Below, in pieces: positions 1 through 64,000 of a stretch of DNA of 64,000 bases (position 1 is its first letter; each line of letters opens with the position of its first letter). The stretch is taken from NCBI GenBank assembly GCA_034231615.1, contig CM067309.1, forward strand, positions 42,032,181 through 42,096,180, read 5' to 3'. The position numbers were made by a program, and so were the translations under genes. The notes below the pieces were generated by a model, which saw nothing but the letters and a program-made list of their open reading frames with translations, searched no databases and had not been told where the DNA came from. Source of the stretch: Meghimatium bilineatum (lineage: Eukaryota > Mollusca > Gastropoda > Stylommatophora > Philomycidae).

Positions 1-136
1 TTGCGGCCAACAAAATCACTGCAGCAAAAAATTCTTGGTTGATGGCTACACCCGGTATAGGATATGCTGCACATTGTTATGTTACTTCTGTTGAGTGTTT
101 AGTCTAACACCTAATCTTTCATCTGTTGATTGAAAA

Positions 137-604
137 CCTGTAGTTTGATGTACAGTCTGAAACCCTGTAGTCTGATGAACAGTCTGAAACCCTGTAGTCT
201 GATGTACAGTCTGAAACCCTGTAGTCTGATGTACAGCCTGAAACCCTGTAGTCTGATGTACAGCCTGAAACCCTGTAGTTTGATGTACAGTCTGAAACCC
301 TGTAGTCTGATGTACAGTCTGAAACCCTGTAGTTTGATGTACAGTCTGAAACCCTGTAGTCTGATGTACAGCCTGAAACCCTGTAGTCTGATGTACAGCC
401 TGAAACCCTGTAGTTTGATGTACAGTCTGAAACCCTGTAGTCTGATGTACAGCCTGAAACCCTGTAGTCTGATGTACAGCCTGAAACCCTGTAGTCTGAT
501 GTACAGTCTGAAACCCTGTAGTCTGATGTACAGTCTGAAACCCTGTAGTCTGATGTACAGTCTGAAACCCTGTAGTCTGATGTACAGTCTGAAACCCTGT
601 AGTC
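137..604. repeat. Minisatellite, 27-bp unit, about 17 copies
   Basis: Head-to-tail 27-bp units with few variants (tagtCtg/tagtTtg, caGTctg/caGCctg). Because 27 is divisible by three, both strands stay open as repetitive nonapeptide frames, which is a periodicity effect and not evidence for a protein. The 136 bases before it show nothing recognisable. Confidence 0.97.
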
Positions 605-640
605 GGAAGGGACAAGTTTAAAGTCGAAAGATGATTGTAT

Positions 641-3150
641 TTTGTATCCATGTTTAGTTCCTCTAGAAATGTTTGAAGGATATTGTTAATTTTGTATCCA
701 TGTTTAGTTCCTCTAGAAATGTTTGAAGGATATTGTTAATTTTGTATCCATGTTTAGTTCCTCTAGAAATGTTTGAAGGATATTGTTAATTTTGTATCCA
801 TGTTTAGTTCCTCTAGAAATGTTTGAAGGATATTGTTAATTTTGTATCCATGTTTAGTTCCTCTAGAAATGTTTGAAGGATATTGTTAATTTTGTATCCA
901 TGTTTAGTTCCTCTAGAAATGTTTGAAGGATATTGTTAATTTTGTATCCATGTTTAGTTCCTCTAGAAATGTTTGAAGGATATTGTTAATTTTGTATCCA
1001 TGTTTAGTTCCTCTAGAAATGTTTGAAGGATATTGTTAATTTTGTATCCATGTTTAGTTCCTCTAGAAATGTTTGAAGGATATTGTTAATTTTGTATCCA
1101 TGTTTAGTTCCTCTAGAAATGTTTGAAGGATATTGTTAATTTTGTATCCATGTTTAGTTCCTCTAGAAATGTTTGAATGATATTGTTAATTTTGTATCCA
1201 TGTTTAGTTCCTCTAGAAATGTTTGAAGGATATTGTTAATTTTGTATCCATGTTTAGTTCCTCTAGAAATGTTTGAAGGATATTGTTAATTTTGTATCCA
1301 TGTTTAGTTCCTCTAGAAATGTTTGAAGGATATTGTTAATTTTGTATCCATGTTTAGTTCCTCTAGAAATGTTTGAAGGATATTGTTAATTTTGTATCCA
1401 TGTTTAGTTCCTCTAGAAATGTTTGAAGGATATTGTTAATTTTGTATCCATGTTTAGTTCCTCTAGAAATGTTTGAATGATATTGTTAATTTTGTATCCA
1501 TGTTTAGTTCCTCTAGAAATGTTTGAAGGATATTGTTAATTTTGTATCCATGTTTAGTTCCTCTAGAAATGTTTGAAGGATATTGTTAATTTTGTATCCA
1601 TGTTTAGTTCCTCTAGAAATGTTTGAATGATATTGTTAATTTTGTATCCATGTTTAGTTCCTCTAGAAATGTTTGAAGGATATTGTTAATTTTGTATCCA
1701 TGTTTAGTTCCTCTAGAAATGTTTGAAGGATATTGTTAATTTTGTATCCATGTTTAGTTCCTCTAGAAATGTTTGAATGATATTGTTAATTTTGTATCCA
1801 TGTTTAGTTCCTCTAGAAATGTTTGAAGGATATTGTTAATTTTGTATCCATGTTTAGTTGCTCTAGAAATGTTTGAAGGATATTGTTAATTTTGTATCCA
1901 TGTTTAGTTCCTCTAGAAATGTTTGAATGATATTGTTAATTTTGTATCCATGTTTAGTTCCTCTAGAAATGTTTGAATGATATTGTTAATTTTGTATCCA
2001 TGTTTAGTTCCTCTAGAAATGTTTGAAGGATATTGTTAATTTTGTATCCATGTTTAGTTCCTCTAGAAATGTTTGAATGATATTGTTAATTTTGTATCCA
2101 TGTTTAGTTCCTCTAGAAATGTTTGAATGATATTGTTAATTTTGTATCCATGTTTAGTTCCTCTAGAAATGTTTGAAGGATATTGTTAATTTTGTATCCA
2201 TGTTTAGTTCCTCTAGAAATGTTTGAATGATATTGTTAATTTTGTATCCATGTTTAGTTCCTCTAGAAATGTTTGAATGATATTGTTAATTTTGTATCCA
2301 TGTTTAGTTCCTCTAGAAATGTTTGAAGGATATTGTTAATTTTGTATCCATGTTTAGTTCCTCTAGAAATGTTTGAATGATATTGTTAATTTTGTATCCA
2401 TGTTTAGTTCCTCTAGAAATGTTTGAATGATATTGTTAATTTTGTATCCATGTTTAGTTCCTCTAGAAATGTTTGAAGGATATTGTTAATTTTGTATCCA
2501 TGTTTAGTTCCTCTAGAAATGTTTGAAGGATATTGTTAATTTTGTATCCATGTTTAGTTCCTCTAGAAATGTTTGAATGATATTGTTAATTTTGTATCCA
2601 TGTTTAGTTCCTCTAGAAATGTTTGAAGGATATTGTTAATTTTGTATCCATGTTTAGTTCCTCTAGAAATGTTTGAAGGATATTGTTAATTTTGTATCCA
2701 TGTTTAGTTCCTCTAGAAATGTTTGAAGGATATTGTTAATTTTGTATCCATGTTTAGTTCCTCTAGAAATGTTTGAAGGATATTGTTAATTTTGTATCCA
2801 TGTTTAGTTCCTCTAGAAATGTTTGAAGGATATTGTTAATTTTGTATCCATGTTTAGTTCCTCTAGAAATGTTTGAATGATATTGTTAATTTTGTATCCA
2901 TGTTTAGTTCCTCTAGAAATGTTTGAAGGATATTGTTAATTTTGTATCCATGTTTAGTTCCTCTAGAAATGTTTGAAGGATATTGTTAATTTTGTATCCA
3001 TGTTTAGTTCCTCTAGAAATGTTTGAAGGATATTGTTAATTTTGTATCCATGTTTAGTTCCTCTAGAAATGTTTGAAGGATATTGTTAATTTTGTATCCA
3101 TGTTTAGTTCCTCTAGAAATGTTTGAAGGATATTGTTAATTTTGTATCTG
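641..3150. repeat. Satellite-like array, 50-bp unit, 50 copies, with higher-order pattern
   Basis: Fifty nearly identical 50-bp units, each with one TCTAGA site. The main variation is a G/T difference in the motif GTTTGAAGGA / GTTTGAATGA. Counting units from 641, the T form occurs at units 11, 17, 20, 23, 26, 27, 29, 30, 32, 33, 35, 36, 39 and 45. This gives a three-unit (150-bp) periodicity, first T-G-G and then T-T-G, flanked by long pure-G blocks. Such a layout suggests multi-unit duplication with homogenisation from the inside. Confidence 0.98.
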
Positions 3151-3184
3151 TTAAATCTAGAAATAGGATAACAGCCGCATCTTC

Positions 3185-3630
3185 GTTGGTACTCATCATC
3201 ATCATCAAGTGCCGTGCCGAATGACGTTGGTGATCATATTTCTCCATGTACATCGATCTCTCATATATGTCATCATCTCTGTTAGTGTTGTCAATCGAAG
3301 ACATTTAGTCAAACTGTCCAATATCTTTTCTCTGGGTCTTCCTCTTGATCTTTTCCCTTCTATCTTTCCAATTGTCACTATATTCTCAATGCCTCCTCTT
3401 CTCATTATGTACCCAATAAATGTTGACTGACTTTTTCTTATATTATCAATAATGCATCTTTTCACATCCATCCTTCTAAGACATTCTTCATTAGTAATCT
3501 TTGCTGTCCAAGGAATGCGTAACATTCTTCGAATAAACCACATTTCCTCTGCCTCCAATGATTTTTGTGACGTCTTATTTTTTGTCCACGCTTCACTTCC
3601 AGTTGGTATTACAATGCTTCCCCCATATTT
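3185..3630 (-). mobile_element. LINE 3'-end fragment (C-terminal reverse-transcriptase ORF), family 1
   Basis: The minus strand encodes pieces typical of the C-terminal tail of invertebrate non-LTR retrotransposon ORF2: GSEAWT, then EMWFIRRMLRIPWTAKITNE, then IRKSQSTFIGYIMRR, GKIEGKRSRGRPREKILDSL and a terminal RHGT. It ends in a short ATGATGATG-type tail at 3185-3206. The palm domain and everything upstream are absent, as in 5'-truncated LINE copies. The same 3' end recurs at 44030-44385 and 48950-49560, with a short scrap at 21085-21115. The clade is not certain; RTE/I-like groups are candidates. Confidence 0.85.
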
Positions 3631-3632
3631 GT

Positions 3633-3705
3633 ATTACCTATCACAAAATATTACCTATCACAAGAAATTATCTATCACAAGATATTACCTATCACAGGAT
3701 ACAGA
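3633..3705. repeat. Short degenerate repeat, about 18 bp x 4
   Basis: Repeats of ATTACCTATCACAA with small changes, directly beside the truncated 5' side of the LINE fragment. Confidence 0.8.
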
Positions 3706-4304
3706 GAGAATAATAATTCTGAAGGTAGGAAATACAGATTAGTTTCAATGTGGAACCTTATTTGTTGCATAAGTTAGAAGGTAATATTTGTTTTATAAGT
3801 TAGAATAAACCCCCTCTGAGTAGAAGCCTTCTTCAATAGGCATTGAACTAAGCCAAACGCTGAAGTCTCCTGGGTGTGAAAGAAATTTCGAAAAAAAACC
3901 ACCATCCCAATGCAGATACTAAGTAAGAGCAAATCGCTCGTACTTCCAGGGGTTCTCAAACTAACAAAACAAACAAGCATAAGTTAGAAATAATATTTTT
4001 TTTTATAAGTTAGAACAAAGATTTCTGTATTTTCTGTCATTGAATTGTCATGCACGCTGATGTTACAATTTGTGTACATGACAGTTCCAGCAATATACCA
4101 GGAATTGAGTATCACCAGAGGATGGATTTCTCTATAACACTCCTGATACTGTCTCAAATAGGTGACTGAAGGTATCGATATGGAAGGGTTTGTCAGTTCC
4201 GTTTTATGTTTTTTTAGAGTTGTAAACAGTTCTTACAAGGCGCTCAACTCTCTGAGATATCTCTGAGTGTATGTATTCCCAATGAGCTTTAACTCCATTA
4301 ACTG
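3706..4304. other. No gene recognised
   Basis: AT-rich DNA. The phrase TTTATAAGTTAGAA recurs at about 3790 and 3996, so a small local duplication may be present. No coding or RNA gene signal was seen. Confidence 0.6.
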
Positions 4305-4585
4305 CACACATAAACTGTAATTGTTGACACAGTGAAACTCCACACATAAACTGTGATTGTTGGCACAGTGGAACTCCACACATAAACTGTAATTGTTGAA
4401 CCAGTGAAACTCCACACATAAACTGTAATTGTTGACACAGTGAAACTCCACACATAAACTGTAATTGTTGACCCAGTGGAACTCCACACATAAACTGTAA
4501 TTGTTGACCCAGTGAAACTCCACACATAAACTGTGATGGTTAATCCGGTGAAGCTCCACACATAAACTATGATTGTTTATCCACT
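4305..4585. repeat. Minisatellite, 36-bp unit, about 8 copies
   Basis: Tandem units around ACACATAAACTGTAATTG with changes at a few fixed sites (ACACAG, ACCCAG, GCACAG). The unit is a multiple of three, so three overlapping open frames on the minus strand are artefacts. Confidence 0.96.
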
Positions 4586-5214
4586 GGTGGATGGGCTAAC
4601 GGCACATAACTTAAACCATACATTCAAATAAATTACAATATCCATTATTTTCAATATGTGACCCCTTTAACGCAGTATTCAAAGACAAAAGCACATTGAC
4701 TATCTCAACCCCACAATTACATAAACTACTACTGTATCAAGCGTGTTGTTTCCGTTGAACCAGACTTACCAATGATTACATGTATCAGTATAAAGTAGTT
4801 GTAGAAATTATCTCAAAAATAAGGTTTCAGCCATATTATTAGAGCTGATTCGGTCAAAAAGCAATGTGTTCCTACAACAGTAGAAGACCTGGCCTGTGAT
4901 TACGAGAAACATCGCGATAGATTGATAGACAACATCACAGTAATATCTCCTACATATGATCACAGTAATACATACATCCAATGTTGCCACATAATTTAGA
5001 ATATGTGCAACCAAATCTTAGGTTTAATTAAAGGCAAATAGTGCCTCCTAAATAGTGTACGCAAACCACCAAACAATAATGCAACCAACTTACAGTTAGT
5101 GAAATCCAGTTTTAATAAAATAAATTTATAATCAATACATCTAACAGAAGAAGTATGCAATTCCTCGCTTATGTTTTGAAAACAAACGATGTCGATCTAT
5201 CTATACGCTGTGGC
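4586..5214. other. No gene recognised
   Basis: AT-rich sequence without long frames, repeats or RNA-gene signals that I can recognise. Confidence 0.6.
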
Positions 5215-6245
5215 CCGTGTTTACCTTGCGGCGTCAGGGGTAGAAGAGTTCTCTGGAGATGGCCTTCTTGTGTGCTGTTTTTAAGCTTGTTACTGTGGCT
5301 TCTTTGATTTCTTTGATCCATCTTTTACATGGTCTGCCTCTGGATTTATAGCCGTTATATTTTTATGTGTCATGGCCATCTGTGGCATGCTGCTTATTGG
5401 TAGTCTGGAAGTGTATAAAACCCACTTGATCTGTTGTCGTGTCTTTTGATGTGTTCCAATACTATATTTGAACACACAAGCACCGCAGTAGTTGCAACAT
5501 GTGAACTTGGAAGCACCGCAATAGTTGCAACATTAGAACTCGGAGGCACCGCAGTAGTTGCAACATGTGAACTCGGAGTTACAACATATCTCTGCCTACG
5601 TGTTGCTCGCCTCCCCTCGACTTTACCCTCAAGTAAGATCTTCAACAAGGTGGCATGTCTTTTTATATGTCCAAAATATTGTATTTACTGGATGTTTATG
5701 TCCCTTAATAATTCTTTATTCATATGAAGAGTTGTTAGAACTTCTGTGCTTGTTTTCTTCTTTTTCCATGCGATTCTACTATGTACTCACATCTCAAAGG
5801 CATCAATTTTGTCTTCTAATTGTTTATTTAGTGTCCATGTTTCTGAGCCATACATTAATATAGAATATATATAGCATTTTATAATTCTCATTTTTAACTT
5901 GTTTGTAATTTGTTTAGATGTTAATATTTTCCTCATGCCATTGAAGGTACTTTTAGCCATTCCTATTCTCCTTTTAACTTCTGTTTCACATCTGCCATCA
6001 TTTATGACTATGTGTCCAAGATATTGATACTGTTTTACTTGTTGTAGTTTCTCTCCATGTATGTTTATGTTTAACACCCGAGAATCTGCTGACTAAAATT
6101 ATTTTCTTTTTTTTAATGTTCATATCCAGTCCGTATTCTTTACTTCATTTATTGACTTGATCTATTAGTCTTTGTAGTTCATGTTCACTTTCTGCTAAAA
6201 TAACGGTGCCATCTGCATATCTCAGGGTTTTTGTTTTACAAGCAA
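5215..6245 (-). mobile_element. LINE fragment: end of reverse-transcriptase palm to ORF2 C-terminus
   Basis: Read on the minus strand from 6245 downward: LRYADGTVILAESEHELQ (catalytic YADD changed to YADG, about 6205-6225), then KQYQYLGHIVINDGRCETEV, KRRIGMAKSTFNGMRKIL, MYGSETWTLNKQLEDKIDAF, FGHIKRH and finally SRGRPCKRWIKEIKEATVTS near 5300. This is the usual order of palm end, thumb and C-terminal tail of non-LTR ORF2. The reading shifts frame several times and a minisatellite (5480-5578) interrupts the C-terminal part, so the copy is dead. The 5' part is missing. Confidence 0.9.
5480..5578. repeat. 33-bp unit x 3 inside LINE fragment
   Basis: Units start at 5480, 5513 and 5546 (GCACCGCARTAGTTGCAACA). 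The array interrupts LINE coding sequence and so arose after insertion. Confidence 0.93.
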
Positions 6246-6339
6246 CTAAATTGGTTAAAATAATTTTTTAAACAGATTAACGCGACAAATGTATGTAATA
6301 ATTTGTTGTTTGTTTTTTTCCTGCTAAAAATAGTCGGGG

Positions 6340-6352
6340 GGGGGGGAAGATG
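6340..6352. repeat. Poly-G run
   Basis: A short uninterrupted G tract in AT-rich DNA, about 50 bases before the TTGACA-rich repeat. Confidence 0.85.
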
Positions 6353-6397
6353 GTTTACAAAGTTTGGTATAAAGAAAAAAGACGGCCCCTAAATTCG

Positions 6398-6648
6398 TGA
6401 CAATTGTTGACAAGAACACTTGACAGCTGACATACTTGACAGTTCTTAACAATAATACTTGACAGTTGACATACTTGACAGCTGTTGACAAGAACAGTTG
6501 ACATTTGCTGACAAAAACACTTGAAAGTTGACATGCTTGACAGTTGTTGACAAAAACACTAGACAGTTGACATATTTGATAGTTTCTGACATACATGACA
6601 TTTTTTGACACGAACATCCGACAGTTGACATACTTGATAGTTATTGAC
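6398..6648. repeat. Degenerate TTGACA-rich repeat
   Basis: Irregular alternation of CTTGACAGTTGACATACTTG and TTGACAAGAACA blocks, period about 38 bp or half of it, with many substitutions. This looks like an old array. The short minus-strand frames over it are periodicity artefacts. Confidence 0.85.
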
Positions 6649-7603
6649 AATGAGGAAGGGAGCTATGCAAAATTGGCACTATATTTCTGACTGAATTTAT
6701 GGAACATAACTGACCACATACTCTTTCTGCCCTGATATGAAGTCAGTTCTGTGATATTCGTATCTACTGCACCTCAGTACAAGCTTTCCTGCATAAATTA
6801 TTAATACAACAAATATTAATTAATATTATAAGATAATTAATAATAAAAATACTAATAATTATAAATTGTCTGCATAAAAACAAAATATTTTAACCACTAG
6901 TGTGCTCTACACCTATAACATTGCTCCGGAAGTTGGATGTATTTGTACATTGAACCTACTAAACGTCTCTTCGCATTTTCTGTCTGTGTAAGCTAGCTAA
7001 ATTATCTCATTAAGTGCGCATAGAAAGAATTAATGCCATTATCTGGAAATTACACGTTTAAGATATTTCATTTAGTGACTGATTTCTTAATGCAAATTGT
7101 TCCATCTTTTTACATAACATGTTTTTGTTTTTTTAATATTCTTAAACACTTTGTTTAGTTTTCGTAAATATTTTTGAAATAACTGCTGTGACATGGAATT
7201 TATTTTTATCTCATATAATTTCAATGTATATTTATAAAAAATATAGTGTAGTTGGTGAGTCATGAGTATCAGTGGTGGATGTTGACTTTGATGATATTTT
7301 ACATGAGAGTTATTCAGTACATGTTAAGAATGATGTGTGTTAGTTGTTTCGTTTTCTTGTCAACGAATTTACCTCTCTCAATAGGTACGTGAAACAGATA
7401 AAATATAAGACGTGGACTAGTGAGTGACAGAATAAACAGATAAAATATTAGATATGGATTATTGAGTGACAGAAGAAATGAGATAATATAATAAGGAGAT
7501 AAGATGAATGTGAATTAATAAAACAGGCCTAGCATAACCTCATTTCCCTTGATAGATTTTATTATCTTAATTACATTGATTATGTGGTTTCAGCACACAT
7601 ATA
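6649..7603. other. AT-rich stretch, no gene recognised
   Basis: Contains runs such as 6805-6860 made almost only of A and T. No frame above background and no recognised repeat family. Confidence 0.6.
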
Positions 7604-7687
7604 AATATGTGAAGTCAATGATATATTATGAATATGTGAAGTCAATGATATATTATGAATATGTGAAGTCAATGATATATTATGAAT
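7604..7687. repeat. 27-bp unit x 3
   Basis: Perfect copies of AATATGTGAAGTCAATGATA followed by tattatg. Confidence 0.95.
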
Positions 7688-7848
7688 ATTATGATTCAAT
7701 ATCACAATTCACTGTCTCGTTTTAAATTTTAGGTACATTGCCGGCAGCAGGGGTAAACATTTTAACGAAACAAATACGTACAATATTTAACGAAACGAAA
7801 TATCGATAAAGACGCTTGACACAGTAGCTAAGACTTTTGGGACATCCA

Positions 7849-7922
7849 GCGATCTGCATTCTGAGAGCCCTCCTTGGATAACCCTGGAGCGGGGAGCTCC
7901 AAGTGCGTAGTGCGCAGATCGA
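7849..7922. other. GC-rich inverted-repeat segment
   Basis: CGATCTGC near 7849 pairs perfectly with GCAGATCG near 7914, enclosing a GC-rich interior with GGAGC/GCTCC pairing potential. It stands out from AT-rich flanks 120 bases before the Helitron. It may be a structured RNA or a transposon end; I cannot decide. Confidence 0.35.
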
Positions 7923-8041
7923 AGCATCATATCGACTTTTTAATATGAATTCAGTGAGGTCACGAAAGCTGAATGAAAATACGCATAATAAAAAACGATT
8001 GAAATCTAGCCACTGCTCATCGTAATAAACTTAAATTTACA

Positions 8042-9257
8042 TCTATAATATAATAGCTGTGTTATGTCATCTACGCAAAGGTCTATAAATAGCGTATTTA
8101 CGTCGTGGACTTCCATTGCGAAATCCAATCAAAATGTTTGCTATCGTGACGTTATACTAAGCAGACGACATTGTGTATACAAATATTATTGATGCGATAA
8201 CAGGTACACTTCTGTATCGATTTGTGATTAACGTTATCTAAAATAAATTTTATTTAAATTATACACAAAATTTGCTTTAAATGTAGATGAGCTTTAAATG
8301 TGGATGTAGATGATCCAATCGCAAGAAAGCTTCACACAAAAAAGAGAAAATCTAGATGGTTGAGTCTTCAAAGTCGTCACTCGCCCTGATTCGTGCTGCA
8401 AATTCTACAGAACATAGACAAAGAATTGAAAGAGAAATGAGAAGAATTTATCAAGAAACCCTTCAACAGAGATAAACACGACCTTCTAAGGATGCTGATT
8501 TGCATTGGCATCGAGTTACGCTAGAATCACCAACGCAAAGAGAAAATCGACGAGTTATGAATCGAGAATACCAACATCGTCACAGACAGCTATGAATATT
8601 CTCCCTTCTAATAACGCTCTTTCTTTGGGGTCAATGGGAGCAAATGTCACTGATTGTCAAGGTCGATGTCCAAATGTTTTAAAAGTTCATGGACAAACTT
8701 ATCATTGAATTTCTCATATACAACCGCTATACAACAAATTCCCACATTTCTCTGAGTTGTATGTCTTGTACAGTAATCAAGCACCAGACGTTCGACAAGC
8801 ACACACAGAAAATGCTATACACGGAAGAGAAATTCTTGATAAAATCAATCAAATTTTCCGTCAACACAATAGACTAGCATAGTCGTATCAGTTAATGCGT
8901 GATATCGAAACAAGAGAGAAGAGGTTCAGAATGCTGCTCAAACTGGAGGAGTAATTCCAATAGTAAACATGGTCTTCAAGCGCCATCGTCAATCTGATCA
9001 CCGTCATTTTAATGAACCAACATCTAACGAGGTTCCAATGGTTTTCGTCAACGAGGATGGAGAACCTCCCTTTCACCGCGTCATTCTCATTTATTCATTC
9101 ATAAAATATTCATTATGGAATGTATGCTGTCATACTCGCTTATGTTCCCATACGGTGAGCGGGGCAGGCACATTGTCAATGTGAGGCATATCAGGGTAAA
9201 AAATCTAATAAATTTGGTCCCGATGGGACGATAGGGTCACGACGGGTACGAATCTAG
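8042..9257 (+). mobile_element. Helitron remnant (rolling-circle transposon) with helicase-like N-domain pieces
   Basis: Between 8700 and 9110 the plus strand, in shifting frames, matches the Helitron helitron_like_N region: FPHFSELYVLYSNQAPDVRQ, IHGREILDKINQIFRQHNRL, YQLMRDIETREKR and, most telling, HRHFNEPTSNEVPMVFVNED followed by GEPPFHRVILIY. These families typically read DxRRYNxPTxxEVAxVxVxEDGxPPxxRDI. The region 8340-8600 is rich in basic codons and probably belongs to the N-terminal part. The proposed 5' end is TCTATAATATAATAGC at 8042, preceded by A. The proposed 3' end is CTAG at 9254-9257, followed by T, with a GTCCC-GAT-GGGAC hairpin at 9217-9229. Rep nuclease and the helicase motor are missing, so this is a decayed or internally deleted copy of about 1.2 kb. 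The coding identity is firmer than the ends. Confidence 0.75.
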
Positions 9258-9500
9258 TTATATTTAGAGATATAACGATTATACATGCACATTGCAGATC
9301 GGTAAGTAGAGAGTTAGTTGCGTTTTGTGACTGGATTCGGAATGTGCTGGTTAGTTGGTGGCGAGTAGGTGCTAAACTAGTTAAGTTCGGAAAATTTTGA
9401 ACATATCATTCGTGCAATTACAAATAAATTTCTTCCGTAAATTTCAGACCATCTTGGTTTGAAAACTTGGGATGAATTTCTACCATTACAAAATAACGTT

Positions 9501-10077
9501 CGGGTTTTACAGCTGCACCGTGGAGACTTGCAATATTGCACATTCGGGTTTTACAGCTGCACCGTGGAGACTTGCAATATTGCACATTCGGGTTTTACAG
9601 CTGCACCGTGGAGACTTGCAATATTGCACATTCGGGTTTTACAGCTGCACCGTGGAGACTTGCAATATTGCACATTCGGGTTTTACAGCTGCACCGTGGA
9701 GACTTGCAATATTGCACATTCGGGTTTTTACAGCTGCACCGTGGAGACTTGCAATATTGCACATTCGGGTTTTACAGCTGCACCGTGGAGACTTGCAATA
9801 TTGCACATTCGGGTTTTACAGCTGCACCATGGAGACTTGCAATATTGCACATTCGGGTTTTTACAGCTGCACCGTGGAGACTTGCAATATTGCACATTCG
9901 GGTTTTACAGCTGCACCGTGGAGACTTGCAATATTGCACATTCGGGTTTTTACAGCTGCACCGTGGAGACTTGCAATATTGCACATTCGGGTTTTTACAG
10001 CTGCACCGTGGAGACTTGCAATATTGCACATTCGGGTTTTACAGCTGCACCGTGGAGACTTGCAATATTGCACATTC
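9501..10077. repeat. Minisatellite, 44-bp unit, 13 copies
   Basis: Highly uniform units; four copies have one extra T in the CGGGTTTT run. Every unit carries the perfect 12-bp palindrome TGCAATATTGCA and a CAGCTG site. Several long overlapping open frames on both strands result from periodicity. Confidence 0.97.
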
Positions 10078-10114
10078 TTAGTTAATTTCCAGGTTGTCTT
10101 CTTCTGTGTTCTCT

Positions 10115-10150
10115 CTGAAACTCCTACAGATTAAACAGGAAGTGGTCAGG
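10115..10150 (+). repeat. Short copy of dispersed hairpin-core repeat
   Basis: AAACTCCTACAGATTAAACA followed by ggaagtgg resembles the core seen at 30060, 31640, 53880 and 60700 (AAACTCCTGCARNYTARCAG then GATGTAGTCC). This is the weakest member. Confidence 0.4.
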
Positions 10151-10234
10151 AGAACGAAGACTGACCAGGCTAAAACGAAGATGTAATTCAGATTGTCTGC
10201 ATAGACGCAGAAATTCAGATCTTTCTCTATAGAT

Positions 10235-10660
10235 AAATATATCAAGTGACATATTCTATCCAGTACGCTATGTATCCAGTCGTGGATACTCCGAACACCT
10301 CTCTGTCCCGGGTAAGCAGGCCTGCATAGGTCAGAGACATGTTCATATTTTCTTCGATGTTGCTGGTCAATTGTTTTCTTGGTCTTCATCTTCTTCTATC
10401 CCCCGGCACTCTGCCCTCCAGAATCAGGCTTTCGATACCATAATGTCAATGTAAGTGTCTAAAATGCCGTAGCTTCCTTCTTATGATGGTATTTAGAAGC
10501 TACTATTTATATACTTTCAGTATTTTCACAATTTCAACCTTCTTTTTCACTGTCCATGATATATGTAGAATCTTTCTGTAGCACTTCATTTCAAATGAAT
10601 TTATTCTTCTGGATATTGTCTTGTTGAAGATTCAACTCTCGCATCCATAAGCTGCCACTG
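10235..10660 (-). mobile_element. LINE 3'-end fragment, family 2
   Basis: Minus strand: EMKCYRKILHISWTVKKKVE, a degraded middle, then a segment matching the family-2 3' end (GFRSIHDW..., RICHL). The 3' boundary AGAATATGTCACTTGATATA is shared with 23215. Other family-2 copies are at 18590-19185, 27725-28735, 33217-33262 and 45615-45712. Frames are broken. Confidence 0.75.
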
Positions 10661-11238
10661 TGAAATAACATGATCTTATAGGGTTTATTTGAGAGTCCTC
10701 ATTATTTCTTTGTCACAGCTTTTCCATTTGTGTTCATTTGTTTGTTGTCATTGCGAGGCTGTACTATATATATATTTCAGAGTCATATACGATTTGTGTA
10801 GGGACTGTTCGTTTACTTTTATTAATGGCATTTCATCCTTTCGTGGGATATCATTTTTCTTAACAGGATTACAGATGAGGTGCGAGGGGGAGTTATGAAC
10901 TGTTTTGACGAGCTTTTTAGTACTAATTTAGTTCAATGTTTGCTTGTATCTAAGTACTAATTTCACGTTTTGACTTTGTGAAGTTTTAACTTTCAAACAA
11001 CCCCGCCCCCGCCCCCCGTCTTCTCTGCGAGATTCACATACATATATGTAATTTCAGATCAGAGAAAGCCGTGCCGTTTCATGTAACAATATTATCATTA
11101 AAGTAACAGATTCAACAATGTACAGCACATCAATAGCTTACAGACAATGATATATATATATATACAATATTTCATTCATTCAATGTGAATTGTTATGTTC
11201 ATTTTTGCTATAACATTTCCTTGTTTATCAACGAGTAA
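10661..11238. other. No gene recognised
   Basis: Low-complexity patches only: a C-rich tract near 11003-11020 and a short (AT)n at 11151-11164. Confidence 0.55.
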
Positions 11239-11341
11239 AGTTTCAATATTGCTAGTTCGATCACATTTCATAGTTCACGGACGTTCACAGTTTCACTATT
11301 GATAGTTCGATCACATTTCCATGTCCTGCGACGTTCACAGT
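11239..11341. repeat. Tandem duplication, about 51 bp x 2
   Basis: The block TTTCAATATTGCTAGTTCGA to GACGTTCACAG occurs twice with about 85 percent identity. Confidence 0.85.
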
Positions 11342-11535
11342 TCTCATAATTTTGCTGATATTTTGTCTCCATTTCTGCTAGAACGTCAAAATGTATCACA
11401 AATGGCGCTGTAGAACAATCAAAAATCAGCTGACAACCACTAGACATGTCTATACAACAGAAATGTGCAACATTTTTGAGTCTTCGGGATCGATTGGGCA
11501 TTGTTCATATGGTATTGATCATTTTAGAAGTTTTG

Positions 11536-11650
11536 TTCCCCTATTAGCAAATATGTGTCATATGACGATGTTCATGCGTCAGTCATCTGGGCTTGTGACT
11601 TTCAACAACAAATAGGTCAGTTTTCATTGAATAATCTCACAACACCATCC
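11536..11650 (+). repeat. Dispersed repeat, left member of an inverted pair
   Basis: About 100 bases (core CAGTCATCTGGGCTTGTGAC then TTTCAACAA) align, in opposite orientation, with 11840-11950. The second copy interrupts a LINE fragment, so this is probably a short mobile element. Confidence 0.65.
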
Positions 11651-11699
11651 ATTGTAAACTATCTGTCTATCTATTATCTTTTCTCAGCATTAGCTGTAA

Positions 11700-12130
11700 A
11701 GTGTCGCAGGATTGAATGACCAACTGTTTTCTGGCTATGGCATGTTGCTCGCTTGATAAAGTAATATTGTGACATCTCACTATGTTAGTAAACCTCCTTC
11801 AATCCACTTTCTTCTTGGTTTTCACTCTTAATTTTGGTGTTGTTGTGACATTATTAAATGCACTCTGACATATATGTTCGTTGAAAACCATAAGCCTAGA
11901 TGACTGACTCATGACCATCAACAATAAACGACATATTGCATGATGTGACAACAAGCCATCTGCATTGTTTCCATGTTCATGTTGTATGCTCTTGCCGCTG
12001 ACCAATAAGTCTTCATTCTTATAAGTGCACGACATATTTCATGCTCTGTTTTGTCAATATATTTGAGCACAGATGTTTTTCCAACTGTTCATGTAATCTC
12101 TTCATTTCTCACATGATCTCCTCTTGTTTA
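11700..12130 (-). mobile_element. LINE 3'-end fragment, family 3, interrupted by short repeat
   Basis: Minus-strand similarity, at base level and in broken frames, to 37880-38340. Shared blocks are the 3' end near GGATTGAATGACCAACTG (11710), the CAATCCACTTTCTTCTTGG block (11800) and the block around TGACCAATAAGTCTTC (12000). The other copy shows the ORF2 tail YRGQPRRRWIEGV. The insertion at 11840-11950 splits the coding segment. Confidence 0.7.
11840..11950 (-). repeat. Dispersed repeat, right member of inverted pair, nested in LINE
   Basis: Reverse complement of 11536-11650 (core ATGAGTCAGTCATCTAGGCT). It lies inside the family-3 LINE piece, so it inserted later. Confidence 0.65.
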
Positions 12131-12839
12131 TTTTAATAGTACCAAACACATACAAGTAGTGTGTATAACTAGAGAGCCATAGGAACTATCAGCTATTATT
12201 TTTTTCAATATATGTTAAGAAAGACCAGAAAATATGATTTTTCCTGGAACACTCTTATTTCTTGTCGCTCATGAACAACCTACGATCAGTATTATTCCGT
12301 TTCATCTTTTTATTTTTTTCTCCATTTATTTTACATTTTTAAAATAGTAAATAAATGTGTGCCTTTTAGTGAGAATGTGGTTGTCAAGCCTGTAACAGAG
12401 ATATCTGTGAAAAAATGTAGCCGGTGGTGGATTACAGTTCTCTAGGGACACAGGGAGTTCGTGAAATTATACAAGTATCGAAACCTCGTAGTTATTACTG
12501 CATTACGGTATTACCGGTGCTAAATAGAGAGCAATTAATAGTAATATTGTGACCTGTCATTCATGTACTAAGAGAGACTAAAGAAGTTTAGGGATGTGCT
12601 GTCTGCCCATGCTATATATCAACTTGTCCCAAAAATGAAGTTGAATTCAGTTTTGTCTTACCGAAAGTCGCAGATATCGCAGTCACACTGTAAACTATGA
12701 CACCGTATTTAATTATCCGTACAACAACCTGCTAAACAGCAGGAATTTCAGAACTAAAACAGAGCATACATTTCAATAGAAGTGCTTCTAGTGGCCAAAA
12801 TATCAACTGCCCTAGTTACCCACCAATATATTTGATGTC
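12131..12839. other. No gene recognised
   Basis: AT-rich single-copy-looking DNA without coding signal. Confidence 0.55.
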
Positions 12840-12962
12840 ACCCAAACGGTCCAATCGAGACCATGGACAGTATGACCCTATGTACAAAAAGTAAACAAGA
12901 CCTGATAGACTGATGTGTTATTATTTTTGTGTATTTCGTTGGTCGACCTGGACTTTTTTGGG
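12840..12962 (+). repeat. Dispersed repeat, copy 1
   Basis: The block AGTAAACAAGACCTGATAG to TATTTCGTTGGTCGAC aligns with 21395-21505 (AGTAAACAAGACTTCATT to GTATTCGTTGGTCAC), with CGAGACC upstream in both. No coding content was seen. Confidence 0.55.
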
Positions 12963-13092
12963 GGCATGTGATTCTAAATATATACATAAGGCCCAATTAA
13001 AATCACGACAATAATTTAAAACGTCACGAATGAAGTCTTGCTTACGTTCTGTTGACAGGTCTATACAAGGGACTGGTCATGGTCCAATCTAC

Positions 13093-13275
13093 TTCTGAAT
13101 AATCGAATGAATATTATAAACTATCTTCCCATTATACGAAATATGTTTATAGATTATTCTAAATAATCGAATGCATATTATGAACTATTTTCCATTATAC
13201 TAAATATATTTATTGATTATTCTGAATTATCGAATACATATTATAAACTATCTTTCGATTACACGATGTTTGTTT
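13093..13275. repeat. Tandem repeat, about 64 bp x 3
   Basis: Three AT-rich units starting at TCTGAATAATCGAAT, TCTAAATAATCGAAT and TCTGAATTATCGAAT, diverged by about 10-20 percent. Confidence 0.88.
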
Positions 13276-13690
13276 AGAAATATACATAATTTATTCACTT
13301 TTACTCAAATTTTCACGAATTTTACAATCAAGTATGCATGCTCCTTTTCTGCTATCAATTTTCTCGGACTACATTGTTATTAGTGCTGACATCGGTACAA
13401 TTTGTTATTCTTCAAATAATTGTTACTTTTGTATTACTGATTAGTAATACTAACTTGTGATTATTTCCCAGCCTTTGAGTACAAACGCATGCAATACATT
13501 TTTATTAAAGAGACAGTCTTCTTTGTCAAACAGTTCTGACTCTGTTTCATTTCTGATCCATTGATTGAATGTATGTTTTGTGTTTTATGTGCAACAAAGA
13601 ACATATGTTTGATGTTGGGTTTTTTTCAGTCTAATCAATAAACATTCGAGATTATATGGAGATCACGTCATCAATGACGTCATGAGAAGT
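13276..13690. other. No gene recognised
   Basis: AT-rich DNA without recognisable features. Confidence 0.55.
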
Positions 13691-13938
13691 CACAATATTA
13701 CTACACAAACATGTCACAATATTACTGCACAAACATGTCACAATATTACTGCACGAACATGTCACAATATTACTGCACAAACATGTCACAATATTACTGC
13801 ACAAACATGTCACAATATTACTGCACGAACATGTCACAATATTACTGCACGAACATGTTACAATATTACTGCACGAATATGTCACAATATTACTGCACAA
13901 ACGTGTCACATTATTACTGCACAAACATGTCACAATAT
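13691..13938. repeat. Minisatellite, 24-bp unit, 10 copies
   Basis: Units of CAATATTACTGCACAAACAT then gtca, with CACAAAC/CACGAAC variants. All frames stay open because the unit is 8 codons. Confidence 0.97.
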
Positions 13939-14700
13939 GGATGGATGGAATGATGTATAGATTGATGGATTTATGAATTCATGGACAGATTGAAAATGTA
14001 TTTATGGACGGATGGATTGACCGATGGTCGGATTGATGTATGGATGGAGTGATGAATGGATAGAAAGATGAATGGGTGGTGTGATGGATACTTTGGCGGA
14101 TGAACTGATTGATAGATGGATTGATGGATAAATGCATGCATATGATGTCGGATGGATGAAGTGATGGATGCATTGATGGATGATTGGATAGAACAGCTGA
14201 TGGATGGATGTTAGATAGATGGGTTGGTGGATGGATTGATGGATGCATCGTTTGATGGATGGTTGGGACGAAAGATTGATTGATTGATTGATTGATGAAT
14301 GGATTGCAATATATATTCACGAATGGTTTGATGGATGGATTGAAATATATATTCACGAATGGTTTGATGAATGGATTGATTGATGGATTAACGGAAAGAT
14401 GGATTGATGAACGGGTGGATTGAGGGATTGAAGAATGGATGAGTGGATGGATTGATGGATGGATAGATTGACGATGGGTAGACGGAAGGAGTGACGGATG
14501 GATTGACTGATTGAGTGACGATTGGATTGACGGATAGTTTGACGAATAGAGTTATGAATGGATTGAAGGACGGATTGACGAATTGACCTATGAACGGTCT
14601 GATGAATGGATTAATAGAAAGTTAATATGAATGGATGGAAGGTGTGTTAGTATGAATTTACGGTTAGTTACGATGGATGGGTGAATTGATGGATATATCA
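13939..14700. repeat. Degenerate GATG/GATT repeat tract
   Basis: About 760 bases of imperfect GATGGATGGATTGAT-like tetranucleotide sequence. The 125-codon minus-strand frame rich in His, Pro and Ser is a low-complexity artefact. Confidence 0.95.
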
Positions 14701-14738
14701 TTCCACAGCACTGGATACATATTTGTTCCTTCAAATAC

Positions 14739-15310
14739 AGTGGATCTCAAATTGTTCCATGTGCCACCCTAGGGGTTACAGACTTTCAGGTGGCCACAAA
14801 GAAACATTTTGAGATTGGCGATCCAAAGACCTTGTCTAGGGCCGTCACGTGAATGTAAAAATTTGAATGATGCATGTCGATACATCTCAAAAAAGACTTG
14901 GTTCTCTCAGAAGACAGGCTAGGAAAAAACTGTTTTTTGTTTTTTTTTAAAACAACAATGAAGTCACGGAAGGAAGATTGTCCCAGAAGGGGTTCGCAGA
15001 CAAAAATGATTGAGAACAACTGGTCTACGGTTCGATTTTCCAATTCAAGAGGAAACATTTGGCAATCTCCAATGGTAAAAGGTCGGCTCACTGGTATTGC
15101 TTATTGTGTACGCCTTATAAACACGACTCGATCACATTTGTTCAACGTTCGAAAGTCGATTGTCTTACATTGCGTTGGCAATGCTATGGGTGCGTTATTG
15201 GATTATACAAATTATACAATTCTTGAATGTCACGTCAATGTGTTTTATTCCTCAACTGTTTTATGTTATATATTGTCAAACAGTCTAGTTTTTATATCGA
15301 AAAAAATGTA
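14739..15310. repeat. Dispersed/duplicated block, copy 1, with hAT-like terminus
   Basis: CAGTGGATCTCAAATTGTTC at 14739 and GATTGAGAACAACTG ending about 15020 form an imperfect inverted pair (11 of 13) resembling hAT ends. From about 14890 on, the sequence is closely repeated at 15580-15740. A plus-strand frame of 179 codons spans 14874-15413, but neither strand encodes a family I recognise. No 8-bp target duplication was found, so the hAT assignment is tentative. Confidence 0.45.
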
Positions 15311-15429
15311 CTCACCACAAAACGTTTCGGTCGAAAAGGCTTTTATCAACGATAATATACAAATATACATAAAAAAGGCAAGTAGGGACAATACAATTTG
15401 CAATTTATTTTAATTAATTAATTAGTTTT

Positions 15430-15740
15430 ATATTATATAATGTAAAACAGTCTAGTTTTTTTATAAGGCACATCAGGAAATAATGTAATAAAATTTAGCT
15501 AATAACTATGTACACACATAATACCACATACAAATCGAAGTTTTGACCAAAAAGCCCCGATCAACAGAATCCATCTAAATAATCTTGATTCTTTCACAAG
15601 ACAGTCTAGAAACTTTTTTTTTAAAATGAAGCCACGGAAGGAAGATTGTCCCAGAAGGGAATTGCTGACAAAAATGACTGAGAACAATTGGTCTACGGTT
15701 CGATTTACCAGTTCAAGAGGAAATATTATATTTCAATCTT
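15430..15740. repeat. Duplicated block, copy 2
   Basis: GGAAGGAAGATTGTCCCAGA and the following bases through TCAAGAGGAAA match copy 1 at about 90 percent. The CAGTCTAGTTTTT phrase also recurs at 15282, 15448 and, weaker, 15830. Confidence 0.75.
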
Positions 15741-15836
15741 CCTGCGGTATTCGATATTTTTATAGAACGCATATTATCGATCTTCCAGCAGTATTCGATA
15801 TTTCTATCGAACGCATATTATCGATCTTACACTAGT
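15741..15836. repeat. About 44-bp unit x 2
   Basis: ATTCGATATTTTTATAGAAC and ATTCGATATTTCTATCGAAC blocks, each followed by GCATATTATCGATCTT. Confidence 0.85.
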
Positions 15837-15894
15837 TTTTATATTATTTATTGTAAAACAGCTTAGTCTTATAGACTTAAGAAATACGAGAGGC

Positions 15895-15995
15895 TTTCAG
15901 TTGCACAAGGAACATTGTATTCGATTTTAAGATGACGAGAACTGTCATGTCTTGGACATGGATGCAGACATGAACTTTTGTTCAGTGCCAGTGAA
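15895..15995 (+). mobile_element. LINE scrap, family 5
   Basis: The bases encoding TVMSWTWMQT align with the FGHVCRHD region of the family-5 LINEs at 33330 and 63100 (GGACATGTATGCAGACATGA in those copies). Very short and broken. Confidence 0.5.
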
Positions 15996-16029
15996 CTCCT
16001 GGGCACACAGAGACGGAGACCCATAGATA

Positions 16030-16113
16030 GCAGTTTGGAAGCACTTAGAACTTTTCAAAATATAGCGACATTTACTAGAATTAAGAAAACCGGACCATGC
16101 GTTATAAACATGT
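16030..16113 (+). mobile_element. LINE 3'-tail fragment, family 7
   Basis: Encodes LEALRTFQNIATFTRIKKTG. At base level it matches the 3' end of the RNase H-bearing LINE at 55535-55590 and the tail at 36840-36960 (..TTTAAAATACAGCAACATTT..). It feeds directly into the minisatellite that follows. Confidence 0.65.
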
Positions 16114-16350
16114 TGTTAAACTGGGACCGAGAGAAGAAGACGAAAACCGGGCTGGCTGTATAGGCATGTTAAACTGGGACCGAGAGAAGAAGAAAACCGG
16201 GCTGGCTGTATAGGCATATGTTAAACTGGGACCGAGAGAAGGAAGAAAACCGGGCTGGCTGTATAGGCATATGTTAAACTGGAACCGAGAGAAGAAGAAA
16301 ACCGGGCTGGCTGTATAGGCATATGTTAAACTGGGACCGAGAGAAGGAAG
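16114..16350. repeat. Minisatellite, about 52-bp unit x 5, amplified from LINE ORF end
   Basis: Units begin at 16114, 16168, 16220, 16273 and 16324 with GTTAAACTGGGACCGAGAGA. The first unit is contiguous with LINE family-7 tail sequence, and the same phrase (GTTAAACTGGGAACATGAAG) ends the copy at 55590. The array therefore grew from the LINE terminus. Confidence 0.85.
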
Positions 16351-17536
16351 AAGATCTGTCAAAACTATATTACTGGCAAGGAGGGGGTGGGGGAGGCAGA
16401 TGGTGAAAGAAGCAGAAAAGACCAACAGAACTGTGGACAATTTTTGCATTAATGCAATGATCTGGACTTTGCTGTTTAAAAGACCATGTTTTTATTTGCG
16501 TGGCTTATCTGGCTTTTATTTTATTTTTGTTTGTTATGGTGGGGGCAGTAATTAAGTGGGATGGGTGTGACATAATTAAAAGTGTGGATCACATCCAAAT
16601 AGTGGATGTCATGTTCTGACATTTAAATATGGGAACGGGGGTGTTTGTAGCTCCCGCCAGCTCGTCTTCTGTATCTACAGGCATGGAGGAAGAAGGAAAA
16701 CCACGTACATACATTTTTATAGACTGGACTGGTCAAGATTTTTGTGCAGTCATCCACATCGCCAACACGCTTAAATTTTGTTAACAAGGGAAATAACATC
16801 AGTATAATAGCTTCTGATAAGATGTTAAAGTGAGTTGTGTCCCGTTCACAGAGAAATCCAGAATTAGGGAATATCATGATGGTACGTGGCAAGCTTTGTG
16901 TGAGCACAGGAGGTTACCATACATTCAAACATCACTGTACACCAGGTAATGAAGTACGGTACACTGTATTATAAAGTATACATACAGTACAATGTATGCA
17001 GTACAATGCAGTATGCAGATTATACAGAGGTAATGCAGTAGCTTGTTTTTGTTCTTATCTCTATACCACACAGTGTAGTTATTTTATTTTTTTAATAACA
17101 CAGAACAATTTTACTCGTATATTTTGTATTTTTTTGCGTCAAGAGTTTTACGATTGTTTCCCTTTAAAGTCAGATGTATTTTGTTGGACACTTGAAACTT
17201 AAGCTGACACATGCTAATTGTATCATATTCCTCGTGTATTGAAATTTATGAAACCATTTTTGCGAGAGAAAAAAATAGTGTCAGTAAAAATTGTTTGTAC
17301 ATTTTTACAAGGTATACTTTTTTTTATTTCGTTTCAATTTAGTTAGTTTTCTTAATGTAAATATACAATAGTGTTACGACATTACTTTATTTACGTATTT
17401 CAGTTTTTGTAAAAAACAAACTTCCTTCCCTTCAAAACTCACATTAGACATTAATGGTTACCGCGTAGAAATATACAACATTCAACACTTTTTTATTTTT
17501 ATTTCTTTTTAATGCATACCTCAACCTAAAATATAT
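16351..17536. other. No gene recognised
   Basis: Contains a short GTA/GCA-rich repetitive patch (16940-17035: GTACAATGTATGCAGTACAA) and otherwise AT-rich DNA. A 94-codon minus-strand frame (16623-16907) resembles nothing I know. Confidence 0.5.
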
Positions 17537-18198
17537 GAAATAATCAGTAGTGATATTTATATCATTGAAATAATCAGTAATGATATTTATATCATTGAAA
17601 TAATCAGTAATGATATTTATATCATTGAAATAATCAGTAATGATATTTATATCACTGAAATAATCAGTAGTGATATTTATATCATTGAAATAATCAGTAA
17701 TGATATTTATATCATTGAAATAATCAGTAATGATATTTATATCATTGAAATAATCAGTAATGATATTTATATCACTGAAATAATCAGTAATGATATTTAT
17801 ATCACTGAAATAATCAGTAATGATATTTATATCATTGAAATAATCAGTAATGATATTTATATCATTGAAATAATCAGTAATGATATTTATATCATTGAAA
17901 TAATCAGTAATGATATTTATATCATTGAAATAATCAGTAATGATATTTATATCATTGAAATAATCAGTAATGATATTTATATCATTGAAATAATCAGTAA
18001 TGATATTTATATCATTGAAATAATCAGTAATGATATTTATATCATTGAAATAATCAGTAATGATATTTATATCATTGAAATAATCAGTAATGATATTTAT
18101 ATCATTGAAATAATCAGTAATGATATTTATATCATTGAAATAATCAGCAATGATATTTATATCATTGAAATAATCAGTAATGATATTTATATCATTGA
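17537..18198. repeat. Minisatellite, 30-bp unit, 22 copies, hairpin-forming
   Basis: Each unit holds AATGATAT-TT-ATATCATT, a perfect 8-bp inverted repeat with a two-base spacer, so the array offers 22 tandem hairpins. A 252-codon minus-strand frame over it arises because the unit is exactly 10 codons. Confidence 0.97.
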
Positions 18199-18589
18199 AC
18201 ACCTATAATTGTGTAATATATGGTTTAATGCAAATCATTCATTTATATGACTGGACCTTGATTTTGCTTGAATATCTGGTGTTTGTATCATTACATGTGT
18301 TTTCAGTGCTAATTGTTTTATTTCGTTCTCAGTCCGTCCCCGTGTTTAAATATGCGCTTCTAGGATAGTACGTGATGTTTGTGTGTACGTAAGTCATTGG
18401 ATTTCTTTGTTGTTAAAAGCCTACACATTCTGGTCGATTTGTGATATTATTATTATTTTCAATGTTCATTCTCTGTTTGTCATGTAGTATTTCCTGTAAA
18501 AGACTTTACGTTCGAAAAGTTGATTTAATTTGTCGTGTATACTGTTAAATGTAAAACTGCTAAAGAAATTATTATAGAGTACTAACTGT
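18199..18589. other. No gene recognised
   Basis: AT-rich, no coding or repeat signal. Confidence 0.55.
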
Positions 18590-19185
18590 GCGAACCAATC
18601 TGTGTTTACTACGAATCTGTGTAGTTCCTGCGACCACATATAAAGGTGAGGTATGGACACTAAATGAAACAGGGGCCAAGAGAATAGCATCATCTAAATT
18701 AAAGTGTTATAGAAGAGTTTTGAGAATACCATGGACAGCGAGGAAAACAAACCAGGAGCTGACATTTGAACACCATATTAAAGAAAAAGCTAGTTTTTTT
18801 CTCAGTCACATTAAGAAACACGCATAGTGGGAGTGTTCATGGAGGGGATGATAGAAGACGACAGGGGCAAAGGCCACCGAAAACGCCGTTGGACTAAAGA
18901 CTCTCAAGAATGCCTCCGCATGTGATTAAAAGAGATGGGGCAACTTGCTCAAGACCGCGGAGAATTCAAAAGATGCATAAGGAAGACTAACATAGTATAA
19001 ACTATTACAAGAGAACGTTTCACCATCGGTATCAGAAACAATGAAGATCTAAAGCAAAGTGCAATGAAACGAGAAACATGGAAATCTATGAGATCCGCCC
19101 TACGTGCCGTCTTTGACCGTAGAGGAATAACTAACCAATAAGGAAGACAACGTTCTGTATAGAATATGTCACCCGATGATGATGT
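18590..19185 (+). mobile_element. LINE 3'-end fragment, family 2, with nested insertion
   Basis: Encodes VPATTYKGEVWTLNETGAKR, then LKCYRRVLRIPWTARKTNQE, then in another frame GNLLKTAENSKDA. The nearby copy at 45615 reads RQLAQDRGEFM in the equivalent place. The 3' end GAATATGTCACCCGATGATG is the family-2 end. A 150-bp segment (18988-19137) flanked by an 11-bp direct repeat interrupts it. Confidence 0.85.
18988..19137 (+). mobile_element. Nested short LINE insertion with 11-bp target duplication
   Basis: ATAAGGAAGAC occurs at 18977-18987 and again at 19138-19148, and the undisturbed family-2 sequence at 45640-45712 lacks the segment between. The insert can be read as NEDLKQSAMKRETWKSMRSA, resembling an ORF2 tail, so it is probably a 5'-truncated LINE of another family. 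Confidence 0.65.
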
Positions 19186-19224
19186 ATACAGTTATCTATA
19201 TATTTTACTGTATCCGTTAGCAAG

Positions 19225-19325
19225 TTTGCACTCCATAAAGCCTTAACACCTCCACATAAACTATTGCTATTGACACTAGGTCTCCACATGCCAAGGTGAT
19301 TCATGTATATATATATATATCAATA
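19225..19325 (+). repeat. Dispersed element ending in (TA)n, copy 1
   Basis: TTGACACTAGGTCTCCACAT then GCCAAGGTGATTCATG leads into a short TA run. The same arrangement occurs at 20200-20355. Confidence 0.5.
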
Positions 19326-19840
19326 TTTTACGCTAAGACATTTTGGTTTCTATAATCTAAACTGCTATGTATTAAAACGCGTACTTAATCATTCCGTTTG
19401 CTTCCCTACTTGTGCTTTAATGTGTCTTCATTTCTCCATGTGTTTACGGTATTATCGTGCTTACCGTAATTAAACCATTGCTTCTGAAGTTTTTCATATT
19501 TGTATTATTTGTCCATCTTTTTATATTACCTGTTTTTTGTTTTAATGTCATTCTTTTGCCTTGAGGTGGTTTCATTATAACAATTTTTTAGATTAAGCGT
19601 TGACAGAGTCGATGTTGTGAACTCTAAGCTAACTTAACTCATATTTTTCCATCTGTCAACGGTAATGTACAATTACTCCATATTCTATGTTTTCAATTAT
19701 TGACAATTATAAAAATTACTTTTCTATTTCCAACAACATACGACGACGCAGCATCACGCCGGGACTCACATTTCACATCAAATTTAGTCTCACTTTACAT
19801 AGGCAGGCTCGATGTCAACGCAGGTTATGACCTAAACGTT
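19326..19840. other. No gene recognised
   Basis: AT-rich DNA with no coding signal. Confidence 0.5.
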
Positions 19841-19844
19841 TGTT

Positions 19845-19912
19845 CTAGGTGAAACATGGCTTCGAACCTAAACCATCTGACTAGAAAGACAGAGTACTAA
19901 CCACGTCTCTGG
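19845..19912 (-). mobile_element. tRNA-like SINE head
   Basis: The minus strand shows an A-box-like GTGGTTAGTACTC and, about 30 bases on, a B box GGTTCGAAGCC, with an anticodon-arm-like region between. It cannot be a functional tRNA: no CCA-side acceptor pairing is apparent. A SINE head is the likeliest reading. Confidence 0.5.
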
Positions 19913-20199
19913 ATTATTTCTCCTCTACTATTTTATCATCTGTATATGTCCGACTCCGCGGTTCAAAAATAGTCAGCGCTGCACAGACGCAAAGATAATA
20001 GGCTCGACTTCATAATAAGACGTTGTACAACCGGATTGTTAAAAAATACATTGCATCCTTCTAAACCTAAATATTGCTTATGCAATGAATACAACCAAAG
20101 CTGTTGGGTTGATTACCAAATCCTGAATATGTTATGGTACCGACTTTCCTGTGTTGCAGTATCGAAGAGGTAGAGTTTGTACTACCTTAAAACGTACAA

Positions 20200-21084
<885 letters not shown>

Positions 21085-21115
21085 TATCATCAAGTGCCAT
21101 GCCGATTTACGAAGA
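21085..21115 (-). mobile_element. Scrap of LINE family-1 3' end
   Basis: ATCATCAAGTGCCATGCCGA equals the reverse of the 3' terminus seen at 3195 and 48957. Confidence 0.5.
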
Positions 21116-21394
21116 AAATCATGGGTTGATTTTACGGTTGCGTATTACGCCCTAACTTCTCAACCATTCGTCGCATTATAGTTTCTCTAATCTCTCTTAT
21201 TCATACCTTCATTTTACGACGACAATAAACTAATGGTAACACCAAGAGTTTCCAAGCCTGTCTGTAGATCTTCCCACTTACTGTGGTTATTGTATTGTAC
21301 GTAATGCCTGTAGTAATTCATATGAAGTAGTTAGATTAGAAAACTTAGAAACCCGAAAACACTTCATTTTAATCTAAAAATGGAGCAGGTATCC

Positions 21395-21505
21395 TTGCTA
21401 GGTAGGTCGAGACCGTCGGTATTAAATACCTCTGTACAGATAGTAAACAAGACTTCATTTATTACGTTTTTTATAATTGTTGAGGTATTCGTTGGTCACT
21501 ATTTA
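21395..21505 (+). repeat. Dispersed repeat, copy 2
   Basis: Partner of 12840-12962, with shared start CGAGACC, AGTAAACAAGAC and TATTCGTTGGTC. Confidence 0.5.
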
Positions 21506-22920
21506 TATACTTAAGAGTTGTATGCCTAAAAGAAGTAAGGCTACTAACAAAATGCACGGAAATTATCAAAATTAAGCCATTCAAATCATGTATACTTTCT
21601 ACATACAGTTATTTTAGTGTAGCCTTGTAACGGGTAGGTTGACGGGTGATATTCAGAATTGCACCACTGGAATTGTGACCAATCTGTCAGCTATATATGT
21701 ATATATGAGTATATAATCTTCTAAAAGAGCCTTATTTAAAACATAGTGATCTGTTTCAAGTCAAACATGTGGTCTACTCACATGACAACATTCAACAAGT
21801 ATGGATATACGCCATCTCCCCACATCTCTTCTAGTTCTGAACAGATTTTCACAACACAACATCAAACATTTGACGTATTCATATCCTTGTTAATTTTTTT
21901 TAGCGTCTTTCTTTACAGCTTGACTACGACAACAAGTGTGATATTTTGTGTGACTAATTTCCAATGAAAAATTTACAAATTGGACCGATAAAAATGGTCT
22001 GCCGGGTCCATATTCACAGATTTGACTTTTGTTCAATATTGATCTACGTGACTATATACATAAACAGCAGTTGGTGTTTCACTTATTCACATGACATACA
22101 CAGTCCGTGTTTCACTTATTCACATGACATATACAGCTAATACAAAAAGTCTACATTTTTTAGCCTACTTTTGCTGTGACTACGAGTAACATGATCATGG
22201 AGATTATGGCGTTGACATGGCATTTGAGAGGGTAGACACGTAGAAGGTAACGTAGGTTTGCATCTTAAGTGACTCTATGAGTATGATTAGGAAGGTACAA
22301 GCGGTTCTCTTTCGCGTGTGTATTGAGGCCTTGAGGAAGGCGATGTTGGAAATGGTTACATTTATGTTCGTGCTGGGAAATGTTGCTTTATATATGTATG
22401 TATGTATATATCACCGAAAATGTATATGCTTAATGTAATACTCTATTTTAGCAAAATTTCTAGTTTTTAATTCATTAGCTTTATCAATGATAATGTTAGC
22501 TGTTCCTGATAGCACATAGACGACGCGTGTATCCATATCCTCTTCCTAAAACAAATAATGTATTGTAAAATATCCTAGGATGCAAGAAAAAGAAGCAGAT
22601 TAAAGTTGTGATGCAAGTCCGCATGCAAAATATTAACTGATTTTTAATCCTATCGCTTCTGACAGCTGTATCGAACATGTACAAGATCCTGTCACAAGGA
22701 AGCCAAGTATGTTTAATCACGACAATTGAAACTTCCATAGTATGCATAATTATAGTGATGCCTTGGTGAAAAGAGCAACAGTTTAATTAATCTTTTCATC
22801 ATTCATCTAAAACGGATTAAATTAATCACGAATCAGAAGATTAAGCCATGAGATTGCATAATCAAATCGTGCTGGTTTAACTACAAATTATACACGATTG
22901 CTTCAGACATTATGTCAAAC
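21506..22920. other. No gene recognised
   Basis: Includes a 32-bp tandem duplication at 22075-22140 (GTTTCACTTATTCACATGAC twice) and a short TATG run near 22395. The rest is AT-rich without coding signal. Confidence 0.5.
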
Positions 22921-23205
22921 TAAAGGTAAAGGTATGTCCGATGTCAGCAACCTGCCGTTGGGGATAAAAATAACTCATCTACTAAGCCGCAGCAACTATT
23001 AGGTGGGGTATCCAGTTCCCTTCCTTGCTGTCTTTACCTCCTCTAACTCATGCGCCAGGTTCTCATTTACAGCTGAGTCGACTGGAGTCAAACGGGAAAT
23101 CATAACCCGGATTTTTTGTTGTTGTTCGGAATAGTTTCGAACCTGCTACGCTGTAATGGAGTGATAGAAAATACGCTCACTATCACCTAGACTACCGCGT
23201 TCCTC
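22921..23205 (+). mobile_element. SINE-like dispersed repeat, copy 1
   Basis: Begins CTAAAGGTAAAGGTATGTCC, with GCCGTTGGGGATAAAAATAA in the centre and CAGTTCCCTTCCTTGCTG further on. It also has a CAGCTGAGTCGACTGGAG motif and reverse B-box-like TTCGAAC. The central 90 bases match the reverse complement of 25930-26050, and the GGGTCGAC part recurs at 27380. Confidence 0.6.
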
Positions 23206-23214
23206 ATGTCAAAC

Positions 23215-23590
23215 TATATCAAGTGAAATATTCTTTCCAGAACGGTGTATTTGTCGTGCATACTCTGAACACATCTATGTCCCGGGCAAGGAGGCATGCA
23301 TTGGCCAGAGACATGTTCATAGTCTTCGATTTCGCAGGTTCATCGTCTTCTTGGTCTTCCTCTTTTTCTCCTACCTTGCACTCTGCCATTCAGAATCAGC
23401 CTTTCGATGCCATCATGTCTGTTAAAGTGTCCAAAATAATGTCGATTCTTTATTATTATTTCATTTAGTTTGAGTAATTTCAAAATGTCAATTATCTTCG
23501 TCTTTGTCTCTGTCCGTGATATTAGTAAGATCTTTCTGTCGCACTTCATTTCAAATTAATTTATCCTTCTGGTTATGTTCTTGTATACAG
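23215..23590 (-). mobile_element. LINE 3'-end fragment, family 2
   Basis: Minus strand encodes KCDRKILLISRTETKTKIID, KNRHYFGHFNRHDGIERLIL and GRVQGRRKRGRPRRR, then runs out of frame to the 3' end near ATATCAAGTGAAATATTC. This gives a clear ORF2 C-terminal order (CYRKIL, FGH, GRPRRR). Confidence 0.85.
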
Positions 23591-24170
23591 TAAATCTCTC
23601 ACCGCGGTATGTTGTCACAACTGTCACGACTAACGTTGTCATATCCACACATTTCTAGAACTTGTCACATCTAAATGTAGCTCGAAAGGGGCACAGGGAA
23701 AAGGACGGAGAACCATTGATCAATATTACATTATATGTCTATCTTCTGCTCCTGGTTACTGAGGTAATGACTATGAAATTGATGGCTCTAAAAAATCAAT
23801 AATTGTATAACAGCTTGCATATATCACTTACATAATTACACCGTATAACAAGTTTTAGGCATTCATAGTCACGTCTACAGAAAAAACAGATTACTGTAAC
23901 TTTAATGTTGAGTCATTATAGAATGTTTTCTGTGAAATAAACAAGTTGATGGAGTGGACAACAAAAACACCTGATACCTAACAGGTAACGTAGTGTTATT
24001 TTAATTTTGTGGAGTATTATGTGAAAAACATCGTAACATATTTGACTGTTTAAAGCTAGTGAAACGTGCTATAGTTGTAACATATTTGACTGTTTAGAAG
24101 GTAGCATATATTATATTGCAGATGAGATATTTTATTTTACACTGTTTTCTTTATTGAAAAGCGAGTAAAA
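23591..24170. other. No gene recognised
   Basis: A direct repeat of ACATATTTGACTGTTTA occurs at about 24038 and 24079. Nothing else was recognised. Confidence 0.5.
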
Positions 24171-24423
24171 CTATAGTGGATGAAGCTATAGTGGATGAAG
24201 CTATAGTGGGTAAAGCTAGAGTGGATGAAGCTATAGTGGATGAAGTTATAGTGGATGAAGCTATTGTAAATTAAACTATAGAGGATGAAGCTATAGTGGA
24301 TGAAGCTATTGTGAGTTAAACTATAGTGGATGAAGCTATAGTGGATGAAGCTATAGTGGATGAAGCTATAGTGGATGAAGCTATAGTGGATGAAGCTAAT
24401 GTGAATTAAACTATAGTGGATGA
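24171..24423. repeat. Minisatellite, 15-bp unit, about 17 copies
   Basis: CTATAGTGGATGAAG repeated, with a variant TGAATTAAACTATAG every few units. Confidence 0.96.
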
Positions 24424-24705
24424 CAAATTGATGAGAAGAGACCGAGCTGAGCTAATTAAGGCAGTCATGGAAACTCCACAAAATGATGAAGAGGATGATT
24501 AAAGAGAGTTTATGCGAGAATGATAGAAATGGGAGTGCTCAGGTAAGATGGGTGATAGTCAGGACCGCAGAAAAGGAGCATGCTGGGTAAGGGAATTGAA
24601 CCCACCGATAGCAAATCGGAACATGCCTTGTATTACTACGAACGACTTGTATTACTAGGAATTAAGTCAGAATCCAAGCCCTCCACCCCAGCAGAGATGT
24701 TTCAT
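24424..24705 (-). mobile_element. Probable SINE relic beside array
   Basis: The minus strand at 24590-24620 has GGTGGGTTCAATTCCC, a B-box-like site about 15 bases from GATTTGCTATC. The plus-strand part 24424-24570 is purine-rich and may be an old LINE piece, but no motif is clear. Confidence 0.35.
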
Positions 24706-24707
24706 GT

Positions 24708-24906
24708 AAACGTCATAAAAAGAAAGATATAGCACACGAAAACGTCATAAAAAGAAATATCTAACACACGAAAACATTCATAAAAAGAAATATCTAACAC
24801 ACGAAAACATTCATAAAAAGAAAGATCTAACACACGAAAACGTCATAAAAAGAAAGATCTAACATACGAAAACGTCATTTAAAAAAAGATCTAACACACA
24901 AAAACG
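24708..24906. repeat. Minisatellite, about 32-bp unit x 6
   Basis: ACGTCATAAAAAGAAAGAT then ctaacacacgaaa, with single-base length changes. Confidence 0.93.
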
Positions 24907-25296
24907 TACGAATTACCTTTATTAGGTATACCCCACCCGTACTGTGATGCATCTACGGCCCTGGTGGTAGTGCGTCCTCACTAAAAAGATCAAAAGAAAC
25001 CAACAATTTACTGGAACACTGAGCTTATAATATAAATATAATATAACTAAAAATATAAACATATAAATATAAATATACTTTTAGATAGCTACGGTTATGA
25101 CAAGCAGAATATTTATGGTAATGCCCCTTGTGAAATCAAGCTGATTCTTGAGCAAGAATCGAGAAATAAAGTTATGTGTACACAAACTGGTACAGCACGT
25201 AGTGGAACACCGAATATGTATGGGTACAACTCACGTTTTTCTAAAGCCAACCCGTTTTTAGAGCATTTCCTCTGATTTTTGAAATTTTACTAAAAC
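24907..25296. other. No gene recognised
   Basis: Contains an AT-only tract (25025-25080) and no coding signal. Confidence 0.5.
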
Positions 25297-25715
25297 TATC
25301 TTATCAGTCTCTCTTATCAGCCTCCATCTTATCAGTCTCTCTTATCAGTCTATCTTATCAGTCTCTCTTATCAGTCTCTCTTATCAGTCTCTCTTATCAG
25401 TCTCTCTTATCAGTCTCTCTTATCAGTCTCTCTTATCAGTCTCTCTTATCAGTCTCTCTTATCAGTCTCTCTTATCAGTCTCTCTTATCAGTCTCTCTTA
25501 TCAGTCTCTCTTATCAGTCTCTCTTATCAGCCTCCATCTTATCAGTCTCTCTTATCAGTCTCTCTTATCAGTCTCTCTTATCAGTCTCTCTTATCAGTCT
25601 CTCTTATCAGTCTCTCTTATCAGTCTCTCTTATCAGTCTATCTTATCAGTCTCTCTTATCAGCCTCTATCTTATCAGCCTCTATTTCTTATCAGCCTCTA
25701 TTTCTTATCAGTCCC
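25297..25715. repeat. Minisatellite, 13-bp unit, about 31 copies
   Basis: CTTATCAGTCTCT repeated, with the variant CTTATCAGCCTCCAT near both edges of the main block. The polypyrimidine bias lies on the plus strand. Confidence 0.97.
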
Positions 25716-25929
25716 TCTCTTCCAACATTCAACAACTACTTAGTTACAGTTTTAGTATAACTAGCAACATATGTCGTTTATAGACAAATTAACGCGTGAA
25801 AATCTTCCTGCACGCAGTTTGAGTACATGTAGTCACAGCTGGCGTGTTGTCTCTTAATGAACAAAATAAAATAACTGCTCAAGTCACCTATTGCATAACT
25901 CATTTATACGTGTGGTTACCTACCTGACA

Positions 25930-26050
25930 CAGGAGTTCGGGAAGGTAAACGCAACAAGGAAGGGAACTATCAACCCCAACTAATAACTTCTCAATACATA
26001 AAGAGTTAATTTTCATCCCCGACGGTAGGCTGCTGTTATGAGACCATGCT
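25930..26050 (-). mobile_element. SINE-like dispersed repeat, copy 2
   Basis: Its reverse complement matches 22960-23035: ACCGTCGGGGATGAAAATTA and GATAGTTCCCTTCCTTGTTG. Confidence 0.6.
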
Positions 26051-26224
26051 TTACTTTGTCTCCATGTATGTTGGTTCACGTGTGTGCTTGTATGTTAGGA
26101 CATGTTATTTATTGCATAATTTCAAACAAAAGCCGATGAGTAAAAACAAATGTCCATTGAAATTATACATTTTTTCGCGTTCGTTGGCAAACTCCTACCA
26201 TACCTCACTTACAGCAGAATAAAG

Positions 26225-26325
26225 GTCCTACCAGATTTCCAGAATTATATACTCCAGGAGAACGAGAAATACTTTGAATCGTCGTTTTATTCGCGCCGAA
26301 GGCCCGACACATACGACATCAGCAC
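26225..26325 (+). repeat. Dispersed repeat related to 43050 and 50219
   Basis: TCCTACCAGATTTCCAGAAT, then GAGAAATACTTTGAATCGTC, then GGCCCGACACATACGAC follow the same order and spacing as at 43051-43140 and 50219-50320. Confidence 0.7.
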
Positions 26326-27300
26326 TGGTTTACCAGTGGTGTTTAACCACTTCCACAGAACTGTAGACTTCTGCAACCATATCGCTAGTAGAGAAAACCA
26401 GCCGTACGAGAGAACTGCTTCTCGTACTTACACGCTGGTCCTCATGCTCAACGCTAATCACTGTCACGCATGCGTGAGTGGTTTCCCCTGTCTGATCACA
26501 TAGCTACAGACAACAAATTATAAATGCATCTATAAACTTTTTGTGCAATTCGCTCTCTGCGGAGCAAAGTTCCTAAACACACCTCTTCTACTGCGTCCCT
26601 ATACTTAGTCCTAATGTCCCCGGTCTACCTAATCTGAATGTCTCTGTATCTAATTCTTTCCTCCAAGTTTTTCCCCGTTTTCATCTTTTCTTATTTCTTT
26701 GTGGATTGCAGAACAATGACTGATTTACAACACTTCCCTGTGTCGAAATTGGATGTGCTGGGCCTACATAATGTTGTTCCACAACGTATATTATCGATCC
26801 TCGGCAGAAATCACATGACTATTCATGTTTATTAACAGAGAGCGAACGTAAACAGCAACATCACGAATTCCGTTGGTCTTCTTAATGTGTGTACTAGCCA
26901 TCTGGTTAATAGTAACATCCGGACTGAAACAGCAAACAGAGGAGTTTCCACGTCGCCTGTTGGACGAGCTACTTACCGTGCTCTATAGATGGTACCTCTG
27001 TTTCCTTCACACCTTATCGATGACTCAGGCAGTCAGACTCAGTGATAGAAACACATGTTGAAGACTACACGATAGGTTTATTAATTCTTGTAAACAAAGT
27101 AAATATGTGAAAATACTTCTATACGAATATCCCGCACTCTCAATACGGTCTTGTTATATTTTTCTATTAATAAACAAGTCTGTGCCACGCTCTAGATGTT
27201 GGTTGACTCGCGTAACCATGAACAATAAAGTCAATTCTAAATATCATTCATTAATGACGTCAGGGTGTGAAATGCTACCGGTCTCACATTTCAGTAGATC
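26326..27300. other. No gene recognised
   Basis: A 117-codon plus-strand frame (26150-26503) runs through the dispersed repeat and has no family likeness. The rest is unremarkable. Confidence 0.5.
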
Positions 27301-27490
27301 TGCTATATGAGGACTGTAGCCATCATCTTTCCCTCGCAGTCTTTACTTCCCGGATTAATCCGATACCCAATTATGGCTGGGTCGACCCGGTAACCGTTGC
27401 GACCTCATAAACATTTCCGCCTCAATTTGGGAATTAACCCAGGACCAGTCAAATGTGGAACCAGTGCGTTAACCTCTGCGCTACGCAGCC
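27301..27490 (+). mobile_element. SINE-like relic
   Basis: Has CATCTTTCCCTCGCAGTCTT, CAATTATGGCTGGGTCGACC and a following GGAACCAGTGCGTTAACC block, the order seen in tRNA-related invertebrate SINEs and partly in 23030-23100. Confidence 0.45.
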
Positions 27491-27616
27491 TACGTTATTC
27501 TAAGTCAGTTCTACAAAATGTTCGATGTCATAATCTGTTTCTAAGCGAGACACACACCATTCTCAATATACGAATGTCACTAATCATAGATCAATAAATA
27601 CCTTCACAACGTCTTA

Positions 27617-27697
27617 GTAGTTCGGCTCTGTATCTTTTTTGAAACATCTACTCATGGTTCGGCTCTGTATCTTTTCTGAAATATCTACTCATGGTAA
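27617..27697. repeat. 37-bp unit x 2
   Basis: GTTCGGCTCTGTATCTTTT then ctgaaatatctactcatg, twice. Confidence 0.88.
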
Positions 27698-27724
27698 TAC
27701 CGATAATCTTCTATGGATTATCTG

Positions 27725-28735
27725 TGTCATGTGATGTATTCTCTCCAAAAGGTTGTTTTCCCAATGAACTCTCTGAACCCCTCTCTGTCTTGAGCGATGC
27801 TGCTTGCATTTTCCAACGATGTATTCATGTTATCTTTAATGTCGTCAGTTCATCGTCTTCTTGATCTGTCCGTACTCCTCCCCCCAGGTGCTCTGCCCTC
27901 CATTATTTGTCTCTCTAAACAGTTGTGTCTCTTTATATAACCAACCTGGTGTATTTTTCTTTTTGCTATTGTGTTTAGTAACCAACATTCTGGAATCTTC
28001 AATGTGTTTATAATATCTGAGTTTCTCTTTCTTTCGTTCCATGATATTCTAAGTATCGGTTGAATCCTAGTTTAAGTCGCCGTTGTGCTGTAAATAGCAC
28101 ACTGTTGTCACGGAGTTCCGTGTAACACCAATGAAATTAATGGCTGTCGTGACGTCACATCCCGACAATCACAGAGTTCAAATCTCGACACAGATGAACT
28201 ATTTCTTTTCAAATTTATAGAATTTAAAAAAACATGTTCCTATGATTTGTACTGTGCGAAAAGTATTTGTGCGCGCTATACACGGAGCGTAGTGCGCGCA
28301 TACATTAGAAATATTATTTCTAACCCTAACCCTATTCTAAGTACTTAATCTTACACTTGCCAAATCACACAATAAAGGTCAGAATATACCTCGAAAGTAG
28401 ACCAACGGTCACAGCGGAGAATCAGACTAGCATTCAGCCCAAGTATCTTCCTGTAGCATTTCATCTCCTCCGAGTTGATCTTCTTTGCCGCTGTTGTACT
28501 TAGGGTGTCCATGTTTCACAGCTGTATGTTGTAACCGGAAATATGAAATTTCGTAACATTAGCAATTTCGTGTCTATTTTGTTGTGTTTCCATATATGTA
28601 TTTTATGTGTTTGACTTTTCTGTTTACGTTGATATCCATGATGTTGAATGAATGACTTACTGCTGCTCACCGTCACATTTTCTATGTTTATTATACTAAT
28701 GCTATAACACAAGACCACAAGACCACAATCCTTGA
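27725..28735 (-). mobile_element. LINE 3'-end fragment, family 2, split by a TIR element
   Basis: Minus strand from 28735: YSCETWTP, then the coding for CYRKIL near 28450. After the insert it resumes with RISWNERKRNSDIINTLKIP, VGYIKRHNCLERQIMEGRAP, TDDIKDNMNTSLENASSIAQ and DREGFREFIGKTTFWREYIT, then stop near 27735. The downstream part is the best-preserved family-2 tail in the window. The two halves join cleanly once 28058-28440 is set aside. Confidence 0.88.
28058..28440. mobile_element. Non-autonomous TIR DNA transposon (MITE), 383 bp
   Basis: Flanked by AAGTATC at 28051-28057 and 28441-28447 (8 bp with one mismatch if T/C is included), inside a LINE coding segment. The ends are imperfect inverted repeats of about 30 bp: left GGTTGAATCCTAGTTTAAGT, right reversed GGGCTGAATGCTAGTCTGAT. 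The interior contains TAACCCTAACCCT (28321-28333), a TGCGCGC hairpin near 28268-28300 and a fortuitous B-box-like GTTCAAATC. TSD length suits hAT-like elements; there is no transposase. Confidence 0.75.
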
Positions 28736-29441
28736 GAAAAAGTTAGATTAATACATTCAAAATTCTAGGCACAATATTCACGTAGTTGCCATTACTTTCG
28801 GGAAGGTACAACCGCTAATTGAACACCGCAAAGACAACACATCCGTTCTAATCGGCCATTTTGGCTGATCTCTACTCATGCTAATACCGACAGTCTTCTC
28901 GTCCAAAAGAAAGTATCTCACTCAATTGACTATGTCCCGGTTATCTGCAGTTTCTCTCTCAAATGTTCTATCCCAGGACAAAGAGTCACTCTCTCCGTTG
29001 AAGAATAAACTAACAAGATGTAGATAGCCTGCTCTCCGAATAACTTCAAACTGCCCTATAGATATATAGATACAACAATTATTTAATGTCGTTGGTTTAT
29101 ATACCTTTTTTCCGTACATTTTCCCTACTGACTCCAAAAATACCACCAGATTTTTCCAATTATTATTAGAAGTTTTACCTAGATACACATATACAAGTAT
29201 CTTTTTTAATTTTCATATAATAATTTGTGTATAAAATATGTTCAAAATTTGGGCCGGGCAAAATATACTGAGAACCACTGAGATATACTATACAAAACAA
29301 CACATGTCACAATGGAATGTTCGAGTTCCGGACACCCCCGGTGTCATGTTTTTGAACTTTACTAACATTTACTGTTTACTGTTGCTTTCTTCAAGTCGTG
29401 ATGTGATCTTTTGTCTAGAATGTGAATTAGACAAGCCATGG
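28736..29441. other. No gene; possible hAT right end
   Basis: ACTGAGAACCACTG at about 29268-29281 resembles a hAT terminus, but no matching left end was found. The remainder shows nothing. Confidence 0.4.
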
Positions 29442-29866
29442 CCAGTGTAACTGACACGGGTTATAAAACACGGGTGTCAAGACATAGTCAGTGTGACGAG
29501 TACGGGTTGTAAACTACGGGTGTCGAGACCTAGTCAGTGTGACGAGTACGGGTTGTAAACTACGGGTGTCGAGACCTAGTCAGTGTGACGAGTACGGGTT
29601 GTAAACTACGGGTGTCGAGACCTAGTCAGTGTGACGAGTACGGGTTGTAAACTACGGGTGTCGAGACCTAGTCAGTGTGACAAGTACGGGTTGTAAACTA
29701 CGGGTGTCGAGACCTAGTCAGTGTGACCAGTACGGGTTGTAAACTACGGGTGTCGAGACCAAGTCAGTGTGACCAGTACGGGTTGTAAACTACGGGTGTC
29801 GAGACCAAGTCAGTGTGACCAGTACGGGTTGTAAACTACGGGTGTCGAGACCAAGTCAGTGTGACG
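29442..29866. repeat. Minisatellite, 46-bp unit, 9 copies
   Basis: CAGTGTGACGAGTACGGGTT units. Variants GACGAG, GACAAG, GACCAG and CCTAGT, CCAAGT form blocks, showing that neighbouring copies share history. Confidence 0.97.
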
Positions 29867-30059
29867 AACACAGGTGACATGTGATAAGTTTCATTCTCTA
29901 TCTTACCGATTAACTCACTAGTGTCGGTAAACCGGTACATCGGCTCAACATTTCTCTGTTACCGAACCATGATTTGTCTTTTCAAATTGTCTATCAATAT
30001 TCATCAGATTCTATAGTTCTGGACAGGATAAGATGATACGGTTCTACTTTTACAAAGTT

Positions 30060-30245
30060 ACTTCTCAAACTCCTGTAGACTAACAGGATGTAGCCCACTC
30101 GATGAATTTACTGTGTAACAGTTTACAGCATGGTTGCGATATCTGATACTTTCGATGTGGCATAATTTGGCAGACTTGAGCATGATCGTTGTGTCACTTT
30201 GACATTGTGTGGTACGGGACAGCAAACTACATTCTCAACATCTCC
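30060..30245 (+). repeat. Dispersed hairpin-core repeat, copy E
   Basis: AACTCCTGTAGACTAACAGG then atgtagcccac; TCCTGT...ACAGGA can pair. Similarity to 31638 continues through GCATGGTTGCG and a late GGGACAG. Confidence 0.65.
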
Positions 30246-30740
30246 TTAGCTATATTTTTCGACATAACTGTCATGTATCAGTTGTGTGCTCAACTTTTGA
30301 GCCTTGGTTAATTACTCCCGAATGAAGGTGTACTGCCGAAAACGAATGAGTCGGGCCATTTTCGGAAATTAAACGCCAACACCATTTATTTCATTCTCTG
30401 AACTACATGCTGCTGGAAATGTAGTAGAACCATTGTCTTGTTACAGAAGACAACCAGCGGGAATTTGAGAATGAATGCGGAAGAAGAGGAAACGCGTATA
30501 TGTTAATTTCTGAGATCATGAAATATCGCAATGTTCGCAGCAGCCATATGTCAGTGATTTAAAACGTGTATGTTCTACACTTAGTTTAAGATCTTCTTGT
30601 TCCGTTCAGTACACACAATCCCGTAGAAAAGAGGGGGGATGGGTTTTTGAGTTTCCCTCGTAGCCAATCAGAACGTGACTTTTAGTACTAGGAATTTAGC
30701 TGACATATAAACCCACCAACCTCCCCTCCTTGTAGCGATT
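30246..30740. other. No gene recognised
   Basis: No coding or repeat signal beyond AT-rich patches. Confidence 0.5.
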
Positions 30741-30866
30741 TTTCACAAAAAGGAAATCACATTTTCCACAAAAAAGTAATCACATTTTTAACAAAAAGAT
30801 CACATTTCCACAAAAAAAGAAATCACATTTTTCACAAAAAGAAAATCATAATTTTCATAAAAAGGA
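30741..30866. repeat. About 24-bp unit x 5, A-rich
   Basis: TTTCACAAAAAGGAAATCAC repeated with length changes. Confidence 0.9.
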
Positions 30867-31480
30867 AGAATGAAGGAATGAAAACGCAGGAGTGCCTTTT
30901 TTAGCATCTCCCCAACCCTACTTGAGGGAAATGTACTGCCCCGGGTATACGCCTGACTTGTGTGTTTGTGAGAGTTTGAATTTGAAACTGAATTTGAAGA
31001 ATTGGGAACTATGAAAACCTATTGCTAAAGGTACAATTCATAACTACTCATCTCTTTCCAGCGAGGTAGTGAAATTGTCCTAATCACTAGAAGCACACAT
31101 AACACGCACACAAACCGATGTTTCGACCAACATACCTTTATTAAAAATACATTCACAACAAAATCTGACGAATAAGAACTGCACTATTGACATATATAAA
31201 CATAAATAACAACTTGTACTGAATATAGACTTTCTGACCTGCTAGATATCAGTTTTACAGCAGTTGAGTTCATAGTATCCAACTCTTTTGCTGATCTGTT
31301 TTCTTCAATGCGAAATCTCTATTTATTGCAATTATTTTTCTCTGGTTTTCATTTATCTTGTCCTTGGTCAAAGTCTTCCTCTCTCTTGTTCATGCATTTT
31401 ATTTTTTTGTCACAGTATTTCTCTCATGCCCATGCATATTCTCCTTAGTAAGGCTCTACCTCTCTCGTGTCCATGTATAT
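30867..31480. other. No gene; one recurrent motif
   Basis: CCGATGTTTCGACCAACATA then cctttattaaaaat (31111) resembles 15326 (AACGTTTCGGTCGAAAAGGC then ttttatcaac) and 15536, so a dispersed repeat tail is likely. Otherwise nothing was recognised. Confidence 0.45.
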
Positions 31481-31561
31481 TGACCTAGGTCTGTCTTGAC
31501 CTGGGTCTGTCTTGACCTGGGTCTGTCTTGACCTGGGTCTGTCTTGACCTGGGTCTGTCTT
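31481..31561. repeat. 16-bp unit x 5
   Basis: TGACCTGGGTCTGTCT repeated. Confidence 0.95.
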
Positions 31562-31629
31562 GTTCTTCTACCTTCTATTATAAGCACATAACTGTCATGA
31601 TTACGCTGAATTCCTTCATTTGTTTCAAC

Positions 31630-31805
31630 GTTTCAGCATCAAACTCCTGCAAGCTAGCAGGATGTAGTCCAGAGAAAGGAATTCCATATGTTATGATTTA
31701 AAGCTTGGTTGTGGTTACTGCAACGTTTGTCCAAACACATTCTACTTCAACATGGACTCTCGGTCACATTGATCGTTCTAGTGATGGGACAGACAACCAG
31801 AAACC
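31630..31805 (+). repeat. Dispersed hairpin-core repeat, copy D
   Basis: AACTCCTGCAAGCTAGCAGG then atgtagtcc; TCCTGC...GCAGGA pairs perfectly. Later AAAGCTTGGTTGTGG and TGATGGGACAGACAA align with copy E. Confidence 0.65.
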
Positions 31806-32974
31806 TCCTTATTCGCTCCCTACGATATATATGGCAAAAACATTATTGTTATTTATTTTGCTCCCTCCCAGGTCCCGGTAACGCAGACAAATTGTATTTT
31901 ATGTTTTCTGTGTTTGTTTACTTTGTTTTCAGATCCCCGTGGAACATAAGAAAGTAACCGTCGCTCTTCAACGATTTATGTTTGACCCTGTCGAGTGTTT
32001 TTTTTTCTTCATATTTATGAGAAATATTTGGAAAAATAAAAGTGTCATCTCTATATTGTGTTTGATTATTTTTTCCTAACTAATCTTGCGTCTTGTCATT
32101 CCTTCGATTGGTCCTTCTATGCCCGAACTATCAAAGGACATTTCTGGCCCGTCCTGTCATTACGTCGATATTTTAAAAAAGATATCCTGTGTAGATGTTA
32201 AATAGGCTGGTTGGTAAATTACATCCGTATTCAGCTGACATTACTTCGCCTCGCTACTTGAGTCAACACCTTTTACCGATTTCCCCAATCCAAGTCTCTC
32301 TAATACATATATATATGTATATATATGTGATTATATTGCAGATTTCCAACGTGTGTGTTCTCAAGTGAATATTACTAGGGACCGATCATTTGAGACATAC
32401 AACACACTGTGCACAAATATGTAAATTCCTAAAGAACTACAAAAATTTAATATAACTACATTCTATTTGGAATTCATACTACCAGGACTGTTAGGCCTTA
32501 TTTAACACATATATAACACATAATCAGAGGTAAGGTTATCACATCACGATATATTTCATTCCTGTCTCCGTCCTTCTTCATCGAAACCTCCCACCCACTC
32601 AACCTGCACACTACACAAACCAGGATCTACCTTTTTTTTCAATTGTATAATCTATGAAAAGCGTTACAGCTGGTTGCATAGTTAACAATACACAAATACA
32701 AAAAAAACAAATGCCATATTCCTGTCAGATATTGAGTTACATGGCAGGGTTGTAAGACCAGCGTAATCTGGATTTCTGTAGATTCATCACACAAGCTTCA
32801 TCGGTGACACAATTTTCAAACATTTAATTGTAACTTACATCTACAAACAAGCTGATGTTACTCGGAAACTGCTGGCAGTTCAAATCTGTACTGTATTAAA
32901 CGCATATGTCCAGAGATAAAGCTTATGTTACCTTCAACAAACGACTTCCATCTGATGTCAGAGATTGATTTGTG
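31806..32974. other. No gene recognised
   Basis: AT-rich DNA with a short AT run at 32306-32330. No coding signal. Confidence 0.5.
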
Positions 32975-33137
32975 AGTATTATGTTTCTGTTATGCAGTGT
33001 CAAGTATTATGTTTCTGTTATGCAGTGTCAAGTATTATGTTTTTGTTATGCAGTGTCAAGTATTATGTTTCTGTTATGCAGTGTCAAGTATTATGTTTCT
33101 GTTATGCAGTGTCAAGTATTATGTTTTTGTTATGTAG
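32975..33137. repeat. Minisatellite, 28-bp unit, about 6 copies
   Basis: AGTATTATGTTTCTGTTATG then cagtgtca, with TTTCTG/TTTTTG variants. Confidence 0.96.
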
Positions 33138-33216
33138 CGATATATCAGACTGTTTAAACATGTCTGTCTGCGGCAGGTCAGCTCGCTTAAAATCGCTAAA
33201 TGTTCAGAGAATAAAT

Positions 33217-33262
33217 AAGGAAGACCACGTTATGGAAAGAATGTCTCTTGATGATCATGTTT
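33217..33262 (+). mobile_element. LINE family-2 3' terminus, very short
   Basis: AAGGAAGACCACGTTATGGA then aagaatgtctcttgatgatc equals the 3' end at 45665-45708. Confidence 0.6.
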
Positions 33263-33319
33263 GTGTTTCATTTCCTCTGCTGCTTTATATTTCCGTATAT
33301 CATTCTCTGGCAGTGAGTG

Positions 33320-33690
33320 GTTAATTTTTGTGGTTTGGTGGTGGATGTTTGTGGTTGGGTGGACAAGAAACTGCTTTCAATAGTGAAATGACGAAAACTA
33401 GCATGGTTCGGACATGTATGCAGACATGATTCCTTGTCAAAAACAATACTGCCAGGAACCGTCGAAAGGGGTGGGGTTGGGGGGGGGGTGAGCAGAGGAA
33501 GGCAATTAAAGACAAAGACAGACAACATCACGGAAAGGACAGGACAAGATTTTTCCTCACTCCTCTGCATTATTGGAGATATAAATCGCTGGAGGACTCT
33601 GTGTGCTGAAGTATCCAATGGGGTACCCCTACGTCCCTGAATATGTGCTGAAGCATCCAATGGGGGTACCCCTACGACCCTGATGGGATT
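33320..33690 (+). mobile_element. LINE 3'-end fragment, family 5
   Basis: Reads KLLSIVK, RKLAWFGHVCRHDSLSKTIL, GTVERGGVGGGVSRGRQLKT and DNITERTGQDFSSLLCIIGD, followed by RWRTLCAEVSNGVPLRP. This is the well-known tail of a mollusc/cnidarian non-LTR ORF2 type (WFGHVxRHDSLxKTILQGT...). The first part needs a frame change. The last 42 bases of ORF2 (from GTGCTGAAGTATCCAATGGG, about 33600-33683) are tandemly duplicated. Confidence 0.85.
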
Positions 33691-33954
33691 TGGGCTTATG
33701 GGTATTGAAGGATGGATGTCTGATTTATCTAAAGTGGCAATTGCAATGGGTTTTTTTTGTTGCAATCTACAATATTTTTTTCAAACTGACGACCATTTGC
33801 ATACAGCCTTCAGTTAGTACGGTATACATTCATTTCAACTTCTTGTTTGCGGGCCACAGTATAGTTGGCTTCTAGCAGTATACGTTGTCTAGTAGGAGCC
33901 ACACATTGAACGTGTGTTGCAATAAATATTTAGTATAATTATATCGTCCAATAA

Positions 33955-34035
33955 AGATAGGGTGGTATCGATACCCAATGCATGAATAAACATTGGGTGG
34001 TATCGATACCCAATGCATAAATAAACACAGGGTGG
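33955..34035. repeat. About 35-bp unit x 2.3 with 12-bp palindrome
   Basis: Each unit contains GGTATCGATACC, a perfect palindrome, within GGGTGGTATCGATACCCAAT. Confidence 0.9.
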
Positions 34036-34119
34036 TATTAACACTGAATATTTTACTTTACAAAACGAAGTTAAGTCCAACTAAATTATAACTATATATC
34101 TCGTAAACATTCACGCATT

Positions 34120-34205
34120 TGTTCAATGAACACAACTGTTGTGCGAACATTGGTTCCTACACAATTAACACAATTGGTGCTCGAACAATGGTTCCTACAC
34201 ATTTA
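34120..34205. repeat. Imperfect duplication, about 40 bp x 2
   Basis: GAACATTGGTTCCTACACAA / GAACAATGGTTCCTACACAT. Confidence 0.8.
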
Positions 34206-34331
34206 AATACACTCCACAATATCATACAAACCATGTACCACATTGAAAAGGGTCAATGATTCCTCAGGGGAAAAAAACATATATTTAAAAAGATAAAACT
34301 TAAACTTGTGAATGACAAAGGTATATGAGCC

Positions 34332-34508
34332 AATGTGTTTGTTGTCAAATAACACTACAGAATATGTTTGTTGTCAAATAACACTACACAATGTGTTTGT
34401 TGTCAAATAACACTACACAATGTGTTTGTTGTCAAATAGCACTACACAATGTGTTTGTTGTCAAATAACACTACACAGTGTGTTTGTTATGAAATAACAC
34501 TACACAAT
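34332..34508. repeat. Minisatellite, 29-bp unit x 6, just upstream of host gene
   Basis: ATGTGTTTGTTGTCAAATAA then cactacaca. The array ends 193 bases before the start codon at 34702, so it lies in the promoter or 5' UTR zone. Confidence 0.95.
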
Positions 34509-34701
34509 GTCGAATTGTATAGGATATCTCTGGAGACATCATTCAATGCAGTCGAGGATACAATAGCTCTATTGCTCGTATTTTCTATGAATCTAAACAA
34601 ACAATCTGTTTTAGAATTGATACATGCATATCAAATATGTTACATCTTGTTACGTTTTTCTTCAGAATCCAGTAGAAACAACAGTCTGTAAATATCAGAA
34701 A

Positions 34702-34971
34702 ATGTTACGGCTGTTGCTCTGCACGACGTGGATAGCCATTGTCTTCAGTCAAGTCGCTACACCCCCAAGACGTGTTGGATTTCCTTTCATTCGAGGGCAT
34801 GTGTCAACCAAAGTTCATTTAGAAATCTTCATTGACTTGATTTGTCCAGATAGTCAAGAGGCATGGCCGAACATAAAAACTGTGGCTAATTATTACAGTC
34901 ATGAGGATGTTGCATTGACTGTCCACTTGTTTCCTCTACCATATCATCAAAATGCCTTTCATGCATCAAGG
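34702..34971 (+). CDS. Exon 1: signal peptide, CPDS motif, PYHQNAF
   Basis: Codes residues 1-90. The donor is AGG|GTAAGA, phase 0. Upstream, TTTTTCTTCAG at 34656-34666 could be an acceptor for a non-coding 5' exon. A LINE tail begins about 90 bases into the intron. Confidence 0.88.
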
Positions 34972-37900
34972 GTAAGATCGGATGTTGTTTTTTCGTAGGT
35001 ATCACAGGTAGGTTAGAATTATCGTATTCTTGTGTGTTAATGATACCCGTACATTACATAGAGAGAGAACAGATCAAGTGGTTTGGCCACTTTATGAGAA
35101 TGCATCACGAAAAGTTGCCCGTACAAGCAAGTTATATAGCCAAATGAGATCAAGGTACAAGTCCAGAGGAAGACCACAGAAAAGATGGATAGAAAACGTC
35201 AGGGACATCCTGAACAGACACGGTCATAGCATAGCCGAGGCCACACATCTGGCTTTAGAACGCAAACTCGAGCTACAATCACCCCTACGCTTAACGGCAA
35301 GAATGGATGACAAACCGGGGAAAGACCATAGACAATGATGCCCATCGCATAACATGGAATTGCCCGTTTAGAATGGTGTTTAAATGCAAGCCGCGACATT
35401 CCGTTCACGCTTTGATAATTTACATGATTAGTCAAGAAATATGTCTGCCGCCGTAAGTTGTCATCAAAACTGTCAAATATTACGTTTCCCGTTAGGATGT
35501 TGCAGGAAGGGAAATTTGTAGATGTGTGGTAAATGTTGCAGCAAGGGAAATTTGTAGATGTGTGATAAATGTTGCAGGAAGGGAAATTTGTAGATGTGTG
35601 GTAAATGTTGCAGGAAGGGAAATTTGTAGATGTGTGGTAAATGTTGCAGCAAGGGAAATTTGTAGATGTGTGATAAATGTTGCAGGAAGGGAAATTTGTA
35701 GATGTGTGGTAAATGTTGCAGGAAGGGAAATTTGTAGCTGTGTGGTAAATGCCGCATGCTCTTGCTGTCGCCACGTCATGTACAGGGTGGGGTTTTTTTT
35801 TTTATTTGCCGTAAGTAGTAACAATGAAATATGAAGATGTTCATCTCTCAAGACATAGAAACATTACCGGCCATCATGATCGTTATTGCGTTGTCATTGA
35901 CAGGGGCCGGCCATCAGGACCGTTAATGCGTTGTCATTGACAGGGGCCGGCCATCAGGACCGTTAATGCGTTGTCATTGACAGGGGCCGGCCATCAGGAC
36001 CGTTAATGCGTGTCATTGACAGGGGCCGGCCATCAGGACCGTTAATGCGTTGTCATTGACAGGTGTTTACCTAAAACAAGAGCTCGATCATGCGCCGTCG
36101 TGTATACCCTATTCAATTAAAAATATTATGACCATTTTGTGAAACGTTGCTTCGGTGGGGTGGGTGGGTAGAAGGGGGTAGTTACACACTTTTGGCTAAG
36201 AGAATATTTGAACCCCAGCCCCCCACCTTATCTAACAGCTGCTGGTCACCCTTGTAAACAAAATCAATGAATTTTCAATACATACATTTAGCGAATACAT
36301 CCATGCATCGTCACTCACATTCACCTAAAATCAGCAATCATGGTATTGATCAGCAGTAATCACACAGCATGCGTGTTTTTACGACATGGAAACTTTGAAA
36401 TAGTTATACACTTCAACTGCTGTAGATAATGGAGAGGGGAAGGTGGAGATTCAAACTTAGCACTTGAGAATATTACCTTTAATACGAGGAACTTGTGCTA
36501 GGAACTTGTGCTAGGAACTTGTACTAGGAACTTCTAATAGTAATTTGTACTAGAAACTTGTACTAGGAGCTTCTCCTAGGAACTTCTACTAATGGTAAAG
36601 CAAAATGAATTAAACTGGTTACTAAAGACACTTACCTTACCTATGAATAAAAATATATAAAAAAGTATATAAAAAACATACAATAAAACTACACAGGACA
36701 AATCTCAACGTATCGATCCAAATGGGACCTTTTTCAAGAGACAAATAACTAATAAACTCAACAAACATACACAAAATAGATGAGTGAAATTTTATCAAGT
36801 CATGTTTCTATGACGCAGAAATGGAAACGTCTAATTATAATGCTGTTTGTGAGTCTTTATGAGATTTCAAATACATCAGCATTTATCAAGAAAACCAGAC
36901 TTGCTGTGTAAACTTGTTCAACCGCGAACGAGAAGAGGAAGAAGAGGAAGAAGATAGAAGCGTATTATTATTATATATACTGTCGACGGTTAATTTACGT
37001 CATTAAATCTTATATATTTACATGCTACTTTTGTTGTACATTACCTGACATATATTTACATGCTACTTTTGTTGTACATTACCTGACTTATATATTTCTT
37101 ACAGGCTACTTTTGTTGTACAATTACCTGACTTATATATTTCTTACAGGCTACTTTTGTTGTACATTACCTGACATATATTTCTTACAAGCTACCTTTGT
37201 TGTACATTACCTGACATATATTTCTTACAAGCTACCTTTGTTGTACATTACCTGACATATATTTCTTACAGGCTACATTTGTTGTACATTACCTGACATA
37301 TATTTCTTACAGGCTACATTTGTTGTACATTACCTGACAAATGGTACAAAAACGTTTAACTGGATCGACAAAATTTTAATGGAAAAGCTTCCCGAACTCA
37401 CGGACAGAGCCTTCCATAACAAATCTAATGATGACCTCTTACAGTGAGTACTTGACCTCTTACAATGAGTACTTGACCTCTTACAGTGAGTACTTGACCT
37501 CTTACAGTGAGTACTTGACCTCTTACAGTGAGTACTTGACCTCTTACAGTGAGTACTTGACCTCTTACAGTGAGTACTTGAATCTACTTCAGGTCAACAG
37601 TTGATCAAACTGTATCTATACCAGGAGTGAGGAAAATAAGGTTCTATGTATAAACCAGGCCTGTTAAGCCATTTTTATTGCCCGAAGGTTGACCTAAATG
37701 TCATATATTCTCGGGTCACAGAGCTAATAAGATACTAGATGGAGCTTCTAAAGACTAGATAAAAGTTTTACGATCACATACCACATGGGAGTTGAATCAG
37801 GCCCGACAACACAAACTAGGTTGCCCACGATAGGCCTACAGCCATCTACCTAACTAATACCTTCTCTACGATTTTATTGTAGCGGTCACAGGATTAACCG

Positions 37901-40900
37901 ACGATTAGTTTTCTGGCTATGACGGGTCCGATTTAGACCTAGAACCTTAGTTTTCTCACCCCTGCAATAGACACATTTGATCTCTTGAAGTAATATTTTA
38001 CCGTCACAGAAAATTTCGAAAGTTGGTAACTCCTTCAATCCACCTTCTTCTTGGTTGTCCTCTGTATCTCGCTGATTCCATTTCATGCTGTATGCCCTTC
38101 TCGCTGACCAATAAGTTTTCTTTTTCAATAAGCCGAATTATTTCAGTCGCTGGTTTTCAATATATTTGGCAACAGATGTTGTTCCAACAGATCTTGTAAA
38201 CTATTTATTTTTCACATGGTCTCTTCTTCTTCAGTTTTCTGTTGTTCTTAGACATCTCATTTCACACACATTAAGCTTTCTCTTTTATCTTTAGTTAGTG
38301 TCCATGTCTGACATTGTTAACACAATGTTGGTATGAAGATTCAATTTATTATTTGAATTTTAGTTTGCAATGGAAATAGATTGTGCCTTCACTATTTAGC
38401 AAATACTGACGGCAACACCAATAGGAGGTATCTGATCCACCACTGGCTAAGTAGCTAAACACTTATGGAAAAACTATGACGCTAATTTAAAACTTGATTA
38501 CGCTTATTTTCACCTTATAGAAATACGACCAAATAAATTTATAAATATCGACCGATGTGTCTTATTCAGGTTGAGTGTTACAACGAGCAACAACAATTAA
38601 AAACCCTGTAAGAAATAAAGAGAAAGTTATTTACAACAGCATCTAGCGTTGGGCAACATGCTTTAGTTATTTATGTTGTTTTGCTGTAACCGAAGGGGTT
38701 GCCCAAAATCTACGCCAACAATTAGGAAGAGGATGGAAGGGGGGGGGTGGAAAAAGCTGGAAAAAAGTTGACGTCAACAAAACAGTTTTTATACAACAAA
38801 ACATGTGTTATTTTTGCGAAATTGTGAAACTTTGTCAAGCCTATTTTCGCCTTGTATATGCATATGGTAAGTTAGCTTGTTCTTATTGAGATTTTTGTGA
38901 AGCCAATCTTCTTCTATATGCAGGTCGAACGTCTGTTTTGAATGATCTTTTAGTCCATGATAATCTTAGGATATTTGTTTAACTCTTAATTTCAAATGTG
39001 GATATTTTCTATTCCATTGCTGATGGCATAGCCGACGTCTCACAACCATATGTTACCAACGGAAAAATCTTGTCTTGTCTTGAGATATCTATGTGTGCCG
39101 TTAGGTTTCATGTGGGGGGAGGGGGGTGTTCTATCAATTTCTAACAGTGATCTCGCTACCATAGTGCAGACTTGGTGTTCTAGTATTTCTCTGATGTCAT
39201 CTATCCATCGTCGTCTGGGTCTTCCCATGTTTATCTTTCCATGTGATCTTTTACTGAAAACTGCTAATGGATTGCGTTCTATTTCCATTCTGTTCAGGTG
39301 ACCGAACCATTTGTTGTTTTGTTTGTCTGTGTATTGTTTGCGCGATATTGTTTTCCTTCGATTTCTTATATTGTCATTCTTTATCTATCTCTTTTTCTTA
39401 CACCTATTGCTGTTCTCATTTTCTTCCTTCCGCATATTCCTTGTTTTTGTTATATTTCTCTGTCACTTTCCAGATCTGTCTTCACACTTATTCTTTGAAC
39501 TTCACAAGAGGTAAATTATAGATCCATAATAATTGTATTTTAATATTCTATGTTTTCCTTGTCATATATTTCTGAGCTGTGATTTTTTTAAGAGCCATTT
39601 TTAATCTCTTTCTAATCTCTGCTAAGCAATCTCCGGTAATGTGAAGTATTATAACACATATTCAAAGTTAGTTGACAGTTTAAGTGTTGCTTGTTTTGTG
39701 AAATATAGGAGTAGATTTCTGTTGATTAAGCATTATTTGTGTTTTCTCTGCATTCAAGAAATCATATTGAGTCTTGTTATGGTGGTTGAATGTGATGTGT
39801 AAATATGATGTTTAACTATAATGTTTACCTATGATGTTACCTATGATGTTTACCTTTGATGTTACCTATGAATCATCTAAGATGATTAAATTATGATGTT
39901 TACTCATGATGTTTAACTATGATGTTTATCTATGATGTTTTTGTGGTGTGGTCATTTCGACGCGTCGTCTTTTGATGTAATTTGAGTATCTTGGTGAAAG
40001 CCTTTTAGTTCGACACGTGCATGATTTCCTGTATATTGTTATTTTTATGAATATATCATGTGTTGTGTTGTGTGTTATTTCACATGAGCAGTCGACAGTG
40101 ATAGTGTGTTAGTCGTCGTTTACTAACGCTTTATTACCTGTTTCCCACGTGAGTACTACTTTCATAGAGTTTTAGTGGCAGAATTACCTTTTATTGTTAC
40201 AGCTGACGGGAATTGAACCAGGTCTGTTCTAGCAACACCGAATCGCTTTGCAGCACAAGTAAACAGGTTTTCCGTACTTGACCAACCACATCCCAAAAAA
40301 AAAGATATGGCGCGGTCAAGACTCTCAGCCTGTGTACTCAGGTCACTGAGAACAGACCAATAGAAACAAGGACTATTGCAACAACAACGAATATCCCGTA
40401 AAAGTATTAAAGTATCCTCAGGAACACAAACACAGAACATGCATATTCGTACACTAGGACCTTTACCTTTACAATTACCTTTTATTGATTGATGTTTACC
40501 TATGATGTTTACCTATGATGTTTACCTATGATGTTTACCTATGATGTGTAAATTATGATGTTTAAACTATGATATTTAACCATGATGTGTGGCTTACATG
40601 AGTTAAAACCTGTGAGACTGCTTGATATTACCACATGATCCTGTGCATACCTAATTTGATGAATTGTATACTCAAAACGGTATTTGATCTCTTTCTGTTT
40701 TAGGCTGTTTGCAAGTTACGTCTCAGATATGGGTGTTGATGTGACACGTTTCCTGGAGCTGACGGACCCTAGGGTAACCAGAGACTTTGAGGTGCTAGCT
40801 AGAGTCATGTGGAAGCACGCATGTGTTCGTAAGTGTCCGCGTCTTGTACATGTGGAAGCACGCCTGTGTTCGTTAAGTGTCCGCATCTTGTACATGTGGA

Positions 40901-43900
40901 AACACGCCTGTGTTCGTAAGTGTCCGCATCTTGTACATTAGAATCTGGTATGTGTAACCCGCTTATAGAACAGAATGTATGACATTGATATGCGTATATA
41001 TAGAATAACATGGGGAGTATTAGTAACAACAAACAAAGAGGCTTTAACAACTGTGCGTATGCAAAAAATAACAATTAAGGGAAATTATAATGACATAATC
41101 TCTTTAGCTGTGAGCAATCAGCACTTGACACATGATGATGATGTAATAATCCCTCAAGCTGTGAGCAGGTAGCTCTTGACACATGATGATGATTAAATAA
41201 TCCCTTTAGCTGTGAGCAGATAGCTTTTCACATCAGATAGCATTTATAACAAAATCACAGGTAAAATACGGAACTATGTGTACCCCCGTATTTGATTATT
41301 TCCATTGCCTATGTTCATCAGACATAGGAAATTTATTTATAAATTTAAACATTTAACTTATTTAGGGTTAGGTTTAGGGTTAGGGTTATTGCATTTTTGG
41401 GAGAGTTATGAGTTACATAAGTAATCCTAACACTAAATAAAATAATATTAAAATTTATAATATGATTTCGATTTCTGATGCTCAATACACAGTCAACGAT
41501 ACACAATACACAGTCAACGATACACAATACACAGTCAACGATACACAATACACATTCAACTATGTTCAATACACAGTTAACGATGTTCAATACACAGTCA
41601 ACGATGTTCAATACACAGTCAACGATGTTCAATACACAGTCAACGAAGTACAATACACAGTCAACGATACACAATACACAGTCAACGATACACAATACAC
41701 AGTCAACGATACACAATACACAGTCAACGATACACAATACACAGCCGACTTCAACCAATAATAATTATTCCTAACTATAAAATAATTAAAACACAAAGTG
41801 CACACAATAAAATCTCTGCTATTTATTATCCCAACTTACCTAAACAACCATATCCATTTCTGAATTACTATCAACAATGGAGAATTAGAAAAAATCACCA
41901 GTTTTGAATACCTTGGTTCTCTTGTCAGCAGTAAAGGTGATTGCTATGAAGAAGTCAGAAGGAAGTTGGCTATCGCGACAAAAGAGCTGATACAAATGAA
42001 AAACATATGGCTGAGCTGCTGCAAAACAACAAAACTAACTCTCCCAAGAACTTGCATATTTTCAGTGGCAATATATCGGTGTGAATTCTGGACAAATCAA
42101 CAACGAAATGAAAAATAAAATAGCAACATTTGAAACAAAATGTTACAGAAAAATCCTCAGAATACCATAGACGATAAAAAATCACAAATGTAGCCATCCT
42201 GAGAGAAATGAATGTAAAAGAAAATTGGCTAAACAACATGGTTCTTTCCAGAAAACTACAATATTTTGGCCATATTAAATACCATGACGGCCTAGAGAAA
42301 CCATAATGAGGGGATGATGTTATGGGGAGGAACAAGTGGCAGACCAAAAAGAAGATGGACGCAAGACATCAAAGACAGCTTGAACATGACGGTAACAGAA
42401 GCAGGCAGACTGGCTAAAGATAGAACGACGTTTCGAAAGCTTGTAACGACTGCTACATCCTGTTCAGTATAAGCTACCTGATGATGATAGGCCAACTTTA
42501 ATTTACTTAGTTTATGCATTTACATTTTCTTCTGATTTTCATTGGTTGTCGAGGCAAAATTTATACAGATTGACCAATGAAAATGACAGGAAAAGTTAAT
42601 TGTATCACTTTAAAAAGTTGATTCCACGATGAACCAGTAGGATTGTATAATTGACGAAAGCCTCCATCTACAATTTTGTCTGTTGTTGTCTAACAATGTG
42701 GTTATAGTAAGATTTCTTGCAGTTTCAATGTATCAGTTTTTGTATGTTGGTCCTTACGTTGACTTCCATATTCCGTCTACGTTTCTTGTGTCTACAACAG
42801 GGGGTATAGCTGAGACCCCAGCTTACATGATTAATGGAATTATCCAGCCAAATATCCAGCAGAGCTGGCAACTGTCCGACTGGAAAAGATACCTTGACCC
42901 GCTACTTAATACTCAGGTTTTTGATAGCATCGATTATGCTGCGGTGAATCAACCATCAGAACAGGTACGTACGTGTTTTGTTGATTCGTATTCTTCTTCT
43001 TCAGCTTTCATTCTCAAACTCTCGTTGGATATCCCTTGTAACAGGACAATGGTCCTACTAGATTTCCAGCAATATGTAGATCAGAGAATAGAAATACGTT
43101 GTGTCGCCGTTTTATTTGCACCAGTGGCCCGACACATCCATCTTCGGTAGGGATCCATAGTATGTTACATTATATTTTTTATTAAACGGGCTTCTCCATA
43201 AAGAGATATATTCTATGCAATAGAATCATATCAATGTGTATTGATGATCCGGTGCTAGATTGTTATATCCGGTATAATTCTGTGTGATGTTTTCAAGTGT
43301 ACATTTACATTATTTTTAAATATCAAATTAACTGGAAGATACTGAGATGTGATGTTCTGTTTTTTTTTAAAAAGACCGATACAAACTCAACAAACAATTA
43401 AGAGAGTTAATTGTGACGTTATCAGAAATGGTGGAGTAAAATGACAAATTATGCCCCCAAAAATAGGAGCAATGAAGATTTATGTAGCGGTGGAATCTCT
43501 CTACAAGTTACCCACAACGTGCGCATCCACAACTTGTATCCCTACAAGTTACCCACAACGTGCGCATCCACAACTTGTATCCCTACAAGTTACCCACAAC
43601 GTGCGCATCCACAACTTGTATCCCTACAAGTTACCCAGAACGTGCGCATCCACAACGTGTATCCCTACAAGTCACCGATCACAAAGAACTCGGTTGATGA
43701 CTAAACCTTGAATAAGATATTCTGCCATCAACATATTATAACTCTGTGATCACAAGTAATTAGAAGTAGACACAGATAAGAGACACACATAGTCGGCTTA
43801 TATCGTGAATGTACTTGCAATTAGAAGTAGACACAGATAAGAGAACTAATTAGTCGGCTTATATCGTGAATGTACTTGCAATTAGAAGTAGACACAGATA

Positions 43901-46900
43901 AGAGAAATAATTAGTCGGCTTATATCGTGAATGTACAAGCAATTAGAAGTAGACACAGATAAGAGAAATAAATAGTCGGCTTATATCGTGAAGTACTTGC
44001 AATTAGAAGTAGACACAGACACACAGAAGTGCCATGTCGAGTGAGGTAGGCAACCATGTTTCTCCACAACTCTCTGTCTCTTGTGTTGAAAATAAGTTCA
44101 GATGGTGACTTAATTTTGTGCCACAGTGACAACCCATCCAGAAATTTCTCTCTTTGTCTTCCTTTGACTCTTCTCCCCTTGATCTTTCCGGTGATCACTA
44201 AATATTCAATGTTTATTTTTATCATGACATGATCTAAATATCGTGATTGTCTTTTTCTAATTTTCGCTATAATTAGTCATTTTACTCCAGAATCTCTGAG
44301 GACTTATACATTACATTTCATGGCTATCCGTTGAAAACCACATGTCAGTTGCCTCCAGTTTAACTTGTGTCCATGCTACGCAATAAAACAAAAAATAATT
44401 CGTTCAATATAACATTGGAATTTGTGCATCTGATGCTATATTTAGTTAAACCATATGAATATATACTTTTTTTTGGTCCATCATGCCTAGTTTTTATAAA
44501 CGAAGGACAACTTTTGATATTTGTCGCATTTCTAATTATTATGCATCAAGAACATAATTTTTACTACTTCAGCTATAAACACCGTCTTGTGTTCAAGAGA
44601 ACAAATTAGTGCAGTTTCACGCTAAAATCGCACCAATTGTATGATGAACTATTCATGTGTAAATGAGTTTATGTAATTGAAAGTAAACATCTTTGAAAAT
44701 GTGCCTGAGTTGTGAGTTGAGAAGTAAACTTTTAATATGCATCGCACATAATCGATAATGGGAACAAATGAGTGCATTTTACTGAAATATATAATTCATA
44801 TGGTCTCTACAATTTCAAATTGCTACAAAAAAAATTCCAATTATATGCGTTATATATATCTGCTGAAGGACATAGTTTTGAGGTTGGGCAAGGCTAGTGG
44901 AACATAGAGGAATGACGAGATTACAGGAATTGTTGGAAAAACGTCTGTGGTCAATTTAACATTGTAATTTAGCAATGCAATTTTAGCAGTGTAATTAAAC
45001 AATGTAATTAAACAATGTATTTTTAACAGTGTAATTTAACAATGTAGTATTTTAGCAGTGTAAATAAACAATGTAATTTAGCAATGTATTTTAATTATAT
45101 AATTTTAACAATGCAGTTTTAACAATGTAATTTTAACGATGTAGTTTAACGGTGTAGTGTAGTTTAACCATGTAATTTTAACAATGTAATTTTAACCATG
45201 TAATTTTAACAATGTAATCTTAACAATGCTGAAATAAAACTCACTATTCTCTGTGCCACGCCCCTGGTATACAGTAAGTAACAAACGGATTGTGTCCAGA
45301 TAACACAGATTTATTTCTTGTTGCACATATCGGCATGTCACACAACCTGGTCACATTCATTATTGATTGCTTTATTTTATTACCTTCGGAGTTATTTTAT
45401 CTTTAAATTCATGTTTAATTTTTGTATTAGTTGCCGGTTGCTTCAAACAGTGTCTAGCCAAATTTTTATCCAAAAAAAAATAATTAAAAAAAAAACAATC
45501 CCAAAAGGGCCAAATTTCCAAATTGTGTACAATTGCTAACAAAATTCAGAATTTTCGATAATTTCTAAACTTCTATAAATGTGTATTACATATCTGGATT
45601 ATAAATATTTACGAAAAGAGGCGAGACAACTTGCTCAAGACCGCGGAGAATTTATGATATCCTTAGGGAAGACTACGTTCTGGAAAGAATATGTCACCTG
45701 ATGATGCTGAAGATCCTCATAAAGTTGTGAAAGATGAATATATACTTATTTTTACTTTATTTGTATTTACCTCTTATTTGTCAGGTTACTGCGGCACTTC
45801 CATTGTGTCGGACATCCTCCGATATTTTGGTTATTTATATGTGAAAGAAGCACAGTAACAGAAGCACTGGACAAGAAAATAAAGTCATTTGAAACAAAAT
45901 GTCTCATAAAACTCGTAAATATTAGCTGCGAAGTATGTAAATTAAACAAGCAAATAAGAGACGACAGCAAGAAGGAATATGTTTCTACAATAATATAATT
46001 GCGCATGCGGTTGTGTCTGTGGGTCTCACCAATGGCTCACTAAACAAACCACCCATGCAACAACAAAAAAAACCTTAGTAGATGACATGCAGCTATGTTG
46101 TTCCGGCATGATGACGTTGTGCTTGAACTAGTTACAGTCACGGCGTGGGTGTGTGAAACAACAAAGAAACCTGTCGCAAGGGCCAGAGTTGTGCCCTGAT
46201 GTCGACGTCTGTGTCAGTGGCATTAGACTCGAAGCACCATCGAGTCGGATGGCTGCTGGAACAGAGAGCGGAGCGGTTATGGGAATGCCCCACGTGCTGT
46301 GAGGCCAGTTTTCTAATCAAGAATCAAGAATAATATGAAGAATACGATGCATTTATATCCGACTTTTACATATAAAGTAAGTAGAAAGTCAACAGCATCT
46401 AAATTGCTACCAGATGGTTAAACAAAAAGAGAAGACAAACAACAAAACTCATCATAGAACCGTGATCAAAGAGTGTATGCCTAAGTGTCTCAAAACATGC
46501 AAGAATTACACAGAGTAGCATCACATCGTTCGAACTGCAGAAACACTGGCTTCTGCCCTGTGCACCGTATTCAGGACTGAGGCAACATACATGGACATCT
46601 TAGACAGATAGATATATCGATAGATATTCATATAATAAATATAGGCAGACAGACACAGACAGACAGACAGACGGACTGACAGATGAAATACATAATTTTG
46701 TCAGCGATGTCAGTCAGAAAGTTTAAGACATTTTCTTTTTACTTTTTTTTCTCTGATATCCGTTTTTGCATATTTCTTAATCCCTGATGTGTAATTGATA
46801 AAGGCTACCATTTAATTGTAAAACTATTGTCCAAACGTCACATTTTATAAATGCTGAAATCAAAACTAAATTTGGATGCCTATGTGAATACTTTGTCAAT

Positions 46901-49900
46901 TATACAGTCTTGTGAAGTGAATTCATCAGTGTATCCTTTACAAGTGATATTTCCTTCGCTTCTTTATTGTTTCCGTGATTTTCATTGGCTGACGTCATAA
47001 AGTGCACACGAATTGACCAATAAAAATCACAGAAAAGTTTAAATTTCGTCACTTGACAAAGGGACTTGGTGTATAGAAAACCAAACGTAAATTGTATTGT
47101 TTATAGTATTTTCTTCAACATTTTTCTTGTAATATGTTTTTTTATATATTGTTGATTCACTAGATTACACTGCACACGCTTTGCACTCAATCATTTTTTT
47201 CTAATTTTTTTAATGTGACTCATTTAACTAGGTATTGATTAAAATTACTTGATGAAAGTCATGTATCATTTCATAGAAAAGTTGTATATTCAAAATCACT
47301 TGATAGTCATATATTAAAAGTCACTTAGTGGGAAAATCGTGAAACCAAAATCATTTGATTAGAAAGTTTTGTATTCATAATCACTTGGTTGGAAATTCTT
47401 GTATTCAAAATCATTTAAAAGGAAAGTCGTTTATTCAAAATCAATTGATTGGAAAGTCGTGTATTCAAAGTTCATTAAAGGGAAAGTCTTATATTGTAAA
47501 CTCACTTGGTGCTTAAGTCGTGTATTTAACAATACTTGGTTCGAATGTAGGCCTATTGTATTCAAAATCTTTTATTCGGAAACTCGTGCATTTAAAATTA
47601 CTCGATGGTAAAGTCGTTTATTCAAAATCGCTTAATGGGAAAGTCGTTTATTCAACCTCACTTGATGGTAAAGTCGTTTATTCAACCTCACTTAATGGGA
47701 AAGTCGTTTATTCAACCTCACTTGATGGGAAAGTCGTTTATTCAACCTCACTTGATGGGAAAGTCGTTTATTCAACCTCACTTGATGGGAAAGTCTTGAA
47801 TTTAAATTAATTATCACAGTCTGTCAATAAATTGCGTCAGCAGCGTAATGGTGAGGTCTAGAAATATTTGACAAGTTTCTGTCAATGGATAGTGGGAGTT
47901 CATGAAACGTTAACATTAACAATTTATAATTTTATTTCAGAAAACTATTGAATTGATTTAAAATACATTATTTTATTTTAGACATTAACTGTTATTTGAG
48001 TGTACATTTTGTGTTTATTGTGTTTAGTCTAGACATTTGGATGTAGATGGTCAATTTCAATAACTAAACTCTGCTGATTGAATTCATACAAAACAATATG
48101 ATTGAATTTATAAATGGGAGAATGAAGTACAACTGTGAATCTATCATACGGTAAACATTATTTAACCGTTAATTAACGCATCGTTATGTGTGTCAATTAT
48201 ATGTTACTTTATATTTAGAATATCTTTTAACGTTTCTTTCGGAACAGTTCCTGGTAGACATAGACTGGACTCGTGTTAAACCTTGCACTGTATCATTTCT
48301 TTTACAACACAACAATTCAACTCATATTTCTGCGACATATTTTTCTGCTCACAATTTTAATGGTTATCTCCCTTTCTTCTTTTTCTTTCCTTCCTCTTTT
48401 ACCCTTTACTAGTGTCGAGGGAAATACAATGTTCTTGTTCTCGCTTTTCTGGCAGCTTCAGATAATGTTATTTGGTGTTCGTGTAGTGTCTCTTTGATGT
48501 TGTCGATCCAGCGTACTCTAGGTCTACCCCTGGCTCTTATTTCTGCTTCTCCTCTCTTCGTTAATGCTTTATAAACTAATGAATCACATGGCATTCTTTC
48601 CAGATGACCACACCATTCTTTCCAGATGACCAAACCATTTTCCTTTGAAGCCAGATATTGTATTTTTTAAAATATTTTTTTACGGACCCTTGACATTTTC
48701 CAGATAACACGTGATATTTATGACATATTCTGCATGCATTGAAATCTGTCAACTCACTTGAGTTAATTTTCTTGAGTGAAATATTCAGTATCTATACCGC
48801 GTTAGTTTATTTCTGCATTGAGTTTTATAAAACTATACTCCTGTCCCTCCAACAAAACAACAACCATAGCATAGAGAAAAGAGTACCACGTGCTTAAAAA
48901 CATCAACATGTAACTGTGTCAAATAATTTTTGCTTACATATTATGTAGCATCATCATCATTAGGTGCCATGCCGGCTGGCATAGGCCATCATAGCTCTCA
49001 ACAGCTCTCTATCTCCAGTATTATGTATCAAGCTCGTTGTTGTTTCCCTGCCGTGCCAGGTTGTCAAACAGTCTAATATTTTCTCACGTTGCCGCCATCT
49101 GCCTCTGTTGCCTTCAATTTTGCCTGTTGTGACTATGTTCTCTAAATATCCTTGTCTCATGAAGTGGCAAAAAATGAAGATTGTCTTTTTCTTATAGCAA
49201 TGATTAAGGTCCGTTTCGCATCTGACTCTTTCAACACTACCACATTAGTTTTTCTGGCAGTCCATGGTATTCTCAGCATTCTTCTATAGAACCACATCTT
49301 TATTGCCTCTAATTTTCCACCTTCCAGTTTGTTTATTGTCTAAGACTCGCACCCATATGTTAGTATATGGATTATATAGCACTGCAGAACTCTATTTCTC
49401 ACCTCTAATTACAAGGTCATATTACACAGTATATTTTTCATTTTTTGAAAGTTGTTTTTGCCTGCCTTTTTCCGCTTCTTATTTCTGTTGAACTTAATCC
49501 ATCTGTTGTAATCATTGTGCCTAAATATTTGAATTGGTGGACCTGCTTTATACCATATCATTCACTGTCAGGTATAGTATGTTTACCTGAACCGAATACA
49601 CTTGAAATATTCAGCAATCATATTTTGTATCATTGACAATCGTATGTGGTGTAATAGAATTCAGAGCAATATAGTACACAATATGGGAGTTAACTCTTTA
49701 AAGGTATAGTACTGTTTATAATTTAAAGAGTAATCTCCCTTGCGAGATATATGTATCTACTTCCCCAAAAAAATGGGCGAGTCAATGTTCACGTGGAAAC
49801 TGCTCTGAACGAACTTATTTAACTACTTTTCAATATTTTTTAAAACGACATATGCACAAATAGATTCAAATACTAGCAATGTTATCATCTTCTGAAAGTA

Positions 49901-52425
49901 TTAACCCGTTATGGCCGGCGGTGTGAGACTACATCAACACAAAAAGCTGGCATGATTCGCAGTCCTCATTCGAATGTGTACAGGTTGAATACTGACCAGT
50001 TTTCACTATGATTGATACTTTTCCTATTTTTCTTGAATGTTCATTCTCAAACTCCCACTGGATCTCTCTTATATCATGACAACGGTCAGGACCGTGCGGT
50101 AGATTATCACAGTTAACTGCAAGTTAAATGCCCCCCCTCCCGCGACAACATATTTTGATTGGTGATGCCTGTTTTGGCCGCCTCTCCGTATCATAGCACA
50201 GAACGGCCCTGAAAATAGCCCTACTAGATTTATAGCAGGATGTAGTCCACATTGCGGAAATATGTTTTGTCGCCCTTTGTTTGCAATAATAGTCCAACAC
50301 ATCCGTCTTCTACCCACTGTTTTTCTTGACCCATAAACAGTTTCCTGCAGAATGTTCAATATCTAAAGTAGATTACAACCGGATGTCAAAAGGTGCAAAT
50401 AGCACAGTCCATATATTAACTAAAGAACACATAGCACAGTCCATATATTAACTAAAGAACACATAGCACAGTCCATATATTAACTAAAGAACACATAGCA
50501 CAGTCCATATATTAACTAAAGAACACATAGTACAGTCCATATATTAACTAAAGAACACATAGTACAGTCCATATATTAACTAAAGAACACATAGCACAGT
50601 CCATATATTAACTAAAAAACACATAGCACAGTCCATATATTAACTAAAGAACACATAGTACAGTCCATATATTAACTAAAGAACACATAGCACAGTCCAT
50701 ATATTAACTAAAGAACACATAGTACAGTCCATATATTAACTAAAGAACACATAGCACAGTCCATATATTAACTAAAGAACACATAGCACAGTCCATATAT
50801 TAACTAAAGAACACATAGTACAGTCCATATATTAACTATATAACAAATATCACAGTCAATAGTTAAACTATAGTACACATAGCACAGTAGTCAAATAGTC
50901 AATATACTTACTACAGTGCAGATAGCAGAGTCAAGATCAAACCCGTATGCCAGACATGCACATTCCAAAGAGATTGTTCTATGGGGAACTCTGCGATGGT
51001 GGATGTTCAAACGGAGAGCAGGAAAAGCGCTTCAAGGATTACTTAAAGAAATCCCTCGAATACTCTAGTACTGATCCCAACCTCTTGGAGACTACAGCTA
51101 TTGATTGCTCAATTTGGCACACTCAGATCGCTGCTGACCACAAAATTTGAACAAGAAATAACACAGCGGGAAATTTACCAGAAGCAAAAACGGAAGGAAA
51201 AATCTGATATCGTTCTTACTCGGGACCCTCTGACCTGCAGCAGATCTTTCCTTGCACGAATCGGACTCCTCGTGATTTTTGCGAACTCACTGACCAAACT
51301 AAATTAGACAAACATCAGTTTTTTATCACGAATGTTTGTTTTTCATGCCATGATCATCGTCGCTTGAGACGGAAGAACATAATCGTCATCACCATCAGTA
51401 TCTAAACTGTAACACAAGTAGTACAGTCAATATATAAAATAGCAATTATAAACTATAGTTTTATAGTTATAAACTATAAACTATAAATAGTTCGTTAGTT
51501 AGTTAGTCGTCGGATCATCATCACTGCAAACTGGACACGTCCATAGTTGCTCCGATCTCTCATTGAGTGTATCCGCCATTACACTTCTGCTGACAGTACC
51601 GGTCCTATACTGGTTGACCATCATTCTTCTGCGCCCTCCAAAATGTTCACTTCTAGCAACACCGCATTTCAATTCCTGATCTTTAATCCTAGCCATTGAA
51701 AAGGAATCATCATCCACATTAGTCTCACTCTCGAGTGTTATATCTCTTAAGGAGTTCAAAACGTCAGCACGATCCATTGTCCCATCGACCTGTGCCACAA
51801 TCGCGCACAATGCCAGTTGATCCGCTCTTTCATTGCCTCGAACGCCCGCATGTCCCGGCACGAAAATAAATGTAACCACTTTCAAGCTCGCCTTTCTCAA
51901 GGCCCCAGTCCACTGTTCGCGAACGAGGCCCACTTGTACCTTCTTAATCATACTCATAGAGTCACTCAAGATGCAGACCTGCGTTACCTTCTGTGTGCGT
52001 AGCCACTCAAATGCCTTGTTCACCGCAATAGTCTCCATGGTCATACTATAGATGTGTTATAATAATTTTGCCCTGGAAGCGCGGTGTGCTTTATGCTGCT
52101 AGTTTCAGAACTGAGCTGCGTTATTTTGCCCCTTCCAGGAGATGTATAGAGAAACAACATCAGAATGTAGTGGACAGAATTTGAACCAGTTCTGCTTAAC
52201 TTGTATCTATTTGCCTTGCAAATTGAGTCAGCACGTTCTCCGATTTCGACCACACAGCATCAATTATGTTTTATAAATTAATAAAATTACTTTTCTCTTT
52301 TTCAGGTAACTAGCATACCTTGTCCTGGAAAGAACGCAGGTTCTACAACTCTAATGGTCAAGACACTGTTCCTACTATCACTGGTTTTTTCTATTTCCTT
52401 TACATGCCGCGCGTTACTTATGTAG
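34702..52425 (+). CDS. Secreted DsbA/thioredoxin-fold protein, five coding exons, 269 aa
   Basis: Joined exons 34702-34971, 37313-37443, 40704-40828, 42801-42964 and 52306-52425 give one closed frame (810 bases including TAG) with GT-AG introns of phases 0, 2, 1, 0. Residues 1-17 form a signal peptide (MLRLLLCTTWIAIVFS). The fold starts at HLEIFIDLICPDS (about 39-51), where the usual CxxC is CPDS (Cys48, Ser51). FPLPYHQNAFHASR (77-90) and WKHACVRGIAETPAYMINGI (170-189) follow, with the cis-proline pair Thr181-Pro182. The helix QLSDWKRYLDPLL comes after. The C-terminus has CPGKNAGSTT and a hydrophobic tail (about 249-266), which suggests GPI attachment. Thioredoxin-4/DsbA-like families share the CPxS/C, PYHxNAF and TP motifs. 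Redox activity is inferred, and the single active-site Cys favours a monothiol or non-oxidoreductase role. The start is the only ATG giving a signal peptide. Symbol unknown. Confidence 0.88.
35060..35345 (+). mobile_element. LINE 3'-end fragment in intron 1, family 4
   Basis: Frames EQIKWFGHFMRMHHEKLPVQ and, after a shift, SRGRPQKRWIENVRDILNRH then GHSIAEATHLALERKL form an ORF2 C-terminal tail. It ends near GATGATGCCCATCGC. Related ends are at 39000-39330 and perhaps 41865 and 48420. Confidence 0.85.
35497..35750. repeat. Minisatellite in intron 1, 36-bp unit x 7
   Basis: ATGTTGCAGGAAGGGAAATT units, with GCAGGA/GCAGCA and GTGGTAA/GTGATAA variants alternating in a 4-unit pattern (GGA, GCA, GGA, GGA, GCA, GGA, GGA), implying multi-unit duplication. 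Confidence 0.96.
35877..36063. repeat. Minisatellite in intron 1, 40-bp unit, about 5 copies
   Basis: Units contain the 8-bp palindrome GGCCGGCC, unusually GC-rich for this region (possible CpG context). Confidence 0.95.
36064..36485. other. Intron 1, no feature recognised
   Basis: Single-copy-looking DNA without coding signal. Confidence 0.5.
36486..36592. repeat. About 13-bp unit x 8 in intron 1
   Basis: CTAGGAACTTGTA repeated with substitutions. Confidence 0.88.
36835..36965 (+). mobile_element. LINE 3' tail in intron 1, family 7
   Basis: GATTTCAAATACATCAGCAT then ttatcaagaaaaccagactt matches 55530-55575. It ends in a GAAGAGGAAGAAGAGG purine tail. Confidence 0.65.
37024..37339 (+). repeat. 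Exon 2 acceptor-edge minisatellite, about 41 bp x 8
   Basis: Copies of the first 27 bases of exon 2 start at 37024, 37062, 37105, 37149, 37190, 37231, 37272 and 37313; only the last continues into coding sequence. Between copies lies TATATTTCTTACAG, the exon's own pyrimidine tract and acceptor. An intact ACAG|GCTAC acceptor precedes the copies at 37105, 37149, 37272 and 37313. Two copies have ACAAGCTAC and the two outermost lack AG. Each of the three extra intact sites would shift the frame (41, 164 or 208 added bases). Confidence 0.93.
37313..37443 (+). CDS. Exon 2: helical segment of the thioredoxin-fold protein
   Basis: Codes residues 91-133 and two bases of Gln134, from ATFVVHYLTNGT to SNDDLL. 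Acceptor TTCTTACAG|GCTACA; donor TTACA|GTGAGT. Both edges have been tandemly copied into the adjoining introns. Confidence 0.85.
37433..37579 (+). repeat. Exon 2 donor-edge minisatellite, 21 bp x 7
   Basis: Units start at 37433, 37454, 37475, 37496, 37517, 37538 and 37559. Each repeats the last 11 exon bases plus GTGAGTACTT. The second copy has ACAATGAGT and so lost its donor; the others keep GTGAGT. Because 21 is a multiple of three the frame is kept, but each copy carries TGA in frame directly after the Gln codon, so use of any downstream donor would end the protein at residue 134. Confidence 0.95.
37580..37879. other. Intron 2, SINE-like B box only
   Basis: The minus strand near 37785-37835 has GGCCTGATTCAACTC and an A-box-like GTAGGCCTATCGTGGGC region. 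This is a possible decayed SINE head. Confidence 0.4.
37880..38340 (-). mobile_element. LINE 3'-end fragment in intron 2, family 3
   Basis: Minus-strand pieces: EMRCLRTTE, VGTTSVAKYIENQRLK, ARRAYSMKW and YRGQPRRRWIEGV in several frames. The 3' end (GGATTAACCGACGATTAG) matches 11710. No insert is present here, so it serves as the empty-site reference for 11840-11950. Confidence 0.82.
38395..38475 (-). mobile_element. SINE scrap
   Basis: The reverse complement CATAAGTGTTTAGCTACTTA then gccagtggtgga aligns with 59288 (CATAAGTGTTCAGCTGCCTA) and 59898. Confidence 0.5.
38476..38999. other. Intron 2, no feature recognised
   Basis: A G run at 38741-38747 and AT-rich DNA only. Confidence 0.5.
39000..39330 (-). 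mobile_element. LINE 3'-end fragment in intron 2, family 4
   Basis: Minus strand: KWFGHLNRMEIERNPLAVFS, KRSHGKINMGRPRRRWIDDI and REILEHQVCTMVARSLLEI, a continuous ORF2 tail of about 80 codons without internal stop. Confidence 0.87.
39331..39792. other. Intron 2, pyrimidine-rich, no gene
   Basis: Three overlapping plus-strand frames rich in Phe and Leu (39267-39521) reflect a TTC/CTT-rich composition. No homology recognised. Confidence 0.5.
39793..39942. repeat. GATGTTTACCTAT-type repeat, left block
   Basis: Imperfect 13-15-bp units. The same unit continues at 40488-40590, so an approximately 540-base segment has split one array. Confidence 0.85.
40197..40472 (-). mobile_element. SINE-like insertion, 276 bp, with 15-bp target duplication
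   Basis: AATTACCTTTTATTG occurs at 40182-40196 and 40473-40487. On the minus strand the insert begins TGTAAAGGTAAAGGTCCTAG and ends with a tRNA-like block: GTGCTGCAAAGCGATTCGGT, then B box GGTTCAATTCCC. The AAAGGTAAAGGT start is shared with the repeat at 22921. The tRNA-like part lies at the 3' end on this strand, which is unusual for SINEs unless the element is read on the plus strand. Confidence 0.75.
40488..40595. repeat. GATGTTTACCTAT-type repeat, right block
   Basis: Near-perfect GATGTTTACCTAT units followed by degenerate ones. Confidence 0.9.
40704..40828 (+). CDS. Exon 3: helical insert and WKHACV
   Basis: Codes the last base of Gln134, residues 135-175 (LFASYVSDMGVDV to MWKHACV) and one base of Arg176. 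Acceptor TTTCTGTTTTAG|GCTG; donor GTTC|GTAAGT, phase 1. The donor edge is copied downstream. Confidence 0.87.
40806..40935 (+). repeat. Exon 3 donor-edge minisatellite, 43-44 bp x 3
   Basis: Units start at 40806, 40849 and 40893, each containing the codons for MWKHACV plus the donor. Donor 1 (40829) and donor 3 (40916) are identical GTAAGT sites; donor 2 is GTTAAG after a one-base insertion. Donor 2 would shift frame. Donor 3 adds 87 bases, 29 codons without a stop, and again leaves phase 1, so an in-frame longer isoform is possible. Confidence 0.93.
41095..41230. repeat. About 56-bp unit x 2.5 in intron 3
   Basis: AGCTGTGAGCARNNAGC then ACACATGATGATGAT, three times with divergence. Confidence 0.85.
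41362..41388 (+). repeat. Interstitial telomere-like TTAGGG run
   Basis: TTAGGGTTAGGTTTAGGGTT then aggg: four hexamers, one short by a base. Too short to be a telomere; compatible with the metazoan TTAGGG motif. Confidence 0.85.
41481..41754. repeat. Minisatellite in intron 3, 21-bp unit x 13
   Basis: CAATACACAGTCAACGATAC units with an inner block of GTTCAATACACAGTC variants. All three frames on one strand stay open because the unit is 7 codons. Confidence 0.96.
41865..42490 (+). mobile_element. LINE 3'-end fragment in intron 3
   Basis: EKITSFEYLGSLVSSKGDCY, EEVRRKLAIATKELIQMKNI and later FETKCYRKILRIP, then GRPKRRWTQDIKDSLNMTVT, EAGRLAKDRTTFRKLV and a 3' GATGATGAT tail. It covers the thumb and C-terminal tail of ORF2 in the same orientation as the gene, with about five frame breaks. 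Confidence 0.87.
42535..42640 (+). repeat. Dispersed hairpin repeat, copy 1
   Basis: ATTTTCATTGGT near 42537 pairs perfectly with ACCAATGAAAAT near 42580, followed by GACAGGAAAAGTTAATTG. The same layout occurs at 46975-47075. Confidence 0.75.
42801..42964 (+). CDS. Exon 4: cis-proline TP motif and C-terminal helices
   Basis: Completes Arg176 and codes residues 177-230 (GIAETPAYMINGI to NQPSEQ). Acceptor TCTACAACAG|GGGG, chosen over AG at 42722 because it restores the family pattern WKxxxxRGIxxTPxxxxNG; the earlier AG would add about 26 residues before the motif. Donor CAG|GTACGT, phase 0. Confidence 0.85.
43005..43145 (+). repeat. Dispersed repeat in intron 4, copy B
   Basis: TTCTCAAACTCTCGTTGGAT, GTCCTACTAGATTTCCAGCA, TTGTGTCGCCGTTTTATTTG and GGCCCGACACATCCATCTTC occur in the same order as 26225 and 50040-50325. 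Confidence 0.72.
43146..43498. other. Intron 4, no feature recognised
   Basis: AT-rich DNA. Confidence 0.5.
43499..43675. repeat. Minisatellite in intron 4, 41-bp unit x 4
   Basis: Unit junctions form AACTTGTA-TCCC-TACAAGTT, a perfect 8-bp hairpin. Confidence 0.95.
43758..44020. repeat. Minisatellite in intron 4, 61-bp unit, 4.3 copies
   Basis: AATTAGAAGTAGACACAGAT units with GAATGTACTTGC joints. Confidence 0.95.
44030..44385 (-). mobile_element. LINE 3'-end fragment in intron 4, family 1
   Basis: Minus strand: EATDMWF, then IEYLVITGKIKGRRVKGRQR, EKFLDGLSLWHKIKSPSELI and FNTRDRELWRNMVAYLTRHG, matching the family-1 ending (..RHGT). Confidence 0.85.
44386..44937. other. Intron 4, no gene recognised
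   Basis: An 80-codon plus-strand frame (44367-44609) is Phe/Leu/Ile-rich and likely chance in AT-rich DNA. Confidence 0.5.
44938..45232. repeat. Degenerate repeat AACAATGTAATTTT, about 18 copies
   Basis: 14-16-bp imperfect units, high divergence. Confidence 0.9.
45233..45614. other. Intron 4, no gene recognised
   Basis: Poly-A tracts near 45470-45500. Nothing else. Confidence 0.5.
45615..45712 (+). mobile_element. LINE family-2 3' terminus, intact reference
   Basis: RQLAQDRGEFMISLGKTTFW then KEYVT and a stop, then GATGATG. It lacks the 150-bp insert seen at 18988, so it serves as the empty site. Confidence 0.8.
45840..46000 (+). mobile_element. LINE ORF2 scrap in intron 4
   Basis: STVTEALDKKIKSFETKCLI then KLVNISCEVCKL resembles the FETKCxRKLLRIS region of ORF2 tails (family 5 type). 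Confidence 0.6.
46150..46330 (+). mobile_element. RNase H-element C-terminal fragment, family 6
   Basis: HHRVGWLLEQRAERLWECPT then CCEA resembles the C-terminal end of the ORF at 51499-52044 (SVMADTLNERSEQLWTCPVC). Confidence 0.6.
46331..46970. other. Intron 4, no gene; short (GACA)n
   Basis: A GACAGACAGACAGACA run at about 46643-46670. Nothing else. Confidence 0.5.
46975..47100 (+). repeat. Dispersed hairpin repeat, copy 2
   Basis: GATTTTCATTGGCTGACGTC pairs with GACCAATAAAAATC about 35 bases on. The following ACAGAAAAGTTTAAATT aligns with 42588. Confidence 0.75.
47257..47803. repeat. Minisatellite in intron 4, 30-bp unit, about 18 copies, graded divergence
   Basis: GGAAAGTCGTTTATTCAACC units are nearly identical at 47630-47800 and progressively degenerate toward 47257, consistent with one growing end. 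Confidence 0.93.
47804..48419. other. Intron 4, no gene recognised
   Basis: AT-rich DNA without coding signal. Confidence 0.5.
48420..48680 (-). mobile_element. LINE 3'-end fragment in intron 4
   Basis: Minus strand: KGGFGHLERMPCDSLVYKAL-like reading, ARGRPRVRWIDNIKETLHEH and QITLSEAARKARTRTLYF. The GRPxxRWIDxI motif marks the ORF2 tail. A 19-base phrase (CATTCTTTCCAGATGACCA) is duplicated at 48592. Confidence 0.8.
48950..49560 (-). mobile_element. LINE 3'-end fragment in intron 4, family 1, longest copy
   Basis: Minus strand from 49560: thumb-like residues, then coding for KMWFYRRMLRIPWTARKTN, GYLENIVTTGKIEGNRGRWR, QREKILDCLTTWHGRETTTS and LIHNTGDRELLRAMMAYASR, then HGT and an ATGATGATG tail. 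Several frame breaks in the upstream half. Confidence 0.87.
49685..49739. other. 55-bp imperfect hairpin
   Basis: GGGAGTTAACTCTTTAAA pairs with TTTAAAGAGTAATCTCCC at 16 of 18 positions across a loop of about 19 bases. It could be a minimal TIR element or a precursor-RNA-like fold. Confidence 0.6.
50040..50325 (+). repeat. Dispersed repeat in intron 4, copy C, interrupted
   Basis: TTCTCAAACTCCCACTGGAT and GACAACGGTC match copy B; after about 120 extra bases CCCTACTAGATTTATAGCAG then gatgtagtccac resumes. Confidence 0.7.
50400..50840. repeat. Minisatellite in intron 4, 32-bp unit, 14 copies
   Basis: AGCACAGTCCATATATTAAC units. AGCACAG/AGTACAG variants are interspersed. Confidence 0.97.
50945..51400 (+). 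mobile_element. LINE 3'-end fragment in intron 4, family 8 (zinc-finger tail)
   Basis: MPDMHIPKRLFYGELCDGGC, EKRFKDYLKKSLEYSSTDPN, then after a frame change LTCSRSFLARIGLLVIFANS. The known lineage ends MPDxRLPKQLFYGEL...KKRFKDxLKxSL...CxxCGRxFRARIGLxSHxRTH. Here the second Cys and the His residues of the finger are degraded. Confidence 0.87.
51490..52050 (-). mobile_element. LINE-type RNase H C-terminal ORF, family 6, 181 codons open
   Basis: The minus-strand frame 52044-51499 is uninterrupted. It reads METIAVNKAFEWL (catalytic Glu), VCILSDSMS (catalytic Asp) and FVPGHAGVRGNERADQLALC (His loop and final Asp), then a linker and a C-terminal LWTCPVCSDDD cysteine pair. The first RNase H strand with the leading Asp is missing because the copy stops at about 52050, where a SINE-like repeat begins. 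It is a 5'-truncated element facing the 50945 LINE tail to tail. RNase H domains of this kind occur at the ORF2 end of several non-LTR lineages. Confidence 0.85.
52065..52260 (-). mobile_element. SINE-like repeat with tRNA-like head
   Basis: Minus strand: GATGCTGTGTGGTCGAAATC, then B box CTGGTTCAAATTCTGTCC about 60 bases on. It ends 45 bases before the exon 5 acceptor. Confidence 0.55.
52306..52425 (+). CDS. Exon 5: C-terminal GPI-type signal
   Basis: Codes residues 231-269 (VTSIPCPGKNAGSTT, then LFLLSLVFSISFT and CRALLM) and TAG. Acceptor TTTCTCTTTTTCAG|GTAACT. A small-residue stretch before a hydrophobic tail is the usual GPI layout; a type I transmembrane tail is the alternative. Confidence 0.83.
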   Translation, partial: VTSIPCPGKNAGSTTLMVKTLFLLSLVFSISFTCRALLM

Positions 52426-52503
52426 CAGTGAAATAATGTAGCCAATATTATTATGTAATTTCATGCATTGATGTGAACAATGTGCTATGCTTTCTTGATT
52501 TCT

Positions 52504-52514
52504 AATAAAATAAA
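52504..52514 (+). promoter_or_regulatory. Polyadenylation signal of the thioredoxin-fold gene
   Basis: Two overlapping AATAAA hexamers (52504 and 52509), 79 bases after the stop codon. Confidence 0.75.
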
Positions 52515-52639
52515 ATGTGCGACATCTGTGGTATATCAAACTTCACTTTTTTATCAATACTGTACATTTGTACACAGCAGGACACGTAATTGTTAATTTC
52601 TTTTAGTGCATCTACATAATGATTCTCATGTGTTTGCCA

Positions 52640-53720
52640 AGTTGTTCGATAACAAGTACTTCGAAAACCAATTCTTCAAAAGCAAGTTCTTCAGAAACTT
52701 ATTCTTCCAAAATGAAGTATTCGAAAACCATTTCATCAAATGCTAGTTCTTAGAATGATCAATTCTTCGAAAATGACTTTTTCGAAAAATATGTTGTTTG
52801 TATGTATATATGTATTTAAGTAATGCGTGTATTGTATGTGTGGACACACATGTGGAAGTTCTTTAGTATGGGGAAAAAATCACAACTACAATAAATTTAA
52901 TTTAATTTATAATACATGTTATGTTTTGAAATTGTTCATACTTCCGGTATATTTTCACACTTCCGGTATATTTCCATCCGGTTGCTTTTGTCTTCATAAA
53001 ATGAATGTCCATTAAACGATCACTTATGTTCTCTCTTTTTACTAACAACAAATTTTAAATCCATAGTAATATAAATTAAATGAACAACACAGACGTAAGA
53101 AATCCGTTTCACAACTGACAAGATAACATGATGTCATGACAAGATGGCATGATGTCATGACAAGATGACATGATGTCATGACAAGATGACTTGATGTCAT
53201 GACATGATGTCATGACAAGATGACATGAGTTTTGCGCGGGAATATACTTATAAACTATAGACTTATAGCTAAAATGTGTAAATAAATAAAATATGATCGG
53301 CTACAAATATATCACCTGAATATTAACAATTATTCTGAGAATAAATGTATTCCAACATTTGGAAATACTGGGACTTAATCGATTAAACACAATAAATAAT
53401 AAGTAATTAACGCCTATTGTTATTTATTATTATGCAGTTTTTGCTAATACACTAAAAAACTACTGACATATTGTTAGAAATAGTTAATTATTTGGTCCAA
53501 CTATTATGAATATGTAAGTTATTTCCAATAGAAAAATATATTTTGCAGAATTGATCATTCGAAGAATTGATAATTAGAAGAATTGATAATTAGAAGAATT
53601 GATAATTAGAAGAATTGATAATTAGAAGAATTGATAATTAGAAGAATTGATCACTCGAAGAACTTGCATTGGAAGAATTGGTTTTAGAAGAATTCGGTTC
53701 TGAAGAACTTTACGGGAACC
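52640..53720. mobile_element. Foldback-like element, about 1.1 kb
   Basis: The left arm (52640-52800) consists of 15-16-bp units built on CTTCNAAANNAATT. The right arm (53545-53715) holds the reverse complement, GAAGAATTGATAATTA. A 45-base stretch, AAAACCAATTCTTCAAAAGC then aagttcttc, matches the reverse of 53655-53700 closely. Long inverted arms made of short tandem repeats are the hallmark of foldback elements. No target duplication or coding gene was found. The middle includes a 21-bp array (53115-53229). Confidence 0.6.
53115..53229. repeat. 21-bp unit x 5 with 10-bp palindrome
   Basis: ATGATGTCATGACAAGATGA units, each with the palindrome TGTCATGACA. Confidence 0.93.
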
Positions 53721-53877
53721 TTGTTTTCATGTCCCATCATATTGTATTTAGAAGTAATTATAAAAATGTAGATTTTGTGGCTTACTAGAAGAAGAGTGTG
53801 CATAATTGGCCTGCTTATTGGTGTGTGGGAAGTAAGGAGTTAACGGGTTTACTTTTCCTCAATAATCTTCTCAGTTG

Positions 53878-53930
53878 AATCTCAAACTCCTGCAAATTTG
53901 TAGGATATGGTCCACAGGGTAGTATGTCTG
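53878..53930 (+). repeat. Dispersed hairpin-core repeat, copy F
   Basis: AACTCCTGCAAATTTGTAGG then atatggtccacag; the stem TCCTGC/GTAGGA keeps pairing with one G-U. Confidence 0.55.
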
Positions 53931-53934
53931 TGAG

Positions 53935-54280
53935 ATACATTACTTCTAGGGAGGGGGGCTGAGACACATTACATCTGGGGAGGGGGGGCTGAGATACATT
54001 ACATCTGGGGGCTTAGATAAATTATCTGTGGGGGCTGAGATATATTACATTTGGAGGCTGAAATACATTACATCTGGGGAGGGGGGCTGAGATACATTAC
54101 ATCTGGGGACTGAAATACATTGCATCTGGGGGGACTAAGATACATTACCTATGGGGGCTTAGATACATTACATCTGTGGGCTGAGATAAATTACATCTGG
54201 GGGCTTAGATACATTACCTGTGGGGGCTGAGATAAATTACATTTGGAGGCTGAAATACATTACATCTGGGGGATGAGATG
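53935..54280. repeat. G-rich degenerate repeat, about 29 bp x 11
   Basis: GAGATACATTACATCTGGGG units with variable G runs. Confidence 0.93.
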
Positions 54281-54314
54281 GCTGCGCATTTGAGCCTGAT
54301 GCATCAGATAGAGT

Positions 54315-54447
54315 TTTAATTTGGATAACCTAGACCCACCATGAGATGTGACAGACAGACATTTAATTTGGATAACCTAGACCCACCATGAGATGTGACA
54401 GACAGACATTTAATTTGGATAACCTAGACCCACCATGAGATGTGACA
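54315..54447. repeat. 47-bp unit x 3
   Basis: TTTAATTTGGATAACCTAGA then cccaccatgagatgtgac. The copies are identical, so the duplication is recent. Confidence 0.95.
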
Positions 54448-54459
54448 ATGCACTCGATA

Positions 54460-54620
54460 CTGGACAGTCCATAAATTACTTCAACGGTTTTTTTCAATTT
54501 CATTTATTGGTACACATTTCCCTTATCCCTATTCCCTTGTCAAGAATTCGGACCGCGTCCCTGCTTTATTATGTTTAAAAATGTGTTACACTTCCGCCCA
54601 CCCCCTTCGTATTTAAAAAA
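54460..54620 (+). repeat. Dispersed repeat, copy 1
   Basis: GTCCATAAATTACTTCAACG, TTGTCAAGAATTCGGACC and CTTTATTAT follow the same order and spacing at 58575-58735. Confidence 0.65.
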
Positions 54621-54689
54621 AAATGGCTGCATAAACAGTAGGAACAAAACTACATTATGTTTCTGAAATATTTATATAAATTATAAATA

Positions 54690-55590
54690 CAAGTATATAC
54701 CGACGGATCAGCACCAGAGCAGTGAAGAATGAAGGTGCTGGCGTGTACATAAAATATTCAGAAAAAGAAAATGAATCCACATGTTCACCAACTGGAATAT
54801 TCTGCTCTAACTACTCAGCAGAAGTACAGACTCTAAACATTGCTGCAGAAATAATTAAAACACAACAACAAGTCAATGCCAGCAGGTGGTATTTCTTACT
54901 GATGCTATGTCTGTCCTACAAGCCCTAGACAACTGTAAACTGCTGAACCTGAAGAAAGCCCTGCGAGAAGTGAGCATACAAAGAAAGGTAGTGCTACTGA
55001 GGATACCATCTCACTGTGGTAGATCTGGAAATGAAGAGGCGATATACGACGAAAGATGGAGCAACATGCGAACACAAAGAATAAGAAATAAACTGACAAG
55101 AAAAGACGACTCTCGTCAAAGTTATCAGGAATGTCGACTCCCAAAAGACAACTATCACTATCTTGACATAGCTGGTTTATTGGTTGGTTACTGATCCAGC
55201 GGTCTATAGCTCATGCCCTTTGACCCAATGACATTGTGTGATATATGCATGTGTTTGTGAGCTGCTGTTTTTTTTCCATATAAGATGTTCCATTTATCTG
55301 GCCCTGGACTTGACAGAGATGAGCAGGTTATTATCTTCCGCATCAGAACAGGGCACAAATTATTAAACAGCCACTTAAATAGACTAAAACTGGTTCCATT
55401 ACTTCTGTGTCCATGTGAGCAGGTATCGTAATGCAAGAATACATTACGCTAAACCAGTTTAGAGAAGAACACTGGCCCACAGACGAATATCCATAAAAAA
55501 CGGCATGGAAACTCTGAGGTGATTTAAAATACAGCAACATTTGTCAAGACAACCGGACTTACTGTGAGGATATGTTAAACTGGGAACATG
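54690..55590 (+). mobile_element. LINE 3'-end fragment with RNase H domain, family 7
   Basis: In shifting frames: YTDGSATRAVKNEGAGVYIK (leading catalytic Asp), SAEVQTLNIAAEIIKT (Glu), TDAMSVLQALDNCKL (Asp), VVLLRIPSHCGRSGNEEA (the final DxLA is lost), then LSGPGLDRDEQVIIFRIRTG, HKLLNSHLNRLKLVPLLLCP and CEQ. This is the RNase H and following tail of a non-LTR ORF2. About 100 bases between GNEEA and LSGPG are foreign or scrambled. The end TTAAACTGGGAACATGAAG is the sequence amplified at 16114. Confidence 0.87.
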
Positions 55591-55599
55591 AAGAAGTTA

Positions 55600-55830
55600 T
55601 CCATCGATATGGACTTGTTGCATAGATATTTTTCATTGTATGGAATGCTGCTTTTGCTTGTCCTATTCTGCTTATAATTTCAGACTTGCATTTACCATCT
55701 GAAGTTATTCATGTTCCTTAATATCCGAAACCATTCACCCGCTTTAAGTTTTTCTCATTTAATACTATTTTACTATTTAGTGGGGTACTATTTACTGATA
55801 TTGTCATTGTTTCTGTCTTTTTTTAGTACA
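55600..55830 (-). mobile_element. LINE thumb-region fragment
   Basis: Minus strand: LKRVNGFGYGTITSDGKCKS-like reading with one stop, then EIISRIGQAKAAFHTMKNIY. It matches the YLGxxITxDGxCxxEIxxRIGxAKxAF motif of ORF2 and lies tail to tail with the preceding LINE. Confidence 0.8.
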
Positions 55831-55849
55831 TGGTGACTTTTTTTTAGTT

Positions 55850-55912
55850 TGTAGTACATGAACCGATATGATAGTTTGTAGTACATGAAACACGTATGTA
55901 GTACACAAACTA
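55850..55912. repeat. AGTTTGTAGTACATGAA repeat, about 2.5 copies
   Basis: Direct repeats at 55847 and 55874 with a partial third copy. Confidence 0.8.
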
Positions 55913-55971
55913 AATTGATATTTGCAGCACAACATAGAAAATCATGGATATATTTAATCAGCACAAAACAT

Positions 55972-56206
55972 GATATCAATCTTTAATAACAAGTTGTATC
56001 ATTGATGTCAGATATCAATCTTTAATAATAAGTTGTATCATTGATGTCAGATATCAATCTATAATAACAAGTTGTATCATTGATGTCAGATATCAATCTT
56101 TAATAACAAGTTGTATCATTGATGTCAGATATCAATCTTTAATAACAAGTTGTATCATTGATGTCAAATATCAATCTTAAATAACAAGTTGTATCATTGA
56201 TGTCAG
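55972..56206. repeat. Minisatellite, 39-bp unit x 6
   Basis: GATATCAATCTTTAATAACA then agttgtatcattgatgtca. Confidence 0.96.
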
Positions 56207-57050
56207 ACAATTTGTAATATTGTATTGCATCAGTTTGCATCAATGATCTCAAAAACATGGCTAGCTACATCAACAAAAAAGTATTGTGCTTCAATGTTCG
56301 GTTTTATTTATAGAAATGAACAATGCAAAAATAGAAAATATTTGTGTATTTTTAACTATTTTTTGGAGATATGATACAATGCATCGCTGAAATGGTGACA
56401 GCAGCTGATGATATTGTTCATCGCCTTAATGCTAATCCATGTTCATGACATAACAAGGTAGACAATACATCGATAAGACACAATGCAGATTCCTGGAGGA
56501 TGTATTAAATGCGTTGATATAAGAAAGTTGGACGTCGTTTTACTAATTTGTTTTTCAATGTACCTTGACAAATTCAATAATGTTTGATTCGTTTTAGTAC
56601 ATCGCTAATGTATAGTTCTGACAACATCTGAACATATGTTTTCATGCCACACCATGCTGCTGTTCGTCCATCACAAGTGATTATGACCATTTGTTACATC
56701 CACTTTTGAATTTCAGATAGAGATATCTCCCAAATTGTGAGTTTATAATTGTCTAATGAGCCATATTCAAGCCGTAAATGTCCCTGGACAGAGTTGGGGC
56801 ATGGAATGACCACTGTAGATGGGTTTTGGTCTACCCGTGACATTCTAGTCTACTCACGCCGTGATATATTGCAGAGAACATCTTGGGATATGCTTCAAAT
56901 TATTGGCCCTGGCATGAATTCACACCACAGACATCTCCATCTTCATAATCTCAGTTGCGTTGTGTGGTCATCGTCGATTGCGACGGACAGACAGCATTGG
57001 GTGTATTGACGGATTGAATACTTCTTGAAAGACATAGGTAATAGGTGTCC
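56207..57050. other. No gene recognised; one anonymous 86-codon frame
   Basis: The plus-strand frame 56749-57009 (SNEPYSSRKCPWTELGHGMT at its start) has mixed composition and no near-repeat structure but matches no family I recognise. There is no convincing splice acceptor in phase. Confidence 0.4.
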
Positions 57051-57314
57051 ATTCCTCGCCAGGATTGATGTCTAATTCTGCACACTATCCCGCACCATTA
57101 CTCGCCAGAATTGATGTCTAATGGTGCACACTATCCCGCACCATTACTCGCCAGAATTGATGTCTAATGGTGCACACTATCCCGCACCATTACTCGCCAG
57201 GATTGATGTCTAATAGTGCACACGATCGCGCACCGGATTGATGTCTAATGGTGCACACTATTGCGCACCATTCCTCGCCAGGATTGATGTGTAATGGTGC
57301 ACACTATCGCGCAC
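57051..57314. repeat. Minisatellite, 46-bp unit, about 6 copies
   Basis: TGATGTCTAATGGTGCACAC units. GGTGC and GCACC within each unit can pair as a hairpin. Confidence 0.94.
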
Positions 57315-57489
57315 GAACCATGATTTACTTTTTTAGCGTGCTCCCTGTCACACTTAAAAAATGGTGAATGCTTTTTACCGGAACTCACTCTAATATATCG
57401 GCGGACATGTTACATATCAATTCTGTGAGATATTCTAGAAATATCGTAGCCAAACAGGATGTGTCCCTGAATCAAACAAGTATGATGCG

Positions 57490-57720
57490 CATCGCATCGC
57501 TGTAAACTCTCTCCAATCTCTCAATCTACGTTTAACTGGCGGCGATCGTATCCCCTGCGCTTACTCAATACTACGACTGCGAGAGGCTCAGATATGAATC
57601 ACACATTTTTGTTGAGTGTCACCAGTTGAATATCACTTGTAAACATAAATACATTATTATCACATCACTAAATATTTTAATATGGCACTTCAAGACATTA
57701 AAAACCGAACACTTTCCACA
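57490..57720 (+). mobile_element. Possible LINE C-terminal scrap
   Basis: SINLRLTGGDRIPCAYS-like reading, then in another frame CERLRYESHIFVECHQLN, recalling CxxC...ESHFLFxCPxY endings of ORF2 tails. Weak. Confidence 0.35.
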
Positions 57721-57914
57721 ATATACAACAGATTGCCAGGTAAAATGTATGTCTTAACCGTATTGAAGCCACACTGTTATATGGACTGCGTGGTCACAAT
57801 TGGTCAACATTGATACAATAACATAGTTTCAGGTTGTTATTTGATATGTTTGTTGCATAGACATGTTGGAACATGCCTTACGTACACTGATAGATTCCAA
57901 ATGAGTAGGATTGA

Positions 57915-58352
57915 GCAGGACACTGCGTCTCAGGGGAGGACACTGCGTTTCAGAGTAGGACACTGCGTCTCAGAGTAGGACACTGCGTTTCAGAGTAGGA
58001 CACTGCGTCTCAGGGTAGGACACTGCGTCTCAGAGTAGGACACTGCGTCTCAGAGTAGGACATGATTTCTCAGAGTAGGACACTGCGACAGAGGGTAGGA
58101 CACTGCGCCTCCGAGTAGGACACTGCGTCTCCGAGTAGGACATGATTTCTCAGAGTAAGACACTGCGACTCAGAGTAGGACACTGCATCTCCGTGTAGGA
58201 CACTGCGTCTCCGAGTAGGACACTGCGTCTCCGAGTAGGACACTGCGTCTCAGAGTAGGACACTGCGTCTCAGAGTAGGACACTGCGTCTCAGAGTAGGA
58301 CACTGCGTCTCAGAGTAGGACAGGGCGTCTCAGTGTAGGACACTGCGTATCA
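57915..58352. repeat. Minisatellite, 20-bp unit, 22 copies
   Basis: CACTGCGTCTCAGAGTAGGA with variants (CATGATTTCTCAGAGTAGGA twice). Confidence 0.97.
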
Positions 58353-58574
58353 GCGCCTTGTATATCACTGAGAGTTAGATTCCTATGAATGAAAACTAGA
58401 GTAAACCCACATTACCCTTAGGAAACAAGAGAGGTATTGCTTGTAATTCCTTTCTATCGAAACATACAATGTCACAAATAAAGTGAAACCTTTTAATAAC
58501 CATTCATGAAACTCGTATTCTCAAACATACGTGCGCACGTTGATACAATTCGGTACTTTCCTAGATAACCCCCG

Positions 58575-58735
58575 TTACAAAAACGTCCATATATTACGTC
58601 AACGATTATGTGCCTATTTAATGCCCACTCCCTCCTTCCCATCTTTGGCCAACATTCTGTCAAGAATTCAAGGACCTCCTTTCTGATTAATTATATACCC
58701 CCCCCCCCCCCCACCCACCTAAAAAACCTGGTAAA
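58575..58735 (+). repeat. Dispersed repeat, copy 2, with poly-C
   Basis: GTCCATATATTACGTCAACG and TTCTGTCAAGAATTCAAGG match 54460. A run of 15 or more C at 58697 follows. Confidence 0.65.
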
Positions 58736-59159
58736 CTACCTGCGGTTCCTAAATCCCTAAATAATATTTCTTAGCGAAAGTATGACATGAAAAACTTAAT
58801 GACATTTTTCATATTTATGGAAAAAATATTTCAAATATAATTTAATTTTTGTTAAAAAAAAAAAAACACAGTCTTTTGTTAACAACTGTCAAACCTTTTC
58901 ATACCCCTCTCTCTACCAGCTACACCCCTTTACACAATTACTTGTTGATTTAATATATGAACAGGTCCTACATGATGGACGTGACCTTTTAGAGGGGTAT
59001 TAAATACAGCAAATTGTATGTAATTATTTGTTAAACTCTGACAAACTGTCGAAACATCAATTCTTACTTGTATGACTGATGCATGTGTCTTTGAGACGAT
59101 GATCTGTCAGATTGGTGACGTTTGTCTGAAAACAGATGTGTTTGGCATCAAATCTTACA
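58736..59159. other. No gene recognised
   Basis: AT-rich DNA with a poly-A run near 58852-58865. Confidence 0.5.
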
Positions 59160-59238
59160 CCCCTGTAAAGTGCCACTTCCATGTGATATGTTTAGCCTCA
59201 ACTCTTACACCCCTGTAAAGTGGCACATTCATGTGGGA
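59150..59238. repeat. About 58-bp imperfect duplication
   Basis: TCTTACACCCCTGTAAAGTG occurs twice. Confidence 0.85.
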
Positions 59239-59239
59239 A

Positions 59240-59440
59240 CGGTAGAGGTAATATGAGTTTTGAACCAGTGTCACAGCACACGGTTTCCCATAAGTGTTCA
59301 GCTGCCTAGTCAGTGATTGACTAGAAACATCCTGATAGGTGTCGACTACCGCACTTACTCATTAGTAATATCGCCATTCCTCGACCTTCCAATAGCATGA
59401 GCGCTGGTATCATACGTCCTGGTGGCTGGGCAAACCACAG
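59240..59440 (-). mobile_element. SINE-like repeat, copy 1
   Basis: The minus strand carries B box CTGGTTCAAAAC. The plus strand shares GTCGACTACCGCACTTACTC and CTCGACCTTCCAATAGCATG with the copy at 59800-60020. Confidence 0.65.
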
Positions 59441-59687
59441 GAGAACAGCTATTTCAAATCACGAATAGCGTGTGGACTCGAAATCTGTATCTACTAGTCG
59501 GAGGACGAATAATTTAACATTACACTTTCGGGACTCCCAGTATTGGTGTGTACGGGGAAAGCACCAACAAAATATATACATTGTATAGAATAGAGTTTCA
59601 ATCAAATAGCTCACACACTCATTCAATCTTGCAAGGTTTGAACAAAATGTAAAAAGAATAGAGCTGGTGAGTGGAATATGAGAAAGT

Positions 59688-59780
59688 TAATGACATCCGT
59701 CATGGGTGTATAATATCATCTTTTCAGCTGAATCATGTCATGGGTGTATAATATCATCCTTTCAGCTGCATGTTGTCATG
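59688..59780. repeat. About 43-bp unit x 2
   Basis: GTCATGGGTGTATAATATCA then tcntttcagctg, twice. Confidence 0.9.
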
Positions 59781-59799
59781 GAGTAAGAGGTACAACAGA

Positions 59800-60020
59800 T
59801 GATATTGTGAAAGTTGTTAGAATAACTTTGTGCTCCTGGTTTGTAATGGTACAGGTCAGATGAATTACTAAACATTTCAGAGCATGCGGCTTACCACAAG
59901 TGCTTAGATGCCATGTAAATAGTTGAGAAACAGCCGTCAGAATATTGTCGCCTACCGCGCTTGCTAAATAACGATGGCGTCATTCTTTGACCTTCCCAGA
60001 GCTTGAGCCCTGTACCATAT
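59800..60020 (-). mobile_element. SINE-like repeat, copy 2
   Basis: GTCGCCTACCGCGCTTGCTA and TTTGACCTTCCCAGAGCTTG align with copy 1; the CACAAGTGCTTAGATGCC block aligns with 38440. Confidence 0.65.
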
Positions 60021-60106
60021 TTCATGTTAGTTTACTGAGCAGATGAAGAAATCTGTATTTCACACCAGGAATAAGGAGTATACTCCACACCCTGGGTTCA
60101 AGGCAC

Positions 60107-60256
60107 CTCCGGGTAAATCCTGGGTCTGTTGGTCAACCCCGGATAAATCCTGGGTCTGTTGGTCAACCCCGGGTAAATCCTAGGGCTGTTAGTCAACTCT
60201 GGGTAAACCCTGGGTCTGTTGGTAAATCCCGTGTGAACCCTGGGTCTCCTGGTCAA
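60107..60256. repeat. Minisatellite, 30-bp unit x 5, in 3' flank of GTPase exon
   Basis: CCCCGGGTAAATCCTGGGTC units. The array begins about 46 bases past the stop codon (minus strand) and may lie in the 3' UTR. Confidence 0.95.
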
Positions 60257-60302
60257 CAAACAGAATATCACATGTACATAGAACAATCTTTGGATCATGA
60301 CA

Positions 60303-60615
60303 TCAACACAAACATGTAAACAACTTTCTGTCATCATAATGACTACTATCAAAGAATTTAGTCGATGGTTTAATAACGTACGGACTAGTCGGTGTAATGG
60401 TTACTTCTTTCACAATCTTGTCCACTATCATATGTAAACTTTCCACAACGTTAAAAAACTGCGAAGAATCGAACTCCATGTATGAGAGTGATCGATTTTC
60501 TGCATATCGTCTTGCAACGTGTGAAGTTACTTCACGGTCTTGTGCTGTGCAGTTAGCTCCGATGAGAACTCTAGTACAAGATGAGACAGGTGAGAAGGTA
60601 TCCAAATCAGACAAC
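60303..60615 (-). CDS. Terminal exon of a divergent Rab-like small GTPase
   Basis: The minus strand has acceptor ATTTTCCAG|G at 60616, then 103 open codons to a stop at 60303. SSCTRVLIGANCTAQDREVT aligns with the G4 strand of Rab proteins (VLVGNKxDxxxREV), but the NKxD residues are replaced by ANCT. ARRYAENRSLSYMEFDSS aligns with the helix and G5 strand (AxxxAxxxxxxxxETSAK), with SAK replaced by DSS. FNVVESLHMIVDKIVKE is the usual C-terminal helix. A linker rich in Pro, Ser and Thr ends in FTCLC, a CxC geranylgeranylation end of Rab type. Upstream exons with P-loop and switch regions were not found to the window edge. The start is a phase-2 splice junction, not an ATG. A degenerate or pseudo-GTPase is the best reading; a pseudogene cannot be excluded. 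Confidence 0.7.
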
Positions 60616-61600
60616 CTGGAAAATAAAAATAAATATATAGAAATTAGAAAGGATATACAATTGGTTCACCTGAAATTACGCTTTGTTTTGCGTTGGTTCT
60701 CACACTCTTACAGGTTAGTAGCATGTAGCCTGGTGAACAGAATGTTCTTTGTCATGGTTTACAACTTAAGAACAATATCTACGCCCTTAGGTCTGACAAA
60801 TCCGAATTCAGCATTGCTTATAGGTTAATTTAACCCTCTATAGAACGGGTCAGTCAACCTCACCCACAACCAAAAAACTTCTTAGTAGAATCTTACGCCA
60901 TCTATTTTAAGTAACAGTGTCGCTGTTATTTGCTCTCCTTTCGGGCACCAGTACCAGTGCGTGAAAGTACAAATATGTACGTGTGAAAGTTAATCGTGTG
61001 TGACAAAAAAAACAACAATTGCATTAGTATATTTTCGAAATCGCTTGTAGGATAGCCACTATTTATATATGTTTTCAATTCACTGTGTATTATAACCAAA
61101 TAGAATCATTTTTCTAACCAATTGACGCGGTCAACTTCCAATCAACCAAACAATGACACATCTAACAGCTTGGCTACGTCAACATTCTTGCCACTAGACA
61201 AAGACACTATTCTAACAACTTAACCATGTCGACGTATCAACAAACAATGACACATTTCTAACAGCTTGACTACATCAACCTGCTAACCACCAGATGAAGA
61301 CACTTTTATCTAATGAATTGACTAAATAAACGAATCTAGAATCCTGTTAATGACACTTTTCTAACCACTTGACAAGGTCAAGTATTAACAAACATACGAC
61401 AATAATTTCCTACACAACTTACACCGATAACCATTGCCGTATTTAGACATGATAGGGCTCTAAGCTATTTGAGATATGGAGCCCTTTATAAGTCCAGATA
61501 TTATATGTTAGTGCCAATTATATTTTTGGAGGCCCCACAACAGTGGGGGGGGGGGGCTACGCTATAGCTTGTTTAGATTATACGTAAATCCGGTCCTTTC
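60616..61600. other. Upstream intron of GTPase gene; hairpin-core repeat copy G
   Basis: Plus strand 60695-60790 (CACACTCTTACAGGTTAGTA then gcatgtagcc) is a diverged copy of the 30060/31638 repeat. From 61100 degenerate ancestors of the next array appear (TCTAACAGCTTGGCTACGTC). A G run lies at 61543. Confidence 0.45.
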
Positions 61601-61935
61601 GATAACATTCTAGCAACCCAACGACAATAGTTTCCTTCACAACTAACTCCGATAACATTCTAGCAACTTGACGACACTGATTTCCTATTCCTACACAACT
61701 AATACCGATAACATTCTAGCGATGACAATAATTTCCTACACAACTAACTCCGATAACATTCTAGCAACTTGGCGACACTGATTTCCTACACAACTAACTC
61801 CGATAACATTCTAGCAACTTGACGACACTGATTTCCTACACAACTAACTCCGATAACATTCTAGCAACTTGACGACACCGATTTCCTACACAACTAACTC
61901 CGATAACATTCTAGCAACTTGACAACACTTCTGTG
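61601..61935. repeat. Minisatellite, about 50-bp unit x 6
   Basis: CAACTTGACGACACTGATTT then cctacacaactaactccgataacattctag. Confidence 0.94.
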
Positions 61936-62770
61936 AGTACTTGACATCGTCAACACCCTAGAATAAAAGACAAAGACAAATACATCTTTCTATAGACTGA
62001 CCTACGTTATCTTCTGAACCACGGCACTGATACCAATCAGCACTTTTCTCACCAAGTAACAATCCACAGTTCTAGCCACAAGTATGGACAATTTTACAGT
62101 TAGTTTAAAGCGCCAATTATCTAACGAAATATTGTTCCAACTTTATCTTTCAATCCGTTAATAAGGTATCGCACTAACCACTTGACTCTACCCACGCACT
62201 GATTATTAATATTCCTATTTTCTTTGGAGATTGATTATATGTGCAATACTTGTCGTTCAAGAACTCTTTAAATGTCACCTACTGCAGCGCACATTATCTT
62301 CTCAAAAACTGTCATCAAACAAACAAAGAATGAACGATTCACAAGTCACAAATAGCACAATAGTTCTGGTTCACTAACTTTAGGCATAAACAAAAGACTA
62401 TCTTAAAGTACTTTCTGCACATGCTCAAAGTTCGGAACACTTTAGCGATTTAAGGTCAAGAGCTATTCAACTCAAGAATATGATTACAGAAATGCACTTC
62501 TCTGTTTTTCATTATCAAAATTTGACATTTTATTGAGCTTTCTAAGTACTATTTTTGTTCTTTTTCTGTATTTGGTCACGATTTCAATCTAGATAACAAT
62601 ATTTATCATATAAACTCATCTTTATGTCACGATTCTCTAAACATGTCAGTATTTGTAGTGATAACAAAAACATATAGAAATGTGCTACGTTAATGATGAT
62701 TTGATATTTAGAAAGTATTTATCTAAAAACATTAGACACATCCTACGTCAAACTTTAAATCTCTCCATTA
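61936..62770. other. No gene recognised
   Basis: AT-rich. No exon of the GTPase gene was recognised on the minus strand. Confidence 0.5.
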
Positions 62771-62885
62771 TCGGTAATTACAAATCACGTTTTATGGGCA
62801 ATATCTCAATTTTCGGTAATTAAAAATCACGTTTTATGCGCATTATCTCCATTGTTGGTAATTAAAAATCACGTTTTATGTCTTT
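62771..62885. repeat. 42-bp unit x 2.7
   Basis: TCGGTAATTAAAAATCACGT then tttatgngcattatctccatt. Confidence 0.93.
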
Positions 62886-62999
62886 TTTTAATGTTTTAAT
62901 TCCAAAAAATCACTTTTGGGTCATGTCTGTTGTAGGTCATGTCTGTAGTATTCTGCTAACGGTTTTGCATAAACACACAGAATTATCCAGCGTTTCTAT

Positions 63000-63225
63000 C
63001 TTTAGAAATGCAGACGATTGAGGAACAATTTTGTTCTGTCCACTCCGTGATGTTATCTGTCCACTCCTTGATGTTATCTGTCCAAGTATTTCTATAACCC
63101 CCTCTTATTTTTCCACCCTCGATGGTTCCCTGCGCTGTATTATTTTTAACAAAGAATCATGTCTGCATACATATCCAAACCTTGCTAGTTTTCGTCGTTT
63201 TACAATTGAAATCAGTGGATCTTGT
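63000..63225 (-). mobile_element. LINE 3'-end fragment, family 5
   Basis: Minus strand: ISIVKRRKLARFGYVCRHDS in one frame, then REPSRVEK and GQITSRSGQ readings matching 33400-33560. The codons for DNIxEWT have been tandemly copied (21 bp x 2-3 at 63037-63085). Confidence 0.8.
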
Positions 63226-63390
63226 GATCCTGTGTGCATCTCTATTTTATTTCTTACGTACATATTGTGTCTCACGCATACATTTCAACGTAAGCAATAA
63301 AATATAGATGTATGCAAGTTTGAAATATAACTATATTAAGTGAATATTTTATACATAAATTAAAGTTCGTCATCTCTGATAAATCACCAG

Positions 63391-64000
63391 TAACTTAGTA
63401 ATACTTTTGTATTCTGTTCGGTCGAGTGGCGACTTAGTAATACTTTTGTATTCTGTTCGGTCGAGTGGCGACTTAGTAATACTTTTGTATTCTGTTCGGT
63501 CGAGTGGCGACTTAGTAATACTTTTGTATTCTGTTCGGTCGAGTGGCGACTTAGTAATACTTTTGTATTCTGTTCGGTCGAGTGGCGACTTAGTAATACT
63601 TTTGTATTATGTTCGGTCGAGTGGCGACTTAGTAATACTTTTGTATTCTATTCGGTCGAGTGGCGACTTAGTAATACTTTTGTATTCTGTTCGGTCGAGT
63701 GGCGACTTAGTAATACTTTTGTATTCTGTTCGGTCGAATGGCGACTTAGTAATACTTTTGTATTCTGTTCGGTCGAGTGGCGACTTTGGAATACTTTTGT
63801 ATTCTGTTCGGTCGAGTGTCGACTTAGTAATACTTTTGTATTCTGTTCGGTCGAGTGGCGACTTAGTAATACTTTTGTATTCTGTTCGGTCGAGTGGCGA
63901 CTTAGTAATACTTTTGTATTCTGTTCGGTCGAGTGGCGACTTAGTAATACTTTTGTATTCTGTTCGGTCGAGTGGCGACTTAGTAATACTTTTGTATTCT
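63391..64000. repeat. Minisatellite, 39-bp unit, at least 15 copies, continues past window end
   Basis: CGACTTAGTAATACTTTTGT then attctgttcggtcgagtgg, nearly identical copies. Confidence 0.97.

Follow-up and report, generated by a model that had tools for sequence, protein, structure and literature searches.

The second exon of a thioredoxin-fold gene in the mollusc Meghimatium bilineatum is preceded by a tandem array built from its own acceptor and its own first bases. We consider it likely, with a probability of about 0.83, that this array is a 'mirage' that arose from ordinary minisatellite turnover and not from any attraction exerted by splice sites, and that it persists because the exon is intact and the copies sit on its intron side. 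Through slippage or unequal exchange, a minisatellite would have expanded over the junction of intron and exon, leaving tandem copies of the true acceptor and exon start inside the intron, in a genome that makes minisatellites densely in many places without splice sites drawing them. Ordinary turnover would explain the array because sampled splice junctions are no richer in repeats than points within introns. The gene lies in a stretch of 64,000 nucleotides, here called the window (C12:42032181-42096180), of an assembly of 1.61 Gb in 32 contigs, and its features are collected in Table 1.

Table 1. Exons, first intron and boundary arrays of the thioredoxin-fold gene (window positions; a slash marks the splice junction)
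Feature	Position	Strand	Remarks
Exon 1, coding part	34702..34971	+	Donor GTAAGA at 34972, junction without array; called from open spliced translation, Pfam and paralogs
Intron 1	34972..37312	+	Absent from both paralogs; 37% in local repeats
Candidate mirage, acceptor side of exon 2	37011..37312	+	Seven intronic copies of about 41 bp 5' of the true acceptor, three with ACAG/G; called from Tandem Repeats Finder, unit listing and shuffles
Exon 2 (131 nt)	37313..37443	+	First 27 nt are the eighth acceptor copy, last 12 nt the first donor unit
Candidate mirage, donor side of exon 2	37432..37581	+	21 bp x 7, TGACCTCTTACA/GTGAGTACT; true donor 37444
Exon 3 (125 nt)	40704..40828	+	In-frame continuation of the spliced translation
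Candidate mirage, donor side of exon 3	40806..40938	+	43 bp x 3; true donor GTAAGT 40829, intact decoy 40916, middle copy with an extra T
Exon 4, at least	42801..42964	+	Followed by GTACGT; acceptor and putative donor without array

The acceptor array of exon 2

Tandem Repeats Finder reported a period of 41 at 37011-37339, with 8.0 copies, 94% matches and a score of 522; when the stretch was shuffled with its dinucleotides preserved, an array of any kind appeared in 7 of 200 shuffles and the top score was 76. The repeat unit of about 41 bp consists of 14 bp from the acceptor followed by 27 bp from the start of exon 2, and the exon-homologous part starts at 37024, 37062, 37105, 37149, 37190, 37231, 37272 and 37313, giving spacings of 38, 43, 44, 41, 41, 41 and 41. 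The initial annotation had proposed eight tandem copies of the acceptor and exon 2 start, and the repeat finder and the unit listing bear this out almost to the base; the listing agrees as well with its claim that the exon's own start and acceptor supplied the unit. The states of the acceptors are exactly those it had described: ACAG/GCTAC is present in four of the eight copies (37105, 37149, 37272 and 37313), two copies read ACAA/GCTAC with the AG displaced by one base (37190 and 37231), and the two outermost read ACAT and have no AG (37024 and 37062).

Copies 7 and 8 are identical across the 42 bases compared, as are copies 5 and 6, while copies 3 and 4 show two aligned differences and copies 1 and 2 show four. 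Most distant from the true copy are copies 1 and 2, with 9 and 11 differences, values inflated by a small deletion at which the alignment opened no gap. Sequence distance between copies grows with physical distance (Mantel p 0.02, 4000 permutations), and the overall pattern is compatible with stepwise growth in which the older copies would have decayed at the outer end. It also bears on whether the array is an artefact of assembly, to which tandem repeats are prone: the copies carry ordered, distinct variants at uneven spacings and similar arrays exist at unrelated loci, which makes an artefact the least probable of the explanations considered here.

A genome search with 37024-37443 returned its own locus at 100% and four other places at 68-70%. 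The three inspected (L002, L003 and L004) are A+T-rich arrays of different units, and L005 overlaps L004. This search, which skips very common words and so leaves uniqueness unproven, revealed the unit nowhere else in the genome. A dispersed element or introner was considered and is unsupported, as the genome search found no further copy of the unit.

Origin of the repeated exon sequence

Splicing the four exons yields an open frame of 230 residues, in which the three introns fall at residues 90, 133 and 175. Residues 30-207 of the resulting protein matched Pfam Thioredoxin_4 (E 2.9e-5; 24.8 bits, barely exceeding the cut-off of 23.2). Further matches were to Pfam DSBA, below its cut-off, and to a single solved structure, the putative protein-disulfide isomerase 3gn3 (E 3.4e-4). 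When the genome was searched with Thioredoxin_4, three matches were obtained at E <= 1, none of them above the cut-off, and two correspond to diverged paralogs at C12:1047728-1050603 and C12:1060367-1061717 (first exons in L104 and L105). They lie 41 Mb from the window gene, and their best exons are 34% and 32% identical to it.

In both paralogs the region of exons 1 and 2 together with part of exon 3 forms a single open exon. The exon 1-exon 2 junction of the window gene, SR/ATFVV, aligns gap-free to SKAAHVI and SKAALVL in the paralogs, with the first gap five residues later. The start of exon 2 at 37313, on which the initial annotation relied, is backed as far as homology can by both uninterrupted paralogs and by the Pfam and PDB matches of the spliced protein. 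This gap-free alignment inside one open exon in both paralogs marks the exon-derived portion of the unit as old coding sequence, so that the copies passed from exon to intron and not in the reverse direction. A counterpart of intron 3 is also missing from the paralogs, judged from unbroken protein matches at residues 161-215 and 144-219, the latter containing a single internal stop. The paralogs seem to have no intron position in common with the window gene, three introns being confined to the window gene and one to the paralogs.

Donor-side arrays of the same gene

The donors of exons 2 and 3 are amplified too, and both arrays were overlooked by the initial annotation; the acceptor array is not an isolated case. 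The 21-bp unit at exon 2 consists of the last 12 exon bases and 9 intron bases, and GTGAGT is found in six of the seven copies (the true donor and five further ones), the second copy reading ATGAGT. Seven junctions were examined, the six internal ones plus the putative donor of exon 4. Three of them bear boundary arrays, and no junction repeat was seen at the exon 1 donor, the exon 3 acceptor, the exon 4 acceptor or the putative exon 4 donor. In both donor arrays, and these are two cases only, the copy adjoining the true donor is damaged (ATGAGT at 37465, GTTAAGT at 40873) and the farther copies are intact.

Splice-site choice among near-identical sites

The other three acceptors that are intact precede the true one by 208, 164 and 41 nt. 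Since none of these offsets is a multiple of 3, each extra acceptor shifts the frame, as the initial annotation had anticipated, and each leads to a stop within 22 codons past the junction. Its related point, that the true acceptor has near-identical competitors, holds as well: 37272 and 37313, which are 41 nt apart, are identical from -35 to +27, and use of the competitor breaks the frame. Near sequence therefore cannot decide the choice between these two sites; position would have to. Combining the four intact acceptors with the six intact donors of exon 2, we found an open frame in 1 of 24 combinations, 37313 with 37444, the extra donors bringing an immediate TGA. In this respect they differ from the minisatellite of the human interferon-induced gene 6-16, which Turri et al. 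reportedly described in 1995 as containing multiple splice donors and whose sites, by the title, serve the transcript, whereas the extra exon 2 donors in the window close the frame.

We infer that the innermost acceptor and the innermost donor of exon 2 are the pair used and that they win by exon definition. Transcripts in which exon 2 is built with other intact copies would carry a premature stop and would probably be removed by nonsense-mediated decay, which may serve as a backup. The array also offers a clean natural test of splice-site choice, in which first-come selection predicts use of the upstream of two identical acceptors 41 nt apart and exon definition predicts use of the inner one.

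The same observations could be read as a regulatory role, with upstream acceptors and downstream donors yielding poison isoforms so that output is tuned via nonsense-mediated decay. Such a role would be in keeping with the early stops in 23 of the 24 pairings of intact exon 2 acceptors and donors, and with the identity of the decoy at 37272 to the true site from -35 to +27; however, stops are expected anyway in the shifted frames of A+T-rich sequence, and the loss or displacement of the AG in four of the seven extra copies is equally explained by decay of the sequence. We regard a regulatory role as improbable.

At exon 3 the distal donor, 40916, leaves the frame open and adds 29 codons (259 residues versus 230), and decay would be unable to remove this product because of the open frame. 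This donor is the observation in favour of a function in which some copies serve as alternative sites that generate protein variants, but every one of the 23 decoy combinations of intact sites at exon 2 closes the frame, and a contribution of this kind seems to us very improbable.

The motif CTGAC, which we take to be branch-point-like, occurs at about -17 of both 37272 and 37313, where it is contributed by the exon part of the preceding copy. It is found 14 to 19 nt upstream in seven of the eight sites, the outermost excepted, because CCTGAC and one further base close the exon part of each unit, and these copies may act as branch points. Masking of the decoys by RNA structure was rejected, as the array with its exon folds no better than shuffled sequence (z +1.1; folding was equal or better in 88 of 100 shuffles).

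Junction repeats in a survey of exons

Arrays of period >= 10 occupy 25.0% of the window and 19.9% of 20 random 10-kb samples combined, the samples ranging from 0.6% to wholly satellite; local repeats make up 21% of positions 30001-46000, around the gene. The load is very uneven, with 67 merged arrays in the 64-kb window versus 93 in the 200 kb of random samples (L006-L025), one of which (L019, C14:20.00 Mb) is entirely satellite.

Whether splice junctions are hot spots for such repeats was assessed on 79 exon matches, comprising 47 of 51 in chaperonin genes and 32 of 67 in myosin genes. Four chaperonin matches were omitted, which belong to three long copies, seemingly without introns, on C24, C25 and C11, and some of the 47 used have internal stops; 35 myosin matches were omitted, some with stops and others lacking letters, and all 32 used are without internal stops. 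To place the junctions we used a simple splice-site score close to the ends of each match, which may have misplaced some, and first and last exons were kept. Two donors and 11 acceptors were left uncalled, and 77 donors and 68 acceptors were tested by taking the 14-base word across the junction and seeking it again on the intron side with at most two mismatches. Control words were taken 50, 80 and 110 bp into the intron.

Among donors, the junction word was repeated in 3 of 77, compared with 23 of 231 control words; for acceptors the figures were 0 of 68 and 4 of 204. At five stringencies the junction counts were always 3 and 0, and the controls gave 18-23 of 231 and 0-4 of 204. Comparison of junctions with controls gave p 0.05 combined, 0.15 for donors and 0.57 for acceptors; the events are few, and a modest excess or deficit at junctions is therefore still possible. 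Local-repeat coverage near the sampled exons was sparser than around the window gene, at 0-6.5% by distance bin for the chaperonins, with no peak at the exon edges, and 9.1% for the myosins. The idea of junctions as minisatellite hot spots therefore found no support, the sampled junctions being, on few events, at or below the intron background. The suggestion in the initial annotation that an acceptor had seeded the minisatellite finds no echo here either, as local repeats are no commoner at the called junctions than at points a short way into the introns.

Acceptors seem to carry arrays less often than donors, as would be expected if upstream copies compete harder, but 3 of 77 and 0 of 68 do not differ significantly (p 0.25). 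The window gene, with arrays at 3 of 7 junctions, exceeds the 3 of 145 in the sample (Fisher p 0.001), a comparison coloured by the selection of this gene for its array and by its array-dense surroundings.

The three junction-spanning repeats among the 79 sampled exons are all at donors, are clear on inspection and likewise speak against an isolated case. A chaperonin gene (L067, C1:10771846-10773201) contains a donor mirage of 62 bp x 4, with about 41 exon bases per unit and GAG/GTATGT in all four copies. In a myosin gene (L077, C1:3050017-3050584) the units are a mixture of 35 and 43 bases, and TTAGAAAAG/GTAATC occurs five times including the true donor; some of these units also carry AAAAACAG, an acceptor-like stretch. 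The third, L099, is a donor-spanning repeat with two copies of 14 bp. Two further loci were excluded from the spanning count, a borderline one in which the array begins at the donor (L094) and one in which a partly donor-like array lies 25 bp beyond it (L032). A candidate at L070 was also excluded, since the match had overrun the real donor.

Relation to known mirages and to intron gain

Arrays of this type are not as rarely reported as the initial annotation supposed. In amphioxus, the accessible parts of two papers describe 'mirages', minisatellite-like tandem copies of exon-intron boundaries with 5' or 3' splice sites in otherwise normal genes, and report length instability together with normal splicing (PMC3087553, PMC3902484). 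The genes concerned in those parts are Adh3, TnC and the globins BflGb6 and BflGb9, with PGBD5 likened to mirages (PMC3087553, PMC3902484); PGBD5 was added in the second of these papers, where Adh and TnC are cited (PMC3902484).

We file the window array as a mirage in another phylum on three structural features, each read from the sequence of one assembly. The tandem units are of minisatellite size (41 bp x 8, 21 bp x 7 and 43 bp x 3); the unit spans the boundary, with 14 bp of intron and 27 bp of exon, the exon part being homologous to paralog coding sequence; and many but not all copies bear splice signals (ACAG/G in four of eight acceptors, GTGAGT in six of seven donors). Compared with what those parts describe, the window is alike in its boundary-spanning tandem copies, many but not all of them with splice signals, and differs in that the host is a mollusc and that a single small gene has three arrays, of which two flank the same exon. 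If this assignment is right, boundary minisatellites would be extended from lancelets to a mollusc.

Elsewhere, human segmentally duplicated genes contain internal tandem repeats, on average 30-bp units repeated four times, some of which lie at exon-intron boundaries (PMC2812944, in part). There the repeats belong to recent paralogs and are tied to new or alternative introns, whereas here the gene is diverged and lies in a repeat-rich genome. One published case of a new intron resembles the window in that a tandem duplication runs across the end of an intron into the exon that follows, the new intron being found only there. No molluscan boundary minisatellite was found in the literature searched, whose coverage omits most subscription journals. 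An abalone kinase gene has a 27-bp minisatellite in intron 3, not described as boundary-spanning in the part of the paper available (PMC6905558), and the available part of a study of amphioxus huntingtin mentions tandem repeats in introns and no boundary arrays (PMC2206037). For Drosophila, decay has been argued, in the portion seen, to shelter weakly spliced new introns (PMC2809761).

The three introns of the gene might themselves be gains by mirage-type tandem duplication, the arrays being their scars, a proposal that is compatible with our preferred reading. It is encouraged by the lack of introns 1 and 2 in the two paralogs, and of intron 3 by the unbroken protein matches, and by the presence of an array at one end of each of the three introns; a model of this kind was proposed for the amphioxus globins (PMC3087553, in part) and a related case is given for potato (PMC4974935, in part). 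The paralogs, however, are 32-34% identical to the window gene and have an apparent intron of their own that it lacks, so that loss in the paralogs is equally possible. That the arrayed introns are those without a paralog counterpart provides no independent test, because these are all the known introns of the gene. Resemblance between intron ends was weighed as a sign of gain and proved weak and confined to intron 2: the ends of introns 1 and 3 are unlike (247 and 185 of 300 shuffles were as good), and those of intron 2 match at 12 of 14 positions, with 14 of 300 shuffles as good, this being one of three tests, and scores like it in 12 of 796 window tiles. Intron gain is on balance improbable; if it were true, intron birth by boundary minisatellites would have been caught near the event, in a phylum for which no such report was found.

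Other features

The open frame at 51499-52056 on the minus strand, probably from a retrotransposon, encodes an RNase H domain (PF00075, E 3.8e-8), which was the one Pfam match when ten other open frames of the window were also compared. Matches to the haemocyanin domain PF14830, a marker of molluscs, number 50 and form two clusters, at C15:48.69-49.24 Mb and C22:44.15-44.27 Mb.
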